A stretch of 40,349 nt of DNA from Bacteroidota bacterium (GTDB taxonomy: Bacteria; Bacteroidota; Bacteroidia; Cytophagales; Cyclobacteriaceae), in NCBI GenBank assembly GCA_027592755.1, contig JAQCLE010000029.1, positions 1 through 40,349 on the forward strand. Reading direction: 5' to 3'. The notes beneath the pieces were generated by a model. The model was not told where the DNA came from, did no database searches, and was given only the letters and a program-made list of their open reading frames with translations. The position numbers and the translations under genes were made by a program. Positions 1 to 40,349 of this stretch are shown here, piece after piece; within the stretch, counting starts at the first letter, position 1; every line of letters begins with the position of its first letter.

Positions 1-25
1 ATTATCAAGCAGATGCACTCATTTT

Positions 26-289
26 TTACCCCTTATAATCTCTAATTTCTAATTCACACAACGGGTTAATCTTAATTTCACCAGAGATGAATTCATCATT
101 AGTATATGGCGACCCGGTATAATCTTTAGGCTGATCCTCAGAATAAATATCTTTTTCTCTGAGTTTACGAAGTATTAAATCATCCAGATTACTGCCAAAA
201 TTCAAGTCTTGTGCACCAATTGAGTACATTCCAAAAAAAGTAAATAAACTTATGATTATTATAGATTTCAATTTCATTGAACTATTCAT
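26..289 (-). CDS. Small secreted protein of unknown function
   Basis: An 87-residue protein that I do not recognise. It starts at an ATG and has a clear signal peptide: a Lys-containing start, a hydrophobic run near residues 8-24 and a likely cleavage after the Ala of GAQ near residue 26. The mature part is only about 60 residues, polar and charged, with one Cys near its end. It is probably periplasmic or surface exposed. It is transcribed away from the operon that starts at 577. The reading frame is complete, ending in TAA. The signal peptide makes it a likely real gene, but nothing points to a role. Confidence 0.6.
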   Translation of the reverse strand: MNSSMKLKSIIIISLFTFFGMYSIGAQDLNFGSNLDDLILRKLREKDIYSEDQPKDYTGSPYTNDEFISGEIKINPLCELEIRDYKG

Positions 290-576
290 TTTAGCAAGTA
301 TAAATTAATGACTTCTGTGTTACGAAATAATTGATTAAGGGTTCTTAAATTGACTCGGGTTTAAAGTAGACTGTCAAAGAAACCGGAGACTTTAATATTT
401 TGGCATTATATCTCCAATTAAGTTTTCAAACAATCGATTTTATTTAATTTCACCAAATTGACATTTGACCAGTTCTTTAACTATGAAATTATTGCCAATG
501 GGGTTATAAAGATATCTGCCTGTACTTTGGCAATCCCAAAACACTATTTTCTAATTGGCCTAAACGTATCCAAGCT
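290..576. promoter_or_regulatory. Divergent intergenic region with inverted repeat
   Basis: This 287-base AT-rich gap separates two divergent genes and must hold promoters for both. Near the plus-strand gene there is an exact 8-base inverted repeat, ATTGCCAA at 491-498 and TTGGCAAT at 527-534. The right arm overlaps TACTTTGG, a near match to the Bacteroidota -7 element TAnnTTTG. A similar TTGCCAA/TTGGCAA pair lies at 14544-14562. An operator for the 577-9968 operon is possible but unproven. Confidence 0.35.
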
Positions 577-3500
577 ATGATCAAAATTCTACACCATATC
601 TTCCTGGCAATAATTATTACCATCGGGTTGACCTTTTGCCAGCAGAATAAGAAAGGTATTTTAACGCTTAAAAAAGGGAATAATATCGTTTTGGTTGGTA
701 ATAATCTCTGCTCAAGGATGATGAACTTCGGTTATTTCGAAACTGAACTTCAGCTCAGATACCCTGACAGTCTTCTTTTTATTAGGAACATATGCGATGG
801 TGGGAATACACCTGGTTTTAGACCACACTCTGCACGTAAATCCCCTTGGGCATTTCCAGGGGCAGAAGAATTTGAGCATGAATCAGGAATGAAGATTCAT
901 TTTGAGGAAGACGATGGATTTGGTCATTCAGCAACCATAGGTCATTTTGAGACACCGGATCAATGGATTACCCGTTTGAAGACTGATATTATCATTGCTT
1001 TTTTTGGTTACAATGAATCGTTCGAAGGCCCCGATGGTTTGGAAAATTATAAATCTGAACTGCAAGCTTTTATAAAGCATACTTTAAGTCAGAAATACAA
1101 TGGATCGGAACCACCTCAATTGGCGCTGGTGTCACCTATCGCTTTTGAGGACCTCTCACAAAAAATGGATTTACCAAATGGTAAAACTGAAAATAAAAAC
1201 TTAGCACTCTATACAGAAGCCATGCAAGAGGTAGCTGCCGCCAATGGTATAGCATTAGTGGATGCCTTTGGACCATCTTTAACCTGGTACACATCAGATA
1301 AAGAGGATCTTACTGCCGATGGATCACAGTTGAATGATTTTGGCTATCAAAAATTTTCGAAATTTTTAGTCGATCAGATTTTCGGAGAGACCAAAAACAA
1401 TGCAGTTGAAAACCGTCAACTTGTACTTGATGCCGTAAAGGAAAAAAATTGGTTTTGGCACAACGATTTCAAAATACCAAATGGCGTGCATGCTTATGGA
1501 AGACGTTACGACCCGTTTGGGCCTGACAACTACCCAGCAGAAATCGAGAAAATCCGTCAGATGACGGCCATACGGGATACGGCAATCTGGCAAGCTTTGA
1601 AAGGTAAAAAAATGGATTTGGCCATTAGTGATGCTCGAACCAAAATTCTTCCTCCCGTCGAAACCAACTATAAATTAAGCGAGAAAAATGGTGACCCTGC
1701 CTACTTGTATGGAGACGATGCTTTGGCGAAAATTAAAGTTGCTCCCGGCTATAAAATTGACCTCTTTGCTTCTGAAGAGGAATTCAATGATTTGGCTAAT
1801 CCGGTGCAGTTGTCATTTGACAACAAGGGCCGGCTGTGGGTAGCGGTAATGCCCAGTTACCCCCATTACAAACCAGGAGACAGCAAACCTAACGATAAGC
1901 TGATTATTCTGGAAGACACAGACGGTGATAATAAAGCCGACAAGCAAACCACTTTCGCAGATGGTTTACACCTAACCATTGGTTTTGAATTTGCTCCTGA
2001 AGGTGTCTACTTGTCTCAGGGCACCAATCTCGTCCTTTTGAAAGATACTGATGGTGATGACAAAGCTGATGTTACTGAAATCATACTCAGTGGCTTTGAT
2101 GATCACGATACTCATCACGCAATCAGTGCCTTCTGTGCTGATCCCTCCGGGGCAATCTATATGGGAGAGGGCGTTTTTCTTCATACGAATGTGGAAACAT
2201 CTTATGGGCCGGTATATGGTTCTAACGGCGGATTTTACAGGTATAGTCCGCAGAGGCACCACCTGGAAAAAACTGCGCAACTTCCAATACCCAATCCATG
2301 GGGCATAGCATTTGATGATTGGGGCCAGAATTTCTTTAGCCATACTTCCGGGCCCGATGTTACCTGGATGATGCCAGGGACAATCAAACCTCGTTATGGT
2401 GTAGGGTCACCAAATCCGGCGAACCTAATCGAACGAGAGCACCTTGTACGCCCCACTTCGGGCCTTGAATTCGTATCAAGTCGACATTTTCCCGATGATA
2501 CCCAAGGAGATTTACTTGTTAGCAATACCATTGGCTTTTTGGGAACAAAACAACATTCGATGGTTGACGACGATGCCTCGGCAGGTTATACCAGTAAACA
2601 CCATCAGGACCTGGTTTTCGCAAGCGACAAAAATTTTCGTCCAGTAGACATGGAGTTTGCTCCTGATGGCTCTCTGTATCTTATTGACTGGCACAATGTG
2701 CTTATTGGGCATATGCAGCACAATGCCCGTGATCCACTCCGCGACCATGTGCATGGAAGGGTTTACCGTATTACTTACCCTTCACGTCCACTGGTGGTTC
2801 CAGCTCAGGTGGCTGGTGCGAGCATCAAGATTTTACTGGATAATTTAAAGTTGCCAGAATACCGCACACGCTATCGTTCACGCCGGGAGCTTCGAGGACA
2901 CCCAGGTAACGAAGTTCTTGATCATCTGAAATTATGGATTTCAGAACTTGACCAGAACGACTCGAATTACGAACATTATTTGTTGGAAGCGCTATGGGTA
3001 ACATGGGGACTTAACCAAATTGATGAGTCCTTGCTGCGCCAATTACTTAATGCCAAAGATTTTAGGGCGAGGGCTGCTGCTGTTCGCGTACTCAGGTATG
3101 GAGGACATCAGATAACTGATCAACCAGATTTACTCATGCTCGCGGCACAGGACGATAATCCCCGCGTGAGATTAGAGGCACTTGTTGCTGCCTCCTGGCT
3201 TGGCAAAGTGGTGGGCCTGCCCATTGTATTAGAAGCAGGCAAAAAGGGTTTGGATAGTTGGACGGAGAAGCCTTATCAATCCGCCGTTGCACACTTAAAC
3301 GATTATAGAGCGGGGCAGGAACCAAAAGTTAGTATAAAAACCAATCTCACGGGAAAAGATCGCGAGATGTTTGAAAAGGGAAAATTGATTTATGAGAAAG
3401 AAGGGTATTGTGGTACATGCCATCAACCAGATGGCAATGGTTTAACCGCATCTGGCTTCCCTCCTCTTGCTGGAACGAAATGGACTCTTGGCAGTGAGGA

Positions 3501-3771
3501 AAGGTTAATAAAACTAACCTTGAACGGATTATTAGGTCCAATTGAAGTACTTGGTAAAGAATATCCGGGACAAGTTCCAATGACGCCATTTAGAGGATTA
3601 TTAAAAGATGATGAAATGGCAGCAGTTTTAACCTATATAAGAAACTCATTTGGCAACGAAGCTTCGGTTATATCGACTGAAAAAGTAAGTGAGATTCGTG
3701 CCAAAACAGAGAATGAAACAGGTTTTTATTCGCCAGGAGACTTACTCAAAACGCATCCACATGACAATTGA
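577..3771 (+). CDS. PVC-type membrane-bound dehydrogenase with SGNH-like and cytochrome c domains
   Basis: This 1064-residue exported protein has a hydrophobic start ending in a Cys near residue 21, lipoprotein-like but with Phe before the Cys. Residues about 36-270 form an SGNH-hydrolase-like domain that appears degenerate: block I reads GNNL without the usual Ser, and the block V site reads DGSQ where DxxH is expected. Residues about 385-760 match the putative membrane-bound dehydrogenase (beta-propeller) family and contain two DTDGD calcium-like loops. HEAT-like helices follow (about 775-905). The C-terminus is a c-type cytochrome with CGTCH near residue 945 and a possible axial Met in QVPMTP. 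It probably oxidises an organic substrate in the periplasm or outer envelope and passes electrons to its own haem. It heads the run reaching 9968. The substrate cannot be read from the sequence. Confidence 0.85.
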   Translation: MIKILHHIFLAIIITIGLTFCQQNKKGILTLKKGNNIVLVGNNLCSRMMNFGYFETELQLRYPDSLLFIRNICDGGNTPGFRPHSARKSPWAFPGAEEFEHESGMKIHFEEDDGFGHSATIGHFETPDQWITRLKTDIIIAFFGYNESFEGPDGLENYKSELQAFIKHTLSQKYNGSEPPQLALVSPIAFEDLSQKMDLPNGKTENKNLALYTEAMQEVAAANGIALVDAFGPSLTWYTSDKEDLTADGSQLNDFGYQKFSKFLVDQIFGETKNNAVENRQLVLDAVKEKNWFWHNDFKIPNGVHAYGRRYDPFGPDNYPAEIEKIRQMTAIRDTAIWQALKGKKMDLAISDARTKILPPVETNYKLSEKNGDPAYLYGDDALAKIKVAPGYKIDLFASEEEFNDLANPVQLSFDNKGRLWVAVMPSYPHYKPGDSKPNDKLIILEDTDGDNKADKQTTFADGLHLTIGFEFAPEGVYLSQGTNLVLLKDTDGDDKADVTEIILSGFDDHDTHHAISAFCADPSGAIYMGEGVFLHTNVETSYGPVYGSNGGFYRYSPQRHHLEKTAQLPIPNPWGIAFDDWGQNFFSHTSGPDVTWMMPGTIKPRYGVGSPNPANLIEREHLVRPTSGLEFVSSRHFPDDTQGDLLVSNTIGFLGTKQHSMVDDDASAGYTSKHHQDLVFASDKNFRPVDMEFAPDGSLYLIDWHNVLIGHMQHNARDPLRDHVHGRVYRITYPSRPLVVPAQVAGASIKILLDNLKLPEYRTRYRSRRELRGHPGNEVLDHLKLWISELDQNDSNYEHYLLEALWVTWGLNQIDESLLRQLLNAKDFRARAAAVRVLRYGGHQITDQPDLLMLAAQDDNPRVRLEALVAASWLGKVVGLPIVLEAGKKGLDSWTEKPYQSAVAHLNDYRAGQEPKVSIKTNLTGKDREMFEKGKLIYEKEGYCGTCHQPDGNGLTASGFPPLAGTKWTLGSEERLIKLTLNGLLGPIEVLGKEYPGQVPMTPFRGLLKDDEMAAVLTYIRNSFGNEASVISTEKVSEIRAKTENETGFYSPGDLLKTHPHDN

Positions 3772-3811
3772 TATTAGTACAATGATTAAATCTTTTTGTT
3801 GATCGATCACA

Positions 3812-4990
3812 ATGAAACTAACCAAACTACCTTTTAACTTCATTCCTATTGCCCTATTGATATTCTGTTTTAGCGGCAATATTTTTGCCCAAAGTTTAAA
3901 GAAAAACCTGTCTTTCACACCCCAACTATTGTGTATAGATAATAACGAAGCTTGTGCCATCGCTGATATTAATAAAGATGGACTGGCTGATGTAGTCGCT
4001 GGTCGACTCTGGTTTGCAACCCCTGACTTTGTCCCTCGCCCACTTCGTGCCATTGATGTTCATCCCCCGGATTATGCAAAAAACAATGGTGAACACACCT
4101 GGGATATTGATGGCGATGGTTGGCAGGATGTTGTAACCACCGGCTGGGGTGAAACCAGAATATTATGGTATAAAAACCCGGGAATTGTCGATCTAGAAAA
4201 GGGATTGCCCTGGAAAGAATACACCCTGGCTGATGTTGGTCATGGCGATGGTGAACTTGGTTCCTTTGTGGATATTAATGCCGATGGACGTCCTGAGTAT
4301 ATTGTTAATAGCTATGTCAAAACCAATCCATTCACCATTTGGCGGCTTGACAAGGATTCCAATAATGCACCAATCATGATAAGTACAGAAATCGGACCCC
4401 GAAACAGTCACGGTGTTGGCTTTGGCGATATTAACGGAGATGGCAGGACAGATATTCTTTTTGATGAAGGATGGTACGAGCAACCCAGGCAAAATATCTG
4501 GGGTGGTAACTGGTTTTGGCACCGGGACTGGAATTTGAAGGATGGAAGTTGTCCGATGCAAATAGTCGATCTTAATGGTGATGGTCGCAACGACTTTATT
4601 TGGGGGCGAGGTCACGACTATGGCCTGTATTGGTTCGAGCAGGGCCAATCCATCAAGGACGCTACTACATGGACACAACATTTAATCGATTCAACATGGT
4701 CGCAGGCTCACGCCCTATCCTGGGCCGATCTGGACAGCGACGGTCAGGATGAACTAATAACAGGCAAACGTATAAAAGCACACAGTGGCAAAGACCCGGG
4801 ATCTGATGATCCGGCATTCATCTATCGCTACATCTGGAATAAATCTCTTCAGAAATTCAATCGGGAAGAAATAGGCAAGGGCAATATTGGCACCGGACTG
4901 GTTATCAGGGTTGCTGACCTAAATAATGATGGGCGTAAGGATATTATAATGGCAGGGAAAACAGGCACCTACATTTTATGGCAGAAATGA
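3812..4990 (+). CDS. Secreted FG-GAP/VCBS repeat beta-propeller protein
   Basis: A 392-residue protein with a signal peptide ending in FAQ near residue 27. The rest is built from seven repeats with a calcium-loop signature, for example DINKDGLADVV, DIDGDGWQDVV, DINADGRPEYI, DINGDGRTDIL, DLNGDGRNDFI, DLDSDGQDELI and DLNNDGRKDII. Seven such motifs fit a seven-bladed FG-GAP propeller. Proteins of this type usually bind ligands or partners rather than catalyse reactions. It lies 40 bases after the dehydrogenase and is probably cotranscribed with it, so a substrate-binding or scaffolding role for that enzyme is a reasonable inference. Confidence 0.85.
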   Translation: MKLTKLPFNFIPIALLIFCFSGNIFAQSLKKNLSFTPQLLCIDNNEACAIADINKDGLADVVAGRLWFATPDFVPRPLRAIDVHPPDYAKNNGEHTWDIDGDGWQDVVTTGWGETRILWYKNPGIVDLEKGLPWKEYTLADVGHGDGELGSFVDINADGRPEYIVNSYVKTNPFTIWRLDKDSNNAPIMISTEIGPRNSHGVGFGDINGDGRTDILFDEGWYEQPRQNIWGGNWFWHRDWNLKDGSCPMQIVDLNGDGRNDFIWGRGHDYGLYWFEQGQSIKDATTWTQHLIDSTWSQAHALSWADLDSDGQDELITGKRIKAHSGKDPGSDDPAFIYRYIWNKSLQKFNREEIGKGNIGTGLVIRVADLNNDGRKDIIMAGKTGTYILWQK

Positions 4991-5042
4991 AAAGACTATC
5001 AATACGCAAGAAAGTTTTTTTATACAACCCAATGCTCTTCTG

Positions 5043-5813
5043 ATGGATCCGTCAATTAACTATGTTCAAAAAGGCAAAGGCATTCCATTTGTCTTCCAAC
5101 ATGGATTGGGGGCTAACATTACTCAAGCTAAGAGTTTATTTGCACCACTTAAAAATGTAACATTCATTTCAATGGATTGCCCGGGGCATGGTGCTTCTCC
5201 AATTAGTGCAACATTTGTTCCCTCATTTGATTATTATGCCAATCAATTACTCAGTTTGTTGGATTATCTTAAGGTTAAAGAAGCCATCTTCGGTGGCATC
5301 TCCATGGGTGCAGGAATTGCATTAAACATTGCCCTGAGATTTCCCGAAAGAGTCAATGCGCTGGTTTTGGTTAGGCCCGCCTGGGCAGATAAGGGCAAAC
5401 CTGAAAATCTTGCCATTTTATTGGAAGTAGCGAAAAACATGGGAAAGCAAAATGGAGTGATGGTCTATAAAGAGAATCCCGTTTTTAAGCACATAGAAAA
5501 AACACTGCCACTTGCCGCTCAATCCTTGCTGGGTCTTTTCGACCCGTCACAAAGTCCAGAGTTTCCCAGGGTGCTTCAGAAAATGGTTGAGGACAGGCCT
5601 TTTGAAGATATTGCTCAATTGCAAAAAATTAACAAGCCCTGTCTGATCATTGGCAATGATCATGATCCTCTTCACCCATTTGAAATGGCAGAACATATTC
5701 ACCAAAATATTCCAGAAAGTCGGTTATCTAAAGTAGCCTCACGATATTTGGATGAATCAGAGCATGCAAAATCAGTCAATCAATTAGTTTCAACATTTAT
5801 AGCTACACTATGA
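5043..5813 (+). CDS. Alpha/beta hydrolase
   Basis: A 256-residue soluble hydrolase of the alpha/beta fold with no signal peptide. The oxyanion region is near FQHGLG, the nucleophile elbow GISMG places Ser at residue 87, the acid is probably an Asp in GNDHDP, and the catalytic His is probably in SEHAK near the C-terminus. Its stop codon overlaps the next gene's start as ATGA (5810-5813), so the two are probably translationally coupled. In an operon with a dehydrogenase upstream and an aldolase downstream, lactone opening or ester hydrolysis on a sugar-acid intermediate is a plausible role, but this is inference. Confidence 0.85.
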   Translation: MDPSINYVQKGKGIPFVFQHGLGANITQAKSLFAPLKNVTFISMDCPGHGASPISATFVPSFDYYANQLLSLLDYLKVKEAIFGGISMGAGIALNIALRFPERVNALVLVRPAWADKGKPENLAILLEVAKNMGKQNGVMVYKENPVFKHIEKTLPLAAQSLLGLFDPSQSPEFPRVLQKMVEDRPFEDIAQLQKINKPCLIIGNDHDPLHPFEMAEHIHQNIPESRLSKVASRYLDESEHAKSVNQLVSTFIATL

Positions 5814-7780
5814 AGAGCATTTGGAAGGAGAATGAAGCCAAGAAGTTCAAAGGCAACCTGCTCAAACTGAGAGTTTATACCTCGCAATTATTGGGTAAAA
5901 ATGAGGATTTAGTAATGCACGGGGGAGGTAACACTTCAGTGAAAATCAATGAGAAAAACATATTCGGAGAGAAAGAAGACATACTTTATGTAAAAGGAAG
6001 TGGCTGGGATCTAGGTACAATCGAAGCTGCAGGTTTTGCCCCCGTCAAACTAAAGGCGCTTCAACAGCTTGCTGATTTAGATTCTTTGACCGATGTCGAA
6101 ATGGTCAAATACCAACGCATGGCCATGACGGACCCAGCGGCTCCAAATCCATCAGTTGAAGCTATATTGCATGCCATAATTCCGTACACCTTTGTCGATC
6201 ATACCCATGCCGATGCGGTGGTAACAGTAACCAATACCCCTGGTGGTAAAGAGAGAATTGAAGAAATCTATGGTGAGAAAATACTGATTATTCCATATGT
6301 CATGCCTGGCTTTATTTTGGCCAAAGAAATTTATAACATGACCAAAGGGATTGATTGGGACAAGTTGGATGGAATGATTTTAATGAACCACGGCGTATTC
6401 ACTTTTCACAATGATCCAAAAGTCAGCTATGAAAAGATGATTGCCATCGTCTCAAAATCGGAAGGATACTTAAAGAAACAAAGCGCCACTCCCATAAAAG
6501 GTACTTCGGGCCGTAAAATCAATACCCTTCATATTGCTGACATCAGAAAGCAAGTTTCTGAAATTTGGGGAAAGCCCGTTTTGACAAGAACTGATGATTC
6601 TTCGGAGTCTGTTGCCTTTAGTAATCTACCGGATGTAAAAAAAATAGTTAATCGTGGGCCTCTGACACCGGATCATATCATCCAGACAAAAAGAACCCCC
6701 GTGGTTGTTACCAACAACTTTGAGAAAGACCTATCTGACTATGTCAAAGACTATCTGGATTATTTTGATAAAAACAATACAGGTGAACAAACATTATTGG
6801 ATCAGGCACCTCGATGGGCAATTGTACCAGGTTCAGGATCATTGTCTTTTGGGCCAACAGCCAAAAACCTGACTATTATTGAAGATATCAATCGTCATAC
6901 GAAGAAAGCGATTTACCAGGCTGAAAAACTTGGTGGCTGGAAACCCCTTGGCAAGGCAGACTTATTCGAAATGGAATACTGGAGCCTGGAACAGGCAAAA
7001 CTCAAGAAAGCCGGGAGTAGTAAGCCAATGGAAGGTAAAATTGCGTTAGTAACCGGTGCAGCAAGTGGAATCGGTAAAGCCTGCGTTGAAAGTCTGGTTG
7101 CTGCTGGAGCAGTTGTAGGGGCCATCGATATCGATCCATCAATCAGGACCACTTTCAAAAAGAAAGAGATTCTTGGAATTCAATGTGATGTCACGAGTGA
7201 GAAACAGCTGAGAATTACAATTGAGAAAATTGTTGCTCAGTTCGGGGGAATAGACATGATCATCAGCAGTGCAGGTATTTTCCCCAAAAGCACCAGAATT
7301 GAAAATATGGAAACTAAATTATGGGAAAAGAGTCTTGAGATTAATGTCAGCAGTCATCAAAAGCTTATACAATTGTGTGTCCCTTACCTCAAATTGGGTT
7401 TCGACCCTTCAGTCGTAATTATCGGATCAAAAAATGTTGCTGCGCCAGGCCCTGGAGCTGCCGCTTATTCAGTAGCCAAAGCAGGGTTGGCTCAATTGGG
7501 AAGAGTAGCTGCTCTTGAACTCGGAGAAAATGGAATTCGTGTTAATACAATTCATCCGAATGCTGTTTATGACACTGCCATTTGGACTGATGAAGTATTG
7601 AAAACCAGGGCGAAACATTATAAATTGACTGTGAAAGAGTATAAAACGAACAATGTACTTAAAGTTGAAGTGACATCGAAAGATGTGGCTGATTTGGCAG
7701 TCAGCATGTTAGGAAAGACATTCTCAAAAATTACCGGGGCACAGGTACCTATTGATGGAGGGAATGACAGGGTTATATAG
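5810..7780 (+). CDS. Bifunctional class II aldolase / short-chain dehydrogenase
   Basis: A 656-residue fusion enzyme. Residues about 15-230 are a class II (fuculose/rhamnulose-type) aldolase: HGGGNTSVK is the phosphate-binding segment and the metal ligands are H131 and H133 in HTHAD plus H194 in NHGVF. Residues about 405-656 are an NAD(P)-dependent SDR with TGAASGIG and the YSVAK active site (Y553, K557). The layout matches RhaD-like aldolase/alcohol dehydrogenases, which cleave a ketose phosphate and oxidise the released aldehyde. No rhamnose isomerase or kinase is nearby, so the substrate is probably not plain rhamnose. It overlaps the upstream hydrolase by four bases. Confidence 0.88.
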   Translation: MKSIWKENEAKKFKGNLLKLRVYTSQLLGKNEDLVMHGGGNTSVKINEKNIFGEKEDILYVKGSGWDLGTIEAAGFAPVKLKALQQLADLDSLTDVEMVKYQRMAMTDPAAPNPSVEAILHAIIPYTFVDHTHADAVVTVTNTPGGKERIEEIYGEKILIIPYVMPGFILAKEIYNMTKGIDWDKLDGMILMNHGVFTFHNDPKVSYEKMIAIVSKSEGYLKKQSATPIKGTSGRKINTLHIADIRKQVSEIWGKPVLTRTDDSSESVAFSNLPDVKKIVNRGPLTPDHIIQTKRTPVVVTNNFEKDLSDYVKDYLDYFDKNNTGEQTLLDQAPRWAIVPGSGSLSFGPTAKNLTIIEDINRHTKKAIYQAEKLGGWKPLGKADLFEMEYWSLEQAKLKKAGSSKPMEGKIALVTGAASGIGKACVESLVAAGAVVGAIDIDPSIRTTFKKKEILGIQCDVTSEKQLRITIEKIVAQFGGIDMIISSAGIFPKSTRIENMETKLWEKSLEINVSSHQKLIQLCVPYLKLGFDPSVVIIGSKNVAAPGPGAAAYSVAKAGLAQLGRVAALELGENGIRVNTIHPNAVYDTAIWTDEVLKTRAKHYKLTVKEYKTNNVLKVEVTSKDVADLAVSMLGKTFSKITGAQVPIDGGNDRVI

Positions 7781-7842
7781 CCTCAAACAAGGGACTATTA
7801 GAAATATGGGCCTATTCCAATTTAAATTTTTAATTGACAAAC

Positions 7843-8709
7843 ATGATTGTACCACGAACATCGAGAGAAGAAATACTCCGAAAGCTTAGAAAAAAAGTTG
7901 AGGACCGAATTCCGATTTACATTGCGAGTGCCGGAAGTGGGCTTGTAGCCAAACTATTGGAAAAAGCTGGCGTTGACTGCATCAATACCTTTTCAGGAGC
8001 CCGTCTTAGAGCAAACGGCATGGGCACAATGTCGATGTTGTGGCCAATACTGGATTCCAATAAGCAAACAATGGATTACACACGTGAAGACATCATGCCG
8101 GCCATCAAGGGTGATTCATTTATTTGTGCCTGTCTGAATGCCAACGACCCATTAAAAGATATGAGAATGGTATTGAACGATTGTAAGGCGATGGGAGTAT
8201 TCTCTGCCTCGAACATTGGCCCCTCCATTAGTTACGTGGATAAAGACAGTGAAATATTCAAAGTGCTTACCAAGAGCGGAATAACGCTCGATAATGAAAT
8301 TGAAATGCTGAAACTGGCTAAAGAAATGGATATGGTTTCAATTGGCCTGGCTTTTAACACCGAAGACAGTCTTCGAATAATGGAAGAAGCCCAGCCAGAT
8401 ATCTTTTGTTTCCATGCCGGTACTACAAAAGGAGGTCTTTCAGGGTATGATTCCGGAGAAACCATAGAACAAACTACGGCTCGAACTGAGGAAGCCAATC
8501 AGCAGTTACGAAAGATAAAGCCGGATGTAATGCTGATTGCCCATGGGGCAGCAATGGAAGACCCGGATGACGCACAGTACATTCTCAATAATACAAGTTG
8601 CGACGGTATCTGGACCGGGTCGTCAACGGAGCGCATTCCCATTGAAAAAGCAGTGTTTGAAACAGCCCGGAAATTCGCTGATTTGAGATTTACGGATAGT
8701 AAGAACTAA
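7843..8709 (+). CDS. Phosphoenolpyruvate hydrolase-family TIM-barrel protein
   Basis: A 288-residue cytoplasmic protein of the PEP_hydrolase/TIM-barrel family, recognised from IPIYIASAGSGLVAK near the start, CFHAGTTKGGLSGY in the middle and IAHGAAMEDP and GSSTERIPIE towards the end. The family is distantly related to PEP mutase/isocitrate lyase barrels and is often encoded beside, or fused to, UPF0261/Tm-1-like domains; the next gene here is exactly that. I chose the ATG at 7843 (MIVPRTSREE) over a TTG three codons upstream. The true reaction of the family is poorly established. Together with the upstream aldolase it may process a C3 or C4 carboxylate, which is inference. Confidence 0.82.
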   Translation: MIVPRTSREEILRKLRKKVEDRIPIYIASAGSGLVAKLLEKAGVDCINTFSGARLRANGMGTMSMLWPILDSNKQTMDYTREDIMPAIKGDSFICACLNANDPLKDMRMVLNDCKAMGVFSASNIGPSISYVDKDSEIFKVLTKSGITLDNEIEMLKLAKEMDMVSIGLAFNTEDSLRIMEEAQPDIFCFHAGTTKGGLSGYDSGETIEQTTARTEEANQQLRKIKPDVMLIAHGAAMEDPDDAQYILNNTSCDGIWTGSSTERIPIEKAVFETARKFADLRFTDSKN

Positions 8710-8735
8710 TAATCAAGGCAACAAGCCTCTATCAA

Positions 8736-9968
8736 ATGAAAAAAACAATCGCCTTACTCGTCACTTTAGATACTAAAGATCAGGAAGCCGGATTTTTGAA
8801 AGAGCAAATCGAGGGCATGGGTCACAATGCCTTGCTCCTGGATATAGGAATTGTAGCAGAAGCTGGTATAAAAGCTGACATATCAAGAGAAGAGGTTGTA
8901 TCAACCGGCGGGGGCTCCCTGAAGGAGTTGTTGAAAGATCCCACGAGAGAAAAAACAAACCCCTTCGTTGTCCATGGATGCATTAATATTCTAACTCAAA
9001 AAATTGCATCGAATGAAGTCCATGCTGTTCTGGGCTTGGGCGGAACCCAAGGTACTTCCACTTGTTGTGACGTTATGCAGGCCCTACCATTCGGCTTTCC
9101 CAAAATCATGGTTTCTACGATGGCTTCTGGTAACACTTCAGAATTCGTTGGCATCAAGGACATTACGATGATGTTTTCGGTGAGTGACATTTTAAAGCTC
9201 AATCCTTTTACCAGGAAAGTACTGGCCAATGCAGCTGCAGCTGCTTGTGGGATGGCTGAAGTAGAGACCAAATTCGCAATGGAAAAAGGCGATAAACCTC
9301 TCATCGGAATGTCTAACCTGGGGGTATTGACCAACGGCGCCATGGAAGCCATAAAATACATTGAAGCCGCTGGCTATGAAGTTATCGTATTTCATGCTGT
9401 GGGATCAGGTGGCCGAGCCATGGAACAAATGATGAAGGAAGGGATTATTGGGGCTGTCTTCGACTACGCCATGGGGGAAATCGCCGACGATGTTTGGAAA
9501 GTCCTACGGGCGGGCGGGCCCGAACGTTTGACAGTCGCAGGCAAGCTGGGTTTACCGCAAGTGTTATGTCCAGGAGGTGCTGAACATCTCGGTATATTGG
9601 TTGCTCACGATGAAGTTCCGGAGGCTTATAAAAACCACAAATACGTTTTCCACAGCCCTATAATTTTCGTACCAAGATTAAATGCTGATGAAATTAAACG
9701 AGTAGCAGATGACATCATCAAGCGACTTCAACACACAGCTGATAAAGCTTATTTTATGATCCCTAAAGGTGGAGTTGGAAGATATTCCATTAAAGGCGGG
9801 GTTTTAGAAGATAAAGAATCCGATCAGGCCTTTTTTAATCAATTGAAGGCAGGATTGCCAAAAAATATTATTGTTGTCGAAAGAGATCTTCCCGCTGAAG
9901 ATCCCGCTTTTGTAAAAGAAGCAGTCGATTTATTGATCAGTTTGATTGAGGAAAGAAAAGTTCACTAA
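8736..9968 (+). CDS. UPF0261 / Tm-1-like ATP-binding domain protein
   Basis: A 410-residue cytoplasmic protein of the UPF0261 family, related to the N-terminal ATP-binding part of tomato Tm-1. Its start, LLVTLDTKDQEAGFLKEQI, is characteristic, as are the Gly-rich GLGGTQGTS segment, the STMASGNT stretch and the later FHAVGSGGRAMEQM segment. It lies 26 bases after the PEP-hydrolase-family gene, the usual partner, and ends the operon. Family members are predicted to bind ATP and may activate a carboxylate or sugar acid, but I know of no firmly assigned reaction for the bacterial pair. The next gene is convergent, 27 bases away. Confidence 0.85.
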   Translation: MKKTIALLVTLDTKDQEAGFLKEQIEGMGHNALLLDIGIVAEAGIKADISREEVVSTGGGSLKELLKDPTREKTNPFVVHGCINILTQKIASNEVHAVLGLGGTQGTSTCCDVMQALPFGFPKIMVSTMASGNTSEFVGIKDITMMFSVSDILKLNPFTRKVLANAAAAACGMAEVETKFAMEKGDKPLIGMSNLGVLTNGAMEAIKYIEAAGYEVIVFHAVGSGGRAMEQMMKEGIIGAVFDYAMGEIADDVWKVLRAGGPERLTVAGKLGLPQVLCPGGAEHLGILVAHDEVPEAYKNHKYVFHSPIIFVPRLNADEIKRVADDIIKRLQHTADKAYFMIPKGGVGRYSIKGGVLEDKESDQAFFNQLKAGLPKNIIVVERDLPAEDPAFVKEAVDLLISLIEERKVH

Positions 9969-9994
9969 CTGCTGACAACTAGAAGTATTTGGGC

Positions 9995-11275
9995 TTAAAA
10001 TCCCCTGCTCCCGAACCTTGGATTAATAAAATTATTGATGTTGGAGCCAAACCGATAATTGAGCCCGAAAAACATGCTAAAATCAAAATTACTTGCAAGT
10101 GCTCTTTGCCTTGTAAGTACTTCTTGTGCATCAGCATCTCCTAATGGCAGGTAAATCTGATCATGACTCCTGGCACCGTATAAATAAAGGTCAAGAGATA
10201 GCCCACCTGTTATCCTTACCTCAATATTTGACTCAAAGCTCAAACGATTGAATCCAAAATCATGAAAATAATGCTGGTACTTCATTTGCACTCCTACATT
10301 TCCCCATTTTTGATTAAAAATTGAAGAAAGGCTTAGGTATTCAGCAACTAGCATCTCATTATCTTTACCATAAATGGTCGTTTCATTGTAAAAATTCTTT
10401 CCTGAAGCAAGGCCGTATCTCAGCGTTAATAATTTATTATTGACATCTTTATATGGAAATAAGTTGTACTCTATACTTGGTGTTATATATAACCGTTTTT
10501 CAAGGTTGTTGAAAGTGCTCGTATTGTAACCAATTTCATAGCCATAGGCCCACTTCTCGCCGAGGCTCCAAATCAAAAAATGTTCAAAACTATTTGAACT
10601 GTTTTCCACAATTGTAGTTTCCGTTTCACCATCATCATTTTCATATTTGTACTCTGAGTGGTTTGTATTGCTATCAAAACGGAAATAAAGTTTCTTCTTG
10701 TTGGTTGTTCTATAGGCTCTCACATTTCCTCCAAGACGATAACTTTTATAATTCTGATCCAGGTTTACCCTTCCATTACCTCCGATTTGATATACCCAGT
10801 AGTTCCAGGGGTCATTGGTTTCATCAGATTTAGCCTTCTCACTGGTGCTCTTCAATTTATAACTTACATTAATGATATCAGTCTGTCCATTTCGAATTAG
10901 ATAAGGCACTATTCCTATCTTTAGGTTATTCACAATGAGCTCCCGGCGCTCAAAGTCTGTTGAATTTGGTTCCAATGCAAACGAAATGGTATCTATTAAT
11001 CCTACAAAGCCCTTTTGGCCGTACATTATTAACTGATAACCTCTGCCGCCACCGCCCGTATTTTGGGAAGTTAAAAGCACATGAATATCAGAAGCAATCC
11101 GGTCGCGTGAGTAATCAATTACTGGTAGTTCGGTTCGGATGTAGTTCATGTCACACCAGGTATTGCTGCAATCCACAAAAATGGACAATCGTTCAATTCG
11201 CTTTGGTAAATCATGGCTACATAAAAAACCTGGAAACATTCCTAACACAACCAGCAAAACCAAGAATTTCCTCAT
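9995..11275 (-). CDS. Conserved outer-membrane beta-barrel protein
   Basis: A protein of about 426 residues with a signal peptide (MRKFLVLLVVLGMFPGFLCS). I chose the ATG at 11275 over one ten codons upstream because it places the hydrophobic segment directly after a short basic start. The mature N-terminus has a small domain with two Cys in DCSNTWCDMNYIRTELP. The rest alternates polar and aromatic residues in strand-like runs and ends in RFGSRGF; a terminal Phe is typical of outer-membrane barrels. I recognise it only as a conserved Bacteroidota hypothetical. It converges with the operon ending at 9968. Confidence 0.72.
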   Translation of the reverse strand: MRKFLVLLVVLGMFPGFLCSHDLPKRIERLSIFVDCSNTWCDMNYIRTELPVIDYSRDRIASDIHVLLTSQNTGGGGRGYQLIMYGQKGFVGLIDTISFALEPNSTDFERRELIVNNLKIGIVPYLIRNGQTDIINVSYKLKSTSEKAKSDETNDPWNYWVYQIGGNGRVNLDQNYKSYRLGGNVRAYRTTNKKKLYFRFDSNTNHSEYKYENDDGETETTIVENSSNSFEHFLIWSLGEKWAYGYEIGYNTSTFNNLEKRLYITPSIEYNLFPYKDVNNKLLTLRYGLASGKNFYNETTIYGKDNEMLVAEYLSLSSIFNQKWGNVGVQMKYQHYFHDFGFNRLSFESNIEVRITGGLSLDLYLYGARSHDQIYLPLGDADAQEVLTRQRALASNFDFSMFFGLNYRFGSNINNFINPRFGSRGF

Positions 11276-11699
11276 ATCAACCAAATCTTGTGCTAATTTA
11301 GTCATAAAATAAGGCTTTTAATACTTGTTTTTGATACCAAAATCCTATGGTTACTGACTGACTTCAGACACAATTAGTAATTTACCGGTGCCTACACTGA
11401 ATACCATTGAACCGACGGAGCAATAAACAGCCGTATGACGCAGATAACTTTAATGTTGATTCATAGTTTTAAATGACTTTGATCATGAAATAGTTAATTA
11501 GTACTGACAAGTGATTCTTACGCATTTACTTGGATGAGACAATCTATCTTAAAACTCGTTTAATAATCCCGAAGGGATTGATTTGAAATTCAATATATAA
11601 ATTGAAAAACATTATTGTATAATATGATATTTTGCAGCTTTTTAATCGAACTGTTTTGATTTGAAATCGTCTTATCGGGGCTGTTGTTCAATATTACGA
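11276..11699. other. AT-rich intergenic region
   Basis: This gap of about 420 bases between divergent genes holds no convincing coding frame. It contains a short inverted repeat, AATCCC-GAA-GGGATT (11565-11579), and an AT-rich tract before the CHAD gene (11580-11640) where its promoter probably lies. A TTG at 11661 is in frame with the CHAD gene and could serve as an alternative start. I see no RNA gene here. Confidence 0.4.
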
Positions 11700-12539
11700 A
11701 TGGGAAAAAATCAATTAATACAACACTATAACAACCTACGGACAACCTTCAATCTTTACCTCAAAAGGAATTCCGAAAGTCAAGACATCGAGGATATTCA
11801 CCAGTTGAGGTTAAGCATTAAAAAATTGAGAGTTATATGGACCCTAATGGAGTCGATAAGCGAGGACATGGTGAATAGTAGCGAATACTTCCTAGTGTTT
11901 TCAAATTTGTTTGATGAGGCCGGAGAAGTACGAGATGCACAGGTGAGTCTCAGCATAATTTAGAAATACAAAGCTAAATATATAGCACCCTATGCCGAAT
12001 ATCTCCATGAGATTAAAGATCGCAATAATGGGAAATTGCTGAAAACAATACTGCTATTTGATCTTGAAAGGCTTGGCATACTGGATAACAAGTTGCTCCA
12101 CAATATGAGAGAATTATCAAATGACGTGGTTTTGAAAAAATCAGCTGCTTACGTACTTGGAGAGGTAAAACAAGTACATAAACTCAATAATCATCTGACT
12201 GGCCATCGCAAGCTTCACAAAATTCGAATTCAACTTAAATCTGTTAGAACAATATTGACCATTGTTAATGAGCTCAATCCTTTAGCTAACTTGGATAACT
12301 TGGAGAAAATTCTCAAGTCGCTTGACCAAAAGTTAGGAACCTGGCATGATGATATTGTGCTGCTCAAATCGTTAAATTATTTCGTTAATCGAATACCAAA
12401 TAGAAGGCCAGTTCAACATATAGTAAACCTATCCAGACGTATAGAATATCAACAAGGATTAAGAAAACAGGAGATTTCCAAAGGTTTAAACGATTACCTT
12501 ACCTTACAACACCTAAAGCCGATTGAGAATTTGCTCTAA
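11700..12539 (+). pseudogene. CHAD-domain protein interrupted by an amber codon
   Basis: The reading frame encodes a CHAD-domain protein of about 280 residues, an alpha-helical family with conserved His and basic residues that binds polyphosphate. The N-terminal helix has the typical DIEDIHQLRLSIKKLR, and a second repeat carries HRKLHKIRIQLKSVRT. The frame is broken by a single TAG at 11961-11963, after AGEVRDAQVSLSII. It continues in the same frame with CHAD-like sequence (KYKAKYIAPYAEYL) to a TAA at 12537-12539. Unless the stop is suppressed or is a sequence error, only the first 87 residues are made. The start is ATG 11700, or TTG 11661 thirteen codons earlier. Confidence 0.8.
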
Positions 12540-12640
12540 CAAAAGAGTAAAATGAACATGAGGTATCGACATTGCAGTAAGTCAGGCAGACTTCTGTTTC
12601 TGCTAATAGGTGCCTGAGATGTTTTCAATAACAAATCCTT

Positions 12641-12675
12641 TAAATTTGGCTTTTTTATAAATTCTGTTCAGAATT
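12641..12675 (+). promoter_or_regulatory. Promoter element and palindrome before the substrate-binding protein gene
   Basis: TAAATTTG at 12641-12648 is an exact match to the Bacteroidota -7 consensus TAnnTTTG; no good -33 TTTG is visible at the right spacing. Just downstream, AATTCTG (12660-12666), TT, CAGAATT (12669-12675) forms a perfect 16-base palindrome ending five bases before the ATG at 12680. This position suits an operator or a hairpin that masks the ribosome-binding region. Confidence 0.4.
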
Positions 12676-12679
12676 ACAC

Positions 12680-13540
12680 ATGAGTGACATCACCATACGC
12701 ATCGGAGGAGTGCCTGAGCATTTTAATTTACCCATTCATCTAGCCAACGAAAAAGGGTTTTTTAATAAGAATGGTATCACCATCAATTGGACTGACTTTT
12801 ATGGAGGCACCGGGCAGATGACAAAAGCCCTCCGTGAAGATGAGGTAGATCTGTGTCTACTGCTAACAGAGGGAATTATTGCGGATATAATTAAAGGAAA
12901 TCCCAGTAAAATCATCAGTGATTATGTCATCACACCACTTACCTGGGGTATTCACACAGGGTTAAACAATTCACTGCAACACGATGATGTTATCTTTAAT
13001 AAAAAACATGCCATCAGCAGGTTTGGGTCTGGCTCTCACCTGATGTCAATCGTCAATGCCAATAGCAAAGGGCAAACGATGAACCCAGATCAATTTACGG
13101 TGGTTAACAATATCGATGGAGCTTTGGCATCTCTGACCAATCTTGAAACCGATGTATTCTATTGGGAGAAGTACACAACAAAGCCTTATGTTGATGCCGG
13201 CCAAATCCGAAGAATTGGTGAATATCTTACCCCATGGCCATGTTTCGTAATCGCGGCATCTAACAAGATTTTGAATAAATTTCCAGAGGCGGTAGACAAA
13301 ATGTTGGACATCATTCAAGAAAGTTGCCAACAATTCATGCAAGACAATTCTGTGATTTCAATTGCAAGTGAACGTTACAACCAAAAACTACAGGATATTG
13401 AGAGGTGGTTTCATAGTACAGAATGGGCCGCCGATAGTTGGGTAAGCGACAAGATGATGAAAAGCGTGATCTTCCATTTAAAATCAGCCGATATCATCTC
13501 TGAAGATCAACCAATCCCTGAACTCGTTTGGAGAAGGTAA
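12680..13540 (+). CDS. NMT1/THI5-like substrate-binding protein without signal peptide
   Basis: A 286-residue protein with the periplasmic-binding-protein fold of the NMT1/SsuA type: it starts directly with TIRIGGVPEHFNLPIHLA followed by EKGFFNKNGI, a typical lobe-I opening. It has no signal peptide and no lipobox, and no ABC permease or ATPase is adjacent. It may therefore be a cytoplasmic ligand-binding protein or an enzyme with this fold, as in THI5-like proteins, rather than part of an importer. A short cupin gene follows after 41 bases and may be cotranscribed. The ligand is unknown. Confidence 0.75.
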   Translation: MSDITIRIGGVPEHFNLPIHLANEKGFFNKNGITINWTDFYGGTGQMTKALREDEVDLCLLLTEGIIADIIKGNPSKIISDYVITPLTWGIHTGLNNSLQHDDVIFNKKHAISRFGSGSHLMSIVNANSKGQTMNPDQFTVVNNIDGALASLTNLETDVFYWEKYTTKPYVDAGQIRRIGEYLTPWPCFVIAASNKILNKFPEAVDKMLDIIQESCQQFMQDNSVISIASERYNQKLQDIERWFHSTEWAADSWVSDKMMKSVIFHLKSADIISEDQPIPELVWRR

Positions 13541-13581
13541 CTTATCAATTACATTTTGAAGTTTAACAAAAAATAGACCAT

Positions 13582-13920
13582 ATGATTGAAGTTATTAAGC
13601 ACAATGAGGGATTTGAACCATTGGATGCAACTCCTCCATTAAAAAGAAAAGTGATTCATCTTGACCATCTGATGATGACGATAATAGAATTCTATGATGG
13701 GCCTATGGAAAAACCCGACGCACCTCACAATCATCCCCACGAACAAATTACCTATGTTGCTTCTGGTTCATTAAAACTGTTTATTGAAAATCGTGAATAC
13801 CTCCTGAATGAAGGTGATATTTTCAAAGTAGAGTCAAACCTCAACCATTGCATCCAGACGTTAACCGAGAAGGTGAAACTTATTGATGGTTTTACTCCAT
13901 TGCGTGAAGATTTTATTTAA
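13582..13920 (+). CDS. Small cupin-domain protein
   Basis: A 112-residue single-domain cupin. The first metal-binding motif is visible as HNHPHEQITYVASG (two or three His and the Glu), and the second as the later LNEGDIFKVESNLNHCI with its His. Single cupins of this size bind a divalent metal and act as small isomerases, dioxygenases or sensors; the substrate cannot be deduced. It lies 41 bases downstream of the substrate-binding protein gene and is probably cotranscribed with it. Confidence 0.8.
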   Translation: MIEVIKHNEGFEPLDATPPLKRKVIHLDHLMMTIIEFYDGPMEKPDAPHNHPHEQITYVASGSLKLFIENREYLLNEGDIFKVESNLNHCIQTLTEKVKLIDGFTPLREDFI

Positions 13921-13959
13921 TCCCACACATTAGAGATGCTCCGAACTAACATTAAGAAT

Positions 13960-14426
13960 ATGAAGAAATCCAACTCAATTATTCCAATCCTTATCGGCTT
14001 ATGTGTACTTACCAGCAATGCACCGCTATTGGCACAGTTAACTGAACCCAAATCAGAGCCAGTATTGATATGAAGGAAGCCAGAGCAGCGGTTGATCGTA
14101 TTGTTAAACAATTCTCAGAGGATTATAAGAATGGTGATTCATTGGCATTGACAGCCCATTATGCAAGGGATGGATCATTAGGTTCAATCAAGGGTAAAGA
14201 TCTTATTTCAGCCTGGGGAAAATCGATAAAAAACGGAAGAAAAAGCGGTACACCTTATTTGACATTCACAACGAATTCTCTTTTTAATGATGGCGAATAT
14301 TTGGTCGAATTAGGAATTTATGAATCAAAGGATACCAACAACAATGTGAAATCGAGAGGTAAATACCTGTTGGGTTGGAATCAAGAAGATGGCAAGTGGA
14401 AAATATATCGCGACATTGGACTGTAA
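13960..14426 (+). pseudogene. Secreted SnoaL/DUF4440-like protein, frameshifted after the signal peptide
   Basis: An ATG at 13960 opens a frame with a good signal peptide (MKKSNSIIPILIGLCVL, cleavage near LLAQ) that stops at a TGA (14071-14073) after 37 codons. The mature domain continues in the next frame and is open from about 14046: its sequence from ASIDMKEARAAVDRIVKQF to WKIYRDIGL resembles SnoaL/DUF4440 NTF2-like proteins of about 125 residues. The overlap of the frames at 14046-14073 suggests one indel, perhaps in the CCCAAA stretch near 14048-14053. The ATG at 14070 overlaps the stop as ATGA, so reinitiation could make a cytoplasmic 118-residue form. The function is unknown. Confidence 0.7.
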
Positions 14427-14543
14427 GGAAAACGAACGCACAATCGAACGGCTGAATCAAATCGACTCTCATCCTTAGACCAATTGTCACATTCATGTTT
14501 TGCATTCTTTGAATAATACATAGCTTAGAACTATTAACAGCAC

Positions 14544-14562
14544 TTGCCAATTCTCTTGGCAA
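14544..14562. repeat. Inverted repeat TTGCCAA-N5-TTGGCAA
   Basis: An exact 7-base inverted repeat with a TTCTC spacer sits 35 bases before the dienelactone hydrolase gene at 14598. The half-site TTGCCAA also occurs, with wider spacing, at 491-534 before the operon starting at 577. It could be an operator or a transcribed hairpin. There is no U-run after it, so it does not look like a terminator. Confidence 0.4.
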
Positions 14563-14597
14563 TGAAGGGGATTACTTAAACGTAAATCTTAGCAACA

Positions 14598-15485
14598 ATG
14601 AAAGATCTAAAAAAAGAGGACATAAGCCAGGAGGTTTTTGATTTATACGATGACTATGCACACAACAAAATAGACAGACGCCAATTCGTTGATAGATTAT
14701 CGCTGTATGCCGTTGGTGGTATTACAGTCTCATCGCTACTCAGCTTTATCTCACCAAACTATAAAGACTCCATCCTGATCAAACCCGGTGATTCCAGGTT
14801 AGGGTCTGAATATATCAACTATGATTCAACAAAAGGTGGGCGAAGTATCCGTGGACTTTTGTCCAAACCAGCAGAATCAAATGGCAAGCTGCCGGGAATC
14901 GTGGTAGTCCATGAAAACAGGGGACTCAACCCCTACATTGAAGATGTGGGGAGACGGGCAGCAGTTGAAGGATTTATTACTTTAGCGCCGGATGCATTGA
15001 CACCACTTGGTGGTTATCCTGGTAATGATGACGAAGGGAGGACGCTACAAAGCAAGCGAGACCGCAATGAAATGCTGGAGGACTTTATTGCTGCTTATGA
15101 ATACCTCAAATCAAATAATGATTGCAACGGTAAAATTGGTGTTGTTGGCTTTTGTTTTGGCGGTGGGATATCGAACATGATGGCAGTTCGCATTCCTTCA
15201 TTGTCAGCTGCTGTTCCATTTTATGGAGGTCAACCAACTAGCGAGGATGTAGCCAAAATCAAAGCACCGCTGATGTTGCATTATGCCGGGCTGGACGAAC
15301 GGGTAAACGCCGGATGGCCGGCTTATGAAGAAGCACTAAAGGCAAACAAGAAGGAATATGTAGCCCATATTTACCCGGATGCAAATCACGGTTTTAATAA
15401 TAATACAACCCCGCGATATGACGATAAAGCAGCCACACTGGCCTGGAGTCGGACCATTGCCTTTTTCAACGATAAACTTAAATGA
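14598..15485 (+). CDS. Dienelactone hydrolase family protein
   Basis: A 295-residue alpha/beta hydrolase of the dienelactone hydrolase family. The nucleophile is the Cys in GFCFGGG (residue 186). The other triad members are probably the Asp in GLDERV and the His in DANHGF. The N-terminus carries about 27 charged residues and then DRRQFVDRLSLYAVGGIT, a Tat-like or membrane-anchor segment often seen in Bacteroidota members, so it may be exported. An internal VVVHENRGLNPYIEDV stretch carries the conserved Glu of the family. It probably opens lactones or cleaves esters. It is followed 53 bases later by an esterase gene on the same strand. Confidence 0.85.
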   Translation: MKDLKKEDISQEVFDLYDDYAHNKIDRRQFVDRLSLYAVGGITVSSLLSFISPNYKDSILIKPGDSRLGSEYINYDSTKGGRSIRGLLSKPAESNGKLPGIVVVHENRGLNPYIEDVGRRAAVEGFITLAPDALTPLGGYPGNDDEGRTLQSKRDRNEMLEDFIAAYEYLKSNNDCNGKIGVVGFCFGGGISNMMAVRIPSLSAAVPFYGGQPTSEDVAKIKAPLMLHYAGLDERVNAGWPAYEEALKANKKEYVAHIYPDANHGFNNNTTPRYDDKAATLAWSRTIAFFNDKLK

Positions 15486-15538
15486 TTTAAACCAACCAAT
15501 AACCAAGTCTCAAACCATCACCTCAGGGATCTTTAATT

Positions 15539-16489
15539 ATGAAAAATTCTCTCATCTTCCTTCTTTTATTTTTCTTCTCCTTTTCCGTCATTGGGCAAAT
15601 TGAAGTTCGAACTGGCCTGGAACTCACACCAGACCATTTTCCACAAGATGGTGTTCCTAAAGGAGAGTTGAAAGGCCCATTCAATTTTTATAGCAAGATT
15701 TTAGAAGGTACTGTTCGTCGCTATTGGCTCTTTATTCCGGCGCAATATGAGGCTTCAAAACCCGCCAGCGTTTTGGTTTTTCAGGACGGTCAACGAGCTA
15801 CGAAGCCGGATGGCTCAATTCGGGCTCCACAGGTAATGGAAAACCTAATTGCCAAAGGCGATATGCCTGTGACAATTGGTATATTCATTACTCCTGGCAA
15901 TCGTTCTGAAGATTACCCTGATGACCTGGGAATGAAGAACCCTAATAATCGAGCGCAGGAATACGATGCAATGAACGATGGCTATGCACGGTTTCTTGTA
16001 GAAGAAATGCTCCCCGAAGTCGCCAAACAATACAATCTGACAGATGATCTGGAGCAACGAGCCATTGGTGGCACAAGCAGTGGCGCCATTGCTTCCTTCT
16101 CAGTTGCATGGTATTACCCCGATGTATTTCGCAAAGTTTATAGCACCATAGGCAGCTTCGTTTCAATTGGTTTTCGCCCTGAAGAGACACCCATAAAACT
16201 CGGTGGCCAGGATTACCCGGCACTGATTCGCCGGGAGCCAATTCGTCCAATTCGAATTTTTTTTCAGGATGGAATTAATGACTTGAGTAACAGGTGGGGC
16301 AATTGGTTTCTTGCCAATCAACAAATGGTTTCCGCAATGGAATATGCCAATAAAAATGCGGATGAAAACAACGTGGCAGGTGCACGTTACCAGATTACCA
16401 CAGTATGGACCGATGGTGAGCACAGTGACAAACATCCGGGTATGCTCTTACCTGAGGGTTTAAGATGGCTTTGGGCCGAGTCTAAATAA
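15539..16489 (+). CDS. Secreted esterase of the enterochelin-esterase/feruloyl-esterase fold
   Basis: A 316-residue exported alpha/beta hydrolase with a strong signal peptide (MKNSLIFLLLFFFSFS, cleavage after GQ near residue 20). The nucleophile elbow GTSSG places Ser at residue 180. WLFIPAQYEASKPASVLVFQ and YDAMNDGYARFLVEEMLPEV are typical of the putative esterase (Fes/EstD) family, and the His is probably in GEHSDKHPG near the end. Members cleave carbohydrate esters such as feruloyl or acetyl groups. The GH10 xylanase gene a little downstream makes a xylan-side-chain role plausible, but the family also includes siderophore esterases. Confidence 0.83.
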   Translation: MKNSLIFLLLFFFSFSVIGQIEVRTGLELTPDHFPQDGVPKGELKGPFNFYSKILEGTVRRYWLFIPAQYEASKPASVLVFQDGQRATKPDGSIRAPQVMENLIAKGDMPVTIGIFITPGNRSEDYPDDLGMKNPNNRAQEYDAMNDGYARFLVEEMLPEVAKQYNLTDDLEQRAIGGTSSGAIASFSVAWYYPDVFRKVYSTIGSFVSIGFRPEETPIKLGGQDYPALIRREPIRPIRIFFQDGINDLSNRWGNWFLANQQMVSAMEYANKNADENNVAGARYQITTVWTDGEHSDKHPGMLLPEGLRWLWAESK

Positions 16490-16516
16490 CCTCGTTCATC
16501 CAAAAAAACTTAACAA

Positions 16517-17056
16517 TTGTTTGATCTGCAGCCAACTTTAGAAAATGATTTGATCTTCATACGACCGCTATCTAGGGAAGATGTTGAGCCATTGTACCAG
16601 GTAGCAAAAGACCCTTTAATTTGGGAACAGCACCCTTGTTGGGATAGATTTAAGCGAGAAGTCTATGAAGCTTTTTTCCAGGAATCGCTGGAATCGAAAG
16701 GTGCCCTGCTGGTTATTGATAAGAGTACGAATGAAGCAATAGGAAGCTCCAGATTTAAAAGAATTGATGGAGATGAAACGGCAATAGAAATTGGCTGGTC
16801 TTTTCTTGGCAGGAATTATTGGGGTGGAACCTATAATAAGTCCTTGAAACAATTAATGATTGAATATGCATTTAACAATGTTCAAAACATCGTCTTTTAT
16901 ATTGGAGAAAACAACCTTCGATCCCGAAAGGCAGCGAAAAAAATAGGTGCCAAAGAAGTAACAGGCGGTGAATTTGAGCATTTGATCAAACGAGACGGTA
17001 TTAATCTGACATATCTCCTAAGTAGAAAAGATTGGCATACATTCATCGTTAGCTAA
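16517..17056 (+). CDS. GNAT family N-acetyltransferase (RimJ-like)
   Basis: A 179-residue acetyltransferase of the GNAT fold. It begins LFDLQPTLENDLIFIRPLSREDVEPLYQ, where the first strand and helix of the domain lie at the very start, so the TTG at 16517 is the best start; no in-frame ATG covers the domain. The later IGWSFLGRNYWGGTYN and NLRSRKAAKKIGAKE segments match the acetyl-CoA-binding and C-terminal helix regions of RimJ/RimL-type members. The acceptor is unknown. It begins 27 bases after the esterase. Confidence 0.82.
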   Translation: MFDLQPTLENDLIFIRPLSREDVEPLYQVAKDPLIWEQHPCWDRFKREVYEAFFQESLESKGALLVIDKSTNEAIGSSRFKRIDGDETAIEIGWSFLGRNYWGGTYNKSLKQLMIEYAFNNVQNIVFYIGENNLRSRKAAKKIGAKEVTGGEFEHLIKRDGINLTYLLSRKDWHTFIVS

Positions 17057-17196
17057 TCTCTCCCCGGTTAGTAGCGTTCCTCTTTGGGCTAAATCAGCTT
17101 GATATTGCGTAACAAATTTGTTGTTCAAAATCATAAATAAACAATGAAGAATCGTACTTAAAATTCTTAAATTTAAATGGATCCAATTTTACTTCA

Positions 17197-18510
17197 ATGA
17201 AAATCTTCAGTTCCATCAGGTCAATCAATTTCGCAACATTTCACCTCTTGGGTCGACCATTTCTATTCATTTTTATCTTTATCCTTATCCCCGGATGTTC
17301 AGTTGAACAAAATTTTCATCACTCTGATGTCGAAATAGCAGGTCTTGATGATGAGATAGCTAAACACAGAAAAGGATTGTTACAAGTACAAACCAACCCG
17401 GGAGATAAGGTATTGGTTGAACAACTGAGCCATGACTTCTGGTTTGGGGCGGCCATAAGCAATGGCATTGCGGGGAATTATATGTCGGATGATGACAAAA
17501 AACAGTACAAGGAGAAATTCCTGGAGAACTTTAACTCGGCTGTTACTGAAAATGCTGTGAAGTGGGGAAACATGGAACGCAATAAAGGGGCAGTCAATTA
17601 TGCAACGGTTGATGCCATATTGAATTGGACGGAAGTAAACAATATACCACTAAGGGGTCACAACATTTTCTGGGGAATTCCAAAGTTTGTGCAACCTTGG
17701 CTAAAAGAATTGAGTGACAATGAATTGCGACAAACATTACAAAATCGAGCCGAATCGCTAACTGCAAAATACAAAGGTCGTTTTGCGGAGTATGACCTGA
17801 ACAATGAGATGATTCATGGCAACTACTATCAAGATCGCCTGGGCCCGGACATTACAAAACTTATGGCAGATTGGGCACAAAATGGAGACCCTGATATTAA
17901 ACTATATCTGAATGATTATGATATTCTGACAGGCAACAGACTGGATGATTATATGGCTCAAATCAGACAGTTATTAAAACAGGGTGTTCCAATTGCGGGA
18001 ATTGGTGTCCAGGGGCATTTACATACGGAAACGTTCGACCGAAATGAGCTCAAACGGTCATTGGATTCATTGGCAATTTTTAATTTACCTATCCGGGTCA
18101 CAGAATTCAACATGCCTGGTCAGCGGTCTGCCTATCATCGGCAGGAAATCACAGAAATGACTGCCGAAGAAGAACAGTTTAAAGCGAAAGAAATTGTCGA
18201 TTATTACAAGATATGTTTTGCTCATCCGGCTGTGGAAGGCATCCTTATGTGGGGATTTTGGGCCGGAGCTAACTGGGTCCCGGTCTCATCGCTTTACAAC
18301 CGAGACTGGTCTCCTACTCCCTCAGTTGAAGCATACCAAAACCTTATCTTCAAGGAGTGGTGGACCAAAGAGTCTGGCACAGCGGATGATTCGGGTTTGG
18401 TTTCAGTTCCGGCTTTTTATGGAAAATACAGAGTCACGGTAAATGGTATGGCAAAAGAGGTGCAAATGACCAGAACATCCGGTGGATTGTTCGTGGATTT
18501 TAGAAAATAA
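17197..18510 (+). CDS. GH10 endo-1,4-beta-xylanase, lipoprotein
   Basis: A 437-residue lipoprotein: a long hydrophobic leader ends in LIPGC, a lipobox near residues 31-35, so it is probably anchored in the envelope. The GH10 barrel is clear. DLNNEM places the acid/base Glu at residue 204 and the nucleophile Glu is residue 303 in RVTEFNMPG. GHNIFWG, WLKELSDNELR and GVQGHLH are further GH10 landmarks. The last 60 residues after the barrel form a small beta-rich tail common in Bacteroidota members. It should cleave internal beta-1,4-xylosidic bonds. There is no SusC/D pair nearby, so it is not in a classical PUL. Confidence 0.92.
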   Translation: MKIFSSIRSINFATFHLLGRPFLFIFIFILIPGCSVEQNFHHSDVEIAGLDDEIAKHRKGLLQVQTNPGDKVLVEQLSHDFWFGAAISNGIAGNYMSDDDKKQYKEKFLENFNSAVTENAVKWGNMERNKGAVNYATVDAILNWTEVNNIPLRGHNIFWGIPKFVQPWLKELSDNELRQTLQNRAESLTAKYKGRFAEYDLNNEMIHGNYYQDRLGPDITKLMADWAQNGDPDIKLYLNDYDILTGNRLDDYMAQIRQLLKQGVPIAGIGVQGHLHTETFDRNELKRSLDSLAIFNLPIRVTEFNMPGQRSAYHRQEITEMTAEEEQFKAKEIVDYYKICFAHPAVEGILMWGFWAGANWVPVSSLYNRDWSPTPSVEAYQNLIFKEWWTKESGTADDSGLVSVPAFYGKYRVTVNGMAKEVQMTRTSGGLFVDFRK

Positions 18511-18595
18511 ATGCAACCTTGATCCTCAAATAATAGTCTAATTAACAGACCACTCGCTGACATCTTTTAAAAGTTAAACAAACCTTGGTTATTCT

Positions 18596-20995
18596 ATGCT
18601 CAAGAATTACTTCAAAATCACCTATCGCACCATCCTGAAAGAAAAAGTTTACAACGCCATCAACATATTCGGACTTTCCGTGGGTCTGGCTTGTTGCATG
18701 CTCATTGGTATATACATAAACGATGAGCTGAGCTATGACAAGTTCCATAAAAATGCTGACCGGATTTATCGTTTAAGCCGGGAGTTCATGAGTCCTGACG
18801 GATCAACATCCCTTCACCTGGCACATCTCGCACCCCCGTTCGTTCCACTGCTCAGGACAGATTTTCCGGAAATGGAAATTGTGACCCGCTTTATATCGTT
18901 CGGTGGCACAATGCAATACGAAGACAAGTTATTCATTGAAGAGAATGTTGGATTTGCCGATAATGAGATCTTCGAGGTTTTCAGTTTTGATTTCGTTCAG
19001 GGGAATCCCGAAACAGCACTCTCCCAACCGGGGTCAATGGTTATTACTGAAGAGATGGCACTCAAATATTTCAACACCGTAGATGCGCTTGAAAAAATGA
19101 TCAGATTCTCGAATCAAACAAGTTTGAAAATAACAGGAGTGATCAAAAAAATGCCTGAGAATTCACACTTCGACCTTGAAATGATAGGAGATTTCTCATT
19201 GGTGGAACAGTACTATGGAGGACGGGAAAATATGATGCAGGCTTGGGGCAGTAATAACTTCTCCTCCTATTTCATTCTAAAAGATGATGCAACAATTAGT
19301 GAAATAGAAAGACGCTTCCATGATTTCCTGATAAAACATCTCGACGAAGACGCCAACAACTGGACGGCTTTGCACATCCAGAAAATGACGGATATATACC
19401 TGTATTCGCACCTGGATGATGAACTGGGAGCAAACAGTGACATAAAATATGTTTATACTTTTTCAGCGATATGGCTACTCATATTATTCATTGCAATGAT
19501 CAATTATATGAACCTGGCTACGGCAAAATCAATTAACCGGGCCAAAGAAGTGGGTATGAGAAAAGTACTTGGCGCCGGAAAACCAAGCCTGATAGGGCAG
19601 TTTTTGATGGAGTCAATGATTTTGGTTTTCATGTCAATAACCATAGCCTTTTTTCTGATTCAACTTGCACTCCCCTACCTCAGAACGTTCACTGACAAAA
19701 CACTTGTATATACCACTCAGGAAGGTCTTATTGGTTTTATGGCCGTCATGATTTTTGGCCTGGTTGTTGGCTTGATTTCCGGTTCCTATCCTGCATTCTA
19801 TTTATCAGCTTTCAAGCCACTTGTAGCGCTAAAAGGTAAACTTTCCGGAGAATCTAAAAACACCATCTTAAGGCGTGTTTTGGTTGTGCTACAGTTTTCA
19901 ATATCCGCCATTCTTATTGTGTCGACCGGAGTTGTGTTCCAGCAACTGAGTTACATTCAAAATAAGAAACTGGGCTACGACAAAGAGCATGTACTTACTG
20001 TCCCCTTGAATAATGCAATTGGGGAAAAATTCGAAGCATTTAAAAACACACTACTCACCAATCAGTCGATTACCAATATAGCCAGTTCCAGCAGGGTACC
20101 AACAATTCAGTTACTGGATAGTCAGGGCGCTCAGGCTGAGATAAACGGAGAAATGGTAGCCCCTGAGGTTGTCATCAAGGATTTAAGGGTAGATCATGAT
20201 TTCCTCGAAACATATAACATAAGGCTATTGACTGGAAGAAATTTTGACAAGACCATGCAATCGGACGATACGTCCGCGTTCATCCTCAATGAGGCAGCTG
20301 TCAGAATGATAGGATGGGTAACAAATGATGAAGCCATCAACAAAAAAATAACCTATGGTGACCGTGAAGGAAGGGTAATTGGCGTTGCACAGAACATTAA
20401 TTTCGAGACACTTCAAAATGAAATCAGCCCACTGATCATGCATATTCCGGAAGGCCCAGGCCGATTAATTTCAATCAAGATGAATGGTACCAATGTTGAT
20501 GAGACTGTGAGCTACATTGAAGAACAGTGGAGCAACTTCTCTCCCAATACCCCGATTCAATACAGTTTCATTGATGAAAGGTTTAGAAGGCTTTATGAAT
20601 CAGAGAATCAAAGGGCCCAATTATTCACAGGTTTTTCGCTACTGGCCATTTTTCTTGCATGCCTCGGTTTATTTGGTCTTGCTTCATTTACAGTTGCTCA
20701 ACGATCACGGGAGATCAGCATTAGAAAAGTACTTGGAGCAACCGTTGCTCATATTGTATCAATTCTTTCCAAAGAATTTTTGATTTTGGTTGGTATCAGT
20801 GCCATTGTAGCTTTCCCGATAGCCTACCTTTTCATGAACGACTGGCTTCAAAACTATGCCTATCGCATTGAACTGGATTCAATACCGTTTATTGTAGCTG
20901 GTGTAATATCCTTACTGATCGCATTCCTGACGATTAGCTTCCAAACTTTCAAAGCAGCGAACAACAATCCCACCGATGCACTGTCTGAGGAGTGA
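18596..20995 (+). CDS. FtsX/MacB-type ABC transporter permease
   Basis: A 799-residue membrane protein in the Bacteroidota layout: an N-terminal membrane helix (about 21-41) with the YRTILKEKVYNAINIFGL start, a large periplasmic MacB_PCD domain, an FtsX domain of three or four helices (about 285-410), then a second helix/periplasmic unit and FtsX domain (about 430-795). The motif INRAKEVGMRKVLGAG near residue 310, repeated as SREISIRKVLGATVA near residue 705, is the typical coupling segment. No ATPase gene is adjacent, as is usual for this group. Members act in mechanotransmission or efflux of peptides and small molecules; the substrate is unknown. Confidence 0.9.
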   Translation: MLKNYFKITYRTILKEKVYNAINIFGLSVGLACCMLIGIYINDELSYDKFHKNADRIYRLSREFMSPDGSTSLHLAHLAPPFVPLLRTDFPEMEIVTRFISFGGTMQYEDKLFIEENVGFADNEIFEVFSFDFVQGNPETALSQPGSMVITEEMALKYFNTVDALEKMIRFSNQTSLKITGVIKKMPENSHFDLEMIGDFSLVEQYYGGRENMMQAWGSNNFSSYFILKDDATISEIERRFHDFLIKHLDEDANNWTALHIQKMTDIYLYSHLDDELGANSDIKYVYTFSAIWLLILFIAMINYMNLATAKSINRAKEVGMRKVLGAGKPSLIGQFLMESMILVFMSITIAFFLIQLALPYLRTFTDKTLVYTTQEGLIGFMAVMIFGLVVGLISGSYPAFYLSAFKPLVALKGKLSGESKNTILRRVLVVLQFSISAILIVSTGVVFQQLSYIQNKKLGYDKEHVLTVPLNNAIGEKFEAFKNTLLTNQSITNIASSSRVPTIQLLDSQGAQAEINGEMVAPEVVIKDLRVDHDFLETYNIRLLTGRNFDKTMQSDDTSAFILNEAAVRMIGWVTNDEAINKKITYGDREGRVIGVAQNINFETLQNEISPLIMHIPEGPGRLISIKMNGTNVDETVSYIEEQWSNFSPNTPIQYSFIDERFRRLYESENQRAQLFTGFSLLAIFLACLGLFGLASFTVAQRSREISIRKVLGATVAHIVSILSKEFLILVGISAIVAFPIAYLFMNDWLQNYAYRIELDSIPFIVAGVISLLIAFLTISFQTFKAANNNPTDALSEE

Positions 20996-21076
20996 GTTGA
21001 TTGGATGACAAACGCTCATAGTGGCTAGGGTCAATCCTTCTGAATGCCTGAAGGGAGAGTGACATACAATCAATGT

Positions 21077-21132
21077 TATCCGTGTAAATATACGGGTATA
21101 TCCGTCTACAAATGCTTACGAACACGTAGACG
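21077..21132. repeat. Direct and inverted repeats resembling a LytTR-type site
   Basis: The gap after the permease contains TATCCGTGTA (21077-21086) and TATCCGTCTA (21099-21108), 10-base direct repeats matching at nine positions, with starts 22 bases apart, about two helical turns. The second copy overlaps CGTCTAC (21103-21109), which pairs exactly with GTAGACG (21126-21132). The 22-base repeat spacing resembles LytTR-type regulator sites. It may be a regulatory site for the permease transcript or for the broken gene at 21259. No -7 element was found at the right distance. Confidence 0.35.
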
Positions 21133-21258
21133 AGTCGTTAGGCCAAACAACCACATTTTAGACATTAGTAAAAATACCTAATTATATATAACGGAAAGGA
21201 TCGTATTGTTTATATTCAGGTGTTTATGTTGGATTTAGTACCATTAGAATGAAAGAGA

Positions 21259-21487
21259 ATGTTTAAAGATCGAACCGTAAATTACAAGTGGCTCGAGGAT
21301 AATCGGAAATCCAAATTGCTAATTTATATTACAGGTGATCGTCCTGCGATGGAAACTCAAATCTCCACGGAAGCACTTGAATACTTCGCCGATCATCTAG
21401 ACAAGATCGAGAAAGTTAATAAGATAAGTCTCTTTCTCTATACTCGCGGCGGCGATACAATGGCCGCATGGAGTTTGGCTAATTTAA
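21259..21487 (+). pseudogene. SDH-family Clp-fold serine protease, N-terminal remnant
   Basis: About 76 residues match the start of the SDH family of Clp-fold serine proteinases (SppA/ClpP-like, periplasmic side): SKLLIYITGDRPAMETQIS followed by FLYTRGGDTMAAWSLANL. Full-length members run to about 280-300 residues and carry the catalytic residues beyond this point, so this fragment is inactive. Homology stops at ANL near 21481-21487. The next bases belong to an unrelated serine hydrolase remnant in another frame. The ATG at 21259 looks like the native start. Confidence 0.75.
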
Positions 21488-21721
21488 ACCCAACTTAATA
21501 ACGGGGAACTCAACCATTATGGCCTGGGGTGGACTGATATCGGAACTGATAAATTTGGGAATAGAAGCTATGGCCACGGTGGTGGCGCAGTTGGTGGTGC
21601 CGCAGTATTAAGAATATACCTGGATCACAACATCGTGATTGCAATGGCCAGAAACTCCTGGCGTGATGGTGGTACAGGAGATGCGCATCAACAAATCGTC
21701 AATTTATTTATTGAAGATTAA
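21488..21721 (+). pseudogene. Beta-lactamase-family serine hydrolase, C-terminal remnant
   Basis: The frame from 21488 to the TAA at 21719-21721 encodes about 77 residues that match the end of a class C beta-lactamase-like serine hydrolase: QLNNGELNHYGLGWTDIG, then SYGHGGGAVGGAAVLRIY with the HGG motif, then DHNIVIAMARNS. The N-terminal part with SxxK and YxN is absent. There is no start codon and the fragment abuts the protease remnant in a different frame. Together they look like a deletion junction that joined two former genes. Confidence 0.72.
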
Positions 21722-21903
21722 ATTCTGCTGAATTCGATATCTGAAAATGGTAATACTATAAATTGGATTAAAAAGTAATTTAGAGGTACTGACAAAGTGC
21801 TCTTTTAGCATTTAATTGACGCCGAAGTTCTTTTACCATCTTCATTAGCTTTGTTTCGATAGCTAAAAGGAAAATAGCCCACAACCTAAAGGAGAAGTCT
21901 ACA

Positions 21904-22830
21904 ATGAAGAAGAAAAAAAGTAATCCTACCATCCAAAGAAGAAGAGCGTTCCTAACCAATGTTACTACAATTGCGGGCACAGCTCTTGTCACTGCCATAC
22001 CGGGAGTTAGTCTTGCAGGTTATTGGTCAATACAATCGAGTTTAACAGTAAAACAGGTGATTGATATCATTCTGAAAGAAATTCCCGATGCGCCATTTGA
22101 AAGAACCGTTGATCAGTTAAGAACTGGCAGTATGGATCAGCAGGTTTCAGGTATTGTAACTACCATGTTTCCAACGATGGAAGTGATTGAGAAAACCGCA
22201 AAGTCAGGGGCTAATTTAATCATTGCGCACGAAACTCCCTTTTACAACAATCAGGATGAAACTGATTGGCTGCAAGAAGATGACGCTTACAATTACAAAA
22301 TAGATTTACTAAACAAATACGGCATTGCCATATGGCGTTTTCATGATTATTGGCACAGGCACAAGCCAGATGGTATCATAATGGGCAATCTGATAAAGCT
22401 CGGCTGGGAAAAATATTATGATGCTGAAAACCAAAGGATAATTACCCTGCCTGAAACGATGGGTTCACAAAGCATCGTAGACTTAGTCAAAGCAGAGCTT
22501 GATATTCCCAGCGTACGTCTTGTAGGTGATTTAAAGCAGAATTGCAGTACAATATATCTCGCATTTGGCTATATGAGCAGCAATATGCAAATAGCCGCTA
22601 TTCAAGAATACAAGCCTGATCTAATTCTAAGTGGTGAAACCAGGGAATGGGAAACCGTGGAACTGGTACGGGATGGCCAGCAGATGGGGCAGAAAACTGC
22701 GCTCATGGTGCTAAGCCATGCCGTAAGTGAAGAGGCTGGAATGGAATACGCCGCAAAATGGTTACAGCCCAAAGTTCCAGGGGTCAAAGTATCGCACATT
22801 GCATCCACGAATCCATTTACCTTCAATTGA
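21904..22830 (+). CDS. NIF3-like dinuclear metal protein with Tat-like leader
   Basis: A 308-residue protein of the NIF3/DUF34 family, recognised by LIIAHETPFYNN, the FHDYWHRHKPDGI stretch of His residues and the C-terminal SHAVSEEAGMEYAAKW. Family members bind two metals; some have GTP cyclohydrolase-like or related activity, and the role is often unknown. Unusually, this copy starts with about 35 extra residues containing QRRRAFLTN and a hydrophobic run ending in VSLAG, which resembles a Tat signal. A good AAAGGAG ribosome-binding site sits 11 bases before the ATG. TAGCTTTG at 21846-21853 may be its promoter -7 element. The native cell location needs experimental support. Confidence 0.82.
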   Translation: MKKKKSNPTIQRRRAFLTNVTTIAGTALVTAIPGVSLAGYWSIQSSLTVKQVIDIILKEIPDAPFERTVDQLRTGSMDQQVSGIVTTMFPTMEVIEKTAKSGANLIIAHETPFYNNQDETDWLQEDDAYNYKIDLLNKYGIAIWRFHDYWHRHKPDGIIMGNLIKLGWEKYYDAENQRIITLPETMGSQSIVDLVKAELDIPSVRLVGDLKQNCSTIYLAFGYMSSNMQIAAIQEYKPDLILSGETREWETVELVRDGQQMGQKTALMVLSHAVSEEAGMEYAAKWLQPKVPGVKVSHIASTNPFTFN

Positions 22831-22910
22831 TTGAAGATTTGAAAGGGTCGATTGACTTCGCCATCTCATCAAAACCAGATATCTTGCTTTAAAATCAATC
22901 CACAAACCTA

Positions 22911-24038
22911 ATGAATCGCTCCAACCTACTCTTTGTGATCACACTTTGCTTCATTATTGGATGCAAACAGGAAGTTCCAGAAGAAAAGCCTGCTGGAAAA
23001 GTTATTATCGGTTACGTTCCCGGATTTCGGGGGGCAATCGATGAAAACACCATCGATGCCAACAAATTGACACACATCAATTATGCATTTGTTAATTGTA
23101 TTGACAGCCTCGCAGTACTATCAAATTTGGAAACAGATACTGCTAACTTTAGAAGGCTTAATAACCTTAAAAAGATCAATCCTGACCTGAAAATATTAAT
23201 ATCCATCGGTGGCTGGGGCTGGAGCGACTACTTTTCAGATGCCGTCCTAACTCCCAGCTCTCGACTGATGTTTGCCCAAAGCAATATTCAAATTGTTGAG
23301 GACCATAATCTTGATGGAGTTGACATCGACTGGGAATATCCGGGCCAGCGAGGCCAGGATAATGTTTTCCGGCCAGAGGACAAAGAGAATTACACCTTAA
23401 TGTTTAAAGTCATTCGGGAAGAATTGGATAAACTATCTGAGCGGACGGGAAAAACCTATCTTTTGACAACAGCAGTTGGCGCTTCACAACGCTATATCGA
23501 CAATACAGAAATGGACAAAGCCCAGGAATACCTCGATTACGTAAACCTGATGACCTACGATTTTTATACTTCGGGCGACTCCTCCGGGCATCATACCAAT
23601 CTTTACCCTCCATCAAATTATGACAAGGATAGATCAGCCCACAAAACAGTGGACATATTTGTAGCTGCCGACGTTCCTGTAGAAAAACTCGTCATGGGCA
23701 TCGCTTTCTATGGCAGGTCATGGTATATTATAAGTGGTGAGAATCGCGGTATTAATATGCCTAATGATTCAACTGCACGAGGCGGTGGCTATTCATTTAT
23801 CAAAGACAGCCTGGTGAACCAAAGAGGATTCACAAGATACTGGGATGAAAATGCCAAGGCACCTTACCTCTTTAATAGTGAGACTAATCAACTGGTTTCG
23901 TATGATGATGAAGAATCGGTTAGGTATAAGTGTGAGTATACCATTGAAAAAAATATGGCCGGAGTGATGTTCTGGCAATATGCCAGTGACCCTAAAGAAT
24001 ATTTGGTTACTGCCATTAATCAAAGTTATAAGCAATAA
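22911..24038 (+). CDS. GH18 chitinase-like lipoprotein
   Basis: A 375-residue lipoprotein (lipobox IIGC, Cys near residue 18). The GH18 signature DGVDIDWEYPG places the catalytic Glu at residue 142, with the two upstream Asp (D138, D140) present. Supporting GH18 landmarks are HINYAFVNC, KILISIGGWGWS, NLMTYDFY, MGIAFYGRSW and the closing GVMFWQYASD. It should cleave chitin or related N-acetylglucosaminyl polymers. The next gene is a second GH18 protein nine bases away, so the two are one transcription unit. Confidence 0.92.
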   Translation: MNRSNLLFVITLCFIIGCKQEVPEEKPAGKVIIGYVPGFRGAIDENTIDANKLTHINYAFVNCIDSLAVLSNLETDTANFRRLNNLKKINPDLKILISIGGWGWSDYFSDAVLTPSSRLMFAQSNIQIVEDHNLDGVDIDWEYPGQRGQDNVFRPEDKENYTLMFKVIREELDKLSERTGKTYLLTTAVGASQRYIDNTEMDKAQEYLDYVNLMTYDFYTSGDSSGHHTNLYPPSNYDKDRSAHKTVDIFVAADVPVEKLVMGIAFYGRSWYIISGENRGINMPNDSTARGGGYSFIKDSLVNQRGFTRYWDENAKAPYLFNSETNQLVSYDDEESVRYKCEYTIEKNMAGVMFWQYASDPKEYLVTAINQSYKQ

Positions 24039-24046
24039 CGAAACCT

Positions 24047-25267
24047 ATGAGAGGCCTTCTAATTAACATTCGTTACTTGGGCATATTATTCCTGCTTTTT
24101 ATTGGAACATCATGTGCCAAAGATTCCAAAAAAGAAGCAAATGAGCAGTTTGCTGAAGACACCAGGTTCAAAGTGGTTGGTTACATCACAGCTGGCGCTT
24201 TTGATTTGATTGATCAGATTGAGCTCAACAGACTTACCCACCTGGATCTTGCATTTTTGAATCCTGATGATGAAGGAAACCTGGTTTTTAGCCAGGGGAA
24301 AGATATCAAGAGTGTAGTCGCAAAAGCCCATGCTGCAAACGTGGAGGTTTTTATTTCGATCGCGGGAGGAGGATCTGGAGATGAACCCAGGGACAAATGG
24401 AACATGGTGCTCCAACCTGAAAAGCGGTCAGCTTTCATTGACAAGTTAATGGACTATGTTGCCGATAATGATCTGGATGGTATTGATGTAGATATTGAAT
24501 GGAATATCCTCCCAACAATTGGTTCGAATTATACACCCTTTGTCCTGGAGCTAAGGGATCATCTGCATGCGAAAGGAAAATCAATCTCAACCGCTCTCCC
24601 TGGAACGGCATTGCATGAAGCTGTAACCCAGGAATCGCTGGAAGCCTATGATTTTATTAACGTGATGGTTTATGACGCTACCGGACCCTGGCGTCCTGAT
24701 AAACCTGGCCATCACTCAACCTACGAATTCGCCGAAGCTGCGGTGTCTTTCTGGTTAGAAGAAAAAAAGATTCCGGCGAGTCGATTAGTGCTTGGCATGC
24801 CTTTTTATGGTTATGATTTTGGTACTGAAAGGGTATCGTCAAAATCGTATGGCCAAATTGCAGAAAACAATACAGCTGATGCCTATCGTGATGAAATTGA
24901 TCAACTGTATTACAATGGTATACCGACAATCGTTAAGAAAACTCAACTGGCTCTATCCAAATTTAATGGGGTGATGTTCTGGCAATTAGGCCATGATGCT
25001 TTTAACAACATGTCGTTGCTTGCATCGGTGGATCAGGTTATTCAAGCTAAAGATTGCAAGGGAATAACATCCACTTTCTTTGCTGACTCTGACGGAGATG
25101 GATTTGGCGATATCAGTAAACCCTTTCAGAGCTGCACTTCTCCGGAGGGATATGTTACCAATAATACAGACTGTGATGACTCCAATGCGAACATCAATCC
25201 CAATGCCGAGGATCTGATGGATGGCATTGACAATAATTGCAATAGCACAATTGATGATGAGTCTTAG
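24047..25267 (+). CDS. GH18-like lipoprotein with MopE-type calcium/metal-binding tail
   Basis: A 406-residue lipoprotein (lipobox GTSC near residue 24). The GH18 motif is DGIDVDIEWN, catalytic Glu at residue 151, with D147 and D149 kept. NVMVYDATG, LGMPFYGYDFG and GVMFWQLGHD support the fold; the layout resembles ChiA/ChiD-like or endo-N-acetylglucosaminidase members more than the tandem neighbour. After the barrel, residues about 345-406 form a Cys-rich acidic tail with DSDGDGFGD and NTDCDDSNANINPNAED, the MopE-like putative metal-binding motif often seen in surface proteins. The gene starts nine bases after the first GH18 gene. Confidence 0.88.
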   Translation: MRGLLINIRYLGILFLLFIGTSCAKDSKKEANEQFAEDTRFKVVGYITAGAFDLIDQIELNRLTHLDLAFLNPDDEGNLVFSQGKDIKSVVAKAHAANVEVFISIAGGGSGDEPRDKWNMVLQPEKRSAFIDKLMDYVADNDLDGIDVDIEWNILPTIGSNYTPFVLELRDHLHAKGKSISTALPGTALHEAVTQESLEAYDFINVMVYDATGPWRPDKPGHHSTYEFAEAAVSFWLEEKKIPASRLVLGMPFYGYDFGTERVSSKSYGQIAENNTADAYRDEIDQLYYNGIPTIVKKTQLALSKFNGVMFWQLGHDAFNNMSLLASVDQVIQAKDCKGITSTFFADSDGDGFGDISKPFQSCTSPEGYVTNNTDCDDSNANINPNAEDLMDGIDNNCNSTIDDES

Positions 25268-25296
25268 AAGGCTTTTAGTTTAGCTTAATTTATACA

Positions 25297-25755
25297 TCAA
25301 AGATAGCGTTTAAAGCCCTCATGTGAATTCTCAAATCCTAAAGATTTGTAAAATTTATGAGCTCTCGAACGCTTTTTGTTGGTGGTAAGCTCAATCAATT
25401 GGGCGCCGCGTTCTCTGGCTCTTTGGGTGATATATTCCAACATTTTTTTACCAATACCTTGATTTCGACAGGACTTATCTACTCTTACCATTTCAACCAA
25501 TACCCTAATCCCACCACTGTGTGAAACATATTGAAGATAATTCAATTGAAAAGTACCAACAATTTTGTTTTCCAATTCCGCGACCATTAGTTCACAGTTG
25601 TCATCCAAATCGATTTTCTCAAAAGCTTTTTGGTAATCTGATGATACAGAACCGGAATAGTCATCTTTGGCCCTTCCCATCTGATCTTGAGATATCAACT
25701 CAATAATTCGAGGAACGTCTTCAATTGTTGCCCTTCTAATAATCAAACCTTCCAT
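25297..25755 (-). CDS. GNAT family N-acetyltransferase
   Basis: A 152-residue single-domain GNAT: IRRATIEDVPRIIELI is the first strand-helix, VRVDKSCRNQGIGKKML carries the acetyl-CoA-binding RxxGxG/A loop, and THKFYKSLGFE-type sequence (RAHKFYKSLGFE) closes the domain. Substrate unknown; members of this size acetylate small amines or antibiotics. It converges on the GH18 gene and is divergent from the gene at 25863, with 107 bases between. Confidence 0.87.
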   Translation of the reverse strand: MEGLIIRRATIEDVPRIIELISQDQMGRAKDDYSGSVSSDYQKAFEKIDLDDNCELMVAELENKIVGTFQLNYLQYVSHSGGIRVLVEMVRVDKSCRNQGIGKKMLEYITQRARERGAQLIELTTNKKRSRAHKFYKSLGFENSHEGFKRYL

Positions 25756-25862
25756 ATCATTTGGGATCTCTTTATACTACCTGTCAATTTATGAACTTAT
25801 TCATAAAAATGCCGTTTCTCTGGCATGGCTATTGTTAATTAATTTAGCGCACTTTCAATACC

Positions 25863-26633
25863 ATGAAAAACATCCTAATTATTGTTTTTTCTCTTCTTAT
25901 CGTTTCAACAGAATTATTTGGACAGGTTGGGGAAGTTTCAAAAGGCGCAAGAGGAAACAAGGAGAATACAAGAAAAAGCTCCGAAGGTTCTGATAGAGGT
26001 TATAGCGGCGGTGGAGGTTCGTGTGTCTTCTTTTTTCTTGAAATATTTGACGTTATTAACATTATTGGACGAGGTCAAAAAGACCAGTTGGCACAACGAT
26101 TTGAACAGCCTTACCGTGTATCGCTTAAGGCTGGACTTAATGGTGGGTACTACAACGGAGAAAATACCTTTATTTTCCTTCCTTCGATTCGTGGGAATTG
26201 GGGGCTCTTTTCAACACACTTTAGGAGTAATTGGATTCAGGACCTTACCGGACAGTTTCAAACGCTTGACTGGCAGGTAATTCAAATGAACATTGTAAAT
26301 ACACCAGGATTTACTTTAAGGGCAGGAACAGGTTTTTCACATGTTAAGGATATTGACGACACTTACCACGAATCAACTGTTGGTTTTGTAGCCCATTTTG
26401 ATGAACGAAGGATCAATCCCGGAATCGAATTCAGATGGTCAAATGATTATTCAACAGATGAAGTACCCCGATTTGAAATCAACACTCAGGTTGACTACGA
26501 AATAATGCAATCAGGAAAATTCAGGATCAACGTAATGGGCGGTTACCTGTACCAAAGTTATATTGGTGATGAAATTGGTGAGCACATCCCTTTTCATTTT
26601 CTACAAACTGGTATCAATCTTTACTTCCAGTAG
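25863..26633 (+). CDS. Exported barrel-like protein with Gly-rich linker
   Basis: A 256-residue protein with a signal peptide (MKNILIIVFSLLIVS, cleavage after FGQ near residue 21). A polar, Ser/Arg/Gly-rich segment with a GGGG run follows, then about 160 residues of alternating hydrophobic and polar strands (for example RVSLKAGLNGGYYNGENTF and FRINVMGGYLYQSY), ending in LYFQ. This suggests a small outer-membrane or periplasmic beta-structure. I do not recognise the family. Its last 20 bases overlap the end of the convergent ROK kinase gene. Confidence 0.65.
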   Translation: MKNILIIVFSLLIVSTELFGQVGEVSKGARGNKENTRKSSEGSDRGYSGGGGSCVFFFLEIFDVINIIGRGQKDQLAQRFEQPYRVSLKAGLNGGYYNGENTFIFLPSIRGNWGLFSTHFRSNWIQDLTGQFQTLDWQVIQMNIVNTPGFTLRAGTGFSHVKDIDDTYHESTVGFVAHFDERRINPGIEFRWSNDYSTDEVPRFEINTQVDYEIMQSGKFRINVMGGYLYQSYIGDEIGEHIPFHFLQTGINLYFQ

Positions 26634-27555
26634 TCGGTAAAAAATCCTTGCAAAGAAATGCAGCGCCAAACACCCCGGCACTATCTCCTAATTTTGGCCT
26701 AAGGAAGGCAGTGATCAGTTTATCGTTGAAAACATAGTGCAACGTTTTCTGAACCCCCAGGGTGTATAGCTCAGGTATATTTCCAACCCCACCACCCAAC
26801 ACTATTGCATCAGGATCAAGAATATTGATAACCGATGAAATTCCGACTGCGAAAAAGTGTAACAATCTCTCAATGCATTGTGTTGCCTTGTCATCCCCTT
26901 CTTTGTATTTAGCATATATCTCTTTCATTGAAAGCGAATCTCCCCCTATACTTTGATAGTATCTTTGCAAAGCAGGTCCGGAAATCACGTTTTCGACACA
27001 TCCACTTTTGCCACAATAACATGGCCCTCCAGACTCATCCAAAAAGTTATGACCCCATTCACCGCCATTACCCATCTTACCTTTCCATGCCTTTCCATCA
27101 AAAACAACCCCTCCTCCTACCCCTGTTCCAAGGATCACACCGAATACAACACTTGCCCCGGGGCATTCTTCCTTTACAACGCCCATTTGCGTTTCGGCAA
27201 GGGCGAAGCAGTTGGCATCATTCATCATGAGTAAAGGAATGCCCAGGCGTTTTTCAAGATCAAACTTGAAAGGCTTATGATTTAAGACTACCGTATTACT
27301 ATTTTTCATGAAATTGGTGACAGGATCAATTATTCCCGGGGTACCGATTCCAATTACATCAGGTTTTAGTCCGGAATCTTCTTTGAGCAAATCAACCAGC
27401 TTATTTATTTGGCCAAGGATGTGGTCATAGCCGTGTTCTTGTTCTGTTGCTACGCGTATGCGGGAAATGACCTCAGGATTGTCGGCTGACTTAAGAACAA
27501 CCCCTTCAACCTTGGTGCCTCCCAAATCAATTCCCCACAATGGTGTTCCTTCCAT
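26614..27555 (-). CDS. ROK-family sugar kinase
   Basis: A protein of about 313 residues of the ROK family (glucokinase/N-acetylhexosamine kinase type). The ATP motif IDLGGTKVEG is at the start, MMNDANCFALAE carries the catalytic Asp region, and the zinc-binding signature CYCGKSGCVE is intact. GVILGTGVGGGVVFDGK is the second phosphate-binding segment. I chose the ATG at 27555 (MEGTPLWGIDLGG) over a TTG six codons upstream. It has no DNA-binding domain, so it is an enzyme rather than a NagC-like repressor. With two GH18 genes nearby, glucosamine or glucose phosphorylation is plausible. Confidence 0.88.
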   Translation of the reverse strand: MEGTPLWGIDLGGTKVEGVVLKSADNPEVISRIRVATEQEHGYDHILGQINKLVDLLKEDSGLKPDVIGIGTPGIIDPVTNFMKNSNTVVLNHKPFKFDLEKRLGIPLLMMNDANCFALAETQMGVVKEECPGASVVFGVILGTGVGGGVVFDGKAWKGKMGNGGEWGHNFLDESGGPCYCGKSGCVENVISGPALQRYYQSIGGDSLSMKEIYAKYKEGDDKATQCIERLLHFFAVGISSVINILDPDAIVLGGGVGNIPELYTLGVQKTLHYVFNDKLITAFLRPKLGDSAGVFGAAFLCKDFLPTTGSKD

Positions 27556-27573
27556 GTTCAAGTATTTTATCAA

Positions 27574-28037
27574 GCTAAATTAAATAAACTGTCGCCTACC
27601 ACATTACGAATAATGATCCTCTAATAGAAAGATCTTCAAATATTTAACGAGTTCCTTAAGAAAATAACTTCCAACAATTTCCAATCTATCCGCAAAAACA
27701 CGTATTTGATCCAAAACATTTTCGTTAGTATCGATTAATTGGATACATTTAAGGAATCAGCTAAATTACTTTCATATAACGGTTGGATAATTAAATTTAA
27801 TTTCTAACTTTAATTTGAACATTAAAACACAGCAAGCTATGGAACTTAATTACTCAATGATCCTAAAATACCGGATCACGAGATTTAAAAATCTCAACAA
27901 TCTGATCTATGACCAGGTTCTAAATTGTGCCCGTTATATTTGGAAAACTTTTGGCGGTGAAACCATAAGCAGACCAGACGGGCCAATGAAGAGTTGGTAA
28001 CGCATTTTATCAATTTCAATCGTTTTGATCAACTGTC
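27574..28037. other. Intergenic region with doubtful short frame
   Basis: A gap of about 460 AT-rich bases between divergent genes. It contains a hairpin-forming sequence GAGATTT-AA-AAATCTC near 27879-27894 and a 53-codon frame from an ATG at 27839 to a TAA at 28000. That peptide has no recognisable family, signal peptide or ribosome-binding site, so I do not call it a gene. Promoters of the flanking genes probably lie here. Confidence 0.3.
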
Positions 28038-28082
28038 TTGAATAATTTTCCGTATTATGGTGGAAGATATCAAGACAGTTTA

Positions 28083-28739
28083 TTGAAAAAATTAATTCTT
28101 TTTACACTTTTCTCATTTGCGCTCAGTTTATGGGCTCAAAACTATTCCATTACCGTCGCCAAGTTGAAATATCGTGGAGGCGGTGATTGGTACGCCAATA
28201 AAACTGCCCTCCCTAATCTCATCGAATTTTGTAACCGTAGCCTCAACACAAACATTAATCCTGAAGAGGATGTGGTTGAAGTGGCAAGCAGCGATATTTT
28301 CTTATATCCCTATGTTTATATGACCGGGCATGGAAATGTTGTATTCTCAAGCATGGAAGCAGCCAACCTTAGAAACTATCTTATCGCCGGAGGTTTTCTG
28401 CACATAGACGATAATTATGGGCTGGATCAGTTTATTAAACTGGAAATGAAAAAAGTTTTCCCAGAATTAGAATTTGTTGAACTTCCAATTGATCATCCTA
28501 TCTATCATCAAAAATTTGACTTCAATGAAGGGCTACCAAAAGTGCATGAACACAACGGCAAACAGCCCCAGGGTTTTGGCCTGATTTATCAGGGAAGGTT
28601 AATTTGTTATTATTCTTATGAATCAGATCTTGGCAATGGCTGGGAAGACCAAATCATCTATAACGACCCGGAGGCCATTCGTCAACAAGCTTTGAAAATG
28701 GGAGCTAATATCCTGACTTATTGCTTTACAACTAACTAA
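28083..28739 (+). CDS. DUF4159 domain-containing secreted protein
   Basis: A protein of about 218 residues with a signal peptide (LKKLILFTLFSFALS, cleavage after WAQ). The mature part is the DUF4159 domain, seen in VAKLKYRGGGDWYANKTALP, FLYPYVYMTGHGNV, LIAGGFLHIDDNYGLD and the closing ALKMGANILTYCF. The domain resembles a class I glutamine-amidotransferase-like/ThuA fold, and no reaction is known. The start is either TTG 28083, which puts the signal peptide at the very N-terminus and is my choice, or TTG 28038, which adds 15 residues; there is no ATG. Its last four bases overlap a broken gene on the other strand. Confidence 0.8.
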   Translation: MKKLILFTLFSFALSLWAQNYSITVAKLKYRGGGDWYANKTALPNLIEFCNRSLNTNINPEEDVVEVASSDIFLYPYVYMTGHGNVVFSSMEAANLRNYLIAGGFLHIDDNYGLDQFIKLEMKKVFPELEFVELPIDHPIYHQKFDFNEGLPKVHEHNGKQPQGFGLIYQGRLICYYSYESDLGNGWEDQIIYNDPEAIRQQALKMGANILTYCFTTN

Positions 28740-28954
28740 TCTACCTCTTCTCCTTTATAAAGCTTTTCAATTTCAGATCTATCCTGTTCAGGAATTGAAT
28801 GATCATTCAATAATCGCCAGGCATCACGCGTAGATTTTATATTATACTTTCCTATTACTCAGTTGTTGAATTGCTTCTTTTTTGTCCTGATCAAAAAAAA
28901 TAATCCTACCTGAACAAGCAAAGCAATTGTAACAAGAATTATCAGAAAAATCAT
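28736..28954 (-). pseudogene. Small membrane protein gene with in-frame TGA
   Basis: On the minus strand an ATG at 28954 opens MIFLIILVTIALLVQVG, a single membrane helix followed by RTKKKQ, and meets a TGA at 28859-28861 after 31 codons. The same frame continues for 40 codons with a charged, helix-like tail (STRDAWRLLNDHSIPEQD, then EKLYKGEEVD) to a TAG at 28736-28738. A helix plus a short cytoplasmic tail of this kind looks like one 72-residue protein with a nonsense codon. A neighbouring frame through the break reads KKEAIQQLSNRKV, so a pair of compensating indels is an alternative. The family is not identified. A ribosomal start for the tail alone is not visible. Confidence 0.5.
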
Positions 28955-29048
28955 CGTTTAATAAGTATTCTAATTTGATTCATTAAAGCTATCTCAGGAG
29001 TACTCCTTTGGACAGAAACATTTTCTCCTGTTTCAACAAACTATATAT

Positions 29049-29074
29049 TTAGTTGTATAACTAATTAATTAGTT
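29049..29074. promoter_or_regulatory. Palindromic operator before the BlaI-type regulator
   Basis: TTAGTT (29049-29054), GTAT, AACTAA (29059-29064) forms one inverted repeat, and AACTAATTAATTAGTT (29059-29074) is a perfect 16-base palindrome sharing an arm with it. Three half-sites spaced ten bases apart, 41 bases before the ATG at 29115, fit a dimeric winged-helix repressor such as BlaI/MecI and suggest autoregulation. Confidence 0.65.
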
Positions 29075-29114
29075 AAACATTTGTAATACATTGAATTACT
29101 TGAAACTATTTTAT

Positions 29115-29504
29115 ATGAAATTGAAAGAATTAACCAAGGCAGAAGAGCAGGTGATGCAGGTCCTCTGGAAGCTGGAAAAAGGATTCGTTAATGACATTCT
29201 CGATCATTTTCCGGTGCCAAAACCAGCTTATAATACAGCATCTACCATCTCCAGAATTCTCGTTAAAAAGGGATTCGTTGCCTTCAAAGCTTTCGGCAAC
29301 TCACACCAATACTACCCGGTAATATCCAGGAAAGAGTACAAACACTTTTGTCTTAAAAATATAGTCGGCAACTATTTTGATGGATCTTTTGAAGAGCTTG
29401 TTTCCTTCTTTGCCCGGGAGAATAATCTAAATGTCTCCGAATTAGATGAATTGATGTCCCATGTTCAACAAGATTTAAAAAATAAAACTGATGACGGTAA
29501 TTAA
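29115..29504 (+). CDS. BlaI/MecI-family transcriptional repressor
   Basis: A 129-residue winged-helix protein. The start MKLKELTKAEEQVMQVLWKL and the later PAYNTASTISRILVKKGFV recognition-helix/wing region are typical of BlaI/MecI (Penicillinase_R). I chose the ATG at 29115; a TTG eight codons upstream is open but the family start fits the ATG. It overlaps the M56 peptidase gene by 14 bases. In the classic circuit the membrane peptidase senses a signal and causes repressor cleavage. The palindromes at 29049-29074 are probable targets. The inducing signal is unknown and no beta-lactamase gene is linked. Confidence 0.9.
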   Translation: MKLKELTKAEEQVMQVLWKLEKGFVNDILDHFPVPKPAYNTASTISRILVKKGFVAFKAFGNSHQYYPVISRKEYKHFCLKNIVGNYFDGSFEELVSFFARENNLNVSELDELMSHVQQDLKNKTDDGN

Positions 29505-30720
29505 TTACATATTCGAATCAATACTGGTACTAGGGGTCTTTTATTGCTATTACTATTTTTTCCTTGCCAATCAGACCTGCCATCAATTCAAGCGCTTCTA
29601 TCTCTTATTTACTGCAATAGCAGGAATGGTTTATCCATTCATTCATTTACCGGTATCTCAAAGTTCGAAGATGGCTGTGGTGCTTTTACCTGAACTTTCC
29701 ATCGATGGGCTTACTACTATAGAATCCTCATCACCTGTCATCAATTATCTGGGAGTCTTATATATCCTAGTAGCTGCCATTCTCATAATTCGATTTGCTC
29801 TCCACTTATTCAAAATTCTTTCAGTTATAAAACGGCATCAAAATGCTGAATTAAATGAATTCAGGATAGTTTACTCCAAAAACTTTAAAACAAGGTCATC
29901 TTTCTTCAAATTCATTTTTTGGAATTCAGATACTATTCCAGACTCTGCTCATGAAAACCTGATTCTGCGACACGAAATAGCACATGCAAAAGGATGGCAC
30001 AGTCTGGATATTCTCTTTTTTGAAATCTCCAAAATCTTACTTTGGTTCAATCCTATTATATACTGGTATCAAAAAGAAGCCGTGATAAACCTGGAGTATC
30101 TCGCTGATAGCAAGTCAGCACCCCAGGATCATACAACCTACAACTCTTTATTAGCCATCAGCGCAATTGAATCTTTAGGTTTTTCAATGGAAAACCATTT
30201 CAATAAATCATTCACTTTAAAAAGGATCAAAATGCTAAACCGAAAAAATGTTAAACCGTCACGGGTAATGATGTGGTCGTCATTGCCTATTGCACTGCTG
30301 CTACTCCTTATAGTGAGTTGCGAAACCGGTGCTGATGAACCCCAGGGTCAAATCTCTTCTTCCGATGCAAATATTGAGGAATTTGTTGAGGGAAATGCAC
30401 AGGGTGCCATCTATGAAAAAACCGATGACCAACCCGAACCGGTTGGTGGCATGGCTGAACTCTATGGCTTTATTGGTCGCAATATGAAATACCCAAGCCA
30501 GGCCCGCAAAATGGGCATTGAAGGAAGAGTATTTGTTGAGTTCATCGTAGAAACCGATGGATCCATTTCAAATGTCAAATCCGTGAAAGGCATTGGGGCC
30601 GGATGTGATATGGAGTCCGTTAGGGTACTCCAAACATCTCCCAAATGGAATCCGGGTTTGATTGCAGGTAAACCTGTGCGAACAAGGATGATTCTACCAA
30701 TTAGTTTCAAATTGAATTGA
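29491..30720 (+). CDS. M56 (BlaR1-like) membrane metallopeptidase with TonB C-terminal domain
   Basis: A 409-residue membrane protein. Hydrophobic segments near residues 5-23, 30-50, 83-105 and 262-280 anchor it. The zinc site HEIAH lies at residues 161-165 with LADSK as the likely third-ligand region, as in M56 peptidases. After the last helix a linker leads to a TonB C-terminal domain (about 315-409) with MKYPSQARKMGIEGRVFVEF. This fusion is common in Bacteroidota and links sensing or proteolysis to an energy-transducer-like periplasmic domain. It is coupled to the BlaI-type repressor gene by a 14-base overlap. Confidence 0.9.
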   Translation: MTVINYIFESILVLGVFYCYYYFFLANQTCHQFKRFYLLFTAIAGMVYPFIHLPVSQSSKMAVVLLPELSIDGLTTIESSSPVINYLGVLYILVAAILIIRFALHLFKILSVIKRHQNAELNEFRIVYSKNFKTRSSFFKFIFWNSDTIPDSAHENLILRHEIAHAKGWHSLDILFFEISKILLWFNPIIYWYQKEAVINLEYLADSKSAPQDHTTYNSLLAISAIESLGFSMENHFNKSFTLKRIKMLNRKNVKPSRVMMWSSLPIALLLLLIVSCETGADEPQGQISSSDANIEEFVEGNAQGAIYEKTDDQPEPVGGMAELYGFIGRNMKYPSQARKMGIEGRVFVEFIVETDGSISNVKSVKGIGAGCDMESVRVLQTSPKWNPGLIAGKPVRTRMILPISFKLN

Positions 30721-30728
30721 CTAAGTTT

Positions 30729-30759
30729 CCGTCAGGTGGTAAACATATCTGCCTGCCGG
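30729..30759. terminator. Possible bidirectional terminator
   Basis: CCGTCAGG (30729-30736) and CCTGCCGG (30752-30759) can pair with one mismatch between two convergent genes. Both flanks are AT-rich but lack a long U-run, so this is a weak prediction. Confidence 0.3.
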
Positions 30760-30763
30760 ATAT

Positions 30764-31804
30764 TTAAAAATGCACCCAGCCCTGGGCTTTTATTTCAACT
30801 GTGTTTCCTCCTTTTGTAACCAGATTGATACCTTTTTCTTGCATTTCAGAAAAACCAATGAAATGAATATCCGGATGGTTCTTTAGTTTTTCATGGTCGT
30901 CCTGGCTAATTGTAAAGAGCAACTCATAGTCTTCTCCTCCATTCAAACAGCAAGTAATAGGATCCATGTTAAACTCAACCGCAGTATCGTAGGTCTGCTT
31001 ATCTATTGGAAGATTGTCCTCATAAATAACCGCACCACATTGAGAACTCTTGCAAAGGTGCATGAGATCCGATGCCAGTCCATCACTTAAGTCTATCATT
31101 GAAGTTGGTCTGACATCCATCTCCCTCAGCTCGTGGATAATATCCATACGAGCTTCCGGTTTAAGCTGGCGGCCCACAATGTATTCATAGTCTCCGAGTT
31201 TTGGGCTCATGCCTTTGTTTTCAAGGAATACCTGCTTTTCCCTCTCTAATACTTGCAAACCGATGTAAGCTCCCCCGATATCTCCGGTAACACAGATGAT
31301 GTCTTTCAATCCAGCTCCGGATCGGAAACTAATTTTATCCTTATCTGTTCTGCCTATAACGGAGACACTAATAATTAAGCCGGATTGGGAAGAAACTGTA
31401 TCCCCTCCCACCAAATCCACTTTATAAGCTTTACATGCAGCATTAATTCCCTCATATAACTTATCAATGGCCTCCAACGAAAACCTATTGCTAATAGCAA
31501 TGCTAATGGTGATTTGCTCCGCAATACCATTCATCGCAGCGATGTCAGAAACATTCGAAGCCACAGCTTTATAACCCAAATGTTTTAGTGGAACATAAGA
31601 CAGATCAAAATGAATTCCCTCTAGAAGCATATCTGTGGATAACAACTTTACATGATCACCGGCATCTATGACCGCAGCATCATCACCTATGCCGGCAATG
31701 GAGCTTTCATTTACCAGGGTTGTTCCTGACTTGATCCTATCTATCAAGCCAAATTCTCCAACTTCGTTTATTTCTGTTCTCGATTCGTCTTTGTTATCGC
31801 TCAT
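30764..31804 (-). CDS. thiL: Thiamine-monophosphate kinase
   Basis: A 346-residue enzyme that phosphorylates thiamine monophosphate to thiamine diphosphate with ATP. All ThiL landmarks are present: GIGDDAAVID, STDMLLEGIHFDLS, DLVGGDTVSSQSG, VTGDIGGAYIGLQVL, MIDLSDGLASDLMHLC and GGEDYELLFT. The acidic residues in these segments bind Mg2+ and phosphates. It follows the methylmalonyl-CoA epimerase gene with one base between them, so the two share a transcript. The pairing is metabolic only in a loose sense. The gene converges on the M56 gene. Confidence 0.95.
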   Translation of the reverse strand: MSDNKDESRTEINEVGEFGLIDRIKSGTTLVNESSIAGIGDDAAVIDAGDHVKLLSTDMLLEGIHFDLSYVPLKHLGYKAVASNVSDIAAMNGIAEQITISIAISNRFSLEAIDKLYEGINAACKAYKVDLVGGDTVSSQSGLIISVSVIGRTDKDKISFRSGAGLKDIICVTGDIGGAYIGLQVLEREKQVFLENKGMSPKLGDYEYIVGRQLKPEARMDIIHELREMDVRPTSMIDLSDGLASDLMHLCKSSQCGAVIYEDNLPIDKQTYDTAVEFNMDPITCCLNGGEDYELLFTISQDDHEKLKNHPDIHFIGFSEMQEKGINLVTKGGNTVEIKAQGWVHF

Positions 31805-31805
31805 C

Positions 31806-32210
31806 TCAATTGTTTATCTCCTGACATAGCTCTATCAAAACACCACCTGCTGATTTTGGGTGGATAAAGCAAACCAGTTTATTATCAGCTCCTATTTTCG
31901 GTGCATCACTTTGAATTTCAAAGCCCTCGTTCTTTAGTCTTTTCATTTCTGATGCAATATCATCTACATCGTAAGCAATATGGTGTATACCTTCTCCCTT
32001 GCTTTTAATAAATTTTGTTATTGCATTATTTTCTCCAATACCCTCAAGTAGTTCAATTTTGGATTCACCGAGTCTGAAAAATGAAGTTGTCACATTCTCT
32101 GACAAAACCTCCTCCGTCTTATAGGGTTTAACCCCAAATAGCCTGAAATACCTCTGATTCGCATCTTTCAGATTGCTTACCGCGATTCCGATGTGCTCTA
32201 TCTTATTCAA
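31806..32210 (-). CDS. mce: Methylmalonyl-CoA epimerase
   Basis: A 134-residue glyoxalase-fold enzyme that interconverts (R)- and (S)-methylmalonyl-CoA in propionate/succinate metabolism. Landmarks are KIEHIGIAVSNL with the first metal His, GEGIHHIAYDVDDI with the second His and SAGGVLIELCQE with the metal-binding Glu. The length is normal for the family. The start is TTG at 32210; no ATG lies between it and the first strand. It is divergent from the gene at 32285. Confidence 0.93.
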   Translation of the reverse strand: MNKIEHIGIAVSNLKDANQRYFRLFGVKPYKTEEVLSENVTTSFFRLGESKIELLEGIGENNAITKFIKSKGEGIHHIAYDVDDIASEMKRLKNEGFEIQSDAPKIGADNKLVCFIHPKSAGGVLIELCQEINN

Positions 32211-32224
32211 CTCTTGATACTAAA

Positions 32225-32257
32225 TTTGTAATCAGGTTTATATCTTGGCTATCTTTG
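32225..32257 (+). promoter_or_regulatory. Bacteroidota-type promoter for the 32285 gene
   Basis: TATCTTTG at 32250-32257 is an exact TAnnTTTG -7 match; TTTG at 32225-32228 serves as the -33 element with a 21-base spacer, at the long end of the usual range. The predicted start lies around 32263, about 22 bases before the ATG. Confidence 0.5.
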
Positions 32258-32284
32258 CAAAGATGTTGAATCTTTTCGGCTTAA

Positions 32285-32731
32285 ATGAATGGATTTGACC
32301 ATAATCGTATTCCTAAAGATATGATTGACGTAAGAAACGACCAGCATACCGAAGTTGCCAGGATCCAGGACGAGATTAAGAATTTCCTTGGACTAAAAAG
32401 CAATCAAATCATTTTCGAATTTTCCAATGGTGACGGAAAATTTAAACTCGATCTCATAACCATCAATCCGAGGCATAACCAGTCGTTCCTTTTCAGGTCT
32501 GAAATCGGCATCGACAGGATTGACGCCTTAAAACGAATGTTCGAGTATGTGAAAAACCATAAAGCCAGGGAAAGTTCGTATACCATTCAATGGTCGGTGA
32601 AAGGCGATCGGGAACTCAATACCTCATATTTCTGGGGCAGCAATATCTATGACGCCCTGGATAAGCTTTATTATGACCGCGATATGAACACAATTAACGT
32701 TTATAACGTTACTATGAATCCAATTACTTAA
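32285..32731 (+). CDS. Conserved hypothetical protein upstream of an IscA-type gene
   Basis: A 148-residue soluble protein without a signal peptide that I do not recognise by name. It starts MNGFDHNRIPKDMIDVRNDQ and has a helix, strand-rich centre (QIIFEFSNGDGKFKLDLI) and a second half with VKGDRELNTSYFWGSNIYDAL. It ends 11 bases before the Fe-S scaffold gene, so it is probably cotranscribed and may have a linked role, but no cofactor ligands are visible (no conserved Cys). A promoter with an exact -7 element precedes it. Confidence 0.72.
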   Translation: MNGFDHNRIPKDMIDVRNDQHTEVARIQDEIKNFLGLKSNQIIFEFSNGDGKFKLDLITINPRHNQSFLFRSEIGIDRIDALKRMFEYVKNHKARESSYTIQWSVKGDRELNTSYFWGSNIYDALDKLYYDRDMNTINVYNVTMNPIT

Positions 32732-32741
32732 TGAAAGGGAT

Positions 32742-33068
32742 ATGATAAGCGTAACAGATAGTGCCAAGAAGAAAATCACCGAGCTGAGAACCATAGAAGG
32801 AAAGGACCCTTCACAGAATATAAGAGTGGCGGTGAAAGGCGGAGGATGTTCAGGATTGATGTATGATCTGGACTTTGACTCTGCCATAAAAGACAGTGAT
32901 GAGGTCTTTGAAGACAAGGGTGTCAAAATTCTTGTGGATAAGAAAAGCCTGCTTTATCTACTAGGCACAACGCTCGATTTCAGCGATGGACTTAACGGTA
33001 AGGGTTTCCAATTCATCAATCCCAATGCCAACAGAACTTGTGGCTGCGGCGAAAGTTTTGCAGTTTAG
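32742..33068 (+). CDS. IscA/HesB-type iron-sulfur cluster carrier
   Basis: A 108-residue A-type carrier. The three conserved cysteines are C36 in GGGCSG and C100/C102 in TCGCGESF, which bind the Fe-S cluster or iron. MISVTDSAKKKITEL and LDFSDGLNGKGFQFINPNA are typical family segments. An AAAGGGA ribosome-binding site precedes the ATG. The gene is followed directly by a strong terminator at 33094, so it ends the small operon with the 32285 gene. Whether it is the IscA, SufA or ErpA counterpart is not decided. Confidence 0.93.
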   Translation: MISVTDSAKKKITELRTIEGKDPSQNIRVAVKGGGCSGLMYDLDFDSAIKDSDEVFEDKGVKILVDKKSLLYLLGTTLDFSDGLNGKGFQFINPNANRTCGCGESFAV

Positions 33069-33093
33069 AACAAAAGAAAATATTAGGAATCTA

Positions 33094-33116
33094 AGCCGGT
33101 AGCACCGGCTTTTTTT
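33094..33116 (+). terminator. Rho-independent terminator
   Basis: AGCCGGT (33094-33100), loop AGC, ACCGGCT (33104-33110) gives a perfect 7-base-pair GC-rich stem followed by a run of T to 33116. It sits 26 bases after the IscA-type gene and before the PqiA-like gene. Confidence 0.9.
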
Positions 33117-33162
33117 GTTGATGCCCATTTACCTATTTTTAGCATCTCAAAATAAAAGGACC

Positions 33163-33657
33163 ATGTCAAAAAGAAATGTCGCAGGATTTATCCTGACAGT
33201 GATTTCGTTGCTTCTACTTTACCCTGGACTTACATTCCCAATGTTCCGACTTGAAATTGGAGCTGAGTTTCCCATTGTGGGCAAAATAACGCTCTATGAG
33301 CAGACTCAGAGTATCCTCCAAACTGTTAAAACACTTAATGAGAACAACAATGCCATTGTTGCTTTCCTCATACTCTTTTTCAGTGTGGTAGTTCCTTTCT
33401 TAAAAGGCATAACCCTGGTGATCGCCCTCTTCTTTAAGAATTTGAAACACCGTGCCATGCTCTATCGGTTTGTTCAACTCATTGGAAAATGGTCGATGGC
33501 CGATGTGTTCGTTGTCGGCGTGTTCATTGCTTACCTATCCACCAAAACCAACTCGACCATTATGGCCGAACTACACGAGGGTTTCTATTACTTTACCGCT
33601 TATTGTCTCATATCCCTTACCGCAATTCAGATTATGAAAATTGATAACGCAGAGTAA
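33163..33657 (+). CDS. Paraquat-inducible protein A-like membrane protein
   Basis: A 164-residue protein with four predicted membrane helices (about 6-24, 58-85, 98-122 and 135-155). The motif GLTFPMFRLEIG near the first helix and the later IGKWSMADVFVVGVFIAYL match the PqiA family, which acts with MCE-type proteins in membrane homeostasis in other bacteria; no such partner is adjacent. I chose the ATG at 33163, preceded by AAAGGA, over upstream TTG/ATG codons that would begin inside or just after the terminator. Confidence 0.82.
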   Translation: MSKRNVAGFILTVISLLLLYPGLTFPMFRLEIGAEFPIVGKITLYEQTQSILQTVKTLNENNNAIVAFLILFFSVVVPFLKGITLVIALFFKNLKHRAMLYRFVQLIGKWSMADVFVVGVFIAYLSTKTNSTIMAELHEGFYYFTAYCLISLTAIQIMKIDNAE

Positions 33658-33780
33658 TTGTGGAAATAAGCAATTCATAATTAACAGGTTTTGAGCAAAC
33701 AATCATTATGATAACCTTTAATTAAAGAAAGCGTTATTATTGCGCCTTAGTTAAATAACTATCTTATTGAAAGATAAATA
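33658..33780. other. Intergenic region, no feature except a short hairpin
   Basis: This AT-rich gap has no coding frame. TATCTT and AAGATA near 33760-33776 can form a short hairpin just before the next gene, and the region presumably carries its promoter, but no clear TAnnTTTG element is seen. Confidence 0.25.
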
Positions 33781-34128
33781 TTGAAAACAACCGAACCGAT
33801 TCTCATACTTATTTTGCTGGTCTACTGTATGTCCTGTGTTTTTTCATTTGATGGTTCTCATAGAATGAAAGTATGGGAAATGACAGGGATTGCAGCTGAT
33901 TTGCATCTCACAAATCCCGATTCACCATTCTCATTTCCAGAATAATCCGATAAAAATGACTCTTCAGACAGTGAGAAAGATCCAGTAGAAGACGATGAGG
34001 ACTTTGGTTATTTATCATTGTTTAACACCCATTTCAAATCAAATTACAAACAAAACCGTTTCGATAATAATCCCCTAATTTCAGGTTCGCATAATGGACC
34101 ATTCTTGCCTCCGGAGAGGTACATCTAA
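33781..34128 (+). pseudogene. Small secreted acidic protein before SulP, with in-frame TAA
   Basis: A 115-codon frame starting at TTG 33781 begins with a signal-peptide-like segment (ILILILLVYCMSC), then WEMTGIAADLHLTNPD, a run of acidic and Ser residues (DSSDSEKDPVEDDED), FNTHFKSNY and a proline-rich end, LPPERYI. A single TAA at 33943-33945 breaks it after SFSFPE; a GAA-to-TAA change would explain it, since the following residues are acidic. The gene at 36247 has the same plan (signal peptide, acidic middle, short tail with PPP) and also precedes a SulP gene. I know of no named family. It is a probable envelope accessory that is now broken. Confidence 0.6.
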
Positions 34129-34251
34129 CTGAACTTCGATCACAAGTGTCGAACTTATTTTGTGTGCACAATTAAGGAAGTGATCTCTTTAATAGGCACA
34201 TCACCTTTCAGTTAAATTCAATTTTCTTTTAAAAATTCTAAAGATTCTTAA

Positions 34252-35488
34252 ATGCAGGATTTGTTAAAAAATATTAGACATGATCTGCCAGCCAGTATCA
34301 TTGTTTTCTTTGTTGCTGTTCCCCTATGCCTGGGTATTGCGCTTGCTTCCGGTGCTCCACTATTTGCTGGAATAATTTCGGGCATTGTTGGTGGTATCGT
34401 TGTTGGAATTGTAAGTGGTTCCCCACAAGGAGTCAGTGGACCAGCCGCTGGATTAGCCGTTATTGTTTTGACTTCAATTAACTAGATTGGCTCGTATGAT
34501 GCATTTTTGGTTGCAGTTGTGATAGCCGGCGTCATTCAACTTTTGCTGGGTTATGCCAAAGCCGGTTTCATCGCATACTTTTTTCCGTCCTCCGTGATAA
34601 AGGGCATGCTAACCGGGATTGGCCTGCTCATAATTCTTAAACAAATACCACACGCACTGGGTTGGGATAAAGATGCTTTTGGCGATTCGTCCTTTTTTCA
34701 GTTGGATGGTGAAAATACCTTCTCTGAAATTTTTAAGGCAATTGACTCTATAGCTCCGGGAGCTTTTCTTATCGCGTCAATATCAATGGCTATTTTGATA
34801 TTATGGGAGGCGATTCTGACTAAAAAATATAAAGTGTTCCGAATCATAAACGGTCCGCTTGTTGTCGTGATCGTGGGTATTTTCATGAATTATCTTCATC
34901 AAAAAGGAATATTGAATTTCAGTTTTGGCTGCCGAACAAGTAGTGAGTATTCCAGTTCCAGAAAATTTCGCCGGATTTGTTAACCAGTTTACATTTCCTG
35001 ATTTTTCAGCATTGGCCAATTATGAAATCTATACAGTCGGCATCGTTCTGGCCGTAGTAGCCAGTCTTGAAACGCTACTCTGTGTTGAAGCAACTGATAA
35101 AATGGACCCGGATAAAAGAATCACTCCCACCAATAGAGAATTAAAGGCTCAAGGAATTGGCAATATTGTCTCGGCCCTCATCGGAGGGCTTCCGGTTACT
35201 CAGGTTATCGTTCGAAGTTCTGCTAATATTTCTTTTGGGGGAAAGACCAAATTATCAGCAATCTTTCATGGAATTTTCTTGCTACTCAGTGTGCTGACAA
35301 TTGCTAATGTCCTAAATATGATTCCTTTAGCCAGTCTGGCGGTAATTCTAATATTAGTTGGATACAAATTAGCCAAACCCTCACTTTTCATAACAATGTT
35401 CAAATTAGGATGGGAGCAGTTTATGCCTTTTGTTGCCACAATTGTGGCCATCCTTGCTACAGATTTATTAAAAGGAATTACGGTTGGG
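34252..35488 (+). pseudogene. SulP-family anion transporter (copy A), multiply disrupted
   Basis: The frame encodes a SulP transporter closely matching the intact copy at 38056, with [20 protein letters not shown] at the start. It is broken in three ways: a TAG at 34483-34485 after VLTSIN, in the same frame as what follows; one extra T in the TTTT at 34923-34926, which shifts the frame before AAEQVVSIPVPEN; and loss of the C-terminus after GITVG at about 35488, where an IS3 transposase remnant begins. Members have 10-14 helices and carry sulfate, bicarbonate or other anions; this copy cannot make a full protein. The product most like it is the bicarbonate/sulfate group, with a beta-carbonic anhydrase gene downstream. 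Confidence 0.88.
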
Positions 35489-36012
35489 GTTGGTATTACT
35501 TGTCCACAGTACTGGATGATTACAGTCGTTACGTAGTGGGCTGGTAGCTCTGTAAAGGCATGAAAGCACAAGATGCCGAGAGTACAGTTCGCAAAGCATT
35601 AATGCATGCCGGTATACCTAAAGGCAAACGCCCCAAGCTGCTCAGCGACAACGGGAGCAGCTACATTGCCGATGAGTTCAAAACCTTTTTAAAGGATGAA
35701 GGAATCCAACCGATTCATGGAAGGGTATGTCATCCGCAGACGCAAGGTAAGATTGAGCGCTTCAATCGTAGTCTTAAAAACAGGATCAAGTTGGATAACT
35801 ACTACAGTCCGGAAGAATTGGAGAGAGCTATCGAGAAGTTCATTTACTACTACAACTACCAGCGTTACCATGAATCCATCAATAACCTTACACCTGCGCA
35901 GGTATACTATCACAAAGGAGAACGCGTATTGGACAAAAGAAGAAAAACAAAAATCAGAACAATGAACAGAAGAAGAAAACTCAATCAGCGTGTCGCAGTT
36001 AAAAGAGAATAG
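35482..36012 (+). mobile_element. IS3-family transposase (orfB) remnant
   Basis: About 176 codons match the C-terminal rve integrase part of an IS3-family orfB: GWGWYYLSTVLDDYSRYVVGW with the first Asp of the DDE triad, LLSDNGSSYIADEF with the second Asp, and HPQTQGKIERFNRSLKNR with the Glu. The frame has a TAG at 35545-35547 (GW-stop-LCKGM) and lacks orfA and the start of orfB, so it cannot move. The segment from the ATG at 35560 to the TAG at 36010-36012 is open. Its left edge fuses to the SulP copy A frame across GGTTGGG at 35482-35488, with a microhomology that suggests a deletion. No terminal inverted repeats could be defined. Confidence 0.85.
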
Positions 36013-36014
36013 CC

Positions 36015-36130
36015 TATCTTTGCTATCGTTAAGCCAAGCAGAAGTGGGCGCTGCAGGAGTGCAACCCGCCAGGAATAGCTTAACCAACGGAAATGAAAAA
36101 GGTGTTGATACACTTCAACACCTTCTTTTA
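36015..36130 (+). ncRNA. Candidate small structured RNA or IS-end structure
   Basis: Just after the transposase remnant, TATCTTTG (36015-36022) is an exact -7 promoter match, putting a start near 36028. From there GTTAAGC (36028-36034) pairs exactly with GCTTAAC (36078-36084). Inside, GTGGG pairs with CCCGC and TGCA-GGAG-TGCA forms the tip, and the inner loop contains AGCAG and CAGG. A terminator hairpin follows at 36099-36124, so a transcript of about 100 nucleotides would be bounded at both ends. It may instead be the right end of the IS. No Rfam family could be assigned; the SRP-like AGCAG/CAGG resemblance has the wrong strand order. Confidence 0.35.
36099..36130 (+). terminator. Strong hairpin terminator
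   Basis: AAGGTGTTGA (36099-36108), a 6-base loop, and TCAACACCTT (36115-36124) form a perfect 10-base-pair stem followed by CTTTTA. It would stop transcripts coming from the IS remnant or from the candidate RNA. Confidence 0.75.
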
Positions 36131-36246
36131 ATCCCCATTCATTTTTGTTGCTGATGCCTTAAAAAACTCAAAAAAGTAAACTTGAAACACTCAATTAGAT
36201 AAAACCTCTAAAAGTCCACTTTCATTTGACGACATACACGATAGTA

Positions 36247-36588
36247 ATGCGAAAATTTCTTATACATAATTTCTTATTTCTTCTGGTAGCCGTAGGAGCC
36301 GTGACTGGCGTTAATGCTTTTGGAAAGGAAATAGCTATTGGGCCAACAGTTGGATCAGTTTTATTGCCAACTGTGCCAAAAAAACCACCGTTGGGTGATA
36401 TGGAAGATGCTCAAGACATAACATCGACCGAAACCGATAAAGAAGTAGAGGATGACGATGATTCATCCAAGAACCAACGCCCAGGCAGAATTCAATTAAC
36501 AACTAAAGTTAATCTCATCTTTGTATTTCAACATGCGCTTTTTAAGGAGCATCACCATGAAGTAGTTTCACCGCCTCCTCAAGGTTAA
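36247..36588 (+). CDS. Small secreted acidic protein preceding a SulP gene
   Basis: A 113-residue protein from the ATG at 36247 with a signal peptide (MRKFLIHNFLFLLVAVGAV, cleavage after VNA near residue 24). The mature part has a Pro/Lys segment (LPTVPKKPPLGD), an acidic centre (ETDKEVEDDDDSS) and a tail with NLIFVFQHALFKEHHHEV ending in SPPPQG. I do not recognise the family. It is 98 bases before a SulP gene, and a broken gene of similar plan precedes SulP copy A at 33781, so it probably serves the same transporter unit as a periplasmic or surface accessory. The His-rich HHH may bind a metal. Confidence 0.65.
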   Translation: MRKFLIHNFLFLLVAVGAVTGVNAFGKEIAIGPTVGSVLLPTVPKKPPLGDMEDAQDITSTETDKEVEDDDDSSKNQRPGRIQLTTKVNLIFVFQHALFKEHHHEVVSPPPQG

Positions 36589-36686
36589 GTAAGCAAACAT
36601 TTTTTTAGTCTCATCCCTCGTCTCTTGGATGATTATCAAATGATCGTGACTGGATTACGTTTAGTTGTTTAAAAAAAATCATATTT

Positions 36687-38032
36687 ATGAAATATAATGA
36701 GGAAACCTTAGCAGGTAGACTACGGTTCTATTTAAACCCTTTCGACAACCGCTATGAGGATTTGACGAAAGGAAGCCTGACCGGAAATATTATCAAAGAT
36801 CTGACAGCCGGGTTAATTGTAGCCATGGTTGCCATACCCATGGCAATGGGCTTTGCAATGGCTTCTGGCTTGCGACCGGAGCAAGGAATCGTTGGAGGCG
36901 CAGTTGCGGGATTGCTTGGGGCACTATTTGGAGGCTCAAAAATCAGGTCTACGGACCCACAGCAGCATACATTCCAATTATTGGCGGACTAATGGCAACG
37001 TATAGTCATGGATTTTTAATTCTTGTATCCATTATTGCTGGAATTTTTTTAATGATTAGTGGAGTTGCAAAACTTGGAAGGTTTATTGCTAAAGTTCCAA
37101 ACTCAATTGTTGTTGGATTTACCGCGGGAATAGCCGTAGTGATTGCCTTTTCTCAAATGGGTGAGGTGCTTGGATATGAAAGTAAAGTTGGATTAGTGCT
37201 TGATGAACAGATTAAAAATATAATGGACCTTTCCCATCAGTTCAATCCCTTTGCTTCATTTATTGCCATTGGTACATTTTTTATTTGTCGCTTTTCAAAG
37301 AAGATTTCTGCTTTTCTTCCAGGGCCATTGATTGCACTCGGCCTCGGCCTTTTAGCGGCTGAAACATTTTGGGCTGGGAAAGAATTGGTTTTGATTAAGG
37401 AAAAATATGGTTCGATCCCAACTAACTTCCTTGAGTTCACAACACCTGCTCTGCCAGAAACCTGGAGTATTCAGGTTATTTTTGACCTGGTATATTATGT
37501 AGTGGCAATCTATTTTGTAGCGGCAGTCGAAAGTCTATTATGCTCCCGCATGGCCGACCGTCTTGCCAATAATAAAGGCACGCCATTCAATCCCAACAAA
37601 GAATTTTGGGGACAGGGAATGGTGAACATTATCACTCCACTATTTAATGGCTTCCCTCACACTGGTGCTTTAGCAAGAACAGCGGTGAGCATTAAGCTAG
37701 GAGCTGTTTCTCCCTTAGCCGGAATTGCAAAATTTACTTTTAAACTTATTTTAGCGGCATTTCTTGCCACCTATTTAGAGGATGTTCCGATGGCGTGTAT
37801 TGGAGGCATTTTACTTTACGTTGCTACTAATATGGTGAAAGTGGATGAGCTGAAGGAAATCTTCAATATGAAGAGCAACATTCATCTCATGCTTATGATT
37901 TATACCGCTGTAATGTTACCGTTCTTTGGGTTCCTTACAGCAGTGCTAAGTGCACTCGCGATATATATCGTTGTAATTTTTTTCAAGGAGAGTAGTGTCA
38001 TACAAAAATTCGATAAGGCTCAACTATTTTAA
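36687..38032 (+). pseudogene. SulP-family anion transporter (copy B), one-base frameshift
   Basis: A SulP transporter of about 448 residues without a STAS domain, ending in YIVVIFFKES and a short tail. The first 100 or so codons (through GALFGGS) are in one frame; the rest, from QVYGPTAAYIPIIGGLMATY onwards, is in another. The break is at the AAAAA run, 36938-36942, where one more A (reading TCA AAA AAT CAG) would restore the frame through a conserved GPTAA segment. The ATG at 36992 could still give a 346-residue fragment. It differs clearly from copies A and C in sequence, so it is a separate paralogue. Likely substrates are bicarbonate or sulfate. Confidence 0.85.
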
Positions 38033-38055
38033 TAAAACAAACATAATTTTTAGGA

Positions 38056-39621
38056 ATGGGTTATATATTTAGACAGATCAAACAGGATTTACCCGCCAGT
38101 GTAGTTGTATTTTTTATAGCAGTACCCTTGTGCCTCGGCATTGCACTGGCATCAGGTGTGCCATTATTTGCTGGGATTATTGCAGGTATAATTGGAGGTA
38201 TTGTTGTCGGTGCTGCCAGCGGTTCGCCATTAGGTGTGAGCGGACCAGCGGCCGGGTTGGCCGTGATCGTGCTCACATCCATTGCAACGCTTGGTGGTTC
38301 ATGGGAAGCATTTTTAACAGCCCTTGTATTGGCAGGAATTATCCAACTTATTTTAGGCTATGCCAAAGCGGGATTCATTGCCTACTTCTTCCCTTCATCG
38401 GTAATTAAAGGAATGCTCACCGGCATCGGGCTGTTAATTATTTTAAAACAGATACCACATGCACTAGGCTGGGATAAGGATTTTGAGGGAGACTTTTCAT
38501 TTATTCAAAGCGATGGACAAAATACGTTCTCTGAAATTTTTGAAGCTTTTCAATTTTTTACCCGAGGCGCAGTTCTGATATCCGTCATCTCTTTGATCGT
38601 TCTGATTCTGTGGGATAAGGTCTTGACAAAGCGACATAAAATTTTCCTATTGATTCAGGGCCCTATTGTCGTGGTAATCCTGGGTATACTCATGAATCAA
38701 TTTTATCAAGCCGGATTGTTGAATCTCAGTTTGGCGGCTGATCAGGTTGTAAAAATCCCGGTGCCGGAAAACTTAATAGGGTTTTTTAACCAGTTTACAT
38801 TTCCAGACTTTTCTGCCTTGTCCAACCCGGAAGTGTATAAAATAGGTTTTGTGATTGCCATTGTGGCAAGTCTCGAAACGCTGCTTTGCGTGGAAGCTAC
38901 CGATAGGCTTGATCCAGACAAAAGAGTCACTCCCACCGACAGGGAACTAAAAGCCCAGGGATTAGGAAACATTCTTTCAGGTTTAATCGGTGGCCTTCCT
39001 GTTACGCAGGTAATTGTCCGCAGCTCAGCCAACATTTCTTTTGGAGGAAAGACTAAAATGTCGGCCATCCTCCACGGAGTATTATTATTACTTAGCGCGG
39101 TTACGATCCCTAGTATATTAAACATGATTCCATTGGCAAGCTTAGCCGCTATTTTATTAATGGTAGGTTATAATTTGGCCAAGCCATCGCTTTTCAAACA
39201 AATGTATAGATTGGGATGGGAACAATTTATTCCTTTTACCGCTACAGTTGTTGCCATACTTGCAACTGATTTGTTAAGAGGAATCACTGTAGGAATACTT
39301 TTTGGCATCTTCTATACTTTACGCCATAGTTATCGCAATTCATATTATATGAAGGAAAAAATCTCGACTAAAGATGGGCTTGAAATTCATCATTTGGTTT
39401 TAGCCGAATCAGTATCATTCTTTAATAAGGCGAGCGTTATCAGGGCATTTGAAGGCTTCCCTCCAAATTCTAAAGTGATCATTGACTGTACCAATTCCAA
39501 GTGCATAGCTTATGATGTTCTTGAGCTAATAAAGGATTTTGAAAGCAAAGCCAAGACAAAAAACATAACTGTTGAAAAAATAAAATTTATTGAACCAAAG
39601 CTAGCATCTGTAACGATTTAA
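38056..39621 (+). CDS. Intact SulP-family anion transporter (copy C) with short C-terminal STAS-like domain
   Basis: The only undamaged SulP gene here, 521 residues. The transport domain covers about residues 10-425 with many helices and the conserved [17 protein letters not shown] and GGLPVTQVIVRSSANI segments. Residues about 425-521 form a short STAS-like domain (NKASVIRAFEGFPPNSKVII). It is 24 bases after copy B and 12 bases before the carbonic anhydrase start, so the three appear to be one operon. Linkage to a beta-carbonic anhydrase is typical of bicarbonate transporters in this family, but sulfate is not excluded. The anion was not identified from sequence. Confidence 0.93.
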   Translation: MGYIFRQIKQDLPASVVVFFIAVPLCLGIALASGVPLFAGIIAGIIGGIVVGAASGSPLGVSGPAAGLAVIVLTSIATLGGSWEAFLTALVLAGIIQLILGYAKAGFIAYFFPSSVIKGMLTGIGLLIILKQIPHALGWDKDFEGDFSFIQSDGQNTFSEIFEAFQFFTRGAVLISVISLIVLILWDKVLTKRHKIFLLIQGPIVVVILGILMNQFYQAGLLNLSLAADQVVKIPVPENLIGFFNQFTFPDFSALSNPEVYKIGFVIAIVASLETLLCVEATDRLDPDKRVTPTDRELKAQGLGNILSGLIGGLPVTQVIVRSSANISFGGKTKMSAILHGVLLLLSAVTIPSILNMIPLASLAAILLMVGYNLAKPSLFKQMYRLGWEQFIPFTATVVAILATDLLRGITVGILFGIFYTLRHSYRNSYYMKEKISTKDGLEIHHLVLAESVSFFNKASVIRAFEGFPPNSKVIIDCTNSKCIAYDVLELIKDFESKAKTKNITVEKIKFIEPKLASVTI

Positions 39622-39633
39622 ATAAAATAAACC

Positions 39634-40342
39634 ATGAGAACACTAACTAAAGAACTTAGTTAGAGATTTAATTACCCCGAAAGAGGCTGTAGAAATTCTG
39701 AAAAAAGGGAATCAGCGTTTTGTAGGCAATCTTAAGATGAATCGGAATTTGTTGCAACAAATTAACGAAACTTCGGAAGGGCAGCATCCTTTCGCTGTGA
39801 TTTTGAGCTGTATTGATTCGCGGACATCTGCGGAACTGATTTTTGATCAGGGCCTCGGAGATGTTTTTAGTTTCAGAATAGCTGGAAAGGTACAAAATGA
39901 GGATATTCTTGGCAGCATGGAATTCAGTTGCAAGGTGGCTGGAGCTAAAGTTGTAGTTGTGCTTGGTCATACAAAATGTGGTGCAGTTAAAGGAGCTTGT
40001 GATGATGTTAAAATGGGAAACGTGACAACGTTATTAAAAAAATTGAAGCCAGCAATTGAAGCAGAGAAATCAACTACCAATGAGCGCAATTCACGTAATG
40101 TTGAGTACGTTGAAAAAGTAGCTTCACTCAATGTGAGAATTACCAATCAACAGATTTTGAAAAACAGCTCTATTCTAAAGGACATGGTGATGAAAGATGA
40201 GATCGCAGTGATCGGAGGTATGTACAATGTTGAGACCGGTGTGGTTGATTTTTATGAGGATGAATTAATTACATCTGAAACCTTAACCCGCATTATTCAT
40301 AGGCTAACATTTATTCAATCAACAGGCCGATACATATTGTGA
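39634..40342 (+). pseudogene. Beta-carbonic anhydrase, frameshifted near its start
   Basis: A beta-class carbonic anhydrase. The zinc ligands are in SCIDSRTSAEL (Cys, with the Asp-Arg dyad) and LGHTKCGAVKGAC (His and Cys). The expected start is the ATG at 39634 (MRTLTKE), but that frame ends at a TAG at 39661-39663. The family sequence continues in another frame from about 39650 (KNLVRDLITPKEAVEILKKG), so one base is extra or missing between 39640 and 39660. An in-frame ATG at 39737 would give 201 residues lacking the N-terminal helix but keeping the zinc site, so some activity may remain. It is 12 bases after SulP copy C. CO2 hydration would feed or use bicarbonate moved by the transporter. 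The stop lies seven bases before the window end. Confidence 0.88.
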
Positions 40343-40349
40343 TTAGTCG

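Follow-up and report, generated by a model that had tools for sequence, protein, structure and literature searches.

Classical sugar catabolism places a kinase ahead of a class II aldolase. The Otn module for threonate and erythronate combines the kinase OtnK with the class II aldolase OtnC, and in bifunctional RhaD an SDR half oxidizes the aldehyde produced by the aldol split. The Hpe/Acv hydroxyphenylethanone pathway opens with an ATP-dependent phosphorylation, according to the accessible part of PMC9618137, and the accessible part of a 2026 paper describes acetovanillone catabolism in Novosphingobium aromaticivorans as beginning with a single-component kinase, MarK. A literature search on MarK returned PMC13101465 alone, and a search on Saro_1862 (PDB 9mpy), which is probably MarK, returned no paper on the protein. 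As far as the available portion of PMC5028733 goes, UPF0261 proteins and their TIM-barrel partners occur as pairs in bacteria, archaea and fungi and are fused in nearly all sequenced land plants, and the barrel was named a signal-transduction domain there. Our literature search found no paper on the ordinary role of this pair and none on tomato Tm-1 with ToMV-Hel; the accessible parts of PMC13406360, PMC12790356 and PMC6867892 added nothing.

Here we analyze a gene cluster in a 40,349-nucleotide stretch of Bacteroidota DNA (the window) that holds relatives of both halves of the plant virus-resistance protein Tm-1, and so offers a handle on the function of the pair. The cluster is a real, conserved and probably catabolic operon, likely acting on a sugar-like compound, and some of its parts are found again in distant bacteria. 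The first-pass annotation knew of no described pathway with this gene set, and none turned up in the open-licence literature.

Layout and domain content of the cluster

Six genes, A to F, lie closely spaced on the forward strand between 577 and 9968, as first annotated, with intergenic gaps of 40, 52, -4, 62 and 26 bases when the start of E is taken as 7843. Their proteins were assigned with Pfam and NCBIfam models and the cut-offs of those models. These assignments upheld the initial calls of cytochrome c, FG-GAP, hydrolase, aldolase/SDR, PF09370 and UPF0261 domains and added an SGNH-like N-terminus of A that had been missed. Gene A (577..3771) encodes an envelope protein, presumed to be a dehydrogenase, with the SGNH-like domain, a DUF7133/PVC-type propeller, HEAT repeats and cytochrome c carrying the heme motif CGTCH at residue 945; its TIGR02604 score (PVC-type heme-binding CxxCH) is 207.3 bits against a domain cut-off of 122.2. 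The SGNH-like domain scores 29 bits, below the Pfam cut-off of 32.9, and its catalytic Ser and His positions, read against the canonical block I and V motifs, are Asn and Gln (GNNL and GSQL). Gene B (3812..4990) encodes an FG-GAP propeller, recognized by Pfam. Gene C (5043..5813) encodes an alpha/beta hydrolase (Pfam/NCBIfam) and overlaps D by the reported ATGA, the gap of -4. Its description as lactonase-like is weak: the top NCBIfam match, the PcaD 3-oxoadipate enol-lactonase model TIGR02427, gives 83.7 bits, far under the equivalog cut-off of 255.85.

Gene D (5810..7780) encodes a class II aldolase-SDR fusion of the NF006196 subfamily (943.5 bits; equivalog cut-off 831). Gene E (7843..8709; open reading frame from 7834, ATG at 7843) encodes a PF09370 TIM barrel (197.8 bits; cut-off 33.8), and gene F (8736..9968) its UPF0261 partner, with N- and C-terminal UPF0261 domains (PF06792, 182.8 bits; PF23189, 184 bits; cut-offs 27 and 27). 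The operon holds no transporter gene. Between 200 and 11400, promoter-like sites (31 against 26.5 in shuffles, s.d. 5.5) and terminator-like sites (8 against 10.5, s.d. 3.6) were not in excess of shuffled sequence; a Bacteroidota-type promoter pattern, for which 2.65 matches were expected in the window, had a single one, at 32225 and thus away from the operon.

Conservation of the gene set and identity of the aldolase

Loci holding relatives of F were ranked, the best 80 of 188 were kept and split into the 40 closest and 40 distant, and neighbors were scored within 8 kb; loci truncated by contig ends stay in all denominators, and D-like and c7-like aldolases were the only aldolases sought. In these best 80 of 188 loci, E lies directly upstream of F in 78, and D lies near F in 32 of the 40 closest and 5 of the 40 distant. 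C accompanies F on the same strand in 14 of the 40 close loci and 1 of the 40 distant ones, and the SGNH half of A lies within 8 kb in 12/40 and 18/40, respectively. DUF7133/cytochrome genes are common in the genomes of such bacteria, and A may lie near F by chance in some loci. A relative of B was found near F in a single locus of the 80, at 30% identity and on the opposite strand, and in the sister species (L040), where C-D-E-F follow an A interrupted at the contig end, only 19 bases separate A from C. B is therefore not a conserved operon member; we rule it out of the pathway, treat it as accessory, and abandon the view of the six genes as one unit.

The order A-C-D-E-F recurs in two further species. 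In other species bearing the gene set F is 57–86% identical to that of the window, so that the recurrence goes beyond chance, and D is present with E and F also in the cultured relative Sediminicola luteus HQA918 (L072), in the order D-E-F-creatininase. UPF0261 itself is patchy, occurring in 28 of 395 genomes of the phylum. All five NF006196-positive genomes fall among these 28 (p about 1.3e-6), which is not an independent test because a single genus supplies four of them and the remaining one is the genome that contains the window. The refuting outcome named in the first-pass annotation, a combination absent from other genomes, was not observed for A, C, D, E and F, which are frequent neighbors, but two (G038 and G008) of the eight genomes found to hold D over cut-off lack UPF0261.

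By score, D is not RhaD, in keeping with the first-pass annotation: the RhaD model TIGR02632 gives it 401.3 bits against an equivalog cut-off of 567.75, and a RhaD over cut-off is encoded elsewhere in the same genome (C54), beside isomerase-like and kinase-like genes. D is 29% identical to this RhaD across the length of D and has the HxH, HG and GGGNTS motifs in common with it. On the score of D and the separate RhaD we reject a rhamnose operon reading of the cluster, and the six genes include, as reported, no rhamnose isomerase or kinase. C54 as a rhamnose operon hangs mainly on RhaD, because its two neighbors fall short of their cut-offs, the isomerase-like gene with 483.5 vs 646.75 (TIGR02629) and 399.7 vs 531.35 (TIGR02635), the kinase-like gene with 55.6 vs 527.95 (TIGR02627); RhaA (PF06134) had no match in the genome.

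A candidate route and its alternatives

The predicted fold of F matches Tm-1 (Z 39–40) and 9mpy, in which acetovanillone is bound (Z 31.6, rmsd 7.5, 392 residues aligned). Thirty-two positions are invariant across 55 aligned bacterial sequences of the family; F keeps the family invariants, D12, K14, H220 and E248 among them, 9mpy, to which it is about 28% identical, retains 26, and the N-terminal half of Tm-1 retains all 32. In the tree, MarK and a Sphingobium relative form one clade, on a long branch, and the window's F falls in a different, 20-row clade (100/100); Tm-1 clusters with the pairs of Rhizobium, Sinorhizobium and Vibrio, apart from the window's clade. F thus does not share the clade of Saro_1862, and none of the six proteins is an adjacent biotin carboxylase, a marker of MarK-type aromatic kinases that was drawn from one Sphingobium relative. 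Because UPF0261 includes Saro_1862, probably MarK, F is better read as a presumed ATP-dependent small-molecule kinase acting ahead of the aldolase than as part of a late small-carboxylate step, as had been proposed; the identification of MarK with Saro_1862 is the main support for this kinase reading, which is drawn from family membership. The model of E is closest to 2p10, titled a putative phosphonopyruvate hydrolase, and then to TrpA, IGPS and other TIM barrels. Besides 2p10, no PEP mutase or phosphonopyruvate hydrolase structure appears among the 50 matches listed, an absence that carries no weight against either relationship, and "PEP hydrolase" is a family name behind which we found no tested activity for PF09370. 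E was rejected as a TrpA relative: the folds are alike, but a profile comparison, made with a TrpA alignment of 6 sequences only, gave a probability of 2.6%. A likeness, noticed by eye, between conserved loops of E and the phosphate site of TrpA is not put forward here.

These data suggest a carbohydrate-type catabolic route built around a kinase and an aldolase, a model that we are as ready to accept as to doubt. A would oxidize a compound in the envelope and pass the electrons to its own cytochrome c domain; C would hydrolyze an ester or lactone; F would phosphorylate the product with ATP, replacing the usual FGGY or DUF1537 sugar or sugar-acid kinase; E would rearrange or cleave the phosphorylated intermediate; and the aldolase half of D would split a phosphorylated intermediate, the SDR half oxidizing the aldehyde released. 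That E acts on a phosphorylated intermediate is presumed, with support from its resemblance, after 2p10, to barrels with phosphorylated substrates. Locus L105 points the same way: besides C, E, F and A it contains a thiolase of LsrF type, scoring over cut-off, and a gene resembling ribulose-phosphate epimerase, both of phosphorylated-substrate families. A carbohydrate-type substrate is supported by neighbors in relatives, namely ThuA (16 loci), xylose-isomerase-like barrels (7 and 4) and a 3-keto-disaccharide hydrolase. The kinase-aldolase pairing is supported by the recurrence of F beside class II aldolases in close and distant relatives: D in 32 of the 40 close and 5 of the 40 distant loci, a standalone enzyme in 8 of the 40 distant loci (best 80 of 188) and another in Thermus. 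Against the model stand the identity of F to 9mpy of about 28%, its separate clade and the 6 of 32 invariants that differ; the equation of Saro_1862 with MarK, which is only probable; D without UPF0261 in two genomes; and the 27 of 40 distant loci, several cut short by contig ends, with no D- or c7-type aldolase within 8 kb. The null E-TrpA comparison, the possible chance placement of A, the missing transporter and the mixed neighbors of plasmid relatives of F, some aromatic-type, also weigh against it.

Three other explanations deserve attention. We consider it unlikely that, as the first-pass annotation proposed, the aldolase cleaves first and E and F then handle a small carboxylate; in such a route E would be a PEP- or phosphonopyruvate-hydrolase-like barrel and F an activating enzyme that consumes ATP. 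The PF09370 family name, the title of 2p10 and the position of E and F after D favor this route; these enzyme names are predictions, however, and the best-studied relative of F seems to act as a kinase at the first step of its pathway. Gene order does not settle step order, as F precedes D by coordinates in G356, G368, G407 and G431. Rather less probable is that E and F form a regulatory or general metabolite-repair pair found incidentally in many operons, with D, C and A working independently of it. The pair does occur beside ABC transporters, a cupin and pyruvate kinase, F without E is found next to creatininase or to subunits of biotin carboxylase, G038 has D by itself, and E bears a signal-transduction name (in the accessible part of PMC5028733), but the F-aldolase linkage is repeated in several phyla and presence in 28 of 395 genomes is unlike a housekeeping function. 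We find it more doubtful still that D is a second rhamnulose- or fuculose-type 6-deoxyketose-phosphate aldolase in a deoxysugar operon, with E and F unrelated. The identity and shared motifs of D and the RhaD of its own genome would fit this; the sub-threshold RhaD score of D, the RhaD at C54 with its isomerase-like and kinase-like neighbors, and the linkage of E-F with D in 32 of the 40 closest loci (best 80 of 188) argue against it. Taken together, the original interpretation stands as a conserved, probably catabolic operon, without the lactonase name, the six-gene unit or the late role of E and F. The kinase-aldolase model also lends itself to experiment: here, as in S. luteus, the pair has as its neighbor an aldolase/dehydrogenase whose motifs look intact, so that its reaction could be sought with few purified proteins.

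Relation to known systems

F resembles Saro_1862 in its UPF0261 membership, two-domain fold and 26 of 32 shared invariants. It differs in lying outside the long-branched MarK clade and in belonging to an operon with E and an aldolase/SDR and no carboxylase; a Sphingobium relative 66% identical to Saro_1862 has no E annotated adjacent and has biotin carboxylase subunits nearby. The presumed kinase F would parallel the ATP-dependent phosphorylation that starts the Hpe/Acv pathway, although no carboxylase or known beta-keto hydrolase is found among the six genes. If F is a kinase, it would represent a new kinase family for sugar-type catabolism and bring the everyday role of Tm-1 within reach.

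Like bifunctional RhaD, D fuses a class II aldolase to an SDR and shares its motifs; unlike RhaD, it scores under the cut-off, is linked to E-F and not to a rhamnose isomerase or kinase, and has a separate RhaD in its genome. The combination of a presumed kinase and a class II aldolase follows the logic of the Otn module, and a xylose-isomerase-like barrel is sometimes near (7 loci); unlike Otn, the six proteins include no Pfam match to a DUF1537 kinase, and D carries an SDR in addition to its aldolase.

Tm-1 contains both the UPF0261 and barrel domains and shares all 32 invariants and the fold of F; in plants the two are fused (according to the accessible part of PMC5028733), whereas the window encodes E and F in separate open reading frames 26 bases apart. 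It is possible, though we hold it only tentatively, that UPF0261 and its barrel partner form a widespread kinase-barrel module feeding class II aldolases in the catabolism of sugar derivatives, and that Tm-1 is a metabolic enzyme recruited for defense; in that event the operon would point to the class of reaction to seek in Tm-1.

Composition and conservation of the operon

The window is the whole of contig C60 (40,349 bases), from a draft genome of 4.2 Mb with a stated completeness of 98%. Positions 577-9968 are filled by six ORFs on the plus strand, separated by 40, 52, -4, 62 and 26 bases, and a convergent ORF beyond them ends at 9995. Only 577 bases separate the start of the operon from the contig edge, so the view of genes farther upstream ends there. 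Pfam and NCBIfam assigned the six plus-strand products as A, an envelope protein with SGNH-like, DUF7133/PVC-type CxxCH and cytochrome c regions; B, an FG-GAP protein; C, an alpha/beta hydrolase; D, a class II aldolase joined to an SDR; E, a PF09370 TIM barrel; and F, with both UPF0261 domains. Canonical SGNH motifs have Ser in block I and His in block V; both are replaced in the 10 window-type A homologues examined (window included), so this domain more probably serves in binding than as an esterase.

Genome contigs were scanned with F, the best 80 of 188 loci were taken, and neighbours were located by tblastn. A close set (L040-L079, n = 40; F identity 70-86%) carries almost entirely Bacteroidota titles, many of them Saprospiraceae, the closest named relative being a Cytophagales MAG (L040, 86%). 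About half of the distant set (L080-L119, n = 40; 57-64%) is Planctomycetota, and the rest comprises Bacteroidetes, Gemmatimonadota, Acidobacteriota, Rhodothermales and others. In 78 of these best 80 loci, E lies immediately 5' of F and shares its strand, the exceptions being L097 and L116. C is on the strand of F in 14/40 close loci and 1/40 distant loci, and the SGNH half of A lies no more than 8 kb from F in 12/40 and 18/40, respectively. The order A-C-D-E-F occurs in L045 and L048, and C-D-E-F-A in L064 and L068; in L040 an A truncated by the contig end precedes C-D-E-F. The first-pass annotation had described a six-gene operon. As a conserved unit it stands, but B drops out; B is absent from all five of these ordered loci. 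The operon is real and conserved, and one gene smaller than first described.

Elsewhere on the contig, translations judged by eye gave, at 17197-18510 and 22911-25267, a xylanase-like ORF and two adjoining chitinase-like ORFs, which are further polysaccharide-related genes. Also by eye, SulP-like transporter ORFs appear to be repeated at 34507-35536, 35560-36012 and 36992-39621, through duplication or perhaps an assembly artefact; a copy split across two overlapping frames is followed by a transposase-like ORF and more SulP-like ORFs; a carbonic-anhydrase-like ORF (39737-40342) comes after the last of them.

Linkage of the aldolase/SDR to UPF0261

The aldolase domain of D was found within 8 kb of F in 32/40 close loci, on the same strand in 28 of those 32. 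Three of the other eight hold a D fragment truncated at the contig start (L061, L070, L075) and three have only ~1 kb of upstream sequence (L053, L057, L071); in L055 and L065 tblastn found no D within 8 kb of F despite ample room. In the distant set the domain was present in 5/40 (36-49% identity), and a standalone class II aldolase (cluster c7; Aldolase_II at 48.7 bits in the single member scanned) adjoins F in 8/40, seven convergent and one on the same strand. Neither aldolase was seen by tblastn within 8 kb in 27/40 distant loci.

Whole genomes were counted with a D-specific model. In a draw from the phylum, UPF0261 was present in 28/395 genomes and D exceeded the cut-off in 5/395; in all five, the window's included, F lies by coordinates at most 1 kb from D, the other four belonging to one genus. 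Among 59 relatives, again including the window's own genome, UPF0261 occurred in 9 and D exceeded its cut-off in 4. Two of these four (the own genome and G001) carry F, and G038 and G008 are without UPF0261. D is surrounded by unrelated ORFs in G038; in G008 (83% complete) the contig carries C and D and stops 1.7 kb past D, with no ORF of at least 120 aa in between. Counting both sets, D is linked to F in 6/8 distinct D-bearing genomes.

D could have been a rhamnulose-1-phosphate aldolase (RhaD), and it retains the HxH, HG and GGGNTS motifs present in the RhaD encoded elsewhere in this genome, motifs that serve in metal and phosphate binding. It scored 401.3 bits against a RhaD cut-off of 567.75, and a separate RhaD (945 bits) lies on contig C54 of the same genome, followed by rhamnose-isomerase-like and rhamnulokinase-like genes, both under their cut-offs. 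On the score and the presence of this second enzyme, D was rejected as RhaD. The two proteins share 29% identity over 688 positions.

Predicted folds of the TIM barrel and UPF0261 proteins

The structure predicted for E (mean pLDDT 84.3) best matched 2p10, titled putative phosphonopyruvate hydrolase (Z 31.3, rmsd 2.4, 253 aligned), which retains 32/33 E-family invariants. Next came tryptophan synthase alpha, indole-glycerol-phosphate synthase and triosephosphate isomerase (Z 18.9-20.1), whose substrates are phosphorylated; one idea is that the substrate of E is phosphorylated as well. Profile comparison of E with TrpA found no match. Separately, PF00290 (tryptophan synthase alpha) had no match in the window's draft genome, as against one in 20/23 searched genomes, which may reflect gene loss or a gap in the draft.

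The F model (mean pLDDT 86.7) matched entries for Tm-1, the tomato virus-resistance protein that combines UPF0261 with a TIM barrel, at Z 39.2-40.3 (rmsd 3.3-4.1, 386-391 aligned), and 9mpy at Z 31.6 (rmsd 7.5, 392 aligned); the best match beyond these reached Z 12.3. 9mpy is titled as Saro_1862, a Novosphingobium aromaticivorans UPF0261 domain protein with acetovanillone bound. MarK, a single-component kinase, is reported in a 2026 paper to open acetovanillone catabolism in that organism, and we infer that Saro_1862 is MarK. Of 32 residues invariant across 55 UPF0261 sequences, tomato Tm-1 retains 32 and 9mpy 26. In a midpoint-rooted tree of 48 sequences, F fell in a 20-row clade, Saro_1862 and Sphingobium formed a separate clade on a long branch, and Tm-1 belonged to a clade of five with the Rhizobium, Sinorhizobium, Vibrio and G005 pairs, each with support of 100/100; the Pseudosulfitobacter, Thermus and Bradyrhizobium rows were flagged as too long to place. 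F is a cousin of both characterised members and groups with neither, and its family membership suggests kinase activity. The last two genes, first described as handling a small carboxylate, are accordingly reinterpreted, since the UPF0261 family includes Saro_1862, probably a kinase.

Proposed pathway and comparison with known systems

The operon is probably a catabolic module that pairs an aldolase with a kinase of an unusual kind. A would oxidise the substrate in the envelope, C would hydrolyse the product, F would phosphorylate it, E would rearrange or cleave it, and D would finish with aldol cleavage and aldehyde oxidation. The established part of this model consists only of gene identities, conservation and predicted folds.

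Neighbour clusters in the best 80 of 188 loci include ThuA (16), sulfatase (8), xylose-isomerase-like barrels (7 and 4) and creatininase (5). Creatininase is directly 3' of F in L054, L056, L060 and L072. At L078 (6659-9339) a sulfatase ORF, assigned through the L064 member of its cluster, shares 4 bases and its strand with the end of F, a hint that the substrate may be sulfated in that species. An Akkermansiaceae locus (L105, 7549-16023) combines C-E-F and A with an LsrF-type thiolase (425.6 against a cut-off of 297) and an RPE-like gene; the fused aldolase/SDR is replaced there by a lone SDR half of D, and this gene set is a possible clue to the substrate. In other Bacteroidota, UPF0261 of more distant clades sits beside SusC/D, 3-keto-disaccharide hydrolase, Dabb, cupin or ThuA.

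A plasmid survey gave nine regions from 341 records. The E-F pair there neighbours ABC transporters, cupin or pyruvate kinase. Where no E is annotated, F neighbours class II aldolase (Thermus), aldehyde dehydrogenase (Pseudosulfitobacter) or biotin carboxylase (Sphingobium). On the Thermus thermophilus plasmid (L154, 8116-13821), creatininase, UPF0261, class II aldolase and tripartite tricarboxylate transporter genes are consecutive, without E. The genes around UPF0261 are for the most part of a carbohydrate type, and of an aromatic-catabolism type in the Saro_1862 branch.

The operon is of moderate interest, chiefly as a means of testing what the Tm-1 pair does. On a Sphingobium yanoikuyae plasmid (L155, 3992-9449), UPF0261 lies with a cleavage protein and biotin carboxylase subunits, E not being annotated alongside, in what may be a portable hydroxyphenylethanone-type cluster. 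The Sphingobium UPF0261 is 66% identical to 9mpy, and its neighbours (biotin carboxylase subunits, a HAD-like protein and a 3-keto-5-aminohexanoate cleavage protein) bring to mind the Hpe pathway, which uses a kinase, a carboxylase and a phosphatase (PMC9618137). In Rhodococcus the Hpe kinase is HpeHI, from a family other than UPF0261, so the comparison backs the logic of the pathway and not the protein.
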